Source: Gemmataceae bacterium
GTDB taxonomy: Bacteria; Planctomycetota; Planctomycetia; Gemmatales; Gemmataceae
Reading direction: 5' to 3'
Assembly: GCA_003136315.1 (NCBI GenBank)
Contig: PLDW01000303.1
Coordinates: 1-47,193, forward strand
Length of the DNA: 47,193 nt
A program made the translations under genes and the position numbers. Under the pieces are notes generated by a model. The model saw only the letters and a list, made by a program, of their open reading frames with translations, made no database searches and had not been told where the DNA came from. This document shows, one piece after another, positions 1 to 47,193 of the stretch (the first letter of the stretch is position 1; each line of letters opens with the position of its first letter).

Positions 1-154
1 AACGTGCCGGAAGCAACAAACGCAGGAACTGGTCATGTCGAACGGGGAGATTTTCTGGCGCAGGAACCTCCCGCACTAGGATATAGGGGGGCACGTTGGA
101 AACGTGCCGCCACAACCTTCGGGGAAGACTCTTACCCTGGCAGGAATTCCTCTC

Positions 155-1492
155 ATGCGTCGTGTCACTCTGGCCCTGGTCACCATCTGGGTTCTTGGCC
201 TCACTCATGACCGGGCGGTCGCCCAGCCTGAAAAGCCTCTCGCGGGGCGATTCCCTGTCTCCTCGTCCGACGACGCCTGGAGCAAACTGCCCCCACCCGA
301 GAATCCCCCGTTTCCGGCGTGGGCCAAAGTTCTCGTCAGCCCCCTCCCGAAAACGACCGCTCGGATGCTCGAACTCGATTATCTGCACCGGGCGGAGAAC
401 CCTCTCGGAACCGTTCTGGCTGCGAAAATCCGTTACGCCGTTGCCGAGACCCTGGGAAGCAAGTGCGGGACCGCGACTGCGGCGGCCGACCTGCTACGGG
501 TCGGACTCTCGGCTTCCGACGTAGCCGCTCTCGCCAAGCCTGCGGGCTTGCCGCCCGCCGAGGCGTTCGCTCTCGCGTTCGCCCGGAAGCTCACCAAGGA
601 AGGTCATGCCATCAGCGACGACGAGTTCGCCGAACTGCTGAGGCTTTACGGCCCCGAGAAGGTGACCGCCCTGGTCCACACCGTCGCCTACGCGAACTTC
701 CACAACCGTGTCATGCTCGGGTTCGGGGTGACTCACCCGCCGGACCCGCCATTGGGGGTGAAGTTCGACGCCGAGAAACTGGCGAAGGTGGTCGCCCCGG
801 CCCGTCCGCCGTGGGACGATCTGAGGGCGGCGACAGGTGCCGGGCCGGCGGCCCGCGTCGAGTGGAGCCAGTTCGGGTTCGACGACCTCGCTCTGTCGCT
901 CGACAAACAAAAAGCCCGCAAGTTGCGGCTGCCGCTGCCGGACCTCGGCCGGTTCAAGGATCTGCCGCCGCGCGAGAAAGCCCAGGCGGAGCGGGTCGTG
1001 TGGACGACCATCAGCACCGGCTATCAGCCGGGGATGACACGAGCGTGGTTCGCGTGCCTGAACGAGTTCTACGCCGAGTCGAAGGTGGATCGGGTGTTCA
1101 CAAACTCAATGTTCTGGGTGGTGACGCGGACAAACGATTGCTTCTACTGAATGGGGCATAGCGAAATGCTGCTCGCGGTCGCGGGCCTCACGCCGGAAGA
1201 AGTGAAAACGCGGACGAAGAAACTGGCCACCGGGGACTGGTCCGACTTCCCGAAGGCGGAACAGGCCGCGTTCGGGCTGGCGTACAAGCTGAGCCGGGAG
1301 CCGGATCAGGTGACGGACAAGGACCGCGCTGCGCTGATAGCGGTGTTCGGAGAAAACCGCGCGGCGGACCTGATCTGGTATGCCGCGTGGTGTAACTACA
1401 TGACGCGGGTGGCGGACGCTTTCCAGCTACCTCTGGAGCGTGACAACGTGTTCGCACCGCCCCCCAAGAAGCCCGACCCGAAGGAAAAATGA
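155..1492 (+). CDS. AhpD-like (CMD family) double-domain exported protein, candidate selenoprotein read through TGA at 1148-1150
   Basis: Read as one 445-residue protein with selenocysteine at residue 332. The frame is open from 155 to a TGA at 1148-1150 and continues in the same frame to 1492. Residues around the TGA read TNDCFY-(TGA)-MGHSEML, which matches the AhpD/carboxymuconolactone decarboxylase redox motif CxxC-x-GH, so the TGA stands where the second Cys belongs (CxxU). Two AhpD-like halves are visible, at about residues 60-200 and 270-430; the first keeps only one Cys (SKCGTA). The ATG at 155 is preferred over 104: AGGA lies 9 nt upstream, and it gives a signal peptide with an AVA cleavage site near residue 23. 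The stop overlaps the next gene (ATGA), so the three genes to 2130 look like one operon. Known: AhpD-like selenoproteins with CxxU have been described. Inferred: peroxidase or thiol-redox role outside the cytoplasm. Alternative: a Cys-to-stop nonsense mutation, giving a pseudogene. Confidence 0.72.
1171..1186 (+). promoter_or_regulatory. SECIS-like hairpin downstream of the in-frame TGA
   Basis: A 6-bp stem (GCTCGC pairing with GCGGGC, one T-G wobble) closes a GGTC apical loop at 1177-1180. The loop starts 27 nt after the TGA at 1148-1150, within the usual distance of bacterial SECIS loops. The E. coli fdhF element that SelB binds also carries GGUC in its loop. The hairpin lies inside the coding frame, as bacterial SECIS elements do. 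The loop and distance are seen directly; SelB binding is inferred. Confidence 0.6.
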
Positions 1493-1764
1493 CGAACGAT
1501 GTGGACGATTCGTCGCCGCGGTGGGACCTGCTTCAGACGGCGGGTCGAACGTGCGATTCCTGGGACGCGGGTGATATCGGCTGCGGAGAACTCGTCCTCG
1601 CTTTGCGAACCCGGCTGCTCGCCCTCCCCCCCGGAGGTGTGATTCGGGTGCGGGCGACCGACCCCGCTGCCCTGGAAGACCTGCCAGCCTGGTGCCGGCT
1701 CACGGGGCACTCGCTCGTATCTGCCGACCACCCGATCTACCTCATCCGCCGCAAAGGAGAGTGA
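1489..1764 (+). CDS. TusA/SirA-like small sulfur-carrier protein
   Basis: 91 residues. It has a TusA-like layout: a short beta strand, then a Cys at the start of the first helix (DIGCGELVLALR, residues 29-40), then GGVIRVRATDP and the typical segment DLPAWCRLTGHSLV, ending in YLIRRK. The usual CPxP motif is reduced to CGEL, so the Cys is kept but both prolines are lost. TusA proteins pass persulfide sulfur between partners in the cytoplasm. The start overlaps the stop of the AhpD-like gene (ATGA) and the DsrE gene follows after 3 nt, so the three are probably translated together. The TusA-plus-DsrE pairing recalls YedF, a selenium-associated protein that joins both domains in one chain. A similar TusA-like domain begins the protein at 2339. 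Function here is inferred. Confidence 0.7.
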   Translation: MTNDVDDSSPRWDLLQTAGRTCDSWDAGDIGCGELVLALRTRLLALPPGGVIRVRATDPAALEDLPAWCRLTGHSLVSADHPIYLIRRKGE

Positions 1765-1767
1765 CCG

Positions 1768-2130
1768 ATGCCCGGCAAGTTCTGCGTCAGCTTGACCTGT
1801 GCCAGGGACAACACGGACAAGGCGACCGTCGCGTTCGTCGTCGCCAACGCGGCCGCCGCCTCCGACCAAGAGACGGTTGTTTTCCTCAGCACTGAGGGGG
1901 TGCGGTTGGCCGTTCGCGGGTACGCGGACGACATCGCCGAGGAGGGTTTCGCCCCGCTGAAGGATCTGATGGCGAACTTCGCCGCAGCCAGCGGGAAGAT
2001 CTACGTCTGTTCGCCGTGCTTCAAGCGGCGGAAGCTCGACGGCACAGCGATCGTCCCCGGTGCGGTGATCGTCGGAGGGGCCAAGTTGGTCGAGTTCATG
2101 AGCAGCGGATGCCCCGGAGTGTCCTACTGA
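1768..2130 (+). CDS. DsrE-family protein
   Basis: 120 residues. The N-terminal strand is followed by TDKATVAFVVANAAAAS, then TVVFLSTEGVRLAVRGYAD and a Cys pair in IYVCSPCFKRR (about residues 80-90), as in DsrE/DsrF-like folds where a Cys at this place carries sulfur. These proteins take part in sulfur relay, often with TusA. It starts 3 nt after the TusA-like gene, so the two are expressed together. It ends about 80 nt before a strong hairpin that may close the operon. No membrane segment or signal peptide is seen, so it is cytoplasmic. Which substrate it handles, sulfur or selenium, cannot be read from the sequence; the neighbouring candidate selenoprotein makes selenium worth considering. 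Confidence 0.75.
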   Translation: MPGKFCVSLTCARDNTDKATVAFVVANAAAASDQETVVFLSTEGVRLAVRGYADDIAEEGFAPLKDLMANFAAASGKIYVCSPCFKRRKLDGTAIVPGAVIVGGAKLVEFMSSGCPGVSY

Positions 2131-2210
2131 CCCGCGTGCGCCCTGATACAGGAACCCGCTGAGGCTGTCGCATCTACAGAAAGACGATTAGACGTACACA
2201 TGGGGCGAGC

Positions 2211-2248
2211 CTCCTGCCGAGCTGTATCACCCTCACGCTCGGCAGGAG
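2211..2248 (+). terminator. 12-bp perfect inverted repeat between the DsrE and MetE-like genes
   Basis: CTCCTGCCGAGC at 2211-2222 pairs perfectly with GCTCGGCAGGAG at 2237-2248 around a 14-nt loop. No T-run follows, so it is not a canonical intrinsic terminator; it could be a processing hairpin or an attenuator. The rest of 2131-2338 shows no gene. Confidence 0.45.
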
Positions 2249-2338
2249 CATCGCCCTCTCGTTAGACCGATTGTTACACCGGGAATGTGGCAGCCTCGGC
2301 GGGCGCGTCCCGCGACCCAGACGACTGAGGGCGGCCCG

Positions 2339-3805
2339 ATGACCCCCGATGCCAGTTTCGATGGCGGTTCGCTCGACTGCGGGAGCGGGCTGCTGTTGCT
2401 GATCCGCCGGCACATCGACCCGCTCGAACCGGGTCAACTGCTGGAGGTCCGCTCAACCGAATCGTCGGTAGAAGAAGACTTGCCGGCCTGGGCGCGGCTG
2501 ACGGGAAACGAACTTGTCGCCCGGACTCGGGCGGGCGACGTGCGGACGTACCTCATCCGCAAAGCGGGGGTGTCTCGCGCATCAGTTCCTCACACGCTGG
2601 CGATCACTCCCGTCCAGAAAGCGGTCGCGGTTCCCGCGATCCTCCCCCTGTCGGTGATGGGCGTCGGGAGTTGGCCTCGCCCACCGTGGCTCGTGCGGGC
2701 GCTCCACGAACGATTGGCAGGGCGGCTGCCGGAGGACGAGTTCCAGGAGTACGCCAACGACGCGGTGAGGTTGTCCATTGCTGCCCAGGAGCGGGCCGGG
2801 GTGGACGTGGTGACCGACGGCGAACAGCGGCGCGACAACTACGCCAGCTTCGTCGCCACCCGGCTCGACAACTGCCAACTGATCCCGATCACCGATCTGC
2901 TGCCCTACGTTACAGACCCCCAGCACTTCGCGGCGGAGCTCCGCGCTCTCGATGTGCCCGCCGAGCGGCTCCGCCACCCGGCCGTGTTCGACCGCCTCGC
3001 CCGATCGAAGCCACTCGCCGGCGACGAACTCGCGTTCGCCCAAACGCTCACGACCCGACCCGTGAAAATCGCGCTGCCAGGGCCGTATCTACTCACGCGC
3101 ACGATGTGGCTGGAGTGTGTGTCCGACCAGGCGTACCCGGATCGGGAGGCGCTCGCCCGCGACATCGTGGCGGTCCTGCGCGAAGAGGCAGAGTACTTGC
3201 TCGCGGCCGGCGCGGCGCTCGTTCAGTTCGACGAACCCGTGCTGACCGAGGTGGTGTTCACCCGCCCCAAGACTGGCCGGACGTTCATGTGCGGGGCGCT
3301 GGGCGAGCGCCGCGAGCCCGGCGAGGAACTGGCATTCGCGGGCGGCCTGATTCGGGCGGTACTCGACGGCTTGCCGCGGGAGCGTGTGGCCCTGCACGTC
3401 TGCCGGGGGAACTGGTCGCGTGACGAGTCGGTTGCACTGACTGGGCCGTACACTCCGCTCGTGCCGCTCCTGGCGACGCTGCCCGTCGGTACGTTCTTCC
3501 TCGAACTCGCGACCCCGCGTGCAGGGGAACTCGACCCTCTGAGCGACCTCCCGGCCAGATGCCGGATCGGGGTCGGAGTGGTGAATCAGAAACTCGATCG
3601 CGTGGAGTCAGTCGAGGGCATCGTGGCAAAAGCCGAGGCCGCGATCCGGCTATTCGGTCCCGAGCGAATACTACTCACCCCGGACTGCGGGTTCGCCACG
3701 TTCGCGGACAGTCCCATGTCCTCGGCGGCGGTCGCAGAGGCGAAACTCGGTGCGATCATGCACGCCGCCCGCATATTGCGAACGCGACACGGCGTCGGAG
3801 GCTGA
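2339..3805 (+). CDS. TusA-like domain fused to a MetE-like (cobalamin-independent) zinc methyltransferase
   Basis: 488 residues. The ATG at 2339 is preferred over 2285 because GAGGG lies 7 nt upstream. Residues about 5-75 form a TusA-like domain resembling the protein at 1489 (LDCGSGLLLLIRR, then EEDLPAWARLTGNELV and YLIRK). Residues about 100-485 form the catalytic MetE/UROD-type barrel: VGSWPRP near the start, DGEQRR, a VQFDEP strand, then HVCRGNW, FFLELATP, GVGVVNQK and PDCGF. The zinc ligands of MetE are all present as His353, Cys355, Glu389 and Cys450. The family moves a methyl group to a thiol. The N-terminal folate-binding half of full MetE is absent, as in core-MetE homologues whose donors differ. 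The fused TusA-like domain suggests the acceptor may be a protein-bound or low-molecular-weight thiol; that is inference. Confidence 0.8.
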   Translation: MTPDASFDGGSLDCGSGLLLLIRRHIDPLEPGQLLEVRSTESSVEEDLPAWARLTGNELVARTRAGDVRTYLIRKAGVSRASVPHTLAITPVQKAVAVPAILPLSVMGVGSWPRPPWLVRALHERLAGRLPEDEFQEYANDAVRLSIAAQERAGVDVVTDGEQRRDNYASFVATRLDNCQLIPITDLLPYVTDPQHFAAELRALDVPAERLRHPAVFDRLARSKPLAGDELAFAQTLTTRPVKIALPGPYLLTRTMWLECVSDQAYPDREALARDIVAVLREEAEYLLAAGAALVQFDEPVLTEVVFTRPKTGRTFMCGALGERREPGEELAFAGGLIRAVLDGLPRERVALHVCRGNWSRDESVALTGPYTPLVPLLATLPVGTFFLELATPRAGELDPLSDLPARCRIGVGVVNQKLDRVESVEGIVAKAEAAIRLFGPERILLTPDCGFATFADSPMSSAAVAEAKLGAIMHAARILRTRHGVGG

Positions 3806-3957
3806 CCCCCCCTCGGGATTGGGAACGCAGAGTTGACAGCCACGTCAGTTTCCGCTCAGGGGAATAGTCAAGTCATCGCGATCAGGGGTGACAGGAATCG
3901 GGTTGGTGAAGACCCCGGGTCGGCGTGTCCACGATTTTCCGCTGCCCCAAGTGTTGC

Positions 3958-3963
3958 TATAAT
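3958..3963 (+). promoter_or_regulatory. Extended -10 promoter upstream of def
   Basis: TGCTATAATC contains a perfect TATAAT preceded by TGN, an extended -10, 41 nt before the def start. No good -35 is seen. The same ten bases occur upstream of ygiQ at 31552-31561. The stretch 3806-4004 holds no gene. Confidence 0.6.
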
Positions 3964-4004
3964 CTATCAGATCCGACGCTTGCCCTGGTTGAGCCCCTGG
4001 TGCC

Positions 4005-4559
4005 ATGAAGATTGTCAAGTACCCCCATCCCGCGTTGCGGTCTGCTGTCGCCCCTGTCACCATGATCGACAAGGACGTGCAACTGGCCGCCGGGGAGATG
4101 CTCGAACTGATGTACAAACACGACGGACTTGGCCTCGCAGCGCCACAAGTCGCGTTGGGGTTCCAACTTCTGGTGATGAACTTCGAAGGCGACCCGGAGC
4201 AGAAGGAAGCAGAGTTCGTGGCGATCAACCCGGTGATCGTCGAGAGCAAGGGAGCCGCGATCAACGACCGGGAGGGGTGCCTGAGCTTCCCCGGGCTGTA
4301 CCAGAACGTCCGTCGTGCGAAGTCGGTGAAGGTGCAGGCGTATAACCTGAAGGGCGAACTCTACGAGATGACCTGCACCGATCTTCCGGCCCGGGTGTGG
4401 CAGCACGAGATCGACCACCTGAACGGGGTGTTGTTCATCGACAAGATGGGTCCGTTCGGCCGAGACGCGAGTCGGCGGGATCTCGAAAAATTCATCGCGG
4501 ACTTCGCCCAGGCCAAGAAAAAAGGCGAATATCCGAGTGATTTGGAACAGCGGTTGTAG
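4005..4559 (+). CDS. def: Peptide deformylase
   Basis: 184 residues, normal length. All three deformylase motifs are intact: GLGLAAPQ at residues 41-48, EGCLS at 90-94 (metal ligand Cys92) and QHEIDH at 133-138 (His134 and His138 bind the metal, Glu135 is catalytic). The enzyme removes the formyl group from the N-terminal Met of nascent proteins at the ribosome. It is followed by fmt, which puts that formyl group on initiator tRNA, so the pair runs the formylation-deformylation cycle. A TATAAT box 41 nt upstream probably drives the def-fmt-rsmB set. A long inverted repeat separates it from fmt. Confidence 0.97.
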   Translation: MKIVKYPHPALRSAVAPVTMIDKDVQLAAGEMLELMYKHDGLGLAAPQVALGFQLLVMNFEGDPEQKEAEFVAINPVIVESKGAAINDREGCLSFPGLYQNVRRAKSVKVQAYNLKGELYEMTCTDLPARVWQHEIDHLNGVLFIDKMGPFGRDASRRDLEKFIADFAQAKKKGEYPSDLEQRL

Positions 4560-4564
4560 TTTTC

Positions 4565-4661
4565 AGTTTTCAGTTATCAGTTTTCAGCCAGACACTGATA
4601 GCTCGTTTGCCACGATGGCTCCCTCGCTTTTTGTCTGGCTGAAAACTGATAACTGAAAACT
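4565..4661. repeat. Long perfect inverted repeat filling the def-fmt gap
   Basis: The arms are 4565-4594 and 4632-4661, 30 of 30 bases complementary, around a 37-nt loop. Each arm is built from short CAGTTTTCAG/CAGTTATCAG-like units. The right arm ends one base before the fmt start codon, so no normal ribosome binding site is present there and the start would lie at the foot of a very stable hairpin. The AT-rich composition differs from the genes on both sides, which suggests a small palindromic mobile repeat (REP or MITE-like). Confidence 0.85.
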
Positions 4662-4662
4662 C

Positions 4663-5709
4663 ATGCGTTTACTGATGATGGGCACCGGGACATTTGCCGA
4701 ACCGACCTTCGAGGCACTACTGACGGACTTCGGCGGGGATGTCGTTGGGCTTGTCACCCAGCCAGAACGGGATTCGGGGAACAAGCGCGGGTCGACCCGC
4801 CAGACCGGCAAGGGGATGGCGAACATCGCCCGTGCGGCCGGTGTTCCCGTCGCCCAGCCGGAGAGCATTAACACACCCGAAGGGCTCGCCCAACTCCGCG
4901 AGATGCAGCCGGACTTGATGGTCGTCGCGGCCTACGGCCAGATCCTCTCGAAGGACGTGCTTTCGACGCCCACGATTGGCACAATCAACGTCCACGCCTC
5001 GCTTCTGCCGAAATACCGTGGTGCCGCTCCAGTGGCATATGCAATCCTCAATGGCGAGGCGCAGACCGGAGTGACCATTATCAAGGTCACCCCCGGGCTC
5101 GATTCCGGTGATATGATTCTCCAGGAATCGCTCGACATCCTGCCCGACGACACCACTGGCTCTCTCGAAGCCAGGCTCGCAGTACTGGGGGCAAAACTGG
5201 CAGTCGAGGCTGTGCGAAAGTATCAGTTTGGGTTACCGGTTGAGGGTGTGAAGCAGGATCCGGCACTCGTGACAAAAGCCCCAAAGATCAAGAAAGAATT
5301 CGGACTGATCGACTGGACCAAGCCTGCGGAAGCAATCGGACGCCACGTCCGGGCGATGCAACCGTGGCCGACTGCGTACACCTTCCTGCACCGCCCCGAT
5401 AAAGAGCCAATGCGGGTCATCATGAACAAAAGCGGGACATGGGCCGCAATTAGCTGGTCCCCGATCCTTGGACCTCCTCCCGGGACTCCCGGAAGGCCAC
5501 TTCTTCTCCACCTCGGTGCCGGCATGGGTTCTGGAGGAGTTGGCACGCAGCAGGGGCAGCCACGGCTGATGATCAGCTGTATAGGTGGTACTTTGCTCGA
5601 AATCCTCGAACTCCAGCCCGCTGGCAAAAAGCGAATGACAGCGGAGGAGTTCCTCCGCGGCTACCCCATCGTCGAAGGCATGCGATTCGGGCCGGAAAGC
5701 CCCTCATGA
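4663..5709 (+). CDS. fmt: Methionyl-tRNA formyltransferase
   Basis: 348 residues. The N-terminal formyltransferase domain (about 1-190) holds the catalytic triad Asn109, His111 (NVHASLLPKYRGAAP) and Asp150 (GLDSGD). The C-terminal tRNA-binding domain follows from about 210 and ends with the GRVLEILELQP-like segment ILELQPAGKKRM. The enzyme formylates Met on initiator tRNA using 10-formyl-tetrahydrofolate. No Shine-Dalgarno is visible because the gene starts directly after the right arm of a 30-bp inverted repeat; translation may depend on coupling to def or on unfolding of that hairpin. A glycine/proline-rich stretch near residues 270-295 is somewhat longer than usual. The stop overlaps the rsmB start (ATGA). 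Confidence 0.96.
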   Translation: MRLLMMGTGTFAEPTFEALLTDFGGDVVGLVTQPERDSGNKRGSTRQTGKGMANIARAAGVPVAQPESINTPEGLAQLREMQPDLMVVAAYGQILSKDVLSTPTIGTINVHASLLPKYRGAAPVAYAILNGEAQTGVTIIKVTPGLDSGDMILQESLDILPDDTTGSLEARLAVLGAKLAVEAVRKYQFGLPVEGVKQDPALVTKAPKIKKEFGLIDWTKPAEAIGRHVRAMQPWPTAYTFLHRPDKEPMRVIMNKSGTWAAISWSPILGPPPGTPGRPLLLHLGAGMGSGGVGTQQGQPRLMISCIGGTLLEILELQPAGKKRMTAEEFLRGYPIVEGMRFGPESPS

Positions 5710-7280
5710 CGACCGCCCGACAGGCCGCTGCCGACATTCTTGCCCGCTCGCACGCCCGTGCGGGGTTTGCGTCCGAGTTGATCGACGACGAACTCCACCG
5801 GATCTCCCTTTCCGGTCAGGACCGCCGATTTGTGACGCAACTTGTCTTCGGTGTCCTCCGACGCCGGGGGACGCTCGATGCCTTGCTCACACCTTTCATC
5901 CGCACCCCTCTCCATGCGGTGCAAGATCGTGTCTGGGACGTTCTCCATCTCGGGGCGTTTCAGCTCGCGTTTCTGACCCATGTCCCCAAGCACGCGGCGG
6001 TTCACGAGACGGTCGAACTGGCGACCCATGTCGGGAGCCCGCAGGCGAAAGGATTCGTGAATGGTGTCCTGCGAAGGGTCTCCGAACTGGTGACGGATGT
6101 GTTTACCGACCGGCCAGGGGGGGACGGTGTGCCGTTTGACTGGGAACCCAGGAAACCGAACCTCCCTTCCTTACACAGGAAGGAAGGGGGAGAAGGCTCG
6201 GAACCTAACCCCCCAACCCCCTTCCCTAAGAAGGAAGGGGGAGCCGGAGAGCGGTCGAAACCTAACCCCCCGGCCCCCTTCCCCAAGAAGGAAGGGGGAG
6301 ATCGATCAGGTGTCCGGAACCCCTCTCCCCTTGGGGGAGGGGTTGGCGCGGGGTCTTCGATTCTCCCCCGTTACCGGAAGCTCACCCGGGCCGTCTTGCC
6401 CGACTTCGCCACTGACCCGGCAGGCTACCTCAGCGCGGCCTTCTCGTGGCCAAAGTGGCTCGCGGCCCGGTGGCTCGATCGCTATGGGCTGGGCGAATGC
6501 ACCCGGCTCGGGTTTTGGTTCAACAGCCCGCCACCGCTGTGGATTCGGACCAACAAGTTGCACGACGACCGCGAGAACTACCGCCTCCGGCTGGCTGCGG
6601 GGTTGATCGAAACGGCCACCGGGGAACATCCGCAATCGCTCCGACTGATCGAGCACCATTCGATCCGCGACCTGCCCGGGTATGACGAGGGCGACTTCGC
6701 CGTGCAGGATCACTCGTCCCTGCTCGTCTCGTCCGCTGTCGCACCTCAACCGGGGATGCGTGTTCTCGACCTGTGCGCAGCCCCCGGCGGGAAGACCACC
6801 CATCTCGCGGAGTTGATGGACAATCGCGGGTTCGTCACCGCCTGCGACATCGACCAGAAGCGGCTCGACATCGTGACCTCACTCTGCCAGCGGCTGCGGA
6901 TCAAAGGGGTCGAGACAGTGCTCTTGAACGAGAATGACGATCCGCCGGCCGGCCCATTCGACGCAGCCCTGGTGGATGTGCCGTGCAGCAACACGGGGGT
7001 GCTTGGCCGCCGCCCCGAGGTCCGCTGGCGACTCAAGCCGACCGAATTCGAGCACCTGATCCGACTTCAGACAAAGCTCCTGTTCCAGGCAATCGAGCGG
7101 GTGAAGCCAAAGGGTGTGATCGTCTACTCGACGTGCAGTATCGAGCCAGACGAGAACGAGAACGTGGTGAACGCCGTTCGCCGCGGGATCAAGAACTTGA
7201 CCCTGGAGGCCGAGCACCACTCCATCCCCGGGCAACCTGCCGATGGCGGCTACTGGGCCAGGCTCCGCAAACCCGGCTGA
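5706..7280 (+). CDS. rsmB: 16S rRNA m5C967 methyltransferase RsmB with an in-frame repeat insertion
   Basis: 524 residues, about 75 longer than usual. Residues 1-145 are the NusB-like RNA-binding domain (ADILARSHARAG, DRRFVTQLVFGVLRR, KGFVNGVLRR). Residues about 270-520 are the Rossmann methyltransferase: VLDLCAAPGGKT at 353-364 (SAM binding), PCSNTGV with Cys427, and YSTCSIEPDENE with Cys477. These are the two cysteines used by m5C RNA methyltransferases for release and catalysis. Between the domains, at residues about 148-220, lies a proline- and lysine-rich insert encoded by tandem DNA repeats. It keeps the frame and joins the domain linker, so the enzyme is probably active. The start overlaps the fmt stop. 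The def-fmt-rsmB order is common in bacteria. Confidence 0.95.
   Translation: MTTARQAAADILARSHARAGFASELIDDELHRISLSGQDRRFVTQLVFGVLRRRGTLDALLTPFIRTPLHAVQDRVWDVLHLGAFQLAFLTHVPKHAAVHETVELATHVGSPQAKGFVNGVLRRVSELVTDVFTDRPGGDGVPFDWEPRKPNLPSLHRKEGGEGSEPNPPTPFPKKEGGAGERSKPNPPAPFPKKEGGDRSGVRNPSPLGGGVGAGSSILPRYRKLTRAVLPDFATDPAGYLSAAFSWPKWLAARWLDRYGLGECTRLGFWFNSPPPLWIRTNKLHDDRENYRLRLAAGLIETATGEHPQSLRLIEHHSIRDLPGYDEGDFAVQDHSSLLVSSAVAPQPGMRVLDLCAAPGGKTTHLAELMDNRGFVTACDIDQKRLDIVTSLCQRLRIKGVETVLLNENDDPPAGPFDAALVDVPCSNTGVLGRRPEVRWRLKPTEFEHLIRLQTKLLFQAIERVKPKGVIVYSTCSIEPDENENVVNAVRRGIKNLTLEAEHHSIPGQPADGGYWARLRKPG
6155..6344. repeat. Tandem palindromic repeat block inside rsmB
   Basis: Two 42-bp copies lie at 6202-6243 and 6259-6300, differing at only a few bases, and a degraded copy at 6155-6192. 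Each has a CCTAACCCCC head and a CCCCCTTCC...GGAAGGGGG palindrome. A separate hairpin (AACCCCTC...GAGGGGTT) occupies 6318-6344. The block reads in frame as NPP-PFPKKEGG units. It looks like an intergenic-type repeat that inserted in a domain linker. Confidence 0.85.
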
Positions 7281-7341
7281 CTCACCTCGCCACCGAATTC
7301 TCCGGTGGTTACCATCCCGTCATGCCCTTTTGGAGAGGACG

Positions 7342-7929
7342 ATGAGCACCACTGCACCCCCGCGCCCGATCACTCCCGATGACCTACTCCACATGCCTGA
7401 CGAAGGGAGTGGCTTTGAACTCGTGGACGGCGAGTTAAAGGAGCTGAACGCGAGTATGCAATCCAGCCGGATCGCGGGCATGATTTTCTCCGAGTTTCAG
7501 ACTTATTCCGTTGCTCACCACCCTGCCTGGGTCTTTCCGGAAAGAACCTCGTATCAGTGCTTCCCCGATGACCCGAACCGCGTCCGTCGGCCCGATGTCT
7601 CAATTATTCCACTCACCCGCATGACCCGGGAGCAGTACTACGAAGACGGGCATTGCCGTATCGCTCCTGACCTCGTGGTCGAGGTCGTGTCTCCGAATGA
7701 CAACGCTGAGGATCTGGAAGAGAAAATCGGGGAGTGGCTCGCTGCGGGGACACGAATTGTGTGGGTTGTGTACCCTTCAATACAAAGCATCCGAATACAT
7801 CGTGGTGACGGGGGATATGCCTTCTTACGATCCGCCGACACCCTCACCGCCGAGGGTGTGCTTCCCGGGTTCTCGTGCCCGGTCGCTGACCTCTTCCGAC
7901 TCCCCGGCGAACCTGCCCCATCGGTATAG
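7342..7929 (+). CDS. Uma2-family putative endonuclease
   Basis: 195 residues. The ATG at 7342 has GGAGAGGA directly upstream, better than earlier in-frame starts. The Uma2 pattern is seen in order: ITPDDLLHMPDEGSGFELVDGEL, RRPDVSII, then PDLVVEVVSPND and a Lys in the following helix (EEKIGEWLAAG), then VVYP and a LPGFSCPVADLF ending. Uma2 proteins have a PD-(D/E)XK nuclease-like fold; the acidic residues of RPDV and VVEVVSP match the family core. The biological role is unknown, and planctomycetes and cyanobacteria hold many copies. It stands alone between rsmB and miaB on the same strand. Four Uma2 genes are present in this window. Confidence 0.85.
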   Translation: MSTTAPPRPITPDDLLHMPDEGSGFELVDGELKELNASMQSSRIAGMIFSEFQTYSVAHHPAWVFPERTSYQCFPDDPNRVRRPDVSIIPLTRMTREQYYEDGHCRIAPDLVVEVVSPNDNAEDLEEKIGEWLAAGTRIVWVVYPSIQSIRIHRGDGGYAFLRSADTLTAEGVLPGFSCPVADLFRLPGEPAPSV

Positions 7930-7988
7930 CGTCCTCATAGAATGACGGTTTACCCATCGGCCCCGTGTCAACAACGGATCATCCGATC

Positions 7989-9560
7989 ATGACGAAGAAA
8001 GTGTACATCGAGACCGTCGGCTGCCAGATGAACGTGCTCGATAGCGAGCTGGTCATCGGTGCCCTCCGCCGGGAGGGATACGAGGTCACCGACCAGACCG
8101 ACGACGCCGACCTGCTCCTGTTCAACACCTGCTCGGTCCGCGAACACGCCGAGGAAAAGGTCTACTCCGCGCTCGGTCGGGTCCGGAACCTCAAGCGGAC
8201 CAACCCGGAGGCGGTTGTCGGGGTTCTGGGGTGCATGGCCCAGAAGGACCAGGAGTTGATCCGGAAGCGGGCTCCGCACGTCGATTTGGTGGTCGGCACC
8301 GGGCAACTCTCGCGCGTCCCGGAATTGGTTACGGCAGTCCGGCTGACACACCAGCCGCAGTACGCTTTGAGCCTCGGCCGGACCGATGCCGGGCGACATG
8401 AAGTCGAGGCCAGCTTCGTCAGTTTCGACCCGGCCCGTGACGCCTCGATGCGGCCAACTCCATTCCAGGCATTTGTCCGCGTCCAGATCGGCTGCGACAA
8501 ATTCTGCACCTACTGCGTCGTGCCTACCACCCGCGGACCCGAGCAGAGTCGGCCACCCGACCACCTCCTCGCCGAGGTTCGCCAACTCGTGGACCAGGGG
8601 TGCAAGGAAATCACACTCATCGGGCAGACAGTCAACAGCTACGAGTACGACCACGGCGACGGCCGCCGGACCCGGCTGGGCGATCTGCTCGGGCGAATGC
8701 ACGATGTTCCGGGACTCGACCGGATCAAGTTCGTCACCAACTTCCCGAAGGACATGACCGACGATTTGCTGGATGCTGTCCGCGAATTGCCGAAGGTGAT
8801 GAAGTATCTGCACGTCCCGGCGCAGTCCGGGTGCGACGAAGTGCTCAAGCGGATGAAGCGGCTTTATACGGCTGGCGAGTACGTCGAGATGCTTGCCCGC
8901 TGCCGAGAAAAGGTGCCGGGGGTGGCGGTCAGTTCGGACTTCATCGTCGGGTTCTGCGGCGAGACGGAAGAGAGTTTCGCGAAGACAATGGATCTGGTGC
9001 GGGCGGCAAAGTTCAAGAACAGTTTCATTTTCAAGTATAGCGAGCGTCCGGGGACGAAAGCGGCAGACCGCTACCCGGACGACATCCCCGAGGAGGTCAA
9101 GAAGCGGCGAAACAATGACCTGCTCACGGTGCAGAACGCGAATAGCCTGGCCGACCACCGCGGTCAGATCGGCCGGACGGTCGAGGTGTTGGTGGAGGGG
9201 CCAAGCAAGCGAGACCTGGCGAACAGCCGACGTGAGCCGACAGGCAACCCGGTCCGGCAAATGAGCGGCCGGGCAATGGCCGATCACATCGTCGTGTTCG
9301 ATGGGACCGACCGCCTGATCGGCCGGACGGTGCGCATCCAGATCGAGGACGCCAGCGCATTCACCCTTTACGGCCGGGTTCTGACCGGCGAGCACATCGG
9401 CGAGGCGGGCGGATTCGCGTACACCCCAGACGGCGGACGGCGGACGGCGGCGGCTGACGAAGCGCCCGCGTATCCGGCCCCGCTCGACTTCGCCCCACCA
9501 ACCGAATCGACTACGGCACCCGAACCACCGACCGGGCGTATCGGGCTTCCGGTGGTTTGA
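7989..9560 (+). CDS. miaB: tRNA-2-methylthio-N6-dimethylallyladenosine synthase MiaB
   Basis: 523 residues from the ATG at 7989; a GTG at 7965 would add eight residues. The N-terminal MTTase domain has its three cluster cysteines at 12, 48 and 82 (TVGCQMN, NTCSV, GCMAQ). The radical SAM motif CDKFCTYC (Cys169, 173, 176) follows. A TRAM domain lies at about residues 380-455, with an Ala/Pro-rich tail after it. MiaB adds the methylthio group to A37 of tRNAs reading UNN codons. The last codons (GRIGLPVV, stop 9560) are partly repeated at 11080-11103, downstream of the first toxin-like cassette. The set fmt-rsmB-miaB groups translation and RNA-modification genes. Confidence 0.95.
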   Translation: MTKKVYIETVGCQMNVLDSELVIGALRREGYEVTDQTDDADLLLFNTCSVREHAEEKVYSALGRVRNLKRTNPEAVVGVLGCMAQKDQELIRKRAPHVDLVVGTGQLSRVPELVTAVRLTHQPQYALSLGRTDAGRHEVEASFVSFDPARDASMRPTPFQAFVRVQIGCDKFCTYCVVPTTRGPEQSRPPDHLLAEVRQLVDQGCKEITLIGQTVNSYEYDHGDGRRTRLGDLLGRMHDVPGLDRIKFVTNFPKDMTDDLLDAVRELPKVMKYLHVPAQSGCDEVLKRMKRLYTAGEYVEMLARCREKVPGVAVSSDFIVGFCGETEESFAKTMDLVRAAKFKNSFIFKYSERPGTKAADRYPDDIPEEVKKRRNNDLLTVQNANSLADHRGQIGRTVEVLVEGPSKRDLANSRREPTGNPVRQMSGRAMADHIVVFDGTDRLIGRTVRIQIEDASAFTLYGRVLTGEHIGEAGGFAYTPDGGRRTAAADEAPAYPAPLDFAPPTESTTAPEPPTGRIGLPVV

Positions 9561-9632
9561 AGAAGGGCTTTTCCGGCGGCTGCGATACGGGTAAGATAAC
9601 TGCGACCGACAACCCGTCGGAGAGCCCAGCCC

Positions 9633-10028
9633 GTGAAGCTATACCGCGTCATGAAAGTGGGTGCCGACGGGAAGCCGGTGGTCGGCACTCGGCGGAATAT
9701 GCTCGGGGTCAGGCCGACTGATCCTGCGAGCACCGACCCTAAACGGGTGCCGGATGTTCGAGCCGTGAACGACCAGGATATCGTTTCTGTAACCGAAGGG
9801 TTATCCACTTCGCCCACCACAGAACAGTTGCTGCCTAACCCAAAGGAAGCCATCTTCGTCATCGAAACTGAGGAATTGCCGCCTGGGTTGCGAGAATATC
9901 AAGATACCTCAACACACTATCTGATTGTACCATCCGACCGGAATGGGCTTCCGCTCGCAGGATTTCAGCTGGCGTTGGCCGACACAATCGACTTGTGGGA
10001 GCCGATCGAGGAAGGGAGTGAACCATGA
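9633..10028 (+). CDS. Tse2-like putative toxin, copy 1
   Basis: 131 residues from a GTG start with GGAGAG upstream. It begins MKLYRVMK, then DGKPVVG, MLGVRP, a DVRAV strand, GLST, FVIETEELPPGL, and HYLIVP near residue 96. This order resembles the Tse2 toxin of Pseudomonas aeruginosa (LYR near the start; IPPDLKV and HYTIMP near the end), whose fold is related to ADP-ribosyltransferases. The match was made from memory of motifs and is not proven. A second copy lies at 11177 and shares MKLYR, DGKP, MLGVRP, GLST, the IE-EE motif and LADT-DLWE. The stop overlaps the start of the next gene (ATGA), a typical toxin-partner arrangement. A weak -10 (TAAGAT, 9592-9597) aligns with TATTTT at 11136 before copy 2. 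Confidence 0.6.
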   Translation: MKLYRVMKVGADGKPVVGTRRNMLGVRPTDPASTDPKRVPDVRAVNDQDIVSVTEGLSTSPTTEQLLPNPKEAIFVIETEELPPGLREYQDTSTHYLIVPSDRNGLPLAGFQLALADTIDLWEPIEEGSEP

Positions 10029-11035
10029 TCTCTCTCGCCACTATCAGGGCGGCGGTCTTGTCCGAGCAACCTTGGACAAAATTGGACGCGATCGTTCGCG
10101 CCGAGATGGCTGTTGGCCGGAAGGTCAAAGAGATCTTCAGTGACCTCAAAGCCATCAAAGATGAGGTGTGGGATACACCCGGACTGTCGGAGGATGGTGA
10201 AGATGCCTTTGGGGATACACTCGACGCCCTGACCGGGAACTGCCGTCGCGAGTACTGTTACGAAGACCCACCGAAGCCGCCAACGCTGCCGACCGAGAAG
10301 GAGATCGCGAAGCTTCCAAGGTGGGCGCGGATCGCATTCGCGGCCCGATGCGCGCGACGGGTTTTGCCTTTTTATCCGAGGTATCTGTGGCCAGCACCGC
10401 CCAGAGACCAGACTGACCTGCTTGAGTCGTCCGTCCGTGGTGCAGAACTGGGCATCGAGCCTGAGATTGCAGCAAAGCTATTAATAAAAATTGGAGATTT
10501 ATACAATCAATGTATAGATATTGCCCAAAAATCCCATAGCCCAGCTTTGGATTCGGCGCGCGTTGTCGATTGCGTTGGGGGTGCTCTTCAGTTTCGATCC
10601 CGGATTCACTTACTCGACGATGCGGATCAAGTGCGGAACTGTTTCGGTGTCGTTTCAACCGCTTGGAACCTTGCCTCGGACCTTCGAGGTGGCATCATCT
10701 CCCTAGGCCGTGACTTTGATCACCTCGCCCGGCTGATGCAATCGCAGCGATGGACTGACGATACCCCCGTTCCGTCCACGGTATTCGGCCCTCTGTGGCC
10801 CGAAGGTGCGCCTGCCGGATGGCCCGCCGACCCCGATCCACCCAAGCGCGAAGAGTTGCCGCTCGGCTACCTCGTCAAGGACGGAGTCCTCCCTGTAGTC
10901 GTCGTGGATGAGGTCGTGAATCTGTTCAACGCCCTGAACCGCTACCACATCGCCCGGTGTGGGGTTCGACTCACCCTGGAAGGGGACATTTTCACGCTCC
11001 TGACAGCACTCGTACCCGTCGGAGGCGTGCGATGA
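10025..11035 (+). CDS. Partner protein of the Tse2-like gene, copy 1 (unknown function)
   Basis: 336 residues, not recognised as a named family. It is mostly helical by composition. The N-terminal part (residues 1-75) holds LDAIVRAEM, TPGLSEDGEDAF and LTGNC; the middle is variable; the C-terminal 100 residues hold FGPLWPEGAP, GWPADPD and NRYHIARCGVRLTLEGDIF. Both ends are closely shared with the protein at 11561, while the middle is not. It overlaps the toxin-like gene by four bases, so it could be an immunity or chaperone partner; that is inference from arrangement. An AT-rich patch (about 10470-10550, KLLIKIGDLYNQCIDIAQKS) breaks the otherwise GC-rich coding sequence exactly in the variable middle. 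Confidence 0.7.
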   Translation: MISLATIRAAVLSEQPWTKLDAIVRAEMAVGRKVKEIFSDLKAIKDEVWDTPGLSEDGEDAFGDTLDALTGNCRREYCYEDPPKPPTLPTEKEIAKLPRWARIAFAARCARRVLPFYPRYLWPAPPRDQTDLLESSVRGAELGIEPEIAAKLLIKIGDLYNQCIDIAQKSHSPALDSARVVDCVGGALQFRSRIHLLDDADQVRNCFGVVSTAWNLASDLRGGIISLGRDFDHLARLMQSQRWTDDTPVPSTVFGPLWPEGAPAGWPADPDPPKREELPLGYLVKDGVLPVVVVDEVVNLFNALNRYHIARCGVRLTLEGDIFTLLTALVPVGGVR

Positions 11036-11103
11036 CCTACGAATCCGATCGGCGGGGTCGTTGCGGCCAACCTTTCGGCCGTATCGGGCTTTCGTGGGTT
11101 TGA
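11032..11103 (+). pseudogene. Truncated start of the third cassette gene, joined to a copy of the miaB 3' end
   Basis: The ATG overlaps the stop of the preceding gene (ATGA) exactly as the 12600 gene does after copy 2. The frame begins MTYESDRR (compare MTHEPERR at 12600), then after about 15 codons reads GRIGLSWV and stops. GRIGL...V-stop is the end of MiaB: 12 bases at 11080-11091 are identical to 9537-9548, and similarity continues past the stop. The junction marks the edge of a tandem duplication. Confidence 0.65.
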
Positions 11104-11176
11104 AAGAGGGCTACTCGCGAGGAGATGGGTTCGGGTATTTTAACACTATCCGACGACCCACTGGAGCGCGTCGCCC

Positions 11177-11542
11177 GTGAAACTCTACCGACTGATGAAG
11201 GTGGACCCTTTAGATGGCAAGCCGCGAGTCGGTACGTCGTTCGGGATGCTCGGAGTCCGGCCTCCCGGCCGCGGGGTCGGGCTTCTCTCGGACATTGATG
11301 TCGATGCCAACGGAAACGTACAGCCCGGAACCCAGGGACTCTCCACGTTCGATACTCAACTACCACCGGACAAAAAGCATGCGGTTTGGGCGATCGAATC
11401 CGAAGAAATTGTCGGAGGCTTGACGGTCGTTGAAAGCTCCGACACACCAGGGCGTTGGCACATCACACCGGGTCGCGAGATGCCACTTTCGGAATATCAG
11501 GATCTGTTGGCCGACACGCGGGATTTGTGGGAGCTGGTATAA
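11177..11542 (+). CDS. Tse2-like putative toxin, copy 2
   Basis: 121 residues, again from a GTG start with TGGAG upstream. It shares the frame of landmarks with copy 1 at 9633 (MKLYR, DGKP, VGT, MLGVRP, GLST, AIESEE, LADTRDLWE), but the middle has diverged strongly and HYLIVP is changed to WHITPG, keeping the His. The strong divergence means the duplication is old or the pair is under diversifying pressure. The stop TAA is 18 nt before the partner gene at 11561, so unlike copy 1 there is no overlap. The ADP-ribosyltransferase-like toxin role is inferred from Tse2-type motifs only. Confidence 0.6.
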   Translation: MKLYRLMKVDPLDGKPRVGTSFGMLGVRPPGRGVGLLSDIDVDANGNVQPGTQGLSTFDTQLPPDKKHAVWAIESEEIVGGLTVVESSDTPGRWHITPGREMPLSEYQDLLADTRDLWELV

Positions 11543-11560
11543 TTCGGGGAGGTGAGTCCA

Positions 11561-12603
11561 TGATAACTCTCGAAGCACTTCGGTCCGCTGTTCTCTCCAC
11601 CCAGCCAGCGACTGAGTTGGACCGGATCATACGCGCCGAGCTAGCTGCGGGGCGTTTGGTGAAGACGATTCTCGCCGAGTACTCCTCGCTCCTCGATTCC
11701 GCTCGCGAGACACCGGGGCTAACGGAAGACGCCGACGATGCCTTGCGAGATGTATTTGACGGGCTGACCGGAAACTGCGCCCCACGTTGGCGATATTCCA
11801 ACCCGCCGATACTGCCGAGTGAGGCGGAAATCGCTGAGCTACCGTGGGGGGCGCGGATCGCGTTTGCAGCCCGATGCGCGCGACGGGTGGTCACGCTCTA
11901 TCGGTGGAGTTGGCCAGACGCGCCTCCGGAAGCTGTCGCGGGGCTGATGATGGCAGTCGAACACGCCGAGCAGGCCGCAGCCAAACCGGCAGCAGCCAAA
12001 TCGATAGAAGCCGCAATGCACGCCAAATATGCTGCACAAGACGCGAACAAGGCAGCCTTAGCTGGCGATGCTCTCACGGCAACCCATAGCGCGAGCGCCG
12101 CCTGGAACGCTGTCCTTGCCCTCAATGGCTCGGATGCCAGCGTCACCCGCTCCGCCCTCGCCGCTTATGAGGCCACTATCGCCGCTGAAGTCGTACTGCC
12201 CGCTGGTAGTCCCGTTGGCTTCTGGGACGGGTTCACCGACAGTCCCGGAAAAGGCGTCACCGTTGCAGCCCTGCGCCGCGATTTCGACCAACTCGCAGGG
12301 CGCGCGAAGTGGCAGCACTGGGACGACGACACCCCCGTCCCGCCCACGATATTCGGCCCGCTCTGGCCCGAGGGTGCGCCGCCCGGATGGCCCGCTGACC
12401 CTGACACACCGAAACGCGATGAGTTGCCACTCCACAATCTGGTCAAGGAAGGGGTACTGGACAAGATCTTGGTAGATGAGATCGTGAATCTATTCAACGC
12501 CGTGAACCGCTACCACATCGCCCGGTGCAGTGTGCGATTGACCCTCGAAGGTGACATCTTCACGCTCCTGACTGCCCTTGTCCCCGCCGGAGGTGTGCGA
12601 TGA
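11561..12603 (+). CDS. Partner protein of the Tse2-like gene, copy 2 (unknown function)
   Basis: 347 residues from the ATG at 11561, with GGGGAGGTG upstream. It is a paralogue of the protein at 10025. The N-terminal 75 residues (VLSTQPATELDRIIRAEL, TPGLTEDADDAL, LTGNC) and the C-terminal 100 residues (DDTPVPPTIFGPLWPEG, NRYHIARCSVRLTLEG) match closely. The central 150 residues are replaced by an Ala-rich helical stretch (AEQAAAKPAAAKSIEAA, then AAQDANKAALAGDA) that may form coiled coil. It ends with ATGA overlap into the 12600 gene. A conserved-ends, variable-middle layout suits a partner that must recognise a particular cognate protein. Function is not known. Confidence 0.7.
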
Positions 12604-13022
12604 CCCACGAACCCGAGCGACGACTTGACCTCCGACTTGTACCCGCCGACGCTCCGGCGGATTCCCAAGTGCTTGATGACATCATCCGGCTCATTCAACA
12701 AGGAATCGTCACCGCTCCGGCGAGTGCACCCCAGATTTCCGTTGGGTCGGAGTTCCGCCAGCCGACACCCGACGAGCAAAACTTGGTGTCCGAGGTGGTG
12801 GCTCCCATCAAGCACCGCATCGAGCAGGCCAGCCAGGATAGTCAAGCCGCCGTCGAAAAGCGAGCGGCACTCGCAGCTACTCCCGGTTCGGAGCAGCAAC
12901 TTGCCGATGAGGCTCGGAGGGCCGCCGAGTATGTCGTCGCGGCCGTTCAGCGGGCCATTCTCCGTGGGGTGAAGGTTCAGGTTCCCACTCCCCCCAGTGC
13001 AGGGTCCAGCGCGGTATCATGA
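12600..13022 (+). CDS. Small helical protein, third gene of the toxin-like cassette
   Basis: 140 residues, no family recognised. It is acidic and Ala/Gln-rich, predicted mainly helical (IEQASQDSQAAVEKRAAL, QQLADEARRAAEYVVAAVQRAI), so coiled coil is likely at residues about 70-125. It has no signal peptide or membrane segment. Its start overlaps the stop of the preceding gene. A truncated version of its first codons survives after copy 1 at 11032, showing that it belonged to the original cassette. Its 3' end carries the first copy of a 21-bp direct repeat that recurs after the TIR gene. Confidence 0.65.
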   Translation: MTHEPERRLDLRLVPADAPADSQVLDDIIRLIQQGIVTAPASAPQISVGSEFRQPTPDEQNLVSEVVAPIKHRIEQASQDSQAAVEKRAALAATPGSEQQLADEARRAAEYVVAAVQRAILRGVKVQVPTPPSAGSSAVS

Positions 13023-13026
13023 CCGC
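13006..13026. repeat. 21-bp direct repeat, left copy (flanks the TIR gene)
   Basis: Identical to 14116-14136. The core GCGGTATCATGACCGC is itself an inverted repeat (GCGGT / ACCGC) around ATCATG and contains a -10-like TATCAT. The copies lie just before the TIR gene and directly before the glnE start. It could be a duplicated promoter/operator or the scar of an insertion. Confidence 0.8.
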
Positions 13027-13049
13027 CATCAAGCCCAGGAGAGCCCACC

Positions 13050-14114
13050 GTGGACGCCTACCGTGTTTTCATCAGTTACGCTCGCAAAGACCTGGACCTC
13101 GTCCGCAAGATCGTCCGGGTTCTGACGAAAAATGGCCTCCGGCCGATGTGGGACAAAGATCTGACCCCGGGAGGCGGGTTCGACGACCAGATCAAATCGT
13201 TCATCATGCACGCGGATGTCTTCCTGCCGGTGATCACTCCCGAGGCCACCGCGCGGGGGTGGGTGCATCAGGAGATCGGGTTTGCGATCGCCCACCGGAT
13301 CCCCATCCTTCCCGTCTGCCGGGGAATCCGGCCCGACGGATTCGCAATGATCGAGCGGTTCCAGGCGATAGAGTGTGGAGACGACACCCGGGGCCTCAAG
13401 ACGAAGCTATCGCAGGCGCTGATCAGCCAGTTGGTCAAGGCTGCGGAGTACACACGGCCGCTATACGAGTGCGCGCCCAGTCGGTCTGACCGTGCCAAAA
13501 TGCTCGCTGAGTATGCGACCAAGGTCAGGGATCTGGGGCAGTATGGAATGCTTCGTCAGCGTGGCGGCTTGACGACATTCAACATCCCGAAAAACGGTAT
13601 CCAAAACCCGATCTGGAAGGAACGGTACGGAAATGTCTCTCGGTCCGACGACGATATCGCCGCTATAAGAGAGGAGCGGTTAGCTCTGGAAGAGCATGCT
13701 CGGGAAGCAGGGTGCCGTTTGATCATTGACACCGGTAATCACTTCGAAGAATTTGGGCCAAATGTCCGGGCTATCCGAATCCGATGTTTGCTTGATTTTA
13801 TTGACAGTATGTCTGAGGATAAAATTCGTGTTGCCTTCACAAGAAATGAAATGCCAGAATCTGTTACGATCGTTGGAGACTGGTATTATACTGAATCGAT
13901 CCGCTGGACAGCTCGAAGGGGATTGCAAAATACTGTATTCACCTGGCACGCCCCGACGGTTCGACGCCGGCTCCGCGCATTCGATCAGGAGTTTGAGGAA
14001 GTGAGCCAGGAGCCTGGGAACAAGAGTGCGACAACTCTTGAGGGGGCAAAGCAGATCCTCCGAGATATCATGAACGGCACGTCGTTGTCGACTCCGACCG
14101 CCACCAGCACATGA
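13050..14114 (+). CDS. TIR-domain protein
   Basis: 354 residues from a GTG with AGGAG upstream. Residues 1-130 form a TIR domain: VFISYARKDLDLVRKI, GLRPMWDKD, a DVFLPVITPEA strand, then GWVHQEIGFAI with the WxxxE motif (Trp71, Glu75), where NAD-cleaving TIR proteins have their catalytic Glu. The C-terminal 220 residues are not recognised. Bacterial TIR proteins often act as NADases in anti-phage defence or as signalling adaptors. It follows the toxin-like cassettes on the same strand and is bounded by 21-bp direct repeats. The segment 13730-13960 is clearly more AT-rich than its surroundings, suggesting mixed origin. Defence is a plausible role but not shown. Confidence 0.8.
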   Translation: MDAYRVFISYARKDLDLVRKIVRVLTKNGLRPMWDKDLTPGGGFDDQIKSFIMHADVFLPVITPEATARGWVHQEIGFAIAHRIPILPVCRGIRPDGFAMIERFQAIECGDDTRGLKTKLSQALISQLVKAAEYTRPLYECAPSRSDRAKMLAEYATKVRDLGQYGMLRQRGGLTTFNIPKNGIQNPIWKERYGNVSRSDDDIAAIREERLALEEHAREAGCRLIIDTGNHFEEFGPNVRAIRIRCLLDFIDSMSEDKIRVAFTRNEMPESVTIVGDWYYTESIRWTARRGLQNTVFTWHAPTVRRRLRAFDQEFEEVSQEPGNKSATTLEGAKQILRDIMNGTSLSTPTATST

Positions 14115-14115
14115 C

Positions 14116-14136
14116 CCAGCGCGGTATCATGACCGC
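14116..14136. repeat. 21-bp direct repeat, right copy (immediately before glnE)
   Basis: Perfect copy of 13006-13026; the two bracket 1,089 bp that contain only the TIR gene. The glnE ATG begins at the next base, so this repeat is also the glnE leader. Its TATCAT could act as a -10 for a very short-leader transcript. Confidence 0.8.
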
Positions 14137-17100
14137 ATGGCCGCTCCCGACGAAATCGTTCTGAAGGCCCTCCACGACCCGAAACGCGGGCGGCGGAACC
14201 TTGATGCGCTGGCCGCACACATCGGTCCCGAGGCGTTCGCCGAGTTGCTACCCGCTCTCGGCCGTGCGCTTCCCCGGTCGGCCGATGCGGATATGGCCCT
14301 GAATAACCTCGAACGACTTCTCGCCCAGCCCGCCGCGCGTAACCGCCTCCCCGGGCTCCTCGAATCCCGCGCTCGGGCTCTTGACGCTGCTCTCCATTTG
14401 CTCTCGACCTCCCAGTTCTTCGCCGACACCCTCACACTCGACCCCGAACTCCTCGACACCCTCCGGGGAACCCACCGCCGAACCCCGTCTACCGCTGAAC
14501 TCACGCAAGAGTTGCGGGCTGCGGTCGACGCTGCTACGGACGATACGGCCGTCCTTCGGACGTTTCGTCGGTTCCGAGCGGCCCACCACCTCCGCATCGG
14601 GATCAACGACATCCTCCGGGACCGCCCGCTCGAAGAGGTCACCCGGGAACTTGCCCGCGCTGCTGATGCCTCCATTGGGGTCGCCCTGACTCACGCCCTC
14701 CGGACCGTCGCCAGCCGATTCGGCACACCGACCGGCCCCGATAGGACGCCTGCCCGCGTCGCGGCCCTCGGATTCGGTAAACTCGGTGGAGACGAACTGA
14801 ATTACTCCAGCGACATCGATCTGATGTTCGTCTACGACCACGACGGGGAAACCACCGGGCGGCGAAGCGGTGTCGGGAACGACGAGTTCTACGCCCGGGT
14901 GGTCCAGGAGGTCGTCCGGTTGCTCTCGGTCCCGACTGACCGCGGATTTGCCTACCGGGTCGACTTGCGACTCCGCCCGGAGGGGCAGCGGGGACCGCTG
15001 GCCCGATCCCTCGCCGGCACCCTGAGTTACTACGACACCCGTGGCCGAACGTGGGAGCGGCAGGCCCTCATCAAGCTCCGCCCGGTCGCAGGGGATCTTG
15101 ACCTGGGGCGGGAGTTTCTCGCTGCGGTCGAGCCGTTCATCTACCGGAAATACTTTAGCTTCGCCGAGATCAACGAGGTCAAAGCGCTCAAGCGCCAGAT
15201 GGAACAGCGGGCCGGCCGGCCCCGGGGCGGGGAGAGTGGGGAGCCAAAAGCCGCCGCCCGGTGGATCACTCCAGCGGACGTGAAAACTGGCCGCGGCGGG
15301 ATCCGGGACATCGAATATACGGTCCAGTTCCTCCAACTTCTTAACGGCGGAGACCTCCCGGCTGTCCGCCAGCGCAACACCCTGCTTGCACTGGAGGCTC
15401 TGGAGATTGCCGGGTGCCTGACCCCGCACGAGACGTACACATTGGCCGACGCCTATCGGTTCCTGCGGAAGACGGAACACCGACTCCAACTCCTGTTTGA
15501 TCTCCAGACGCACAAGCTCCCCACCGCCACCGACGAATTGCGGCGACTGGCTCTGCGGATGGGGTACACAGAAGGAATGCGGAATGAAACCCGACCGGTG
15601 CCATCGGCACCCACGGAGATACCGCCCCCGGCCGGTGGATCCTCTGCTTCGGATTCTACACTCCGGCCTGCGGCTGCTGCGATATCTCCACAACGCCGCT
15701 CCCCCCTCGACGAACCTCCACCCCTACTCGATACCCGGGATTTGCTCATCGATCCGCTCGACCAATTTCTTAAGGACTTGCACGACAAAACCGCCATCGA
15801 CCGCGCTGTCCTGAATCACCTGCTCCACCAGTCGTTCCCGGACGCAGGCGGGGACACCGAGCCGGAGTCGGATCTGCTCCTCGACCCAGACCCGGACGAC
15901 GCCACGGTCAGCGCTGTCCTTGGTCGGTATCCGTTCCGGGATGTGGCCAAGGCGTATCAGAACCTTGGCCAACTCGCCCGGGAGTCGGTCCCGTTCCTGT
16001 CCGACCGCCGCTGCCGCCACTTCTTCGCCTCCATCGCACCCCAACTGCTCCGGGCTGTGGCCGATACCCCGGACCCGGATCAAGCACTGACCAACCTGGA
16101 GCGTGTGTCTGCCTCACTCGGGGCGAAGGCGGTGCTATGGGAACTGTTCAGCACCAGTCCCCCGAGCCTGAAGTTGTACGTCGAATTGTGCGCGGGGAGC
16201 CCGTTCCTGTCCGGGCTTCTGATCAACAACCCCGGCATGGTGGACGAGTTACTCGATTCGCTTGTTCTGAACCGGCCGCGGACAGCCGACGACCTGCGAG
16301 CCGAGTTGGTCGAACTCTGTCGGGGGGCGAGCGATCCAGACCCGATCCTGCACAGCTTTCAGGACAAGGAATTCCTCCGCATCGGGGTGGGCGATCTCCT
16401 CGGGAAGGCCCACATCCGGCAAACGACGGCAGCCCTGTCCGATGTCGCCGACACCATCCTGAATCAGGTCACCGATCTGGTCGAACCCGGAGTGAAGGCG
16501 AAGTGGGGGAATCCAACGATCACGACCGCGCAAGGTGTGACGCACAATGATGATCAAAAACTTAATATTGGAATTCAATTATCAATTGATCATTTTAGAA
16601 GATTGAATATCAATCTGCCTCCCCCTTCTCCTTCCGTGATTCAGCCTCTGCCATTGGGCGTAGCCCCATGTCGCTACGTCGTTCTCGGGCTCGGGAAGCT
16701 TGGCGGTCGGGAGATTAGTTATCACAGTGACCTCGACTTGCTGCTCGTTTATGAGTCCGACGGGACCACAATCGGAGTTGCCGACCCAACGACTAACTCA
16801 CAGTATTTCACAGAATTGGCTCAGCGTCTGATCAAGATGATGAGCACATTGGGGCCGATGGGCCGACTGTATGCCGTCGACATGCGGTTGCGGCCAACCG
16901 GGAAATCCGGAGCGTTGGTTCTCCCGCTGGCTGAACTCGACCGGTACTTTACCTCGGGGGCGGCCCAGCTCTGGGAACGTCAGGCACTCGCCCGGAGCCG
17001 GGTGGTCCGTGGGGAGCCTGAGTTCGCGGCGACCGTGATGACCCGGGTCCGGGCGGCTGTACTTGGCGGAGCGTGGTGCCCGGCGGTCGCGGACGAGGTG

Positions 17101-17550
17101 CGAAGGATGCGGGAGAAGCTGGCGGCCACGGCCAACACACGGAGCTTGAAGCGGGGTCCGGGGGGGATAGTCGACGTCGAGTTTCTGATTCAGTTGTTCC
17201 AGATCAAGTACGGTCGGACCGATCCGGAGGTGTTCCGGCCGAACGTCTGGGACGCAATTGACGCCTTGGAGGCTGCTGGGCGGATTCTCCCGCCTGAGGC
17301 GACCGCCCTGCGCGACGGGTATTCCTTCCTCCGACTGGTCGAGGCCCGACTCCGGATCGTGACAGATCGGCCACTCACCGAAGTGCCAGAGCGGGCCGAC
17401 GACCTGGCCAAACTTGCCCGGCGGCTGGGGTTCGAGTCGCAGCCTGGGGACACCTCGGCCCACCGTTTCCTCGTCGAACTGGCCCGGGTGAGGGCCGAAA
17501 TTCGCCGGCTGTTCGATACCCTGATGGCCCGCGAGCGGGCGACCTCGTAG
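14137..17550 (+). CDS. glnE: Bifunctional glutamine synthetase adenylyltransferase/adenylyl-removing enzyme
   Basis: 1137 residues, longer than the usual 940-1000. Two nucleotidyltransferase domains show the GG-x-E-x5-SD-x-D signature: GKLGGDELNYSSDIDL near residue 220 and GKLGGREISYHSDLDL near 855. Each is followed by its helical domain (RPEGQRGPL; RPTGKSGAL; GRGGIRDIEY; GPGGIVDVEF). The enzyme adds or removes AMP on glutamine synthetase according to nitrogen status. The extra length comes from a Pro/Ser-rich insert at about residues 483-545 and an odd AT-rich stretch (16549-16635) just before the second catalytic domain. No glnA or glnB is in the window. The start directly follows the right 21-bp repeat. 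Confidence 0.95.
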   Translation: MAAPDEIVLKALHDPKRGRRNLDALAAHIGPEAFAELLPALGRALPRSADADMALNNLERLLAQPAARNRLPGLLESRARALDAALHLLSTSQFFADTLTLDPELLDTLRGTHRRTPSTAELTQELRAAVDAATDDTAVLRTFRRFRAAHHLRIGINDILRDRPLEEVTRELARAADASIGVALTHALRTVASRFGTPTGPDRTPARVAALGFGKLGGDELNYSSDIDLMFVYDHDGETTGRRSGVGNDEFYARVVQEVVRLLSVPTDRGFAYRVDLRLRPEGQRGPLARSLAGTLSYYDTRGRTWERQALIKLRPVAGDLDLGREFLAAVEPFIYRKYFSFAEINEVKALKRQMEQRAGRPRGGESGEPKAAARWITPADVKTGRGGIRDIEYTVQFLQLLNGGDLPAVRQRNTLLALEALEIAGCLTPHETYTLADAYRFLRKTEHRLQLLFDLQTHKLPTATDELRRLALRMGYTEGMRNETRPVPSAPTEIPPPAGGSSASDSTLRPAAAAISPQRRSPLDEPPPLLDTRDLLIDPLDQFLKDLHDKTAIDRAVLNHLLHQSFPDAGGDTEPESDLLLDPDPDDATVSAVLGRYPFRDVAKAYQNLGQLARESVPFLSDRRCRHFFASIAPQLLRAVADTPDPDQALTNLERVSASLGAKAVLWELFSTSPPSLKLYVELCAGSPFLSGLLINNPGMVDELLDSLVLNRPRTADDLRAELVELCRGASDPDPILHSFQDKEFLRIGVGDLLGKAHIRQTTAALSDVADTILNQVTDLVEPGVKAKWGNPTITTAQGVTHNDDQKLNIGIQLSIDHFRRLNINLPPPSPSVIQPLPLGVAPCRYVVLGLGKLGGREISYHSDLDLLLVYESDGTTIGVADPTTNSQYFTELAQRLIKMMSTLGPMGRLYAVDMRLRPTGKSGALVLPLAELDRYFTSGAAQLWERQALARSRVVRGEPEFAATVMTRVRAAVLGGAWCPAVADEVRRMREKLAATANTRSLKRGPGGIVDVEFLIQLFQIKYGRTDPEVFRPNVWDAIDALEAAGRILPPEATALRDGYSFLRLVEARLRIVTDRPLTEVPERADDLAKLARRLGFESQPGDTSAHRFLVELARVRAEIRRLFDTLMARERATS
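16549..16620. other. AT-rich micro-island inside glnE
   Basis: About 70 bases, mostly A and T, within a gene otherwise near 65% GC. It keeps the frame (NDDQKLNIGIQLSIDHFRRLNINL) and lies just before the second nucleotidyltransferase domain. Similar patches occur at about 10470-10550 and 13730-13960. Confidence 0.7.
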
Positions 17551-17703
17551 GGTCGGCCCGAAGCCACACCCAGCCCATCCTGCTGAATCGGAGAGAGCCC
17601 GTCGGCAGTGTGTCACTTTGGAGCAGCCCGCTTGCCGGGTTGCGGAGGAGAATGATCTGTCGGGGCATCAGCGCCGAGGAGTTCACATCCGATCAGCCTG
17701 GGC

Positions 17704-19233
17704 TCAGATGGGTACGAAAACCACAAGCGTGGCGCGGTACTCCACCGGAGCAGTCGATGGATAGGCCCACTGCCAGTCACGGTCGGGCGGCTTTGGGGGT
17801 TCCGTCTCACCCGGTCGCTTGAGCCACCCGAGCCGGGTTGCCTCCGGGGGGATTTGAGACCACCTTGGGCGGGAGGGTACAGCCCGGAAGGCGACCCCCC
17901 ATACGATCCGGGGATCGCCCCGGTCGGCAAGAGTGGTGTTGGTGTGGAACATTGCAGGCCAGACCGCCCAGTAATCTCCGACAAGGTGCGTACACCTCGA
18001 TGAGAGAATGTCGTCGGTCCATCGCCCCGCTGCCTGATCGACCGCAGAACGAGCTGCGGACACGGAGGGCACACCGTAGATCGCGATGGCCGCCAGCGGC
18101 AGGGAAGCCACGGCCACCCAGCCCACCCAACGTGTCACGATCGGGCAAACTGCGACCAGAGGTCCGACGACAACGGCTGTGGCCGCGGGAGCAAGAGCAA
18201 CGAGACCAGCGAATGCGTAACGCCCATCATAATCGTTCATCTGAGTCCATTCCAGTGTTCCACATATCAAGATCTGACTGGTTAGTGAAACGGCCGCCAC
18301 GGCCACCGCCAGCCAACACCGAATCGCCACGGCACGAGTGGTCGGAACGAGCAGCCAGATGCACCCAACAGCCCCCAGCCACCTCAGCGTTGAGAGGTAA
18401 TGCGGGAACCGGCGCAGAATTCCTGTGGCCATGCGTTCCCACCCCTCCGCCCAGTCGCTGATTGGGGTGAATGTGAGTTTCGTCGGCGACACCTCTCCCA
18501 TGCCCATCAGCATCCACCCAAACAGGGTACCGATCACTGTCAGGAAGAGTGCGATCAGGAGTTCGCGGATACCCGAATCTGCCCAGAGCCAGCGGAATAG
18601 GCCACTAGTGCCAGGCACGCGGGTACGTGTCGGATCGATGCGGTCGGCGACGAACCGGCCCACTGCAAGCGGTCCCATGATGATTGCGAGGCCGGAGTTG
18701 TACCAGTATGCGAGCCCGGTCAGGATCACCCCAATGACCGCCCCAATGATTGGGTGCCGCCCGCCAGCGGAGGCGAGGAGGATGCCGCCCAGAGCCAGAG
18801 CAAACGGGACGAGGTACGGTTGCGAGCCGTTGAGAACGTGAAACTGATCGCCCTCTGGAAAGGCAAACAAGAAGACGATCACCCCGCCGCAAGCGGTTAA
18901 CAGCCACGCCGGACCCCGCAGCAGATACCACGCGAACACCCCAATCGCTCCAAGCCCACCGAAAATCGAGATCCCATTCTGGACGAGCAGATTCGTAAAC
19001 GGATGGGTAAACGGAGTGGCGAGTGCTGGGATGACCATCCCGAGCCGGTCCTGGCCCCAGTAGAACAGCTCCCAGCGGTACAAACTGAGCAAGACCGGGA
19101 TGATGGAGTCGCCATTCAGTCGAGCATGGTAGCGAGAAAGATCAATGCAAATGGCAGTGAGCAGGCAACCGGCAGCAAAGATCCAGCCGGTTGCCGGGAG
19201 TCGGAAGGAGGCGGTCGACACGTGGAAGGCCAC
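17704..19233 (-). CDS. Multi-pass membrane protein of unknown function
   Basis: 509 residues. About ten hydrophobic segments are visible across residues 15-400, for example GWIFAAGCLLTAICI, GAIGVFAWYLL, IIGAVIGVILTGLAYW, LLIALFLTVIGTLFGW and AVGCIWLLVP. The C-terminal 110 residues are soluble and include GDYWAVWPAMFHTNT and VWGVAFRA. The layout, many helices then a small soluble domain with a Trp/Tyr-rich motif, recalls GT-C-like or polysaccharide-related membrane proteins, but no catalytic motif was recognised. It lies downstream of gcvPB on the same strand with a gap of about 106 bases, convergent with glnE. The 150 bases between it and glnE show nothing. Confidence 0.75.
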   Translation of the reverse strand: MAFHVSTASFRLPATGWIFAAGCLLTAICIDLSRYHARLNGDSIIPVLLSLYRWELFYWGQDRLGMVIPALATPFTHPFTNLLVQNGISIFGGLGAIGVFAWYLLRGPAWLLTACGGVIVFLFAFPEGDQFHVLNGSQPYLVPFALALGGILLASAGGRHPIIGAVIGVILTGLAYWYNSGLAIIMGPLAVGRFVADRIDPTRTRVPGTSGLFRWLWADSGIRELLIALFLTVIGTLFGWMLMGMGEVSPTKLTFTPISDWAEGWERMATGILRRFPHYLSTLRWLGAVGCIWLLVPTTRAVAIRCWLAVAVAAVSLTSQILICGTLEWTQMNDYDGRYAFAGLVALAPAATAVVVGPLVAVCPIVTRWVGWVAVASLPLAAIAIYGVPSVSAARSAVDQAAGRWTDDILSSRCTHLVGDYWAVWPAMFHTNTTLADRGDPRIVWGVAFRAVPSRPRWSQIPPEATRLGWLKRPGETEPPKPPDRDWQWAYPSTAPVEYRATLVVFVPI

Positions 19234-19339
19234 CGGGGTCGGAGGGGTCTTGCGACCGGTTGGTCATGTCACTCGGGTAATTTATCACTCACGGCGGGTT
19301 TGTCTCGGCCGTCCGTGCATCCCCGACCCCCGGAACAGG

Positions 19340-20866
19340 TCATGGCGCTCCCGCCGGATTGCCGTCGGTCGCCTCGCGGGTTCCGGGCAAGGGTGTGGCC
19401 CGACCAGGTCTTGACTGCCACCGGAGAATCGGCTCCTTGGCCGCCTTCACCTCGTCCGGTCGGCAAATGGTGTGAGTGTGGGGGGCAGCCCGGACGATCT
19501 CGGGATCTTCCTGGCGGATCTTGAGAAGGACATCGGCGAATGCATCCAGGGTCTCCTTGCTCTCGGTCTCGGTTGGTTCCATCATGAGAGCCTCGGGGAC
19601 GACCAGCGGGAAGTACACGGTCGGTGCGTGGAACCCGTAATCGAGTAATCGCTTGCAGACATCCATCGCTTTCACCTTCCGCTCTCGCAGAAGCGACCGG
19701 GCACTGGCGACGAACTCGTGCATGCACGGGCCATCATGGGGCACATCGTACCCTTCCTTGACCCTCGCTCGCAGGTAGTTGGCGTTCAGCACCGCATTTT
19801 CGCTCACGGCCTTCAGACCGTCCGGCCCGAGCGTTCGGATGTAGCAGTATCCGCGGAACAGGATACCGACATTCCCAAAGAAACTCCGCACCCGGCCGAT
19901 GCTCTTGGGCACATCGTAGTTGAGCCGGTAGCGATCACCGACCTTAGCCACCACCGGGGCTGGCAAGTAGGGCGCGAGGAAGTCCCGGACCGCGATTGGA
20001 CCACTCCCCGGGCCGCCCCCGCCGTGCGGCCCGGTGAATGTTTTGTGGACGTTGTAGTGCTGCATGTCTGCCCCGAAGTCACCTGGCCGGGTGATCCCCA
20101 GGATGGCGTTCATGTTCGCTCCGTCGAGGTAGACAAGGCCGCCCTTCGCGTGAAGCAGTTCGGTGATCGTCTGGATCTGCCGCTCGAACAACCCGAGGGT
20201 GTTCGGGTTGGTGATCATGAACACGGCGGTGTCGTCGCCGAGTTTCGCTTTCAGGTCGTCGATATCAACAAGCCCTTTCGCGTTGCTTTTCACCGTGACG
20301 GCCTCAAACCCCGCCAGTGCGGCTGAAGCGGGGTTTGTGCCGTGGGCCGAGTCCGGGACGAGAACCTTCTTGCGGTGAGTCTGCCCCTTGTCGCGGAAGT
20401 AGGCGGCGGCCACGTACAGCGCGGTAAGTTCCCCGTGGGCTCCGGCAGCGGGTTGCAGCGAGACGGCGGGCAGGCCGGAGATCTCGGCGAGATACTCCTG
20501 CATCGCATGGAGGAGTTCGAGCATCCCCTGGGTGGTGTCATCACTCTGGAGGGGGTGCAAATCGGCGAAGCCGGGCAGCGCAGCGAGCCTCTCGTGCCGC
20601 TTCGGGTTGTATTTCATGGTACACGACCCCAACGGGTAGAAGTTGGTGTCGATACTCATGTTTCGGGCCGACAGGTTGGTAAAGTGCCGGATCAGGTCGA
20701 TCTCGCCGACCTCTGGGAGCGGCGGTGGGCCAGCAGCGAGGTACTCGTCAGGGAGTAACTCCCTGACTGTCGACGAAGATGGCACATCGCACGCTGGGAG
20801 TCGGTGACATCGCCGCCCGGAGTGAGAGAGATCGAAGACGAGGTCGGTGGACTGGGTATTGTTCAT
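19340..20866 (-). CDS. gcvPB: Glycine dehydrogenase (decarboxylating) subunit 2
   Basis: 508 residues, usual for the beta subunit of split P-protein. Motifs: SIDTNFYPLGSCTMKYNPK near residue 72, SLQPAAGAHGE, DSAHGTNPASA, and NVHKTFTGPHGGGGPG, where Lys275 binds PLP. With gcvPA it forms the P-protein that decarboxylates glycine and passes aminomethyl to the lipoyl arm of GcvH. A short Pro/Gly-rich tail after residue 480 is unusual. It lies on the same strand as gcvT, gcvH and gcvPA but about 3 kb downstream of gcvPA, separated by two DUF4058 genes, a putative nuclease and two small genes. Confidence 0.96.
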   Translation of the reverse strand: MNNTQSTDLVFDLSHSGRRCHRLPACDVPSSSTVRELLPDEYLAAGPPPLPEVGEIDLIRHFTNLSARNMSIDTNFYPLGSCTMKYNPKRHERLAALPGFADLHPLQSDDTTQGMLELLHAMQEYLAEISGLPAVSLQPAAGAHGELTALYVAAAYFRDKGQTHRKKVLVPDSAHGTNPASAALAGFEAVTVKSNAKGLVDIDDLKAKLGDDTAVFMITNPNTLGLFERQIQTITELLHAKGGLVYLDGANMNAILGITRPGDFGADMQHYNVHKTFTGPHGGGGPGSGPIAVRDFLAPYLPAPVVAKVGDRYRLNYDVPKSIGRVRSFFGNVGILFRGYCYIRTLGPDGLKAVSENAVLNANYLRARVKEGYDVPHDGPCMHEFVASARSLLRERKVKAMDVCKRLLDYGFHAPTVYFPLVVPEALMMEPTETESKETLDAFADVLLKIRQEDPEIVRAAPHTHTICRPDEVKAAKEPILRWQSRPGRATPLPGTREATDGNPAGAP

Positions 20867-20886
20867 GGCTCTTTGCCGTCCTGGCG

Positions 20887-21141
20887 TTAGGGGTTGGTCT
20901 GTTGGGATTGTTGACCCGACACAGCTTTGGCCGGTGGCTCGAACGAGATCGCCGTGATCTGAATGGTGTCGAGCATGTTGAGCCGGTCGTCCGGTTGGTA
21001 CACGTCCACCGTCAGGCCGCGTGGGGACACCATGACGAGGTCGCGAGCGTGAATCGGGAAGGCCCGCCCATCGGCCGTGTGGAGCGTAAACGGCCGATAG
21101 GGAAGGGCGGTGATCGCCTGGCGGATGTCGTCGGGGCTCAT
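20887..21141 (-). CDS. Small conserved-type protein (MSPDDIRQAI family)
   Basis: 84 residues. It begins MSPDDIRQAITALPYRPFTLHTADGR, then FPIHARDLVMVSPRG and a final strand. This short beta-rich family (xxDDIRxxxxxxPFxPFxLxxxDGR) appears repeatedly in Gemmata-like genomes by recollection and has no known role. A broken paralogue lies just upstream at 21260-21444. It ends 20 nt before gcvPB and is probably cotranscribed with it. Confidence 0.7.
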   Translation of the reverse strand: MSPDDIRQAITALPYRPFTLHTADGRAFPIHARDLVMVSPRGLTVDVYQPDDRLNMLDTIQITAISFEPPAKAVSGQQSQQTNP

Positions 21142-21259
21142 GGGTGAGTCTCCGGGGGACGAAGGTATTGGATCAGTATGTCGATTACTTGTCTTCGGTC
21201 ATCGCATCTCCGCCTGCTCACTCTGGTAGGCCCGATGTGGGGGCACTGACCGCCCGAAA

Positions 21260-21444
21260 TCATGTTACCGATAACAGGTCAATCAGATCGAACTCTTCGA
21301 TCCGCGGGCAGACGGTGATCCGGTCGCCGAAATGGTCAAGTGGCCTGGGCTCGTCACCCGGACCTCACGACCATCGCTCAAGATGAGTTGGAACGGCACG
21401 AACGGCTCAGCCCAGTACAGTTTTCGGATGTCGTCGGCATTCAT
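21260..21444 (-). pseudogene. Frameshifted paralogue of the 20887 gene
   Basis: From the ATG at 21444 the frame reads MNADDIRKLYWAEPFVPFQLILSDGREVRVTSPGHL, clearly the same family as the 84-residue neighbour. Near 21330 the frame is lost. The expected continuation, GDRITVCPRIEEFDLIDLLSVT followed by TGA at 21260-21262, is found in another frame. One base change in length would restore a protein of about 61 residues. It could also be a sequencing error. Confidence 0.75.
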
Positions 21445-21507
21445 CGCCCCTCCACGTGGAATCCTTGTCCGGGATCATCCGGATAAACGCCTCAACTACG
21501 GTCATGA

Positions 21508-22137
21508 TCATGCTGCCTGTCCGGCGGCTCCGGCCGGCTCGCGGAGGATGTGCAATAGAATCCCGACGATCTTGTCCGACTGCGTGAGGAGGTGGTACTC
21601 CGTCTGCTCAATGAGCAGGTCGTTTTCCTTCAGTCGCAGGAACCGCCACACATTCCCGCTCGTCACGCACCCGAACACTGTCTCGATTCCCGTGCCCGCC
21701 CGCTCGTTGAACAGCCGGGCAGCGACCATCTCGGCCCCACACTGCCCCAGCCCTCCTTTGATGTTCTCGTTCTTCGCCTCGACCACGACCGCGACCGGGG
21801 CGGTGATGAACTCCTGTTGGGGTGATCGGCACAGGATGTAATCGCATACACCATTGAGCCCCCGCGATCGATCGACGACGAAATCCCACCCTGAGAATAG
21901 GCTCACCTTTCGGCCGAGTTGTTCGCGAGCGTCGGCGAGCACCGGAGCGATCAGTAGCTCGGACCGAGCTTTTTCGGTGCTGTTGGCGATCGCCAGGGGG
22001 AAATACAGTCGGAGCAACCCCTCGACCGCCGGGCTCAGCGGGACGCCCGGTACTCCGGGAAACAGGTCCGGGTGATCGGCAACCGCGACCCCGAGTTTCG
22101 GGGTCAGGTCACTCAGTTCAAACTCGCTGTACGCCAT
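21508..22137 (-). CDS. Putative PD-(D/E)XK-fold protein of unknown function
   Basis: 209 residues. Residues about 55-65 read STEKARSELLIAPVL; a core D...(E)xK follows as GVCDYILC (about 95-102) and VAVVVEAKNENIKGGLGQC (about 115-133), which matches the restriction-endonuclease-like core with its EAK motif. A QCGAEMVAARLFNE helix and a VTSGNVWRFLRL strand complete the fold. Similar proteins are common in cyanobacteria and planctomycetes without a known task. It lies in the insertion between gcvPA and gcvPB, next to the two DUF4058 genes, all on the same strand. Confidence 0.65.
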   Translation of the reverse strand: MAYSEFELSDLTPKLGVAVADHPDLFPGVPGVPLSPAVEGLLRLYFPLAIANSTEKARSELLIAPVLADAREQLGRKVSLFSGWDFVVDRSRGLNGVCDYILCRSPQQEFITAPVAVVVEAKNENIKGGLGQCGAEMVAARLFNERAGTGIETVFGCVTSGNVWRFLRLKENDLLIEQTEYHLLTQSDKIVGILLHILREPAGAAGQAA

Positions 22138-22152
22138 GCCATACCTCGTTGG

Positions 22153-22944
22153 TCATGGTAGTAGTCCCTTCGCCCGCAGAATGCCCCCCGCCCACGCCTG
22201 CTGCTCTGGGGTCAGTGGCGGGTCACACGATTGACCGTACCGAACCAACTCGCGGTATCGACCAGTGTCGTAACACCGATCGAGGAGCGGTTGGAGATCG
22301 ACTGTGACCGGCTCCACTCCCAGGTCAAGCGGGATGCCAATCGCCGGCAGCCGGTCGGCAAGTGGAATCGGGGCAGCGTGAAAGCTGTTTGGTGATCCGG
22401 CGACCACAACACTCACGTGGTAGTCGAACGACTTGCCCACCCTCTGAAGCCGGTTGCGAGGGACGGCCGAGACGTAAGGCCCCCGCCGGAGTAAATCGAT
22501 CTCCACCAGATTGACCGCGGCAAGCTTGTACTCCGTTTGCTTATCCTGGTAGGTCTTCCGCCCCTTGTCGCCAGCCTTCTTGTTTGACAGACTGATCACC
22601 TCCACGGCCGTCACAAGGCGTCGCCCCCGCGGAGAGAGAATTTCGAGGTACGCCTCTTCGACCGGGTCGGATACCAATTCCTGGCCGACCGCGAGCAGTC
22701 CGGGCAGCGTAACCACTCCCCCTGCTGAGCCGTTGTGTAAGCGATCACGGCCGAAGACTGCGACATCCGGTTCTCGGCGACTCTCATCATCGACCCACAC
22801 CCGACTCTTGATGGTTGCGACGTAGTCCGGTGGCATCACCTCGTTCAGTGCCTCGCTCAGATAGACAATGAGTCGTTCATGGAGGTTAGGGAACACCTCC
22901 TCATCTTCGAGCCACGGGTCCATTCCCGGAAACGGCGATGGCAT
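22153..22944 (-). CDS. DUF4058 family protein, copy 1
   Basis: 263 residues from the ATG that begins MPSPFPGMDPWLE, the hallmark start of DUF4058. Further landmarks are VDDESRREPDVAVFG, EAYLEI, LVTAVEVISLSNKKAGDKGRKTYQDKQ, NLVEIDLLRRG and a final TPEQQAWAGGILRAKGLLP. The EVISLSNK...QKQTEY and VEIDLLR segments recall a PD-(D/E)XK-like core similar to Uma2. Function is unknown. It lies next to a second, diverged copy at 22998, indicating tandem duplication. Confidence 0.85.
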   Translation of the reverse strand: MPSPFPGMDPWLEDEEVFPNLHERLIVYLSEALNEVMPPDYVATIKSRVWVDDESRREPDVAVFGRDRLHNGSAGGVVTLPGLLAVGQELVSDPVEEAYLEILSPRGRRLVTAVEVISLSNKKAGDKGRKTYQDKQTEYKLAAVNLVEIDLLRRGPYVSAVPRNRLQRVGKSFDYHVSVVVAGSPNSFHAAPIPLADRLPAIGIPLDLGVEPVTVDLQPLLDRCYDTGRYRELVRYGQSCDPPLTPEQQAWAGGILRAKGLLP

Positions 22945-22997
22945 GATCTGTCCTCCTGGATGCCCACGCTGCACCTCTGGTCAGGTCTCTTGAATGA

Positions 22998-23801
22998 TCA
23001 CGGGAGCCGTCCCTTCGCCCTCAAGATGCCCTCCGCCCATGCCTGCTGCTCCGTGGTCAGGGGTGGTTGCGGGTGTCGGCGGTTGTACTTCGCAAGATGG
23101 GCGAACCCGCCCTCGTCGTAACATCTGTCGAACACAGCCTGAAGAGTGATCAGCACCGGGGCGACTCCTTCGTCGAGCGGGATCGGCACCAGTGGGAGCG
23201 GGTCAGCCAGTCGGATTGGCGCGACGAAGTATTGGTGTGGCGACCCAGCGATCATGACACACACATGGTAGTCGCACTCCCCGCCCACCGCCCGCAATCG
23301 CGCTGCCGGCACGGCGGTCGTGTGCGGTCCGGCACGTAACAGGTCGATCTCGACCAGATTCACTCCGGACGCCCGATACTCTCCCTGCTTCTGTTGGTAC
23401 GAGATTCGACCGTCTGCGCCAGCTTTCTTGTTCGCGGGGCTGACGACTTCGATCGCTGTTACCAACCGGTCATCATCCAATGAGCGGATCTCCAGGTAAG
23501 GCTCCTCGACCGGGTCCGAAACCGCTTCCGTGGCAGCGGCGAGCAACCCTGCCCCCGCCATTGCTGCGATGGCCACAGCTGCGGCACCGATGGGCAGCGA
23601 GTTCGGGCCTAACACCCCGATGTCGGGCACCCGCTGGAGTTCGGGATCGACATAGACGCGGTTGTCGTTCGTCGCCACGTAACCCGCCGGAAGGACAGCG
23701 TTGAGGGCAGCCTGAAGATAGATCACCAACCCGTTGTGGAAACTCGGGAATAACTCCGGGCGTTCCAGCCAGGGGTCCATCCCGGGAAACGGCGACGGCA
23801 T
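22998..23801 (-). CDS. DUF4058 family protein, copy 2
   Basis: 267 residues. The start MPSPFPGMDPWLERPELFPSF, the middle TAIEVVSPANKKAGADGR with NLVEIDLLRAG, and the end TEQQAWAEGILRAKGRLP align with the neighbour at 22153. The two differ by a small Ala-rich insert (IGAAAVAIAAMAGAG) near residue 85 in this copy. It starts 12 nt after the end of gcvPA on the same strand, so it is likely part of the gcv transcript. Function unknown. Confidence 0.85.
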   Translation of the reverse strand: MPSPFPGMDPWLERPELFPSFHNGLVIYLQAALNAVLPAGYVATNDNRVYVDPELQRVPDIGVLGPNSLPIGAAAVAIAAMAGAGLLAAATEAVSDPVEEPYLEIRSLDDDRLVTAIEVVSPANKKAGADGRISYQQKQGEYRASGVNLVEIDLLRAGPHTTAVPAARLRAVGGECDYHVCVMIAGSPHQYFVAPIRLADPLPLVPIPLDEGVAPVLITLQAVFDRCYDEGGFAHLAKYNRRHPQPPLTTEQQAWAEGILRAKGRLP

Positions 23802-23813
23802 CGGATACCCTCC

Positions 23814-25163
23814 TCACACATGCTCACGCACCGCGGCCGTGAGACCGTCTATCTCGTCCTTTGTTCGCTTCTCGGTCACCGCCACGCTCATGCCGTTTGT
23901 CAGTTCCGGATACCAGCGCCCGAGGGGGAGACCGGCGTGGTAACCCTCCATGCGTAGTTGGGCCAGGAGTCCATTCACATCGCCAGGAACATGCAGAGTG
24001 AACTCCTTGAAGAACGGTCGGTGGAACTGGAGACGAATTCCTGGGATCTTGGTGAGTTGCTCCGCTGCGTAGTGAGCTTTCCGCAGGCACAATTCCGCCG
24101 TCTCCTTGAGCCCCTGAGGCCCAAGGGCGGTCAGGTAAACGGCTGCCCGCAGCGCGAACAGACCCTGATTGGTGCAGATGTTGCTCGTTGCCTTTTCCCG
24201 GCGGATATGCTGCTCACGGGTTTGCAGGGTGAGAACCCAGCACCGTTTCCCGTTCCGGTCGGTGGTCTGCCCGACCAGCCGGCCGGGGATTTTTCGCAGG
24301 TAGGCTTGCTCGCCACGACAGGCCAGAATGCCAAGGTACGGGCCACCATACCCCAGCGGCGTGCCGAGCCCTTGCCCCTCTGCGACGGCGATGTCGGCTC
24401 CGTAGTCGCCCGGACGCTTCAGCAAACCGACGGAGATCGGATCGAAACTTGCCACGAACACTGCCCCGACCTTCCGGGCCGCGTCGCCGATGGCTCGCAT
24501 CTCCTCCAGGTGGCCGAAGAAGTTGGGGCTCTGGGCGATCACGCAGACGGTCTGGTCGTTGACGGCGGCCCGGATGTCGTCCGGATTCAGGAATCCGTCG
24601 GGTGTGGGGAGCACCCGGATTCGGCAGTGGAGATTGGCCGCGCAGGTCTGGAGGGTCTGCCGATACTCGGGGTGGACGCTCGCAGCCACCAGAACCTCAC
24701 CGGTCCGGCCGGTCACCCCCAGCGCCATGAGCATCGCTTCCGCGACTGCCGACCCGCCCTCGTAGAGCGAGGCATTGGCCACGTCCAGGCCGGTCAGTTG
24801 ACACATCAGGGTCTGGTACTCGAACACCGCCTGGAGTGTGCCCTGACTGGCTTCGGCCTGATACGGGGTGTATGCGGTGTAGAATTCGCTACGGCCAGCG
24901 ACCGCATCCACCACGCTCGGAATGAAATGGTCGTACGCTCCGCCACCGAGGAAGCAGACAGTCTCTCCGGCCGGGCGGTTCTTCGCGGCCAGAGCCTGCA
25001 TGTGCCGGGTCAGTTCCATCTCGGACAGAGCGGGCGGGATGTCGAGCGGGCGGCCAAGCCGGGCGTCGGGCGGGATCGGGGCGAACAACTCCTCGACGGA
25101 GGAGGCCCCGATCTTCGCCAGCATGGCCGCGCGGTCGGCGGGGGTGTTGAGGACGTAGGGCAC
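23814..25163 (-). CDS. gcvPA: Glycine dehydrogenase (decarboxylating) subunit 1
   Basis: 449 residues from a GTG at 25163 with GGAG 7 nt upstream; the protein then begins PYVLNTPADRAAML, as in known GcvPA. Starting further upstream would add 38 unlikely residues. Landmarks are AYDHFIPSVVDAV, FYTAYTPYQAEASQGTLQ, ASLYEGGSAVAEAM, AEGQGLGTPLGYGGPYLG and KATSNICTNQ. This alpha subunit pairs with GcvPB (19340) to make P-protein. It has no PLP lysine, as expected. It lies downstream of gcvH with a Uma2 gene between them. Confidence 0.96.
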   Translation of the reverse strand: MPYVLNTPADRAAMLAKIGASSVEELFAPIPPDARLGRPLDIPPALSEMELTRHMQALAAKNRPAGETVCFLGGGAYDHFIPSVVDAVAGRSEFYTAYTPYQAEASQGTLQAVFEYQTLMCQLTGLDVANASLYEGGSAVAEAMLMALGVTGRTGEVLVAASVHPEYRQTLQTCAANLHCRIRVLPTPDGFLNPDDIRAAVNDQTVCVIAQSPNFFGHLEEMRAIGDAARKVGAVFVASFDPISVGLLKRPGDYGADIAVAEGQGLGTPLGYGGPYLGILACRGEQAYLRKIPGRLVGQTTDRNGKRCWVLTLQTREQHIRREKATSNICTNQGLFALRAAVYLTALGPQGLKETAELCLRKAHYAAEQLTKIPGIRLQFHRPFFKEFTLHVPGDVNGLLAQLRMEGYHAGLPLGRWYPELTNGMSVAVTEKRTKDEIDGLTAAVREHV

Positions 25164-25194
25164 AGAAGGGCTCCGTAGCTTGGGGCGTTTGGGG

Positions 25195-25908
25195 TCAAGT
25201 GGTCGGGGCCGGTGGCGGAAAGGTCGCCCGGACCCAGTCGCGGAACTGCCTATGAATGGCGGCAAACCCGATATCAACCGTAGCAGCCATCCCCAGGAAA
25301 CGGGGTGCGTCTGCGAACGGGAAGGTCGGGATCGCAGCGCTGGTGGCTGATTCGTGGTATGTCCCGTCGGAATCGAGCAAGAGCACCGTCACCCGTTCCC
25401 CGTCGTATCGCCACACTTCGGGGATCTTGAACGCAGCAATGATCGGCAGTCGGCTGAGTACGGATCGGCTGACCTCGACCTCGATAGAAAGATCTGGCGG
25501 AGGATCGACCATGAAGTCGATCTCTCGGAGTCCCGAGACTTTCGGCCAGTTCTGGATGTAGTAACACTCGTCTGGCTCGAACCCCCGCTCCAGATCTTTC
25601 CGCTTGTGCGTGAGTTGGCCACTCGGCACGTAATCGCCGCCCGTCTCCGCGATCCACACTTCGATCAAAAGGGCGAGGATTTTTCTCAACCGTTCATGGA
25701 GGTTTGTCAGGACCATGATTTCCAGCCTTCCCGAGTCGTACGTCAGGCGGACTGTTCGGCGGTAATCGTCTCGCCAATCGAGGAGTTGCTCGTAATCCTC
25801 CCACGAAACACCGGTCAGCAGTAGCCTCTCGCCGGGCGGAACGTAGTCCAATAACCCGGCAAGAGTCGGGATGGTGTCACTGGGTGGCGAAGCTGTGGCG
25901 GTGGACAT
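25195..25908 (-). CDS. Uma2-family putative endonuclease within the gcv locus
   Basis: 237 residues. It shows the Uma2 pattern: LLLTGVSWEDYEQLLDW, a YDSGRLEIMVLTNLHE strand, ERGFEPDECYYIQN, then PDLSIEVEVSRSVLSRL with the acidic core and FKIPEVWRYDG. The ExV-S-(x)n-K spacing fits the PD-(D/E)XK fold. It lies between gcvH (15 nt upstream) and gcvPA (31 nt downstream) on the same strand, so it is carried on the glycine-cleavage transcript. It is of a different subtype from the Uma2 genes at 7342, 33789 and 35028. Role unknown. Confidence 0.85.
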   Translation of the reverse strand: MSTATASPPSDTIPTLAGLLDYVPPGERLLLTGVSWEDYEQLLDWRDDYRRTVRLTYDSGRLEIMVLTNLHERLRKILALLIEVWIAETGGDYVPSGQLTHKRKDLERGFEPDECYYIQNWPKVSGLREIDFMVDPPPDLSIEVEVSRSVLSRLPIIAAFKIPEVWRYDGERVTVLLLDSDGTYHESATSAAIPTFPFADAPRFLGMAATVDIGFAAIHRQFRDWVRATFPPPAPTT

Positions 25909-25923
25909 GACACCTCCTCGCGG

Positions 25924-26334
25924 TCAGTGGCCTTCAGATGAGAGCTGAGCATCGTACTGCTCGGCGGTCAAGAGGTGGTCGAGGGTCGCCCCCGGGGCAG
26001 ACCGAATCTTTACCATCCATCCCTGACCGAAGGGGTCATCATTGACCGGACTCAGGCCGGCCTTCCGCCCCGTTGCCGGGTCGTCGATCAGGAGCGGGTT
26101 CCGCTCGACAACCTCGCCACTGACGGGCGAATTAATGTCTGATGTTGATTTGACTGATTCGATGATTCCCAGTGGCTTCCCAGCAGTCAGGGCTTTACCG
26201 ACTGCTGGGAGTTCCAGGAATGTCGGCTCGGTCAGTTGCTCGACCGCGAAGGCGGTAATCCCAACAATCACGATGTCCCCATCGAGTTTGGCCCACTCGT
26301 GGGTCGTGGTGTATCGGCGGTCGGAGGGGTTCAT
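25924..26334 (-). CDS. gcvH: Glycine cleavage system H protein
   Basis: 136 residues, normal length. THEWAKLDGDIVIVGITAFAVEQL leads into a typical beta barrel; the lipoyl-lysine motif is ESVKSTSDI with Lys62. GcvH carries the aminomethyl group from P-protein to GcvT. It follows gcvT after a 93-bp gap that contains a strong hairpin, and precedes a Uma2 gene and gcvPA. Confidence 0.97.
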   Translation of the reverse strand: MNPSDRRYTTTHEWAKLDGDIVIVGITAFAVEQLTEPTFLELPAVGKALTAGKPLGIIESVKSTSDINSPVSGEVVERNPLLIDDPATGRKAGLSPVNDDPFGQGWMVKIRSAPGATLDHLLTAEQYDAQLSSEGH

Positions 26335-26380
26335 GGGCTCTCCAGGGTAGTGGGGACAAAGGCAAACTCACAGTTGTCAT

Positions 26381-26414
26381 TGGCGAACCGGCGACTGACG
26401 TCGCCGGTTCGCCA
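26381..26414 (-). terminator. 15-bp hairpin between gcvT and gcvH
   Basis: TGGCGAACCGGCGAC at 26381-26395 pairs perfectly with 26400-26414 around a TGAC loop. No T-run follows on the minus strand, so it more likely partly terminates, protects or processes the transcript than ends it. It may tune gcvT against the downstream genes. Confidence 0.5.
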
Positions 26415-26427
26415 GTTGTTTCCCGTC

Positions 26428-27519
26428 TCATTTCTCACTTTTCATTCTCTTGTAGAACGGGAGCGGAACGACCCGCGCTGGAAGCATGGTCCCACGGGCA
26501 TCGGTCGCCAGCGTCGTGCCGGGGGCCGCAAACTCCGCTGCGACGTAGCCCATCGCAATCGACTTGTCGAGCCAGGGAGCAAAACTCCCGCTTGTCACTA
26601 ATCCGACTGGCGTGGCTCCCGCGAGGATCGGGCATCCCTCCCGAGCAGCTCGTTTCCCCTCGACCTCCAACCCCACACGGACGGGATGCTGACCCGGCTT
26701 CGCAGCGGCAGTTTGAAGCGACTCGCGGCCGATGAAAGGACCCTTTTCGAGCTTGACCGCCCACCCCAACCCAGCCCGGATTGGGTCGATCGAGTCGTTC
26801 AACTCATGGCCGTACAGGGGCATCGCTGCTTCGAGTCGCAGGGTATCGCGTGCCCCAAGACCGCACGGCACAGCCCCTCGTGCGATCAGATCGTCCCAGA
26901 GCGAGACTCCCAGGACATTCGGGACCATGATTTCGAGCCCATCCTCCCCCGTGTATCCTGTCCGGCTGACCACGCACTCCTGGCCGCGATAGCGTGTCGG
27001 AGTGGCAAAGTAGTATTTCAGTGACGATGGGTCGGCCTCGAACATTCCCACGCACATCGCGACGGCTTTCGGCCCCTGAACCGCCACCATCGTCGTCCTA
27101 AATGTCTGGTCCTGGACATCGACGTTCAGTCCGGTCCGATGCTGCTCGATCCACGCTAGGATTTTCTCGCGGTTCGAGGCATTGATGACGGCAGCGAAAC
27201 CGTAGGGCCAGCGGTAGACCAGGATATCGTCGAGAATGCCACCATCTTCCTGACACAAGAATCCGTATCGGACCTGCCCATCCTTCATCGTGGCGACGGA
27301 ATTGGTGAAGACAGTTTCGAGAAGAGTCAGGGCGTCTGAGCAGCCGAAACTAACCCGTGCCATATGCGAGATGTCGAAGACCCCGGCAGCGGTTCGCACG
27401 GCTTTGTGCTCGGCGACGATTCCCGCGTACTGGACCGGCATGTCCCAGCCGCCGAAAGGGACGATCCGGGCCTTGTGGTCGACGTGCCACTGGTAGAGCG
27501 GAGTGCGCAAGTTGGGCAT
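26428..27519 (-). CDS. gcvT: Glycine cleavage system aminomethyltransferase (T protein)
   Basis: 363 residues, normal length. Landmarks: TPLYQWHVDHKARIVPFGGWDMPVQY, GVFDISHM, a QVRYGFLCQEDGGILDDILVYR segment, SRTGYTGEDGLEI, GLGARDTLRLEAAMPLYGHEL and VTSGSFAPWLDKSIAMGYV. GcvT moves the one-carbon unit to tetrahydrofolate, releasing ammonia. It is the first gene of the minus-strand glycine-cleavage locus and is divergent from the AddB-like gene at 27836. The upstream region was checked for a glycine riboswitch and none was recognised. Confidence 0.97.
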   Translation of the reverse strand: MPNLRTPLYQWHVDHKARIVPFGGWDMPVQYAGIVAEHKAVRTAAGVFDISHMARVSFGCSDALTLLETVFTNSVATMKDGQVRYGFLCQEDGGILDDILVYRWPYGFAAVINASNREKILAWIEQHRTGLNVDVQDQTFRTTMVAVQGPKAVAMCVGMFEADPSSLKYYFATPTRYRGQECVVSRTGYTGEDGLEIMVPNVLGVSLWDDLIARGAVPCGLGARDTLRLEAAMPLYGHELNDSIDPIRAGLGWAVKLEKGPFIGRESLQTAAAKPGQHPVRVGLEVEGKRAAREGCPILAGATPVGLVTSGSFAPWLDKSIAMGYVAAEFAAPGTTLATDARGTMLPARVVPLPFYKRMKSEK

Positions 27520-27835
27520 CGTGGCCGTCCTGCCTCAGGTCGTGCGGGGAGCGGGCCGGCTTTGGAGATGGGAGCCAGCCGACAAACAGCACGGGGCGGC
27601 TCCGACGCGGAACCGCCCCAGACTGTGGTCATACTAGCCGTGACCCCGGTGAAATCCACCCGAACTGCCCCCTCCCTCGACCCTCGGAAATGCGTCTTGA
27701 CCACCCTGCTTCCCGGGACTATCACCAAGCTTTCGACTTGTGAGGGATCGCTAACGCTCCCACTTCTGGGCACGACGGCCTTACCCTTCCCCCGACGGTT
27801 TGCACCGGCTCTCTGAAGCCGTAGACTCAATCCCA
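27520..27835. other. Divergent intergenic region with a GC-rich hairpin
   Basis: No gene is seen. GGGGCGGCTCC at 27593-27603 pairs with GGAACCGCCCC at 27609-27619 (one mismatch, 5-nt loop), which on the minus strand lies in the probable gcvT leader and could be an attenuator. Promoters for gcvT and for the AddB-like gene must lie here, but no convincing pair of boxes was found. Confidence 0.5.
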
Positions 27836-30800
27836 ATGCCTGCCATCGTTCATCTCATCGTCGGACCACCCGGCGCCGATCTCACTGGTCGACTGGTCGA
27901 GGCCTACCGAAAGGTCACTCGCGCCGGGTTGGGTACAGCGCTTTTCCTGGTTCCCACCCGGCGTGACGCCGACCAGGTTCGTGGGCGACTCCTCGCTCCT
28001 GGGACAGCGGCTGTGGTCGCCCCACACATCCTCACGATTCAGACGTTCGCTGACGAACTCGTCCGCACCAATGACCCGACCCTTCGTCCGCTTTCGGACC
28101 TTGATCGCAAGCTCCTTCTCGACTCGGTACTCGCCGATCTTCGGGAGGCGGGAGAGTTGCCGTATTTCGCTGCGGTGGTTGAGACACGCGGGTTTGCAGA
28201 TGCAGCGGCTGGCTATGTGCAGGAACTGAAGGAGGCCGGTGCCGACCTGCGTCAGCTTCTCAAGGCGGCCGGGGGCCGTCAGGGCGGCGAGTTGAACCGC
28301 CACGCCCAGGCGACCCGGATCTTCGAGCGTTACCACCGGCGGCTGGCAAAACTCCACCGTCTCGATCCTGGTGATCGGCTGGGGCGCGCGGCAGGGCTCT
28401 GGGCAGCCGGGGAGCGGGGGCCATTCACGGCGGTTCGATCGGTCTTTGTGGGCGGATTCTCCTCATTCACTTCACCTCAACGGATGGTGTTGGATGCCCT
28501 CCGCGACTCGGCCGAGCACATCTGGATCGGGCTGATCGATGGGGATGCAGACACGTTTGCCGGCCCGCGTAGCGTGCGGGACTGGGTGACCGGCCCGGTT
28601 GGTGAGCGAACGCTGTTCGACTCCGCGCCGGAGGTGACGACCGAAATGGTTGAGGTGAGTCACGCGAAGCCAGGCGGGGTACGTCACCTGGCGAACACGT
28701 TATTCCGGCAATTGTCCTCATCCGAGGCGGATGGGAGTTCCAACCCGCCCGACCCCACCGGACTCCATCTGATCGAGGCGCCGGGTGATGTCGGGGAGGC
28801 CCGTCTGGTCGCGCGTCAGATCCGTAGCTTGCTCGCTTGCGCAACGCACCCAAACCGGATTCTGGTGACCGCCCGGCACCTCCGTCCGGCGGCCGTCGAA
28901 CTGCTCCGCGAGGTGTTTGATGAGTACGCCATCCCACACGCCGTTGCAGGGGCCGACCCACTCGCTCGCATCCCGGCCGTGGCGTTCCTCCTCCGGGCAT
29001 GGCGACTGGCAGACGAGAGCTGGCCGTTCGCTCCGGTCGCAGCCGTCCTGCGGAGTGGGTACTTCCGACCCAACTGGCCAGAGGTGCAGACCGATCCGGA
29101 AGTCCCAGCCAAAGCCGAAACTCTCCTCCGGATGCTTGGCGAAACCCGGGGGCGAGAGGCGTATTTGGCCGCGGCGAGGTCGTGGGAACAGACTCCACCG
29201 AATCCACTCGAAGACGAACAGGCGGAGGAGCCCCGGCGGAAACGAATACACCTGCTGGCTCAGCGGTGCCTGCCGTTTCTGGAACGCTTTTTCCAGGCCT
29301 GGGACCGGTTCAAACCGTCCGGATCGGCCGAGGCACTCGCGGGGTGGCTCAGGGGATTAGCGGACGATATCGGGATGAGTTCCGCCAGCGCGACCGACCC
29401 TACCGACACGGCTGGGTTGGCCCGGTTCTGGCGGGAACTCGACCGGTGGGCGAAGGCCGAAGGCAGCCGAAAGCCGGTTCGTGCGGATCGCTTTGCCCGG
29501 ATACTGGGCGCGGTCACGGCGACCCCGTGCCGGGTGCGAAGCCCGCGCGACCCCGGCCGGGTGCGCATCCTCCCTGCCGGGGATGCCGCTGGACTCGACT
29601 GCGATTACCTCTTCCTCACCGGGCTCAGCGAGGGGAGTTGGCCCGACCTGTCGGGTCCGGAGTCTCTTCTGGATGACACCGAGCGAGAGCGGCTCCGGAA
29701 GACGGGGTTCGGACTACCGGATCCGGCTGCCAGGCTCGCGGCGGAAGAACTTCTGTTCCTCGAACTCGTCGCCGCCCCACAGCGGGGTCTTTTCCTGAGT
29801 TATCCGGCACTAGACGAGCAGGGCCAAAAACTGTTGCCTAGCTCATTCCTCCGGGCGGTCGGCGAGGCTTTCCCCGCCGGGGTGATCCCGACGACTCGAC
29901 AGCGGATGCGGATCGAGGGGTACTTCAGCCAGGAGCCACTGAGCCCGGCGGAAGTGCGATCGCAGTTCGCCCGCCGGGTATTTTCTGACCCCCAGCAGCC
30001 TCCGCCGGAATCCCCTGCTGCGCTCTGCAGCGATCTGGTCGCCTCGCTGCATCGTGCCTGGGTTGTCGCGGATGCCCGGTTCCGACGGCAGACGTTTGGC
30101 GCGTTCGATGGCGAACTCCGAGACCCGGCTGTGACCGCAGAACTGGCTCGACGGTTCGGCCCGGATCGTGCCTTGAGCCCGACAGCCCTCGAAACCTACA
30201 TCGCTTGCCCGTTCCGATTCTGGCTCGAACACGTTCTGCGGCTCGATGTCCTGAAAGACCCGACCGAGGAGGTCGAGCACACCCGTCGGGGCGCTGCCTT
30301 CCACCGCGCTCTCGCGCGGTTCCACCGGTGGGTGAAGGAAACGGTCCCCCAAACCCTCGACGGGCCAGCGTTGCCCGCCGGGATGACCGACGACCTCATC
30401 CGGCGTGTGGGTGATGCGGCGGAGGAATACGCACTCCGGGCTCCGAGCGTGGCCAGCCGGGAGTTGTGGCGGCTCGAAGGGGAGCGGTTGAAGCGGGCGG
30501 CAGCTCGCTATCGCGATCACTGGGAAGAATACCGCAAACCGTGGCAAGAGAAAGGCACGACCCCGACTCCGTTTGCATTCGAGGCGGACTTCGGGGTTCC
30601 CGGGCAGAATGTCCACGAAGCACTCACGATCCGGGTGGGCGAGATCGAGGTTCGGCTCGGCGGACGGATCGACCGCGTCGATGTGACCGACGTCGGTGGG
30701 GGGAGCCTGGGCTTTTGGGTGATCGACTACAAGACCGGCCGGGCAACGAACTACTCGGCCGCCCAGGTCGAACGATTCGAGAAGCTCCAACTCCCCCTGT

Positions 30801-31156
30801 ACGCTCTGGCCGTGGAGCGGGTGCTGCTCAAGGACCGTCCAGCCCGGCCGCTCGGGCTGGCGTACTGGCTGGTGACTGACACGGGACCCAAGCCAATGCT
30901 CCCAGCCGGGAAGCGGTCACTCTTCAACTGGCTGACCGACCCCGCGCGTTGGGTGACATTCCGAGGCCAACTGGAGGCGTGGGTGACCACGCTGGCCGGG
31001 CACATCCGGGCGGGCGATTTCCCGCTTGCACCGCGGTCGGACCACTGCACCGACACCTGCCCGTTCGGCCCTGTCTGCCGCATCTCCCAGAGCCGCGCAA
31101 CAGGCAAGGTATTCCCACTGGCCCTGCCGTCACTGCGCGATCCACCGAGCGGTTAG
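27836..31156 (+). CDS. AddB-like PD-(D/E)XK nuclease/helicase-fold subunit with Fe-S cysteines
   Basis: 1106 residues from the ATG at 27836. The N-terminal half resembles AddB/RexB helicase folds (HLIVGPPGADLTGRL, ALFLVPTRRDADQVRGRLL, TIQTFADELV). The Walker A is degenerate: the Lys of GxGKT is absent, so ATP hydrolysis by this subunit is doubtful. The C-terminal 330 residues form the nuclease: LSPTALETYIACPFRFW, RRGAAFHRAL, and WVIDYKTGR with the catalytic D...DYK. Cys791, Cys1071, Cys1075 and Cys1081 fit the four cysteines that hold an Fe-S cluster in AddB-type nucleases. AddB works with AddA in double-strand break repair; no addA lies next to it here. It could instead be a solitary member of the PDDEXK_1 family. 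Confidence 0.85.
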   Translation: MPAIVHLIVGPPGADLTGRLVEAYRKVTRAGLGTALFLVPTRRDADQVRGRLLAPGTAAVVAPHILTIQTFADELVRTNDPTLRPLSDLDRKLLLDSVLADLREAGELPYFAAVVETRGFADAAAGYVQELKEAGADLRQLLKAAGGRQGGELNRHAQATRIFERYHRRLAKLHRLDPGDRLGRAAGLWAAGERGPFTAVRSVFVGGFSSFTSPQRMVLDALRDSAEHIWIGLIDGDADTFAGPRSVRDWVTGPVGERTLFDSAPEVTTEMVEVSHAKPGGVRHLANTLFRQLSSSEADGSSNPPDPTGLHLIEAPGDVGEARLVARQIRSLLACATHPNRILVTARHLRPAAVELLREVFDEYAIPHAVAGADPLARIPAVAFLLRAWRLADESWPFAPVAAVLRSGYFRPNWPEVQTDPEVPAKAETLLRMLGETRGREAYLAAARSWEQTPPNPLEDEQAEEPRRKRIHLLAQRCLPFLERFFQAWDRFKPSGSAEALAGWLRGLADDIGMSSASATDPTDTAGLARFWRELDRWAKAEGSRKPVRADRFARILGAVTATPCRVRSPRDPGRVRILPAGDAAGLDCDYLFLTGLSEGSWPDLSGPESLLDDTERERLRKTGFGLPDPAARLAAEELLFLELVAAPQRGLFLSYPALDEQGQKLLPSSFLRAVGEAFPAGVIPTTRQRMRIEGYFSQEPLSPAEVRSQFARRVFSDPQQPPPESPAALCSDLVASLHRAWVVADARFRRQTFGAFDGELRDPAVTAELARRFGPDRALSPTALETYIACPFRFWLEHVLRLDVLKDPTEEVEHTRRGAAFHRALARFHRWVKETVPQTLDGPALPAGMTDDLIRRVGDAAEEYALRAPSVASRELWRLEGERLKRAAARYRDHWEEYRKPWQEKGTTPTPFAFEADFGVPGQNVHEALTIRVGEIEVRLGGRIDRVDVTDVGGGSLGFWVIDYKTGRATNYSAAQVERFEKLQLPLYALAVERVLLKDRPARPLGLAYWLVTDTGPKPMLPAGKRSLFNWLTDPARWVTFRGQLEAWVTTLAGHIRAGDFPLAPRSDHCTDTCPFGPVCRISQSRATGKVFPLALPSLRDPPSG

Positions 31157-31258
31157 CCGTTTGGCAGGAATTCTTGTACCCGCGCTGCGTTTCACATCGC
31201 TCCGTTGTTCTGTACCCCGGAGGGATTATCTATCATAGCCCAGGGTCGCGTTTCGTGT

Positions 31259-31554
31259 TCAGTGCAAGGACATGGGTGGCGCTTTTTGGGATGATAACCC
31301 CCACCCAGGCCAGGCGTCTCGACTGCGGTTCATGTAGCCCCCCAGTTTGGCGAGCCCCAGGAAAAATTGCTTCACAGTTAAGTCCCGTTCCTCTTCATAC
31401 AGTCGAAGGCTCAGTACACTGACCCACAATGGGTCCACCACTTCTCGGGCCGGTTGAGTCTCAGCCTCCGGCTGACGAGCCTTTTGACGCAGGTTGACCA
31501 AGGTCACCGCCAACAGGCTCAGTAGACCGATTAAAGGCTCTACCAGCCACCTGC
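31259..31554 (-). pseudogene. C-terminal remnant of an IS4-type transposase
   Basis: The minus-strand frame reads SRWLVEPLIGLLSLLAVTLVNLR, then VDPLWVSVLSLRL and LGLAKLGGYMNRSRDAWPGW. The LA-LGG-(F/Y)-(x)-R-x-DxxPGW pattern is the end of IS4-family transposases. The N-terminal two thirds and both terminal inverted repeats are absent, so it is dead. It fills most of the 445-bp gap between the AddB-like gene and ygiQ; the remainder (31157-31258) shows nothing. Confidence 0.7.
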
Positions 31555-31560
31555 TATAAT
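31555..31560 (+). promoter_or_regulatory. Extended -10 promoter upstream of ygiQ
   Basis: TATAAT preceded by TGC, 41 nt before the ygiQ start, with a weak TTAAAG about 18 nt upstream. The ten bases TGCTATAATC are identical to those before def. The box lies at the edge of the transposase remnant. Confidence 0.6.
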
Positions 31561-31601
31561 CCCACTACCCCGCCCGTCCGTTCTCCCGAGACTGATACCG
31601 G

Positions 31602-33701
31602 ATGCCCACCTCGCCGCCGAATTCGTCACGCCCCGCCCGGTCAACTGGCCGGATGCCCCTCCCACTCTGGAAAGAGCGGTACGCAGCCCCGTTCGCTCCG
31701 ACAACCGCAGCCGAGATGACCGCGCGGGGATGGGATGCGGTCGATGTCGTGTTTGTCACTGGGGATGCGTACATCGACCATCCGAGTTTCGCGGCCGCGA
31801 TCCTTCATCGCGTTCTGGAGCAGGCTGGGTATCGTGTTGCTATTCTTAGCCAGCCGGATTGGTCTTCATGTGCTGCGTGGCGGCAATTTGGCCGACCTCG
31901 CCTGTTCTTCGCCGTGAGTGCGGGGAACATGGACTCGATGATCAACCACTACACCGCGAGTAAGAAGGTCCGCAACGACGATGCCTACTCCCCTGGTGGG
32001 CGAATCGGGCTCCGGCCCGACCGTGCCACGCTCGTGTACTGTCAGCGGGCAAGAGAGGCGTTCCCTGGCGTCCCGATCATTGCCGGCGGTGTGGAAGCCT
32101 CCCTTCGCCGCCTCAGCCACTACGACTACTGGAGCGATACTGTCAAGCGATCGATCGTTTTGGATGCGAAGGCGGATCTGGTTGCCTACGGGATGGGTGA
32201 GAAGAACATCGTCGAGATCGCCAATCACCTCGCTGCGGGAAAGACCCTGAAGGATCTGCGTCACCTCCGCGGCGTCGCCTATGCTTTGGGGGCCAAGGAG
32301 TCGGAGGCAGTTCGAGTCTCACCGACGGAGTCTGTGGCGGGAGCCGGACCGGAGGGGTTCGGCGTCGCTATCGTCCCCAGCTATGAACAGGTTCGGGACG
32401 ACAAGGTCGCCTTTGCCGAAGCCACCCGGATCATTCATACGAACACCAACCCGTTCAACGCGGTGGCGCTCGTTCAGTTCCACGACCGCCAGGTGGTCGT
32501 CCAAAACCCGCCCGCATTCCCACTGTCGCAAGAGGAGATTGATGCGGTTTACGACCTGCCCTTTACCCGTCGCCCTCACCCATCGTATTCCGAGCCGATT
32601 CCGGCGCACGAGATGATCAAGGATTCGGTCACGATCATGCGGGGGTGTTTCGGTGGCTGTACATTCTGCTCGATCACGGCCCATCAGGGACGGATTATCC
32701 AGAGTCGATCGCAGGAATCGATTTTGCGGGAAGTGGAGAAGTTGGCAGCAGACCCCGATTTCAAGGGCATTATCAGCGATGTCGGTGGTGCCACCGCGAA
32801 CATGTACCAGATGCGCTGTACCCGACCGGAGGTCGAAGCGAAATGCAAGCGACTCTCGTGTGTCCACCCGAGTATCTGTAAGCTGCTCGGAACCGACCAC
32901 GGACCGCTCATCGAGTTGATGAAGGAGGTTCGTCAGCAGGACGGCATCCGGAAGGTTTCGGTCTCCAGCGGCATCCGGATGGATCTGGCCCAACTCTCCC
33001 CGGAGTACGTTGCCGAGTTGGCTGCGCATCACACAGGGGGACGGTTGAAGGTGGCTCCCGAGCACACGAGCCCGACCGTTTTGGAGTTGATGAAGAAGCC
33101 CTCGATCGACAACTTCGGCCTTTTCGCGGACCAGTTCCGGGCCGCCTCCCGCGCAGCGGGTCTGCCCAAGCAGCAGATTGTCCCCTACTTCATTGCCAGC
33201 CACCCCGGCTCGGACCTGGGCGAGATGATCGACCTGGCGCTCTACCTCAAGCGCAACGGTTACCGTCCGGATCAGGTGCAAGACTTCATCCCCGCCCCGT
33301 TCGACATTGCCACGTGCATGTATTACACGGGAATCGACCCGTTCACGAAAAAGCCCGTCAAGATCGCCAAGGGGATGCGAGATAGGAAAATGCAGCGAGC
33401 GCTGATGCAGTTTTTCAAGCCGGAGCACTGGTTCACCGTGCGGGAGGCGCTGATTGAGGCGGGGCGCCAGGATCTGATCGGCGGATGCGAGGGGCTGATA
33501 CCGGCTAACCCACCCAAGGAAGCTCTTGAGGCGAAGCGACGACAGGCTAACGATGCGTTGCGGAGCGACCACTATCACACCGTCGCCAACCCCGCCAAGG
33601 GCGAGGAGCCGGGCGAGCGGGGAGCCGGGCCGCCAAAAACGGGGTATCGTCCGGGCCGGAAGACGCAGCAGCGGCGGCCAGGTAAAAGAAAGAATGGATG
33701 A
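31602..33701 (+). CDS. ygiQ: YgiQ family radical SAM protein (UPF0313)
   Basis: 699 residues. The N-terminal B12-binding-like part (DVVFVTGDAYIDHPSFAAAIL, RPRLFFAVSAGNMDSMINHYTASKK) is followed by the radical SAM motif CFGGCTFC (Cys349, 353, 356) and SITAHQGRIIQSRSQESI. It ends in a C-terminal DUF3362-type region from about residue 565 (DIATCMYYTGIDPF, MRDRKMQRALMQFFKP, DHYHTVANPAKGEEPGER) and a basic tail. The reaction of YgiQ is not established. Its last 400 bases occur again, in diverged form, at 34541, 35783, 37601 and in part at 44335. Starts from the ATG at 31602, 41 nt after a TATAAT. Confidence 0.93.
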   Translation: MPTSPPNSSRPARSTGRMPLPLWKERYAAPFAPTTAAEMTARGWDAVDVVFVTGDAYIDHPSFAAAILHRVLEQAGYRVAILSQPDWSSCAAWRQFGRPRLFFAVSAGNMDSMINHYTASKKVRNDDAYSPGGRIGLRPDRATLVYCQRAREAFPGVPIIAGGVEASLRRLSHYDYWSDTVKRSIVLDAKADLVAYGMGEKNIVEIANHLAAGKTLKDLRHLRGVAYALGAKESEAVRVSPTESVAGAGPEGFGVAIVPSYEQVRDDKVAFAEATRIIHTNTNPFNAVALVQFHDRQVVVQNPPAFPLSQEEIDAVYDLPFTRRPHPSYSEPIPAHEMIKDSVTIMRGCFGGCTFCSITAHQGRIIQSRSQESILREVEKLAADPDFKGIISDVGGATANMYQMRCTRPEVEAKCKRLSCVHPSICKLLGTDHGPLIELMKEVRQQDGIRKVSVSSGIRMDLAQLSPEYVAELAAHHTGGRLKVAPEHTSPTVLELMKKPSIDNFGLFADQFRAASRAAGLPKQQIVPYFIASHPGSDLGEMIDLALYLKRNGYRPDQVQDFIPAPFDIATCMYYTGIDPFTKKPVKIAKGMRDRKMQRALMQFFKPEHWFTVREALIEAGRQDLIGGCEGLIPANPPKEALEAKRRQANDALRSDHYHTVANPAKGEEPGERGAGPPKTGYRPGRKTQQRRPGKRKNG

Positions 33702-33788
33702 TCGAAGAAACGACGTTCTGTACCGCAACCCTGTTGACGGTTCGACGACGCGGGCGAGAGTTTGAAAATCATTGGAGGTTCCTTCGCG

Positions 33789-34505
33789 ATGGGACTGCTC
33801 ACCTCTGCGGCACAGTCGCACCTGTTCCCCGAAACGTTTGTGCCGCCACTCGAAAACGGCGATCGCCTGACGCGTGTTGAGTTCGAGCGACGTTACGCCG
33901 CGATGCCGGAGCACGTCCGAGCCGAACTCGTTGAAGGAGTCGTCATCATGGCTTCACCGGTTCGGCACACCATGCACGGAGCACCACACGCGGATCTGAT
34001 ATCCTGGGCGACATTTTACCGTGCCAGTACACCGGGCGTGCTCGGCGGTGCCGACGCGACGGTCCGGCTCGATCTCGACAACGAACCGCAGCCCGATGTT
34101 TATCTCCTGATCGACCCGGCCCGCGGCGGAAAGGCCAGGATTGATGAAGATGATTACATCAATGGCGCACCGGAGTTCGTCGGCGAAGTGGCCGCCAGCA
34201 CAGTCAGCCACGACCTTGGACCAAAGTTGAATGCCTACCGCCGCAATGGCGTCGGCGAATACCTTGTCTGGCGCGTGCAGGATGCCGCGATCGACTGGTT
34301 CGTTCTCCGTGAAGGCCGCTTCGACCGGTTGCTTCCCGACGCAGACGGCGTCACACGCAGCGTGGTGTTTCCCGGTCTTTGGCTTGACACGGCCGCACTG
34401 CTGAGCGGCGATCTGGTCCGCGTCCACGCCGTTTTGCGCGACGGACTCGCCGACCCGACTCACGCGGCTTTCGTGACTCTTGTGGTGAAGCCAACATCGC
34501 GATGA
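33789..34505 (+). CDS. Uma2-family protein, array copy 1
   Basis: 238 residues from the ATG at 33789; GGAGG lies 10 nt upstream. Uma2 landmarks: GDRLTRVEFERRYAAMPEHVRAELVEGVVIMASPV, LDNEPQPDVYLLI, PEFVGEVAASTVSHDLGPKLNAYRRNGVGEYLVWRV and PGLWLDTAALL. The E-V-(x)4-S-H-D...K core fits the PD-(D/E)XK fold. Its first 170 and last 330 bases are almost identical to the Uma2 gene at 35028, but the middle is strongly different. It follows ygiQ closely (a TTGACG at 33733 may be its -35) and its stop overlaps the ATG of the first orphan ygiQ tail (ATGA). Role unknown. Confidence 0.88.
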   Translation: MGLLTSAAQSHLFPETFVPPLENGDRLTRVEFERRYAAMPEHVRAELVEGVVIMASPVRHTMHGAPHADLISWATFYRASTPGVLGGADATVRLDLDNEPQPDVYLLIDPARGGKARIDEDDYINGAPEFVGEVAASTVSHDLGPKLNAYRRNGVGEYLVWRVQDAAIDWFVLREGRFDRLLPDADGVTRSVVFPGLWLDTAALLSGDLVRVHAVLRDGLADPTHAAFVTLVVKPTSR

Positions 34506-34939
34506 ATGGATTCGGACCTCGTTTGCTCGCTGCGCCACCTGATATCGCCACGTGCATGTACTACACCGGAATCGACCCTTTCACGAAAACGCCCGTCAAG
34601 ATTGCCAGGGGGATGCGAGATAGGAAAATGCAGCGGGCGCAGATGCAGTTCTTCAAGCCGGAGAACTGGTTTACCGTGCGGGAGGCTCTGATCGAGGCGG
34701 GGCGCCAGGATCTGATCGGTGGGTGCAGGGTCTCATTCCAGCCAACCCACCCAAGGAAGCTATTGAGGCGAAGCGACGGCAGGCCAACGAGGCGTTGCGG
34801 GGCGACCACTATCACACGGTCGCCAACCCTGCGAAGGGCGAGGAGCCGGGCGAGTGGGGGAGCCGGGCCGCCAAAAACGGTGTATCGTCCGGGCCGGAAG
34901 ACGCAGCAGCGGCGGCCAGGTAAAAGAAAGAATGGATGA
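34502..34939 (+). pseudogene. Orphan copy B of the ygiQ 3' end (frameshifted)
   Basis: The ATG overlaps the Uma2 stop; after MNGFGPRLLAAPP the frame joins YgiQ at DIATCMYYTGIDPF (34541). A 1-base deletion near 34727 shifts the frame after DLIGGC, and a later change returns it near the tail (PPKTVYRPGRKTQQRR). Most differences from the parent are silent, so the copy was once under protein-level constraint. Similarity continues past the stop into the leader of the next Uma2 gene. Confidence 0.9.
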
Positions 34940-35027
34940 TCGAAGAAATGACGCTCTGTACCGCAACCCTGTTGACGCTTCGACGACACGGGCGATAGTT
35001 TGAGAATCAATAGGAGGTTCCTTCGCG

Positions 35028-35747
35028 ATGGGACTGCTCACATCTGCGGCACAGCCGCACCTGTTCCCCGAAACGTTTGTGCCGCCACTCGAAAACGGCG
35101 ATCGCCTGACGCGTGTTGAGTTCGAGCGACGTTACGCCGCGATGCCGGAGCACGTCCGAGCCGAACTCGTTGAAGGAGTCGTCATCATGGCCTCACCGGT
35201 TCGGTTCACCGTTCACGGACAACCGCACGGTGATCTGATGACCTGGGCCGGAATGTATCGGGTCGGGACTCCGGGCGTCCTCGGCGGCGGCGATGCTACG
35301 ATCCGTCTCGACCTCGATAACGAACCACAGCCTGATGTGTGCCTCCTTATCGACCCGGCCCGCGGCGGGAAGGCCAGGATTGATGAAGATGGTTACATTG
35401 AGGGCGCACCCGAGTTCGTCGCCGAAGTGGCCGCCAGCACAGTCAGCCACGACCTTGGACCAAAGTTGAATGCCTACCGCCGCAATGGCGTCGGCGAATA
35501 CCTTGTCTGGCGCGTGCAGGATGCCGCGATCGACTGGTTCGTTCTCCGTGAAGGCCGCTTCGACCGGTTGCTTCCCGACGCAGACGGCGTCACACGCAGC
35601 GTGGTGTTTCCCGGCCTTTGGCTTGACACGGCCGCGCTACTGACCAGCGATCTGGTCCGCGTCCACGCCGTTTTACGCGACGGGCTCGCCAGCCCGACTC
35701 ACACAGCTTTCCTGACCAGCCTCGCTGTGACGCCAACATCGCGATGA
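35028..35747 (+). CDS. Uma2-family protein, array copy 2
   Basis: 239 residues. Starts MGLLTSAAQPHLFPETF as copy 1 does, with GGAGG upstream. Residues 1-56 and about 130-225 are nearly identical to the 33789 protein; residues about 57-125 differ strongly (FTVHGQPHGDLMTWAGMYRVG against HTMHGAPHADLISWATFYRAS). So the gene is a mosaic, as after gene conversion at both ends or swapping of the middle. The stop overlaps the ATG of orphan tail C. Belongs to the tandem unit (Uma2 plus ygiQ tail) that occurs twice. Confidence 0.88.
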   Translation: MGLLTSAAQPHLFPETFVPPLENGDRLTRVEFERRYAAMPEHVRAELVEGVVIMASPVRFTVHGQPHGDLMTWAGMYRVGTPGVLGGGDATIRLDLDNEPQPDVCLLIDPARGGKARIDEDGYIEGAPEFVAEVAASTVSHDLGPKLNAYRRNGVGEYLVWRVQDAAIDWFVLREGRFDRLLPDADGVTRSVVFPGLWLDTAALLTSDLVRVHAVLRDGLASPTHTAFLTSLAVTPTSR

Positions 35748-36181
35748 ATGGATTCGGACATCGTTTGCTCGCTGCGCCACCTGATATCGCCACCCGCATG
35801 TACTACACCGGGATCGACCCGTTCACAAAAATGCCCGTCAAGATTGCCAGGGGGATGCGGGACCGGAAGATGCAGCGGGTGCTGATGCAGCTCTTCAAAC
35901 CGGAGAATTGGTTCACCGTACGGGAGGCGCTGATCGAGGCAGGACGAGGGGATTTGATCGGGGGCTGTGAGGGGCTCATCCCAGCGAACCCGCCGAAGGA
36001 GGCGATCGAGGCGAGAAGGTGGCAGGCGAACCGAGCAGTGGGTGGCGATGACGACCACTACCATACAGAAGCGAACCCCGTAAAAGGTGAGGAGCCGGGG
36101 GAACGGGGCCGCCGAACCAGTCGTGCTAACGGGGAAAGATGGTGCGCGCGATTTTTGCGGTCACCTGGAACGGGAAGGTGA
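35744..36181 (+). CDS. Orphan copy C of the ygiQ 3' end, open reading frame intact
   Basis: 145 residues. MNGFGHRLLAAPP is followed by DIATRMYYTGIDPFTKMPVK, MRDRKMQRVLMQLFKP, GLIPANPPKEA and DHYHTEANPVKGEEPGERG, the C-terminal DUF3362-like region of YgiQ without the radical SAM domain. Unlike copies B and D the frame is not broken, so a free-standing tail protein could be made, coupled to the Uma2 gene by ATGA overlap. The last 20 codons are not YgiQ-like and run into the convergent gene at 36126. Either a gene fragment on its way to decay or a domain with its own use. Confidence 0.6.
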   Translation: MNGFGHRLLAAPPDIATRMYYTGIDPFTKMPVKIARGMRDRKMQRVLMQLFKPENWFTVREALIEAGRGDLIGGCEGLIPANPPKEAIEARRWQANRAVGGDDDHYHTEANPVKGEEPGERGRRTSRANGERWCARFLRSPGTGR

Positions 36182-37394
36182 CCAGCGTGGCCGGTGCCCA
36201 CACGACCAGGGCGGCCGCGCCCACGAGCGCCTTGAAGAACCCGAACGACTCGAATGTCGGCGGATACCGGCCGGCCGGGTCGAACCAGATTGGCGTTGTC
36301 TGGTCGGTCGGGTGCGCCGCCAGCATCTGCCCGAGTTCGGCTGCGGCCGCGGACTTCTCCGAGAACTTGCCCCACTCGATCTCCAGCAGGGTCGCCGACT
36401 CGCGGCCGGTGGGCTGGACGTAGAGTACGGCGGAATAGTGCCTGCGACTGGCCTTAGCCGAGTTGCTACAGACCTCGCCGCGCAAGACCCGGCCGGTCGT
36501 GTGGCGGAGCACGAACCGATGGTTCCACGCTTTGCGGACCAGCCTGATGACCGGTACGGTGAAGATGGAGAACGAAATGACGCAGAAGGCCACAGCACCG
36601 AAAAGCACACCGGAATTCGGGACGACCACCAGCTCGGGCTGATCCGGTCGATACCAGGTCCGCACCACGCCCCCGACCGGATAGGACAGGTTTTCCTCGG
36701 CGCGGGTGCGGTCGGCGAACCAGTACAAGCCGCGCTGGGTGGTCGGGTGCTCGATTGAGCGGTAAAAGTGTGAGGTGTCGATACCGCACCATTGTTCGCG
36801 GGTGACTCCGCCCGCCTGGTAACGAAGGCGGAGGCGCGGACTGTACCAATCGTTCCCGTGTACCACCTGGTGGGCCACCGCCTTTTCGATCACGGTCGCC
36901 TGGGTCGCCTCGTAGCCGGTCTGGAGCCGGTAATAAGGAAGGAAAACGCCGCTGACGAAGAGCGCCAACAAGAGGTAACAGCACATGATGACCGTGGCGG
37001 TGATGAGCCGGCGGGCCAGTTGCCCCCAGGTCGCCATCGGCGAACTCATGGGACCGGCCGATGCGTGAGTGATCGGGGTCGGCCCATTCTTGGCCGCCGG
37101 CGGCTCGGACGACGGGCCAAGCCGGCGAATTCTTATCCACTCTTCGACGGAATAGTCGTCTGTTGATTGGGCTTGGGCATCGACCAGCTTCCGCTTCTCG
37201 CGTTCACAGCCATTCGCGCAAAACTTGTACCACAGGGCGGCCATGAGCAGAACGCTCACGATGGCGGGTTCTTTTCCCCCGTGAGAAATGATCGACAGGC
37301 GATAGAGGCAGATTGCGACGATGATTATCGCAGGGACAGTGATCCGCATCGGGTCGTCGGCTCCGGCGAGAGCGATAAATAGCTGCCGAAGCAT
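36126..37394 (-). CDS. DUF3592-like membrane protein
   Basis: 422 residues from the ATG at 37394; a TTG at 37514 is possible but less likely. Hydrophobic segments: ITVPAIIIVAICLYRL, AIVSVLLMAALWYKF, LITATVIMCCYLLLALFVSGVFL, GVLFGAVAFCVISFSIF and GAAALVVWAPATLVTF. Between helices 3 and 4 lies a DUF3592-like extracytoplasmic domain: YEATQATVIEKAVAHQV, SPRLRLRYQAGGVTRE, YPVGGVVRTWYRPDQPELVVV. Function unknown. It points against its neighbours and is bracketed by ygiQ tail copies C and D, so it appears to be cargo of the array. Confidence 0.75.
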   Translation of the reverse strand: MLRQLFIALAGADDPMRITVPAIIIVAICLYRLSIISHGGKEPAIVSVLLMAALWYKFCANGCEREKRKLVDAQAQSTDDYSVEEWIRIRRLGPSSEPPAAKNGPTPITHASAGPMSSPMATWGQLARRLITATVIMCCYLLLALFVSGVFLPYYRLQTGYEATQATVIEKAVAHQVVHGNDWYSPRLRLRYQAGGVTREQWCGIDTSHFYRSIEHPTTQRGLYWFADRTRAEENLSYPVGGVVRTWYRPDQPELVVVPNSGVLFGAVAFCVISFSIFTVPVIRLVRKAWNHRFVLRHTTGRVLRGEVCSNSAKASRRHYSAVLYVQPTGRESATLLEIEWGKFSEKSAAAAELGQMLAAHPTDQTTPIWFDPAGRYPPTFESFGFFKALVGAAALVVWAPATLVTFPFQVTAKIARTIFPR

Positions 37395-37600
37395 AGGTCG
37401 GGGAGCACTCCGGGGCAAATCGGGTGTGACCTCTCGGCGTGCCAACAGCAGGAGGGCTCGGGCCTGGTTGGCCCGGTTGACCGGAGGCCCCGAAAACGGT
37501 CTAGCTATGCCCAATCATGTCTGAGCCTCCGGGAAGCATTCGGTGGCGGCCTGCCCGTCGGTTCAGTCGGGAGACCTTGTCCTTCATGCAGATTGCCCCT

Positions 37601-37940
37601 GACATCGCCACCCGCATGTACTACACCGGGATCGACCCGTTCACGAAAAAGCCCGTTAAGGTCGCCAAGGGGATGCGAGATAGGAAAATGCAGCGTGCGC
37701 TGATGCAGTTCTTCAAACCGGAGAACTGGTTCACCGTGCGGGAGGCACTGATTGAGGCGGAGCGTGCGGACCTGATCGGGGATGCGAGGGGCTGATCCCG
37801 GCCCAACCGCCGAAGGAAGCCATCAAGGCACGGCGACGGCAGGCGAACCGGGCGATTAGCAGGGACGAGGACAACGACCACTACCACACCGCCGCAAACC
37901 CGGCCAAAGGAGAGAAGCCCGGCAAGCGAGAAGCCGGGCC
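37601..37940 (+). pseudogene. Orphan copy D of the ygiQ 3' end (frameshifted)
   Basis: Similarity to ygiQ starts at GACATCGCCAC (DIAT), the same codon as copies B and C, and runs DIATRMYYTGIDPFTKKPVKVAKGMRDRK to DLIGDARG, where the frame breaks at about 37790. It continues in another frame as PPKEAIKARRRQAN and DHYHTAANPAKGEKPGKR. The upstream sequence differs from that before B and C. The rest, 37941-38136, shows no gene. Confidence 0.88.
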
Positions 37941-38136
37941 GGTCAAGCCGACGGGCTGCAAATCATTCAGCCAGGTTCACCGTCTCCCGACGACGAGGGA
38001 CTTTCAACAAATGCCACACGCGGCAACAACACGCTACAACAAACAGCCGTAGTTTCCTCTGGCTGGACTGATTCACCAGATCTTTTCGCATCGGCTGGGG
38101 GTCAGTCGCCGCCAGCCGTTCCCGGCCCAGAGTCGG

Positions 38137-41013
38137 TTACTGCCCACCCTTTGCTGCCTTCTCGGCGTCTTTGACTAACTGCTCGATCGCTTCGTCCAGA
38201 AGCCCCTCCATTCCAGGTCCATCGCACTTGCGGCGGATGACGCCGTGGTGGTCGATGAGGAAAAAGGTCGGCCAGCCCTGGACGTTCCAGGCCGTGTAGA
38301 TCGGTCCTTTTTTGGCATCCGGCCCGTCGGTGAACGACCGCCAGGTGATGTTCTTTTTGTCAAGGAGCGGCCTGAGTATCTCGAGGTCCGGGTCTGAGTT
38401 CACACCGACAAGAGCGAACGGCTTACCGGAAAGGCTCTTCACGAGCGACCGCTCGTATGGGTACATGGCCCGCCACGGCCCGCCCCAGTTCGCCCCGAAA
38501 GCAAGGAGGACCACCTTGCCCCGATAGTCCGAGAGCTTGAACTCCTTCCCGTCCAGATCCTTTCCGCAGATCTCGGGCGCCACCTTGCCCACCCGCACGG
38601 TACGGAAGGCGTTCAGCTTGGTCTCCGCGCTTGCCTTCTGCTGAGCCATTTTTTCCGCGCCGAACAGGTCCACGGCCCGGGCCAGAGACTTCTCGGCCTC
38701 GGCAGCGAGTTTGTCGGCATCCTCCGGCCGGCCCTCGAACCAGTCGAGCTGTCCCGAGAGGTTCTGACCGAGCGCGAGCACGGCGAGAGCCTTCACCTTG
38801 GGGGAAGTCGCCATCTCGACGATCCTTTTGAGCGTCTTCTCAGTGTCCGACCCCCCGGAGGCCAGGGTCTTGCAAACCCGCTCAAGAGCGGGGTGATTGG
38901 GATACTTCTCGACGAGCAGGGTCGTTGCCTTTTGGATTGTGGCTTCCACTCCGGGCACGACCCGTTTGCTGGCAACGAACGCAAGCAGGTCGATCACCAG
39001 CGGATCGTTCTCGGCCGCCTCAGCGCGTTTCACCACCGCTGCGAGCAGGGTCGCCGACCACGACACCTGGACTTGCTGAAGTTTGCCGTTTAGCTCGGGC
39101 AGCGGCATGGTGGCGATCAAGGCTGCCACTTTCTCGTCGGCCTTCGCATGACTGCCCGCGATCTGAACGATCAAGAAAAGGGCGTCCGCGGCCACCGGGT
39201 CCTTCGGGTTCTCCTCGGCCAACTGGTAAAACTTGTCGGCATATTCTTTGTGGAGCCCCTGGAACTTCTCGGTCAGTTTGTCCCGATCGGTTCCCTTGGC
39301 GACAGAGAATTCCTTGATGAACTTGAACTGATCGGCCGCGAAGGTCCTGACCAGTTTGTCGCACTTCTCCCGGGCCGTTGGCGGCTTCTTGTCCGGTCCG
39401 GCCTCGTCCGGGTTCTCGAAGAGTTTCGCATCGAGCCTATCGTGGATTTTATACTCGGAAAGCGTACTTTCCATGGTCGGTATACCATCTTGAAAGACAC
39501 TCTCTTTGGTGTGGACCTTTCGCCCATCTCGCTCCTTGTAATCCTTAAAATAGGTCTCCTGAAGCACTTCCTTCCAGTCCTGATCCTCAGCCTTGACCAC
39601 CATTTCACTTTTCACGAGAAGCCAGGATTCCTTGTCGAAATAAAGCGTGATGCTTGGCCGTTTTTCCCGCTCCACCTTGATCGCCTGGGCCATTTTGCCA
39701 TCAACCTTTTTCTCATCGGCCATTGTGAGCTTGAAAGCTTTGTCCGTGAGCAAGGGCACCAAAGTCAATACGTAATGTGCGTAAACTGCGTTGGCTGTGC
39801 CGACTCGCTGCTCATCCATCATTTCGATCGATTGCCCCATTACGAGAATCGATCCACTTTCTCCTTTCCAGATGGTGACAAGGTCGACCTTCGAGCCGCC
39901 GGGCTTGATTGTCATGTCCGAGCGAAAGTAATCTGGTCCCATAAAAGCCCATTCACATTCGTAAGGAATCTTGATTCCTTGGGCAGTGACAACCCCCTCC
40001 TCCTTACAGGTCATTGCCAGGGGTTTACCGTCGGCCTTGGCCCCAATTGCCTCGACGGACTTGGCGACAATCGCACGTCCTTCGGCGGCATCATCTGCCC
40101 GGATGACAGGGGTGGCTGCCTTTGGCTCAGCGTGGCGGACGACCGCCGAGTCGGGGACGACCGGAGGTTGTGGGGTGGGTGGGGCATCGCCCGCAGTGAG
40201 TGCGGCGATCATCGCTCCGCACGCGGTCAGAAGAAGAACCGTCGCGGGGACCAAGGCTTTATAGGTCATCATTCGGCTCGCTTTCGAGGCAAGGGACGCG
40301 ACCCCGGCCGGCACCATGCCGGTCGCGCTGCATCCCAACTTCGCTGCGGACTCCAGAACCCTTCGGGGAACCTCACACGCGACCAGTTGCGGCCCACCAA
40401 GTGCGACCAGCGCCACGCTCGACGGTGCGACCCCACGCTGCGCCAACCGTCTGGCAAGCATCTTCCGGGCAGCGGTGAGCCGACTGGAGAGGGTGCCTTC
40501 CGGAATGCCCAGCGCTGTGGCCACGCTCCGGCGATCGCGTTCCTCCAGGTCGCACGCGACGATCAGATTGCGGAACTTCCCGGGGAGCTTTTGCACCTCG
40601 CCATCAATCATGTCCCGGAGGTCGGCGTCGAGGGCGTCCGGCGTTGTCGGCTCGGGCGGGTCATCAGTCGGATGCTCCCGCCCGGTTCGGCGCAAGTGCG
40701 TGTGCCGGGCGCTCTTGGCGACTCGATATGCGACGCCGTGGAGCCACCCGGCGACCGAACCGGGCGGTGAAACGATCGCTGCCCGGCGTGCCAAGACCAG
40801 GAATGTGGCCTGGTACGCGTCCTCGGCGAGGTGCCAGTCGCGGATGACACGCCGACACACTCCAAACACCATCGTCCCGTGTCGGGCGACGAGCGTGGCG
40901 AAGGCCGACCCATCGCGCTCCGCAACGAATCGGTCGAGCAGTTCGGCATCAGAAGTGCTCACGTTCCCGGTCGCGGCGAGAAAGCCCGAAATCCGTTCGG
41001 CATCTGCGATCAT
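38137..41013 (-). CDS. ECF sigma factor fused through a membrane segment to LolA-like and degenerate thioredoxin-like domains
   Basis: 958 residues. Residues about 20-95 are sigma region 2 (DGSAFATLVARHGTMVFGVCRRVIRD, AEDAYQATFLVLARR) and 140-190 region 4 (RSVATALGIPEGTLSSRL). A helix YKALVPATVLLLTACGAMIAAL (about 250-270) should cross the membrane. Residues about 300-540 look like a LolA-type outer-membrane lipoprotein sorting fold (TLYFDKESWLLVKSE). The end (about 815-945) is TlpA/AhpC-like (GKVVLLAFGANWGGPWRAMYPYERSLVKSL, QGWPTFFLIDHHG). The active site WCxxC is WGGPW at 843-847, so both cysteines are gone. Planctomycetes are known for ECF factors with long C-terminal extensions. It may sense an envelope state and regulate transcription while membrane-bound; inferred. 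No anti-sigma gene is adjacent. Confidence 0.9.
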   Translation of the reverse strand: MIADAERISGFLAATGNVSTSDAELLDRFVAERDGSAFATLVARHGTMVFGVCRRVIRDWHLAEDAYQATFLVLARRAAIVSPPGSVAGWLHGVAYRVAKSARHTHLRRTGREHPTDDPPEPTTPDALDADLRDMIDGEVQKLPGKFRNLIVACDLEERDRRSVATALGIPEGTLSSRLTAARKMLARRLAQRGVAPSSVALVALGGPQLVACEVPRRVLESAAKLGCSATGMVPAGVASLASKASRMMTYKALVPATVLLLTACGAMIAALTAGDAPPTPQPPVVPDSAVVRHAEPKAATPVIRADDAAEGRAIVAKSVEAIGAKADGKPLAMTCKEEGVVTAQGIKIPYECEWAFMGPDYFRSDMTIKPGGSKVDLVTIWKGESGSILVMGQSIEMMDEQRVGTANAVYAHYVLTLVPLLTDKAFKLTMADEKKVDGKMAQAIKVEREKRPSITLYFDKESWLLVKSEMVVKAEDQDWKEVLQETYFKDYKERDGRKVHTKESVFQDGIPTMESTLSEYKIHDRLDAKLFENPDEAGPDKKPPTAREKCDKLVRTFAADQFKFIKEFSVAKGTDRDKLTEKFQGLHKEYADKFYQLAEENPKDPVAADALFLIVQIAGSHAKADEKVAALIATMPLPELNGKLQQVQVSWSATLLAAVVKRAEAAENDPLVIDLLAFVASKRVVPGVEATIQKATTLLVEKYPNHPALERVCKTLASGGSDTEKTLKRIVEMATSPKVKALAVLALGQNLSGQLDWFEGRPEDADKLAAEAEKSLARAVDLFGAEKMAQQKASAETKLNAFRTVRVGKVAPEICGKDLDGKEFKLSDYRGKVVLLAFGANWGGPWRAMYPYERSLVKSLSGKPFALVGVNSDPDLEILRPLLDKKNITWRSFTDGPDAKKGPIYTAWNVQGWPTFFLIDHHGVIRRKCDGPGMEGLLDEAIEQLVKDAEKAAKGGQ

Positions 41014-41358
41014 GTGTGAGATTCCCCGGGAGGCCGGCGTCCAACCGGCTTAGCTAGACTTGCTCCGAGCCAGGCAAAACCATCGGGTATTTGGAAAAAA
41101 AGATTCCGAGTGGGGTCGGTGCCTCCGTGACTCACCCCAGAATTGATGAAGCGGCCCGGCAGATCATATCGCGAGTCAGATCGGCGTGCAACGACGGGTG
41201 GCCCACTGCTAGCAGCGTACCCTAACTGATTTCTTGCATTACTCTTGCTAACACGGCTGACTCAAGCAATGCGCCCACAACGGGGCGCCAGGATCACTCG
41301 AGGTTGGAAGACTTTTCAACCATCCCCTGAATAACCAACTGAACAATCGTCGCCAGAC

Positions 41359-41577
41359 TTGCGGGAGCGGATGGAACCGGGAGTCCCACTGGCTACTGGC
41401 TTCGACAAAGAAGGGAACCTCGTTGGTAAAGACGGGAAGCCCGATCCCAAGATTATGACCGAGACGGAAACACACCTGAACGTGGCGGATGCGAACGGTA
41501 AGAACTTCAAGACGATCCTATCCGCGAAAGCGCAATCCGGCCCGGGGGTCACTCTCATGAAACTGGACTGGCGGTGA
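41359..41577 (+). CDS. Short ORF of unknown function, probably a gene fragment
   Basis: 72 residues, starting from a TTG; an ATG at 41371 is also possible. It reads PGVPLATGFDKEGNLVGKDGKPDPK, then TETETHLNVADANGKNFKTILSAK. Its codon use looks coding, but no start signal is convincing and it begins abruptly, so it may be the 3' end of a lost gene. It stands alone in the 41014-41729 stretch, otherwise empty except for the MarR operator. Confidence 0.35.
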   Translation: MRERMEPGVPLATGFDKEGNLVGKDGKPDPKIMTETETHLNVADANGKNFKTILSAKAQSGPGVTLMKLDWR

Positions 41578-41693
41578 ACAGAATCGTCCAATCGAGTCGC
41601 AGCAGCGTTGCGTGCCGCGGTTTGATCGATTCCACGATCTCATTGTTTTCTCACGAAAATCGGTTCGGCCCCTCAATACAATCTCAGTTCCGA

Positions 41694-41711
41694 TCGTGCG
41701 TATACGCACGA
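41694..41711. promoter_or_regulatory. 18-bp perfect palindrome, probable MarR operator
   Basis: TCGTGCGTATACGCACGA reads the same on both strands. It ends 18 nt before the ATG at 41730. A palindrome of this size directly before a MarR-type gene is where such regulators bind to repress themselves and the neighbouring operon, here the esterase gene. Confidence 0.65.
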
Positions 41712-41729
41712 ACTCTCCCAACGAACACG

Positions 41730-44310
<2,581 letters not shown>

Positions 44311-44334
44311 CTCGGGAGACCGGGGACTCCGTCC

Positions 44335-44460
44335 AACCCCCCCAAGGAAGCGATCGAGGCCAGGAGGCGGCAGGCCAACCGTGCGGTCGGCGAAGACGAG
44401 GACCACTACCACACCGTCGCCAACCCGGCCAAGGGTGAGAATCCCGGAGAGCGGGGACTT
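44335..44460 (+). pseudogene. Orphan copy E of the ygiQ 3' end (short)
   Basis: NPPKEAIEARRRQANRAV and DHYHTVANPAKGENPGERG match the last third of the YgiQ tail (parent bases about 33507-33630). It begins directly after the esterase stop, so this copy is cut shorter at its 5' end than B, C and D. The remaining 44461-44781 shows nothing else I can support. Confidence 0.85.
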
Positions 44461-44658
44461 AATACGCCGTGAGTTGTTCTTAAATTGCAGGGATGGATCA
44501 CGCGATTCCTGCAGAGATAGGCCCAGCCTATGGCTTGACATGGGGCGATTCAGATTAACTTCGGGGCTGTGGCGGGTAAACTGGTCGGTGTGGAAGCCCG
44601 TCTCGCACTCTGGAGGCAGCTGCTATCGCATCTCGGAGTGTCGCGGAAATGAGGGTGA

Positions 44659-47175
<2,517 letters not shown>

Positions 47176-47193
47176 GGCAGTTGGTGAGAGAAA

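Follow-up and report, generated by a model that had tools for sequence, protein, structure and literature searches.

The ygiQ locus and the layers behind it

The window, by which we mean the whole stretch of DNA analysed (47,193 bp, contig PLDW01000303.1 of a Gemmataceae bacterium), carries an intact open frame for a YgiQ family protein, followed by further copies of the gene's own 3' end (tails) that alternate with accessory genes. The features are listed below with their coordinates, strand and, where applicable, the basis of the assignment.

31602..33701, + strand: ygiQ, the target gene, encoding a 699-aa YgiQ family radical SAM protein (TIGR03904 SAM_YgiQ equivalog, E 1.8e-244)
33285..33302, + strand: left half of the putative attB within ygiQ, TTCATCCCCGCCCCGTTC (position, and a pattern as in the element ends)
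33303..33304, + strand: putative crossover dinucleotide GA, the first bases of the tails (junction counts; attP symmetry centre)
33303..33701, + strand: tail A, the ygiQ end in present use, ~400 bp
33762..34505, + strand: unit 1 cargo, Uma2 (putative restriction endonuclease family; PF05685, E 2.6e-25)
34523..34540, + strand: unit 1 end half-site
34541..34939, + strand: tail B, displaced, with a 1-nt deletion relative to A
35028..35747, + strand: unit 2 cargo, a second Uma2 (ORF; homology to unit 1, repeat D2, 89%)
35765..35782, + strand: unit 2 end half-site
35783..36109, + strand: tail C, displaced
36126..37514, - strand: unit 3 cargo, a 462-aa DUF3592 protein (PF12158, E 3.5e-7)
37583..37600, + strand: unit 3 end half-site, TTCATGCAGATTGCCCCT, symmetric with the tail arm GCATG
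37601..37954, + strand: tail D, displaced and frameshifted
38137..41013, - strand: sigma-70/redoxin fusion protein, between tails D and E (domain scan)
41612..42280, + strand: MarR-type regulator (domain scan)
42277..44310, + strand: esterase, two matched stretches (PF00756, E 2.6e-52)
44329..44469, + strand: tail E, truncated

The original prediction placed four extra ygiQ ends at 34541, 35783, 37601 and, in shortened form, 44335, and two approaches recovered them: repeat detection (family D1, reference 33303, for the first three; families D5 and D3 for the shortened copy, at 44335/44400) and a search of the genome against itself, which placed the tails at 34544, 35786, 37602 and 44329 with DNA identities to the ygiQ end of 92, 78, 82 and 77% and E-values of 7e-182, 9e-68, 2e-90 and 1e-19, respectively. 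That tails B, C and D start at one codon (DIAT) held to the very base, GAYATYGCCAC opening all three, and the cargo between the tails proved to be as described, namely Uma2, Uma2, DUF3592, sigma-70/redoxin, MarR and esterase. Tail E is truncated, its first residue corresponding to tail residue 66 or 67. Further tail scraps were seen elsewhere in the window genome, on contigs C24, C410 and C385.

The domain scan covered the first Uma2, which is also a candidate defence gene (PDC-S03; PADLOC, E 1.3e-11), and the second was identified by its homology to the first. When compared over their whole length, units A and B (each a tail with its Uma2) were homologous throughout, and on this comparison they represent one Uma2 unit in two versions. 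A site search gave a match at 33285-33320, covering the left half of the putative attB in ygiQ, and CGTTTGYTCGCTGCGCCA, at the end of unit 1 (34520-34537), recurs at a junction in G006, a genome of another genus. A fourth exact copy of this 18-mer end (G025:C168) had no ygiQ tail in the adjoining 80 bases and is probably a chance match.

The tails were also predicted to differ mainly at silent positions, and so they do, with 23 synonymous versus 7 nonsynonymous differences between A and B, 45.5 versus 15.5 between A and C, and 25 versus 18 between A and D (dN/dS of 0.07, 0.04 and 0.16; the B-C and B-D ratios were left unused, being out of frame through the deletion in B). A tail pair of G012 likewise showed 17 synonymous and 2 nonsynonymous differences. 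As most of the compared tails change mainly at silent sites, they were functional gene ends at one time. This pattern bears on local tandem duplication, by which the ygiQ end and its neighbours would have been copied in place, leaving the extra ends as decaying pseudogene pieces: a dead end should evolve neutrally, which from the numbers of sites means a ratio of nonsynonymous to synonymous changes of about three on the dead branch, contrary to the counts for A-B, A-C and G012, though two ratios are elevated (0.40 in G044 and 0.51 for the G088 pair x81502-x104404), as duplication would have it.

The tail tree also speaks for duplication. In this tree (63 tails, 21 of them displaced; bootstrap not settled, with 30 of 60 inner forks open), window tails A to D form a single group (96/89), and tails of G006, G012, G039, G044 and G088 pair with the local ygiQ tail, a pairing that conversion could also give; the homology of units A and B points the same way. 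The grouping of A to D does not support the proposal, as worded, that the tails came from the ygiQ genes of different relatives, and the donors were therefore close relatives rather than widely different ones, although the dS of A-C (1.98) is close to that between A and the ygiQ of G092, of the same genus (2.43), both values being saturated. Displaced tails showed no clear clustering as a group (43 of 500 shuffles were as low). Against duplication stand, besides the silent changes, the variation of cargo from unit to unit and two observations in relatives described below, a breakpoint shared with a second family and swapped ygiQ ends. Passive local duplication thus fits the array poorly, and we consider it very unlikely.

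Breakpoint and swapped ends in relatives

At least two tail matches were found in 24 of the 85 family genomes that have a YgiQ tail. The 85 loci traced hold 57 extra tail traces, all on the ygiQ strand, with as many as seven following a single ygiQ (G006; G088 has six); 33 have a piece that starts at tail residue 1-3, the GAYATYGC codon, and the remainder are eroded. None of the 57 reaches upstream of the breakpoint, nor did the N-terminal part of YgiQ (567 aa) match anything in the 85 loci apart from the gene itself. The same breakpoint occurs at three junctions in another family belonging to this class. An artefact of assembly or binning, caused by repeats in draft genomes, is hardly credible: the window genome is indeed a draft of 524 contigs, but extra tails are also present in genomes of 1-3 contigs (G088, G012, G075, G027 and G010) and the copies differ at many silent sites.

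Of the two putative crossover bases, the first is G in 23 and the second A in 24 of 25 junctions (25 of 29 junction rows, omitting L050, L113, L096 and L102). Upstream of them, the half-site at the element ends matches that of ygiQ at TT (-18/-17), AT (-15/-14) and C (-5). Over 25 of the 29 junctions (without L050 and L102, and counting neither L073 nor window C, both near-duplicates) the half-site scored 76, against a mean of 25.4 (sd 4.5) under the null, and this score was reached by 0 of 5000 null sets, a descriptive value, the motif having been picked on the same junctions.

These junctions weigh on a second alternative, that only homologous recombination is at work: recombination between 400-bp tails would free circles or fragments of tail and cargo, which would then cross over in the usual way with the ygiQ tail in a different cell, so that existing units could spread without a recombinase. 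Neighbouring tails form direct repeats as long as ~400 bp, tails of the same genome are often similar and no large serine recombinase was found in the small units, all of which agree with it. Such crossover, however, creates no new cargo junctions, and cargoes that are unrelated share both the base at which they end and a half-site; a site-specific step is therefore called for whenever new cargo joins. As a full account, we regard homologous recombination alone as unlikely.

Compared with their five nearest relatives lacking P-type tails, G023 and G015 show identities of 0.79-0.89 in the displaced tail and 0.83-0.86 in the N-terminal part of ygiQ, whereas the attached tail reaches only 0.61-0.72. 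On these identities, the ygiQ end has clearly been swapped in both genomes. The displaced tail of G090 is only weakly closer to the relatives than its attached tail, that of G043 is not closer, and the drop at the boundary is also seen where both tails are P-type (-0.084, 4 pairs). In G072 and G027 ygiQ is adjacent to yebC; in G023 it is the displaced tail that precedes yebC, 88 kb away from ygiQ.

A large serine recombinase and a phage carrying a ygiQ end

A large serine recombinase (LSR) was foreseen before the search and then found adjoining the displaced tails of G023 and G015. LSRs at least 87% identical occur in 5 of 102 genomes of the order (one cut by a contig end), and all five lie directly inside or beside a displaced tail; other matches in the order, at E values no higher than 1e-40, share 32-44% identity. 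Both LSR domains, PF00239 and PF07508, are present (L068, 3203-4849). The ygiQ gene and the LSR-side tail share one contig in G023 only, and lie on separate contigs in G015, G090 and G043; no N-terminal part of ygiQ was found on the LSR-bearing contig of G014. Scanning of the G023 insert covered 49 of its 67 ORFs of at least 110 aa, and the 25 families listed (of 52 for Pfam and of 42 for PHROGs) include RepA, TrwC relaxase and ParB and no virion family. The insert also encodes invertase-like and integrase-like proteins.

The earlier remark that no integrase is in sight agrees with the window array, in which even a threshold of E 1 revealed no trace of an LSR; relatives do carry such a recombinase. 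The sole LSR match in the window genome (assembly 92.5% complete) is 36% identical, and the arrays of G088 and G006 gave no PF07508 match. Tyrosine integrases (Phage_integrase, 8 genomes) were not found inside arrays among the matches listed (E to about 1e-10; array coordinates checked for G088, G006, G012, G010, G027 and the G023 insert), and other recombinases were sought among the cargo proteins submitted to Pfam.

The LSR search also led to G397, a viral contig (148,783 bp) on which genes for terminase, portal, capsid and DNA polymerase were identified. Its LSR, 59% identical to the tail-associated LSR, lies next to a symmetric attP (arms AAAGTGTC/GACACTTT, centre GA) and its own ygiQ end, and its YgiQ content is confined to residues 565-692. 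In five attP sites, four of which were reconstructed by joining flanks, 10-12 of 20 positions are symmetric about GA, which is the best centre in all five; in the sites pieced together for eight small units the symmetry is weaker (5-10 of 20), and GA is the single best centre in only one of the eight. Scanning viruses with the window tail brought up no relative that could be confirmed, and two further scans gave G397 alone. LSR matches in known phages (33 records) are all below 60% identity and none covers 80%, the best identity among the matches listed being 42.9%; YgiQ-tail matches in plasmids (31 records) are likewise all below 60%. YgiQ matches in gut phages (3 of 10 records examined) all hold most of the N-terminal part of ygiQ and are unrelated.

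To summarize, these comparisons demonstrate a common breakpoint, an LSR at the element end beside the tails, two swapped ends and a phage attP with a ygiQ end, and because of these ygiQ has the appearance of an attB used by the serine integrases of phages and plasmid-like elements. We propose that the attB of this LSR clade lies within ygiQ, about 400 bp before the stop codon, with crossover at the GA in GACATCGC, in the D codon of DIAT. An incoming circular DNA would bring a matching attP and, next to it, a ygiQ end of its own; crossover, presumably catalysed by the LSR, as would be excision, would place the new end onto ygiQ and leave the old one beyond the insert. Many tails would thereby rebuild an attB-like site while ygiQ is kept whole, and therefore insertion could repeat, the displaced ends delimiting the layers of an array in which older ends are pushed outward. 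An LSR of this clade, provided by a phage or by some larger element, may also insert small units in trans. Overall, we find it highly probable that LSR-driven insertion at this attB, with replacement ends, explains the arrays. Repeated integration at a defined breakpoint, bringing a new ygiQ end each time and resembling gene-end islands, as originally envisaged, is supported; for the small units in which no LSR was found, the window's included, this mode of insertion is inferred.

Small units, known systems and implications

We listed 17 small units, of our own choosing and leaving out larger intervals (e.g., 73.5 and 17.6 kb in G088), which measure 1.2-4.8 kb and hold 1-4 ORFs, Septu, Lamassu and Uma2 among them; no LSR was found in these or in the window layers. 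One possibility is that each unit was formerly a full LSR element whose recombinase has been deleted. Many tails are indeed eroded, and G089 retains the last 40 LSR residues downstream of ygiQ, yet beyond this remnant and the five LSRs the searched loci yielded, with E values as high as 1 allowed, nothing LSR-like other than a chance-level match in L124 (E 0.57, 29% identity), and some units are whole compact systems that end near the next tail: the Septu unit (ptuA and ptuB) stops 18 bp short of it and the Lamassu unit (lmuA, lmuB and a 97-aa ORF) 79 bp short. We therefore judge such relics rather doubtful, if less so than homologous recombination alone. Under LSR-driven insertion, the small units, the window's included, would be cassettes inserted in trans by an LSR of the clade.

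Prophage e14 and phage 21, which integrate in icd, exemplify integration with a replacement gene end. The attP of islands and prophages in genes usually brings such an end (PMC10111431), and a displaced gene fragment marks the far end of an island (Islander, PMC4383910). The ygiQ system resembles gene-end islands as there described in that the target stays whole through an attP-borne end and a displaced fragment lies at the far end; it differs in its target, in its ~400-bp replacement, in the up to seven extra tail traces and in the many tails that bound units without a found LSR. SCC/ECC elements use large serine recombinases (ccr) and target the 3' region of rlmH (PMC6222049). They share with the ygiQ system an LSR, a conserved gene-end attB, dyad symmetry of the att sites and remnants at the site. 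SCC/ECC are, however, defined by ccr genes and insertion in rlmH, whereas here the target is ygiQ; they also have a ccrAB pair rather than a single LSR ORF beside the end, and repeats of ~50 bp rather than tails of ~400 bp, and the small units of 1-5 kb and the phage that bears both this gene end and a related LSR set the ygiQ system apart.

Integrons collect compact cassettes of one to a few genes, without a recombinase of their own, at one anchor and with their sites in one orientation. The ygiQ arrays are alike in having compact units without a recombinase, one anchor and a uniform site orientation, but their recombination site is a gene end and their chemistry would be that of serine rather than tyrosine recombinases. 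We tentatively suggest, as a possibility somewhat stronger than that of relics and well short of an even chance, a serine-recombinase counterpart of the integron, in which LSRs of phages and plasmid-like elements that use the ygiQ site themselves collect cassettes there in trans, each with 1-4 genes (some for defence), no recombinase, an att half-site on one side and a working replacement ygiQ end on the other.

Literature searches returned, among the matches listed, no link of ygiQ to integration or to a prophage site. We describe an integration hotspot in Planctomycetes for which we found no previous description and for which a recombinase, an attP and an attB are available. For genetic work on these bacteria, the LSR could also be used as a tool together with its natural attB. 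Displaced ends hundreds of bases long record both insertion order and donor lineage, which short repeats cannot. The arrays at ygiQ carry defence systems such as Septu and Lamassu, and if small units do move in trans, they would represent a second, chemically different way to build gene-cassette arrays.

Extra ygiQ ends share one breakpoint

The original prediction held that the last ~400 bp of ygiQ (the tail) recur downstream of the gene, and this was borne out, with copies B, C and D at 34541, 35783 and 37601 all starting at the same first base, and a shortened fourth copy, E, found as a truncated tail. Successive tails are separated by cargo, each such stretch being termed a unit; units A-B, B-C and C-D measure 1238, 1242 and 1818 bp, and tail E lies 6.7 kb from tail D. 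From the sequence we infer the direction of insertion in this array, with displaced tails pushed outward from the one attached to ygiQ.

Features of the ygiQ locus in the window
31602-33701: ygiQ (TIGR03904)
33303-33701: tail A, attached to ygiQ
44329-44469: tail E, truncated
Cargo: Uma2 (two copies), DUF3592, sigma/redoxin fusion, MarR, esterase

A 132-aa tail query matched 85 of 95 family genomes, 24 of them with at least two matches (any match may be just part of a tail). The 85 fetched loci held 57 extra tail traces, spread over 25 genomes; 33 include a piece starting at tail residue 1-3, and none lies on the opposite strand. A class-level scan of 397 genomes with a shorter query gave, as matches only, at least two in six genomes of a second family, f3 (G126, G129, G165, G194, G200 and G218), and in one of a third, f6 (G294). 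The three f3 extra-tail junctions read (G165, G126, G200) all begin with GACATCGC. The G200 junction matches that of G039, from the window's family, to its left as well as its right, with the 3' end of Septu ptuB among the matching bases, so two families share one unit end at this site; the cargo match spans only 47 bp, at a contig end.

Upstream of the junctions there is no kinship to ygiQ beyond a half-site, with T at -18 (17 of 25 junctions) and -17 (16 of 25) and C at -5 (21 of 25), followed by G at +1 (23 of 25) and A at +2 (24 of 25) of the tail. The junction-adjacent block carries 6.6 bits, versus 2.1-4.1 bits in 20-column blocks farther out, and ygiQ itself reads TTCAT at -18 to -14 and C at -5. 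An 18-base end, CGTTTGYTCGCTGCGCCA, is common to junctions in the window and in G006, of another genus, where the adjoining cargo differs (Uma2 and a peptidase M78-type protein, respectively); three of its four exact copies in 95 genomes lie at junctions. The alignments show a shared breakpoint of the extra tails, and the pattern is compatible with a serine-integrase site whose 2-bp crossover would lie at GA, an expectation put on record ahead of the recombinase search.

Origin of the tails and exchange of the ygiQ end

The differences between the window's tails are mainly silent, as first noted, with dN/dS of 0.07 (A-B), 0.04 (A-C, where dS near 2 is saturated) and 0.16 (A-D) over 94-99 codons. 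Values for other tail pairs run from 0.00 (36 codons) up to 0.51, the high ones coming from G044 (0.40) and G088 (x81502-x104404, 0.51). Most pairs therefore evolved mainly as working gene ends on both sides, a misfit with passive decay after local duplication. The suggestion that the tails stem from ygiQ of different relatives stood as regards other donors but not distant ones: A-D form one group in the tail tree, so the donors are close relatives. The two Uma2 genes differ by a dS of 0.20 and their tails by 0.45.

The gene yebC starts 91 bp (G027) and 122 bp (G072) past ygiQ's own tail, with more tail traces beyond it in G027. It lies downstream of a displaced tail in G039, G075, G006 and G023 and, with weaker tails, in G009, G010 and G032, and farther away in G012, G011 and G093. 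In G023, 88 kb separate ygiQ from the displaced tail and yebC. Against the five closest relatives that lack P-type tails (those with a tail-side arm of the attP kind), the displaced tail of G023 is 0.79-0.88 identical and the ygiQ portion before the tail (N-part) 0.84-0.85, the attached tail 0.61-0.70. G015 behaves like G023, the signal is weak in G090 and G043 is without it; these comparisons show that the ygiQ end was swapped in two genomes. Across 50 pairs with N-part identity of at least 0.85, the mean of tail minus N-part identity was -0.018 in the 40 with no P-type arm on either tail, -0.135 in the 6 with one such tail and -0.084 in the 4 with two.

A large serine recombinase and its carriers

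A PF07508 profile search of 15 chosen genomes found matches in 13, and two of the matching ORFs, in G023 and G015, lie directly inside the element end, adjoining displaced tails. The same large serine recombinase (LSR) also adjoins a tail in G090, G014 and G043 (the last copy cut by a contig end). Only these five of 102 order genomes carry it at 87% identity or more, the remaining matches, at E up to 1e-40, being 32-44% identical. In G015, G090 and G043 the LSR-bearing tail and ygiQ are on separate contigs, and in G014 the N-part was not found on the LSR contig. Association of the LSR with tails is shown by this adjacency, and the LSR would be the catalyst of the exchange.

The next best match (40% identical) lies in G011 (C1:4827100-4828620), ~40 kb downstream of ygiQ, and no tail was found within its 4.5-kb locus. 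In G089, the last 40 residues of the LSR (80% identical) persist 1.1 kb downstream of ygiQ (L111 3870-3989), which makes this an eroded element, in a genome from the same genus as the window.

Carrier at ygiQ in G023
C2 ~1379000-1466500 (L061, L075, L116-L118, L062): 88-kb insert

A scan of 49 of the insert's 67 longer ORFs listed 25 of 52 families (Pfam) and 25 of 42 (PHROGs); among those listed are a replication initiator, TrwC relaxase, ParB-like proteins, metal-efflux-type families, and an invertase-like and an integrase-like protein. The insert looks plasmid-like and is perhaps mobilizable. Sulfate permease and carbonic anhydrase are also among the families listed.

On the 148,783-bp IMG/VR contig IMGVR_UViG_3300044998_001357, an LSR of 59% identity adjoins a ygiQ end (YgiQ residues 565-692 only). 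Pfam on 28 of its 135 longer ORFs returned terminase, portal and capsid, and PHROGs on 52 others DNA polymerase, helicase, primase and ribonucleotide reductase. As the tail is internal to this contig, which may be a fragment, and has a P-type arm, we read it as attP rather than a prophage end; this phage contig shows an attP carrying a ygiQ end.

Cargo of the units and their accumulation

Seventeen hand-picked units are 1.2-4.8 kb long, and a simple ORF caller finds one to four ORFs of at least 90 aa in them; one, the yebC unit of G039, may be native. In G039 one unit carries Septu PtuA/PtuB and another Lamassu LmuA/LmuB, with yebC between them; G029 has deaminase-like and RES-domain proteins, and G019 a LexA-type/PRiA4 protein and a 2OG-Fe(II) oxygenase. 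The oxygenase has kin in G025, G088 (twice) and contig C24 of the window's genome. The C24 protein shares 80-82% identity with its counterparts from G019 and G025 (another genus) versus 60-61% with that of same-genus G088, which suggests transfer.

The C24 locus (18394-22490, L058) is a LexA-type/2OG-oxygenase-like unit between eroded ygiQ tails, off ygiQ's contig. In G044, a many-TPR protein kinase and a 221-aa protein form a unit between two ygiQ tails (L052 2776-6027, reversed coordinates). In G088 (C1, L042/L043), HypA/HypB-like, hydrogenase-protease-like and NuoF-like ORFs, named from reading the sequences, are flanked by displaced tails, at 7608119 and at 7590515, so that a whole metabolic cluster may be cargo.

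Symmetry about GA involves 10-12 of 20 positions in five attP and, lower, 5-10 of 20 in sites rebuilt from eight small units, and in only one of these eight is GA alone the best centre. That recombinase-less small cassettes were collected at ygiQ by LSRs acting in trans is a tentative reading, to which we give rather less than even credence; the lower symmetry of their sites counts against it. Units lacking an LSR could be relics of former full LSR elements, and homologous recombination through the tails could have brought them in; both may contribute.

The general kind of process is already known, since a replacement sequence on attP is described as the usual case (PMC10111431) and ECC/SCC elements use LSRs at the rlmH end (PMC6222049). 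Unlike in ECC/SCC, the target here is ygiQ, and it is this target, the depth of the array and the small layers without an LSR that look novel.
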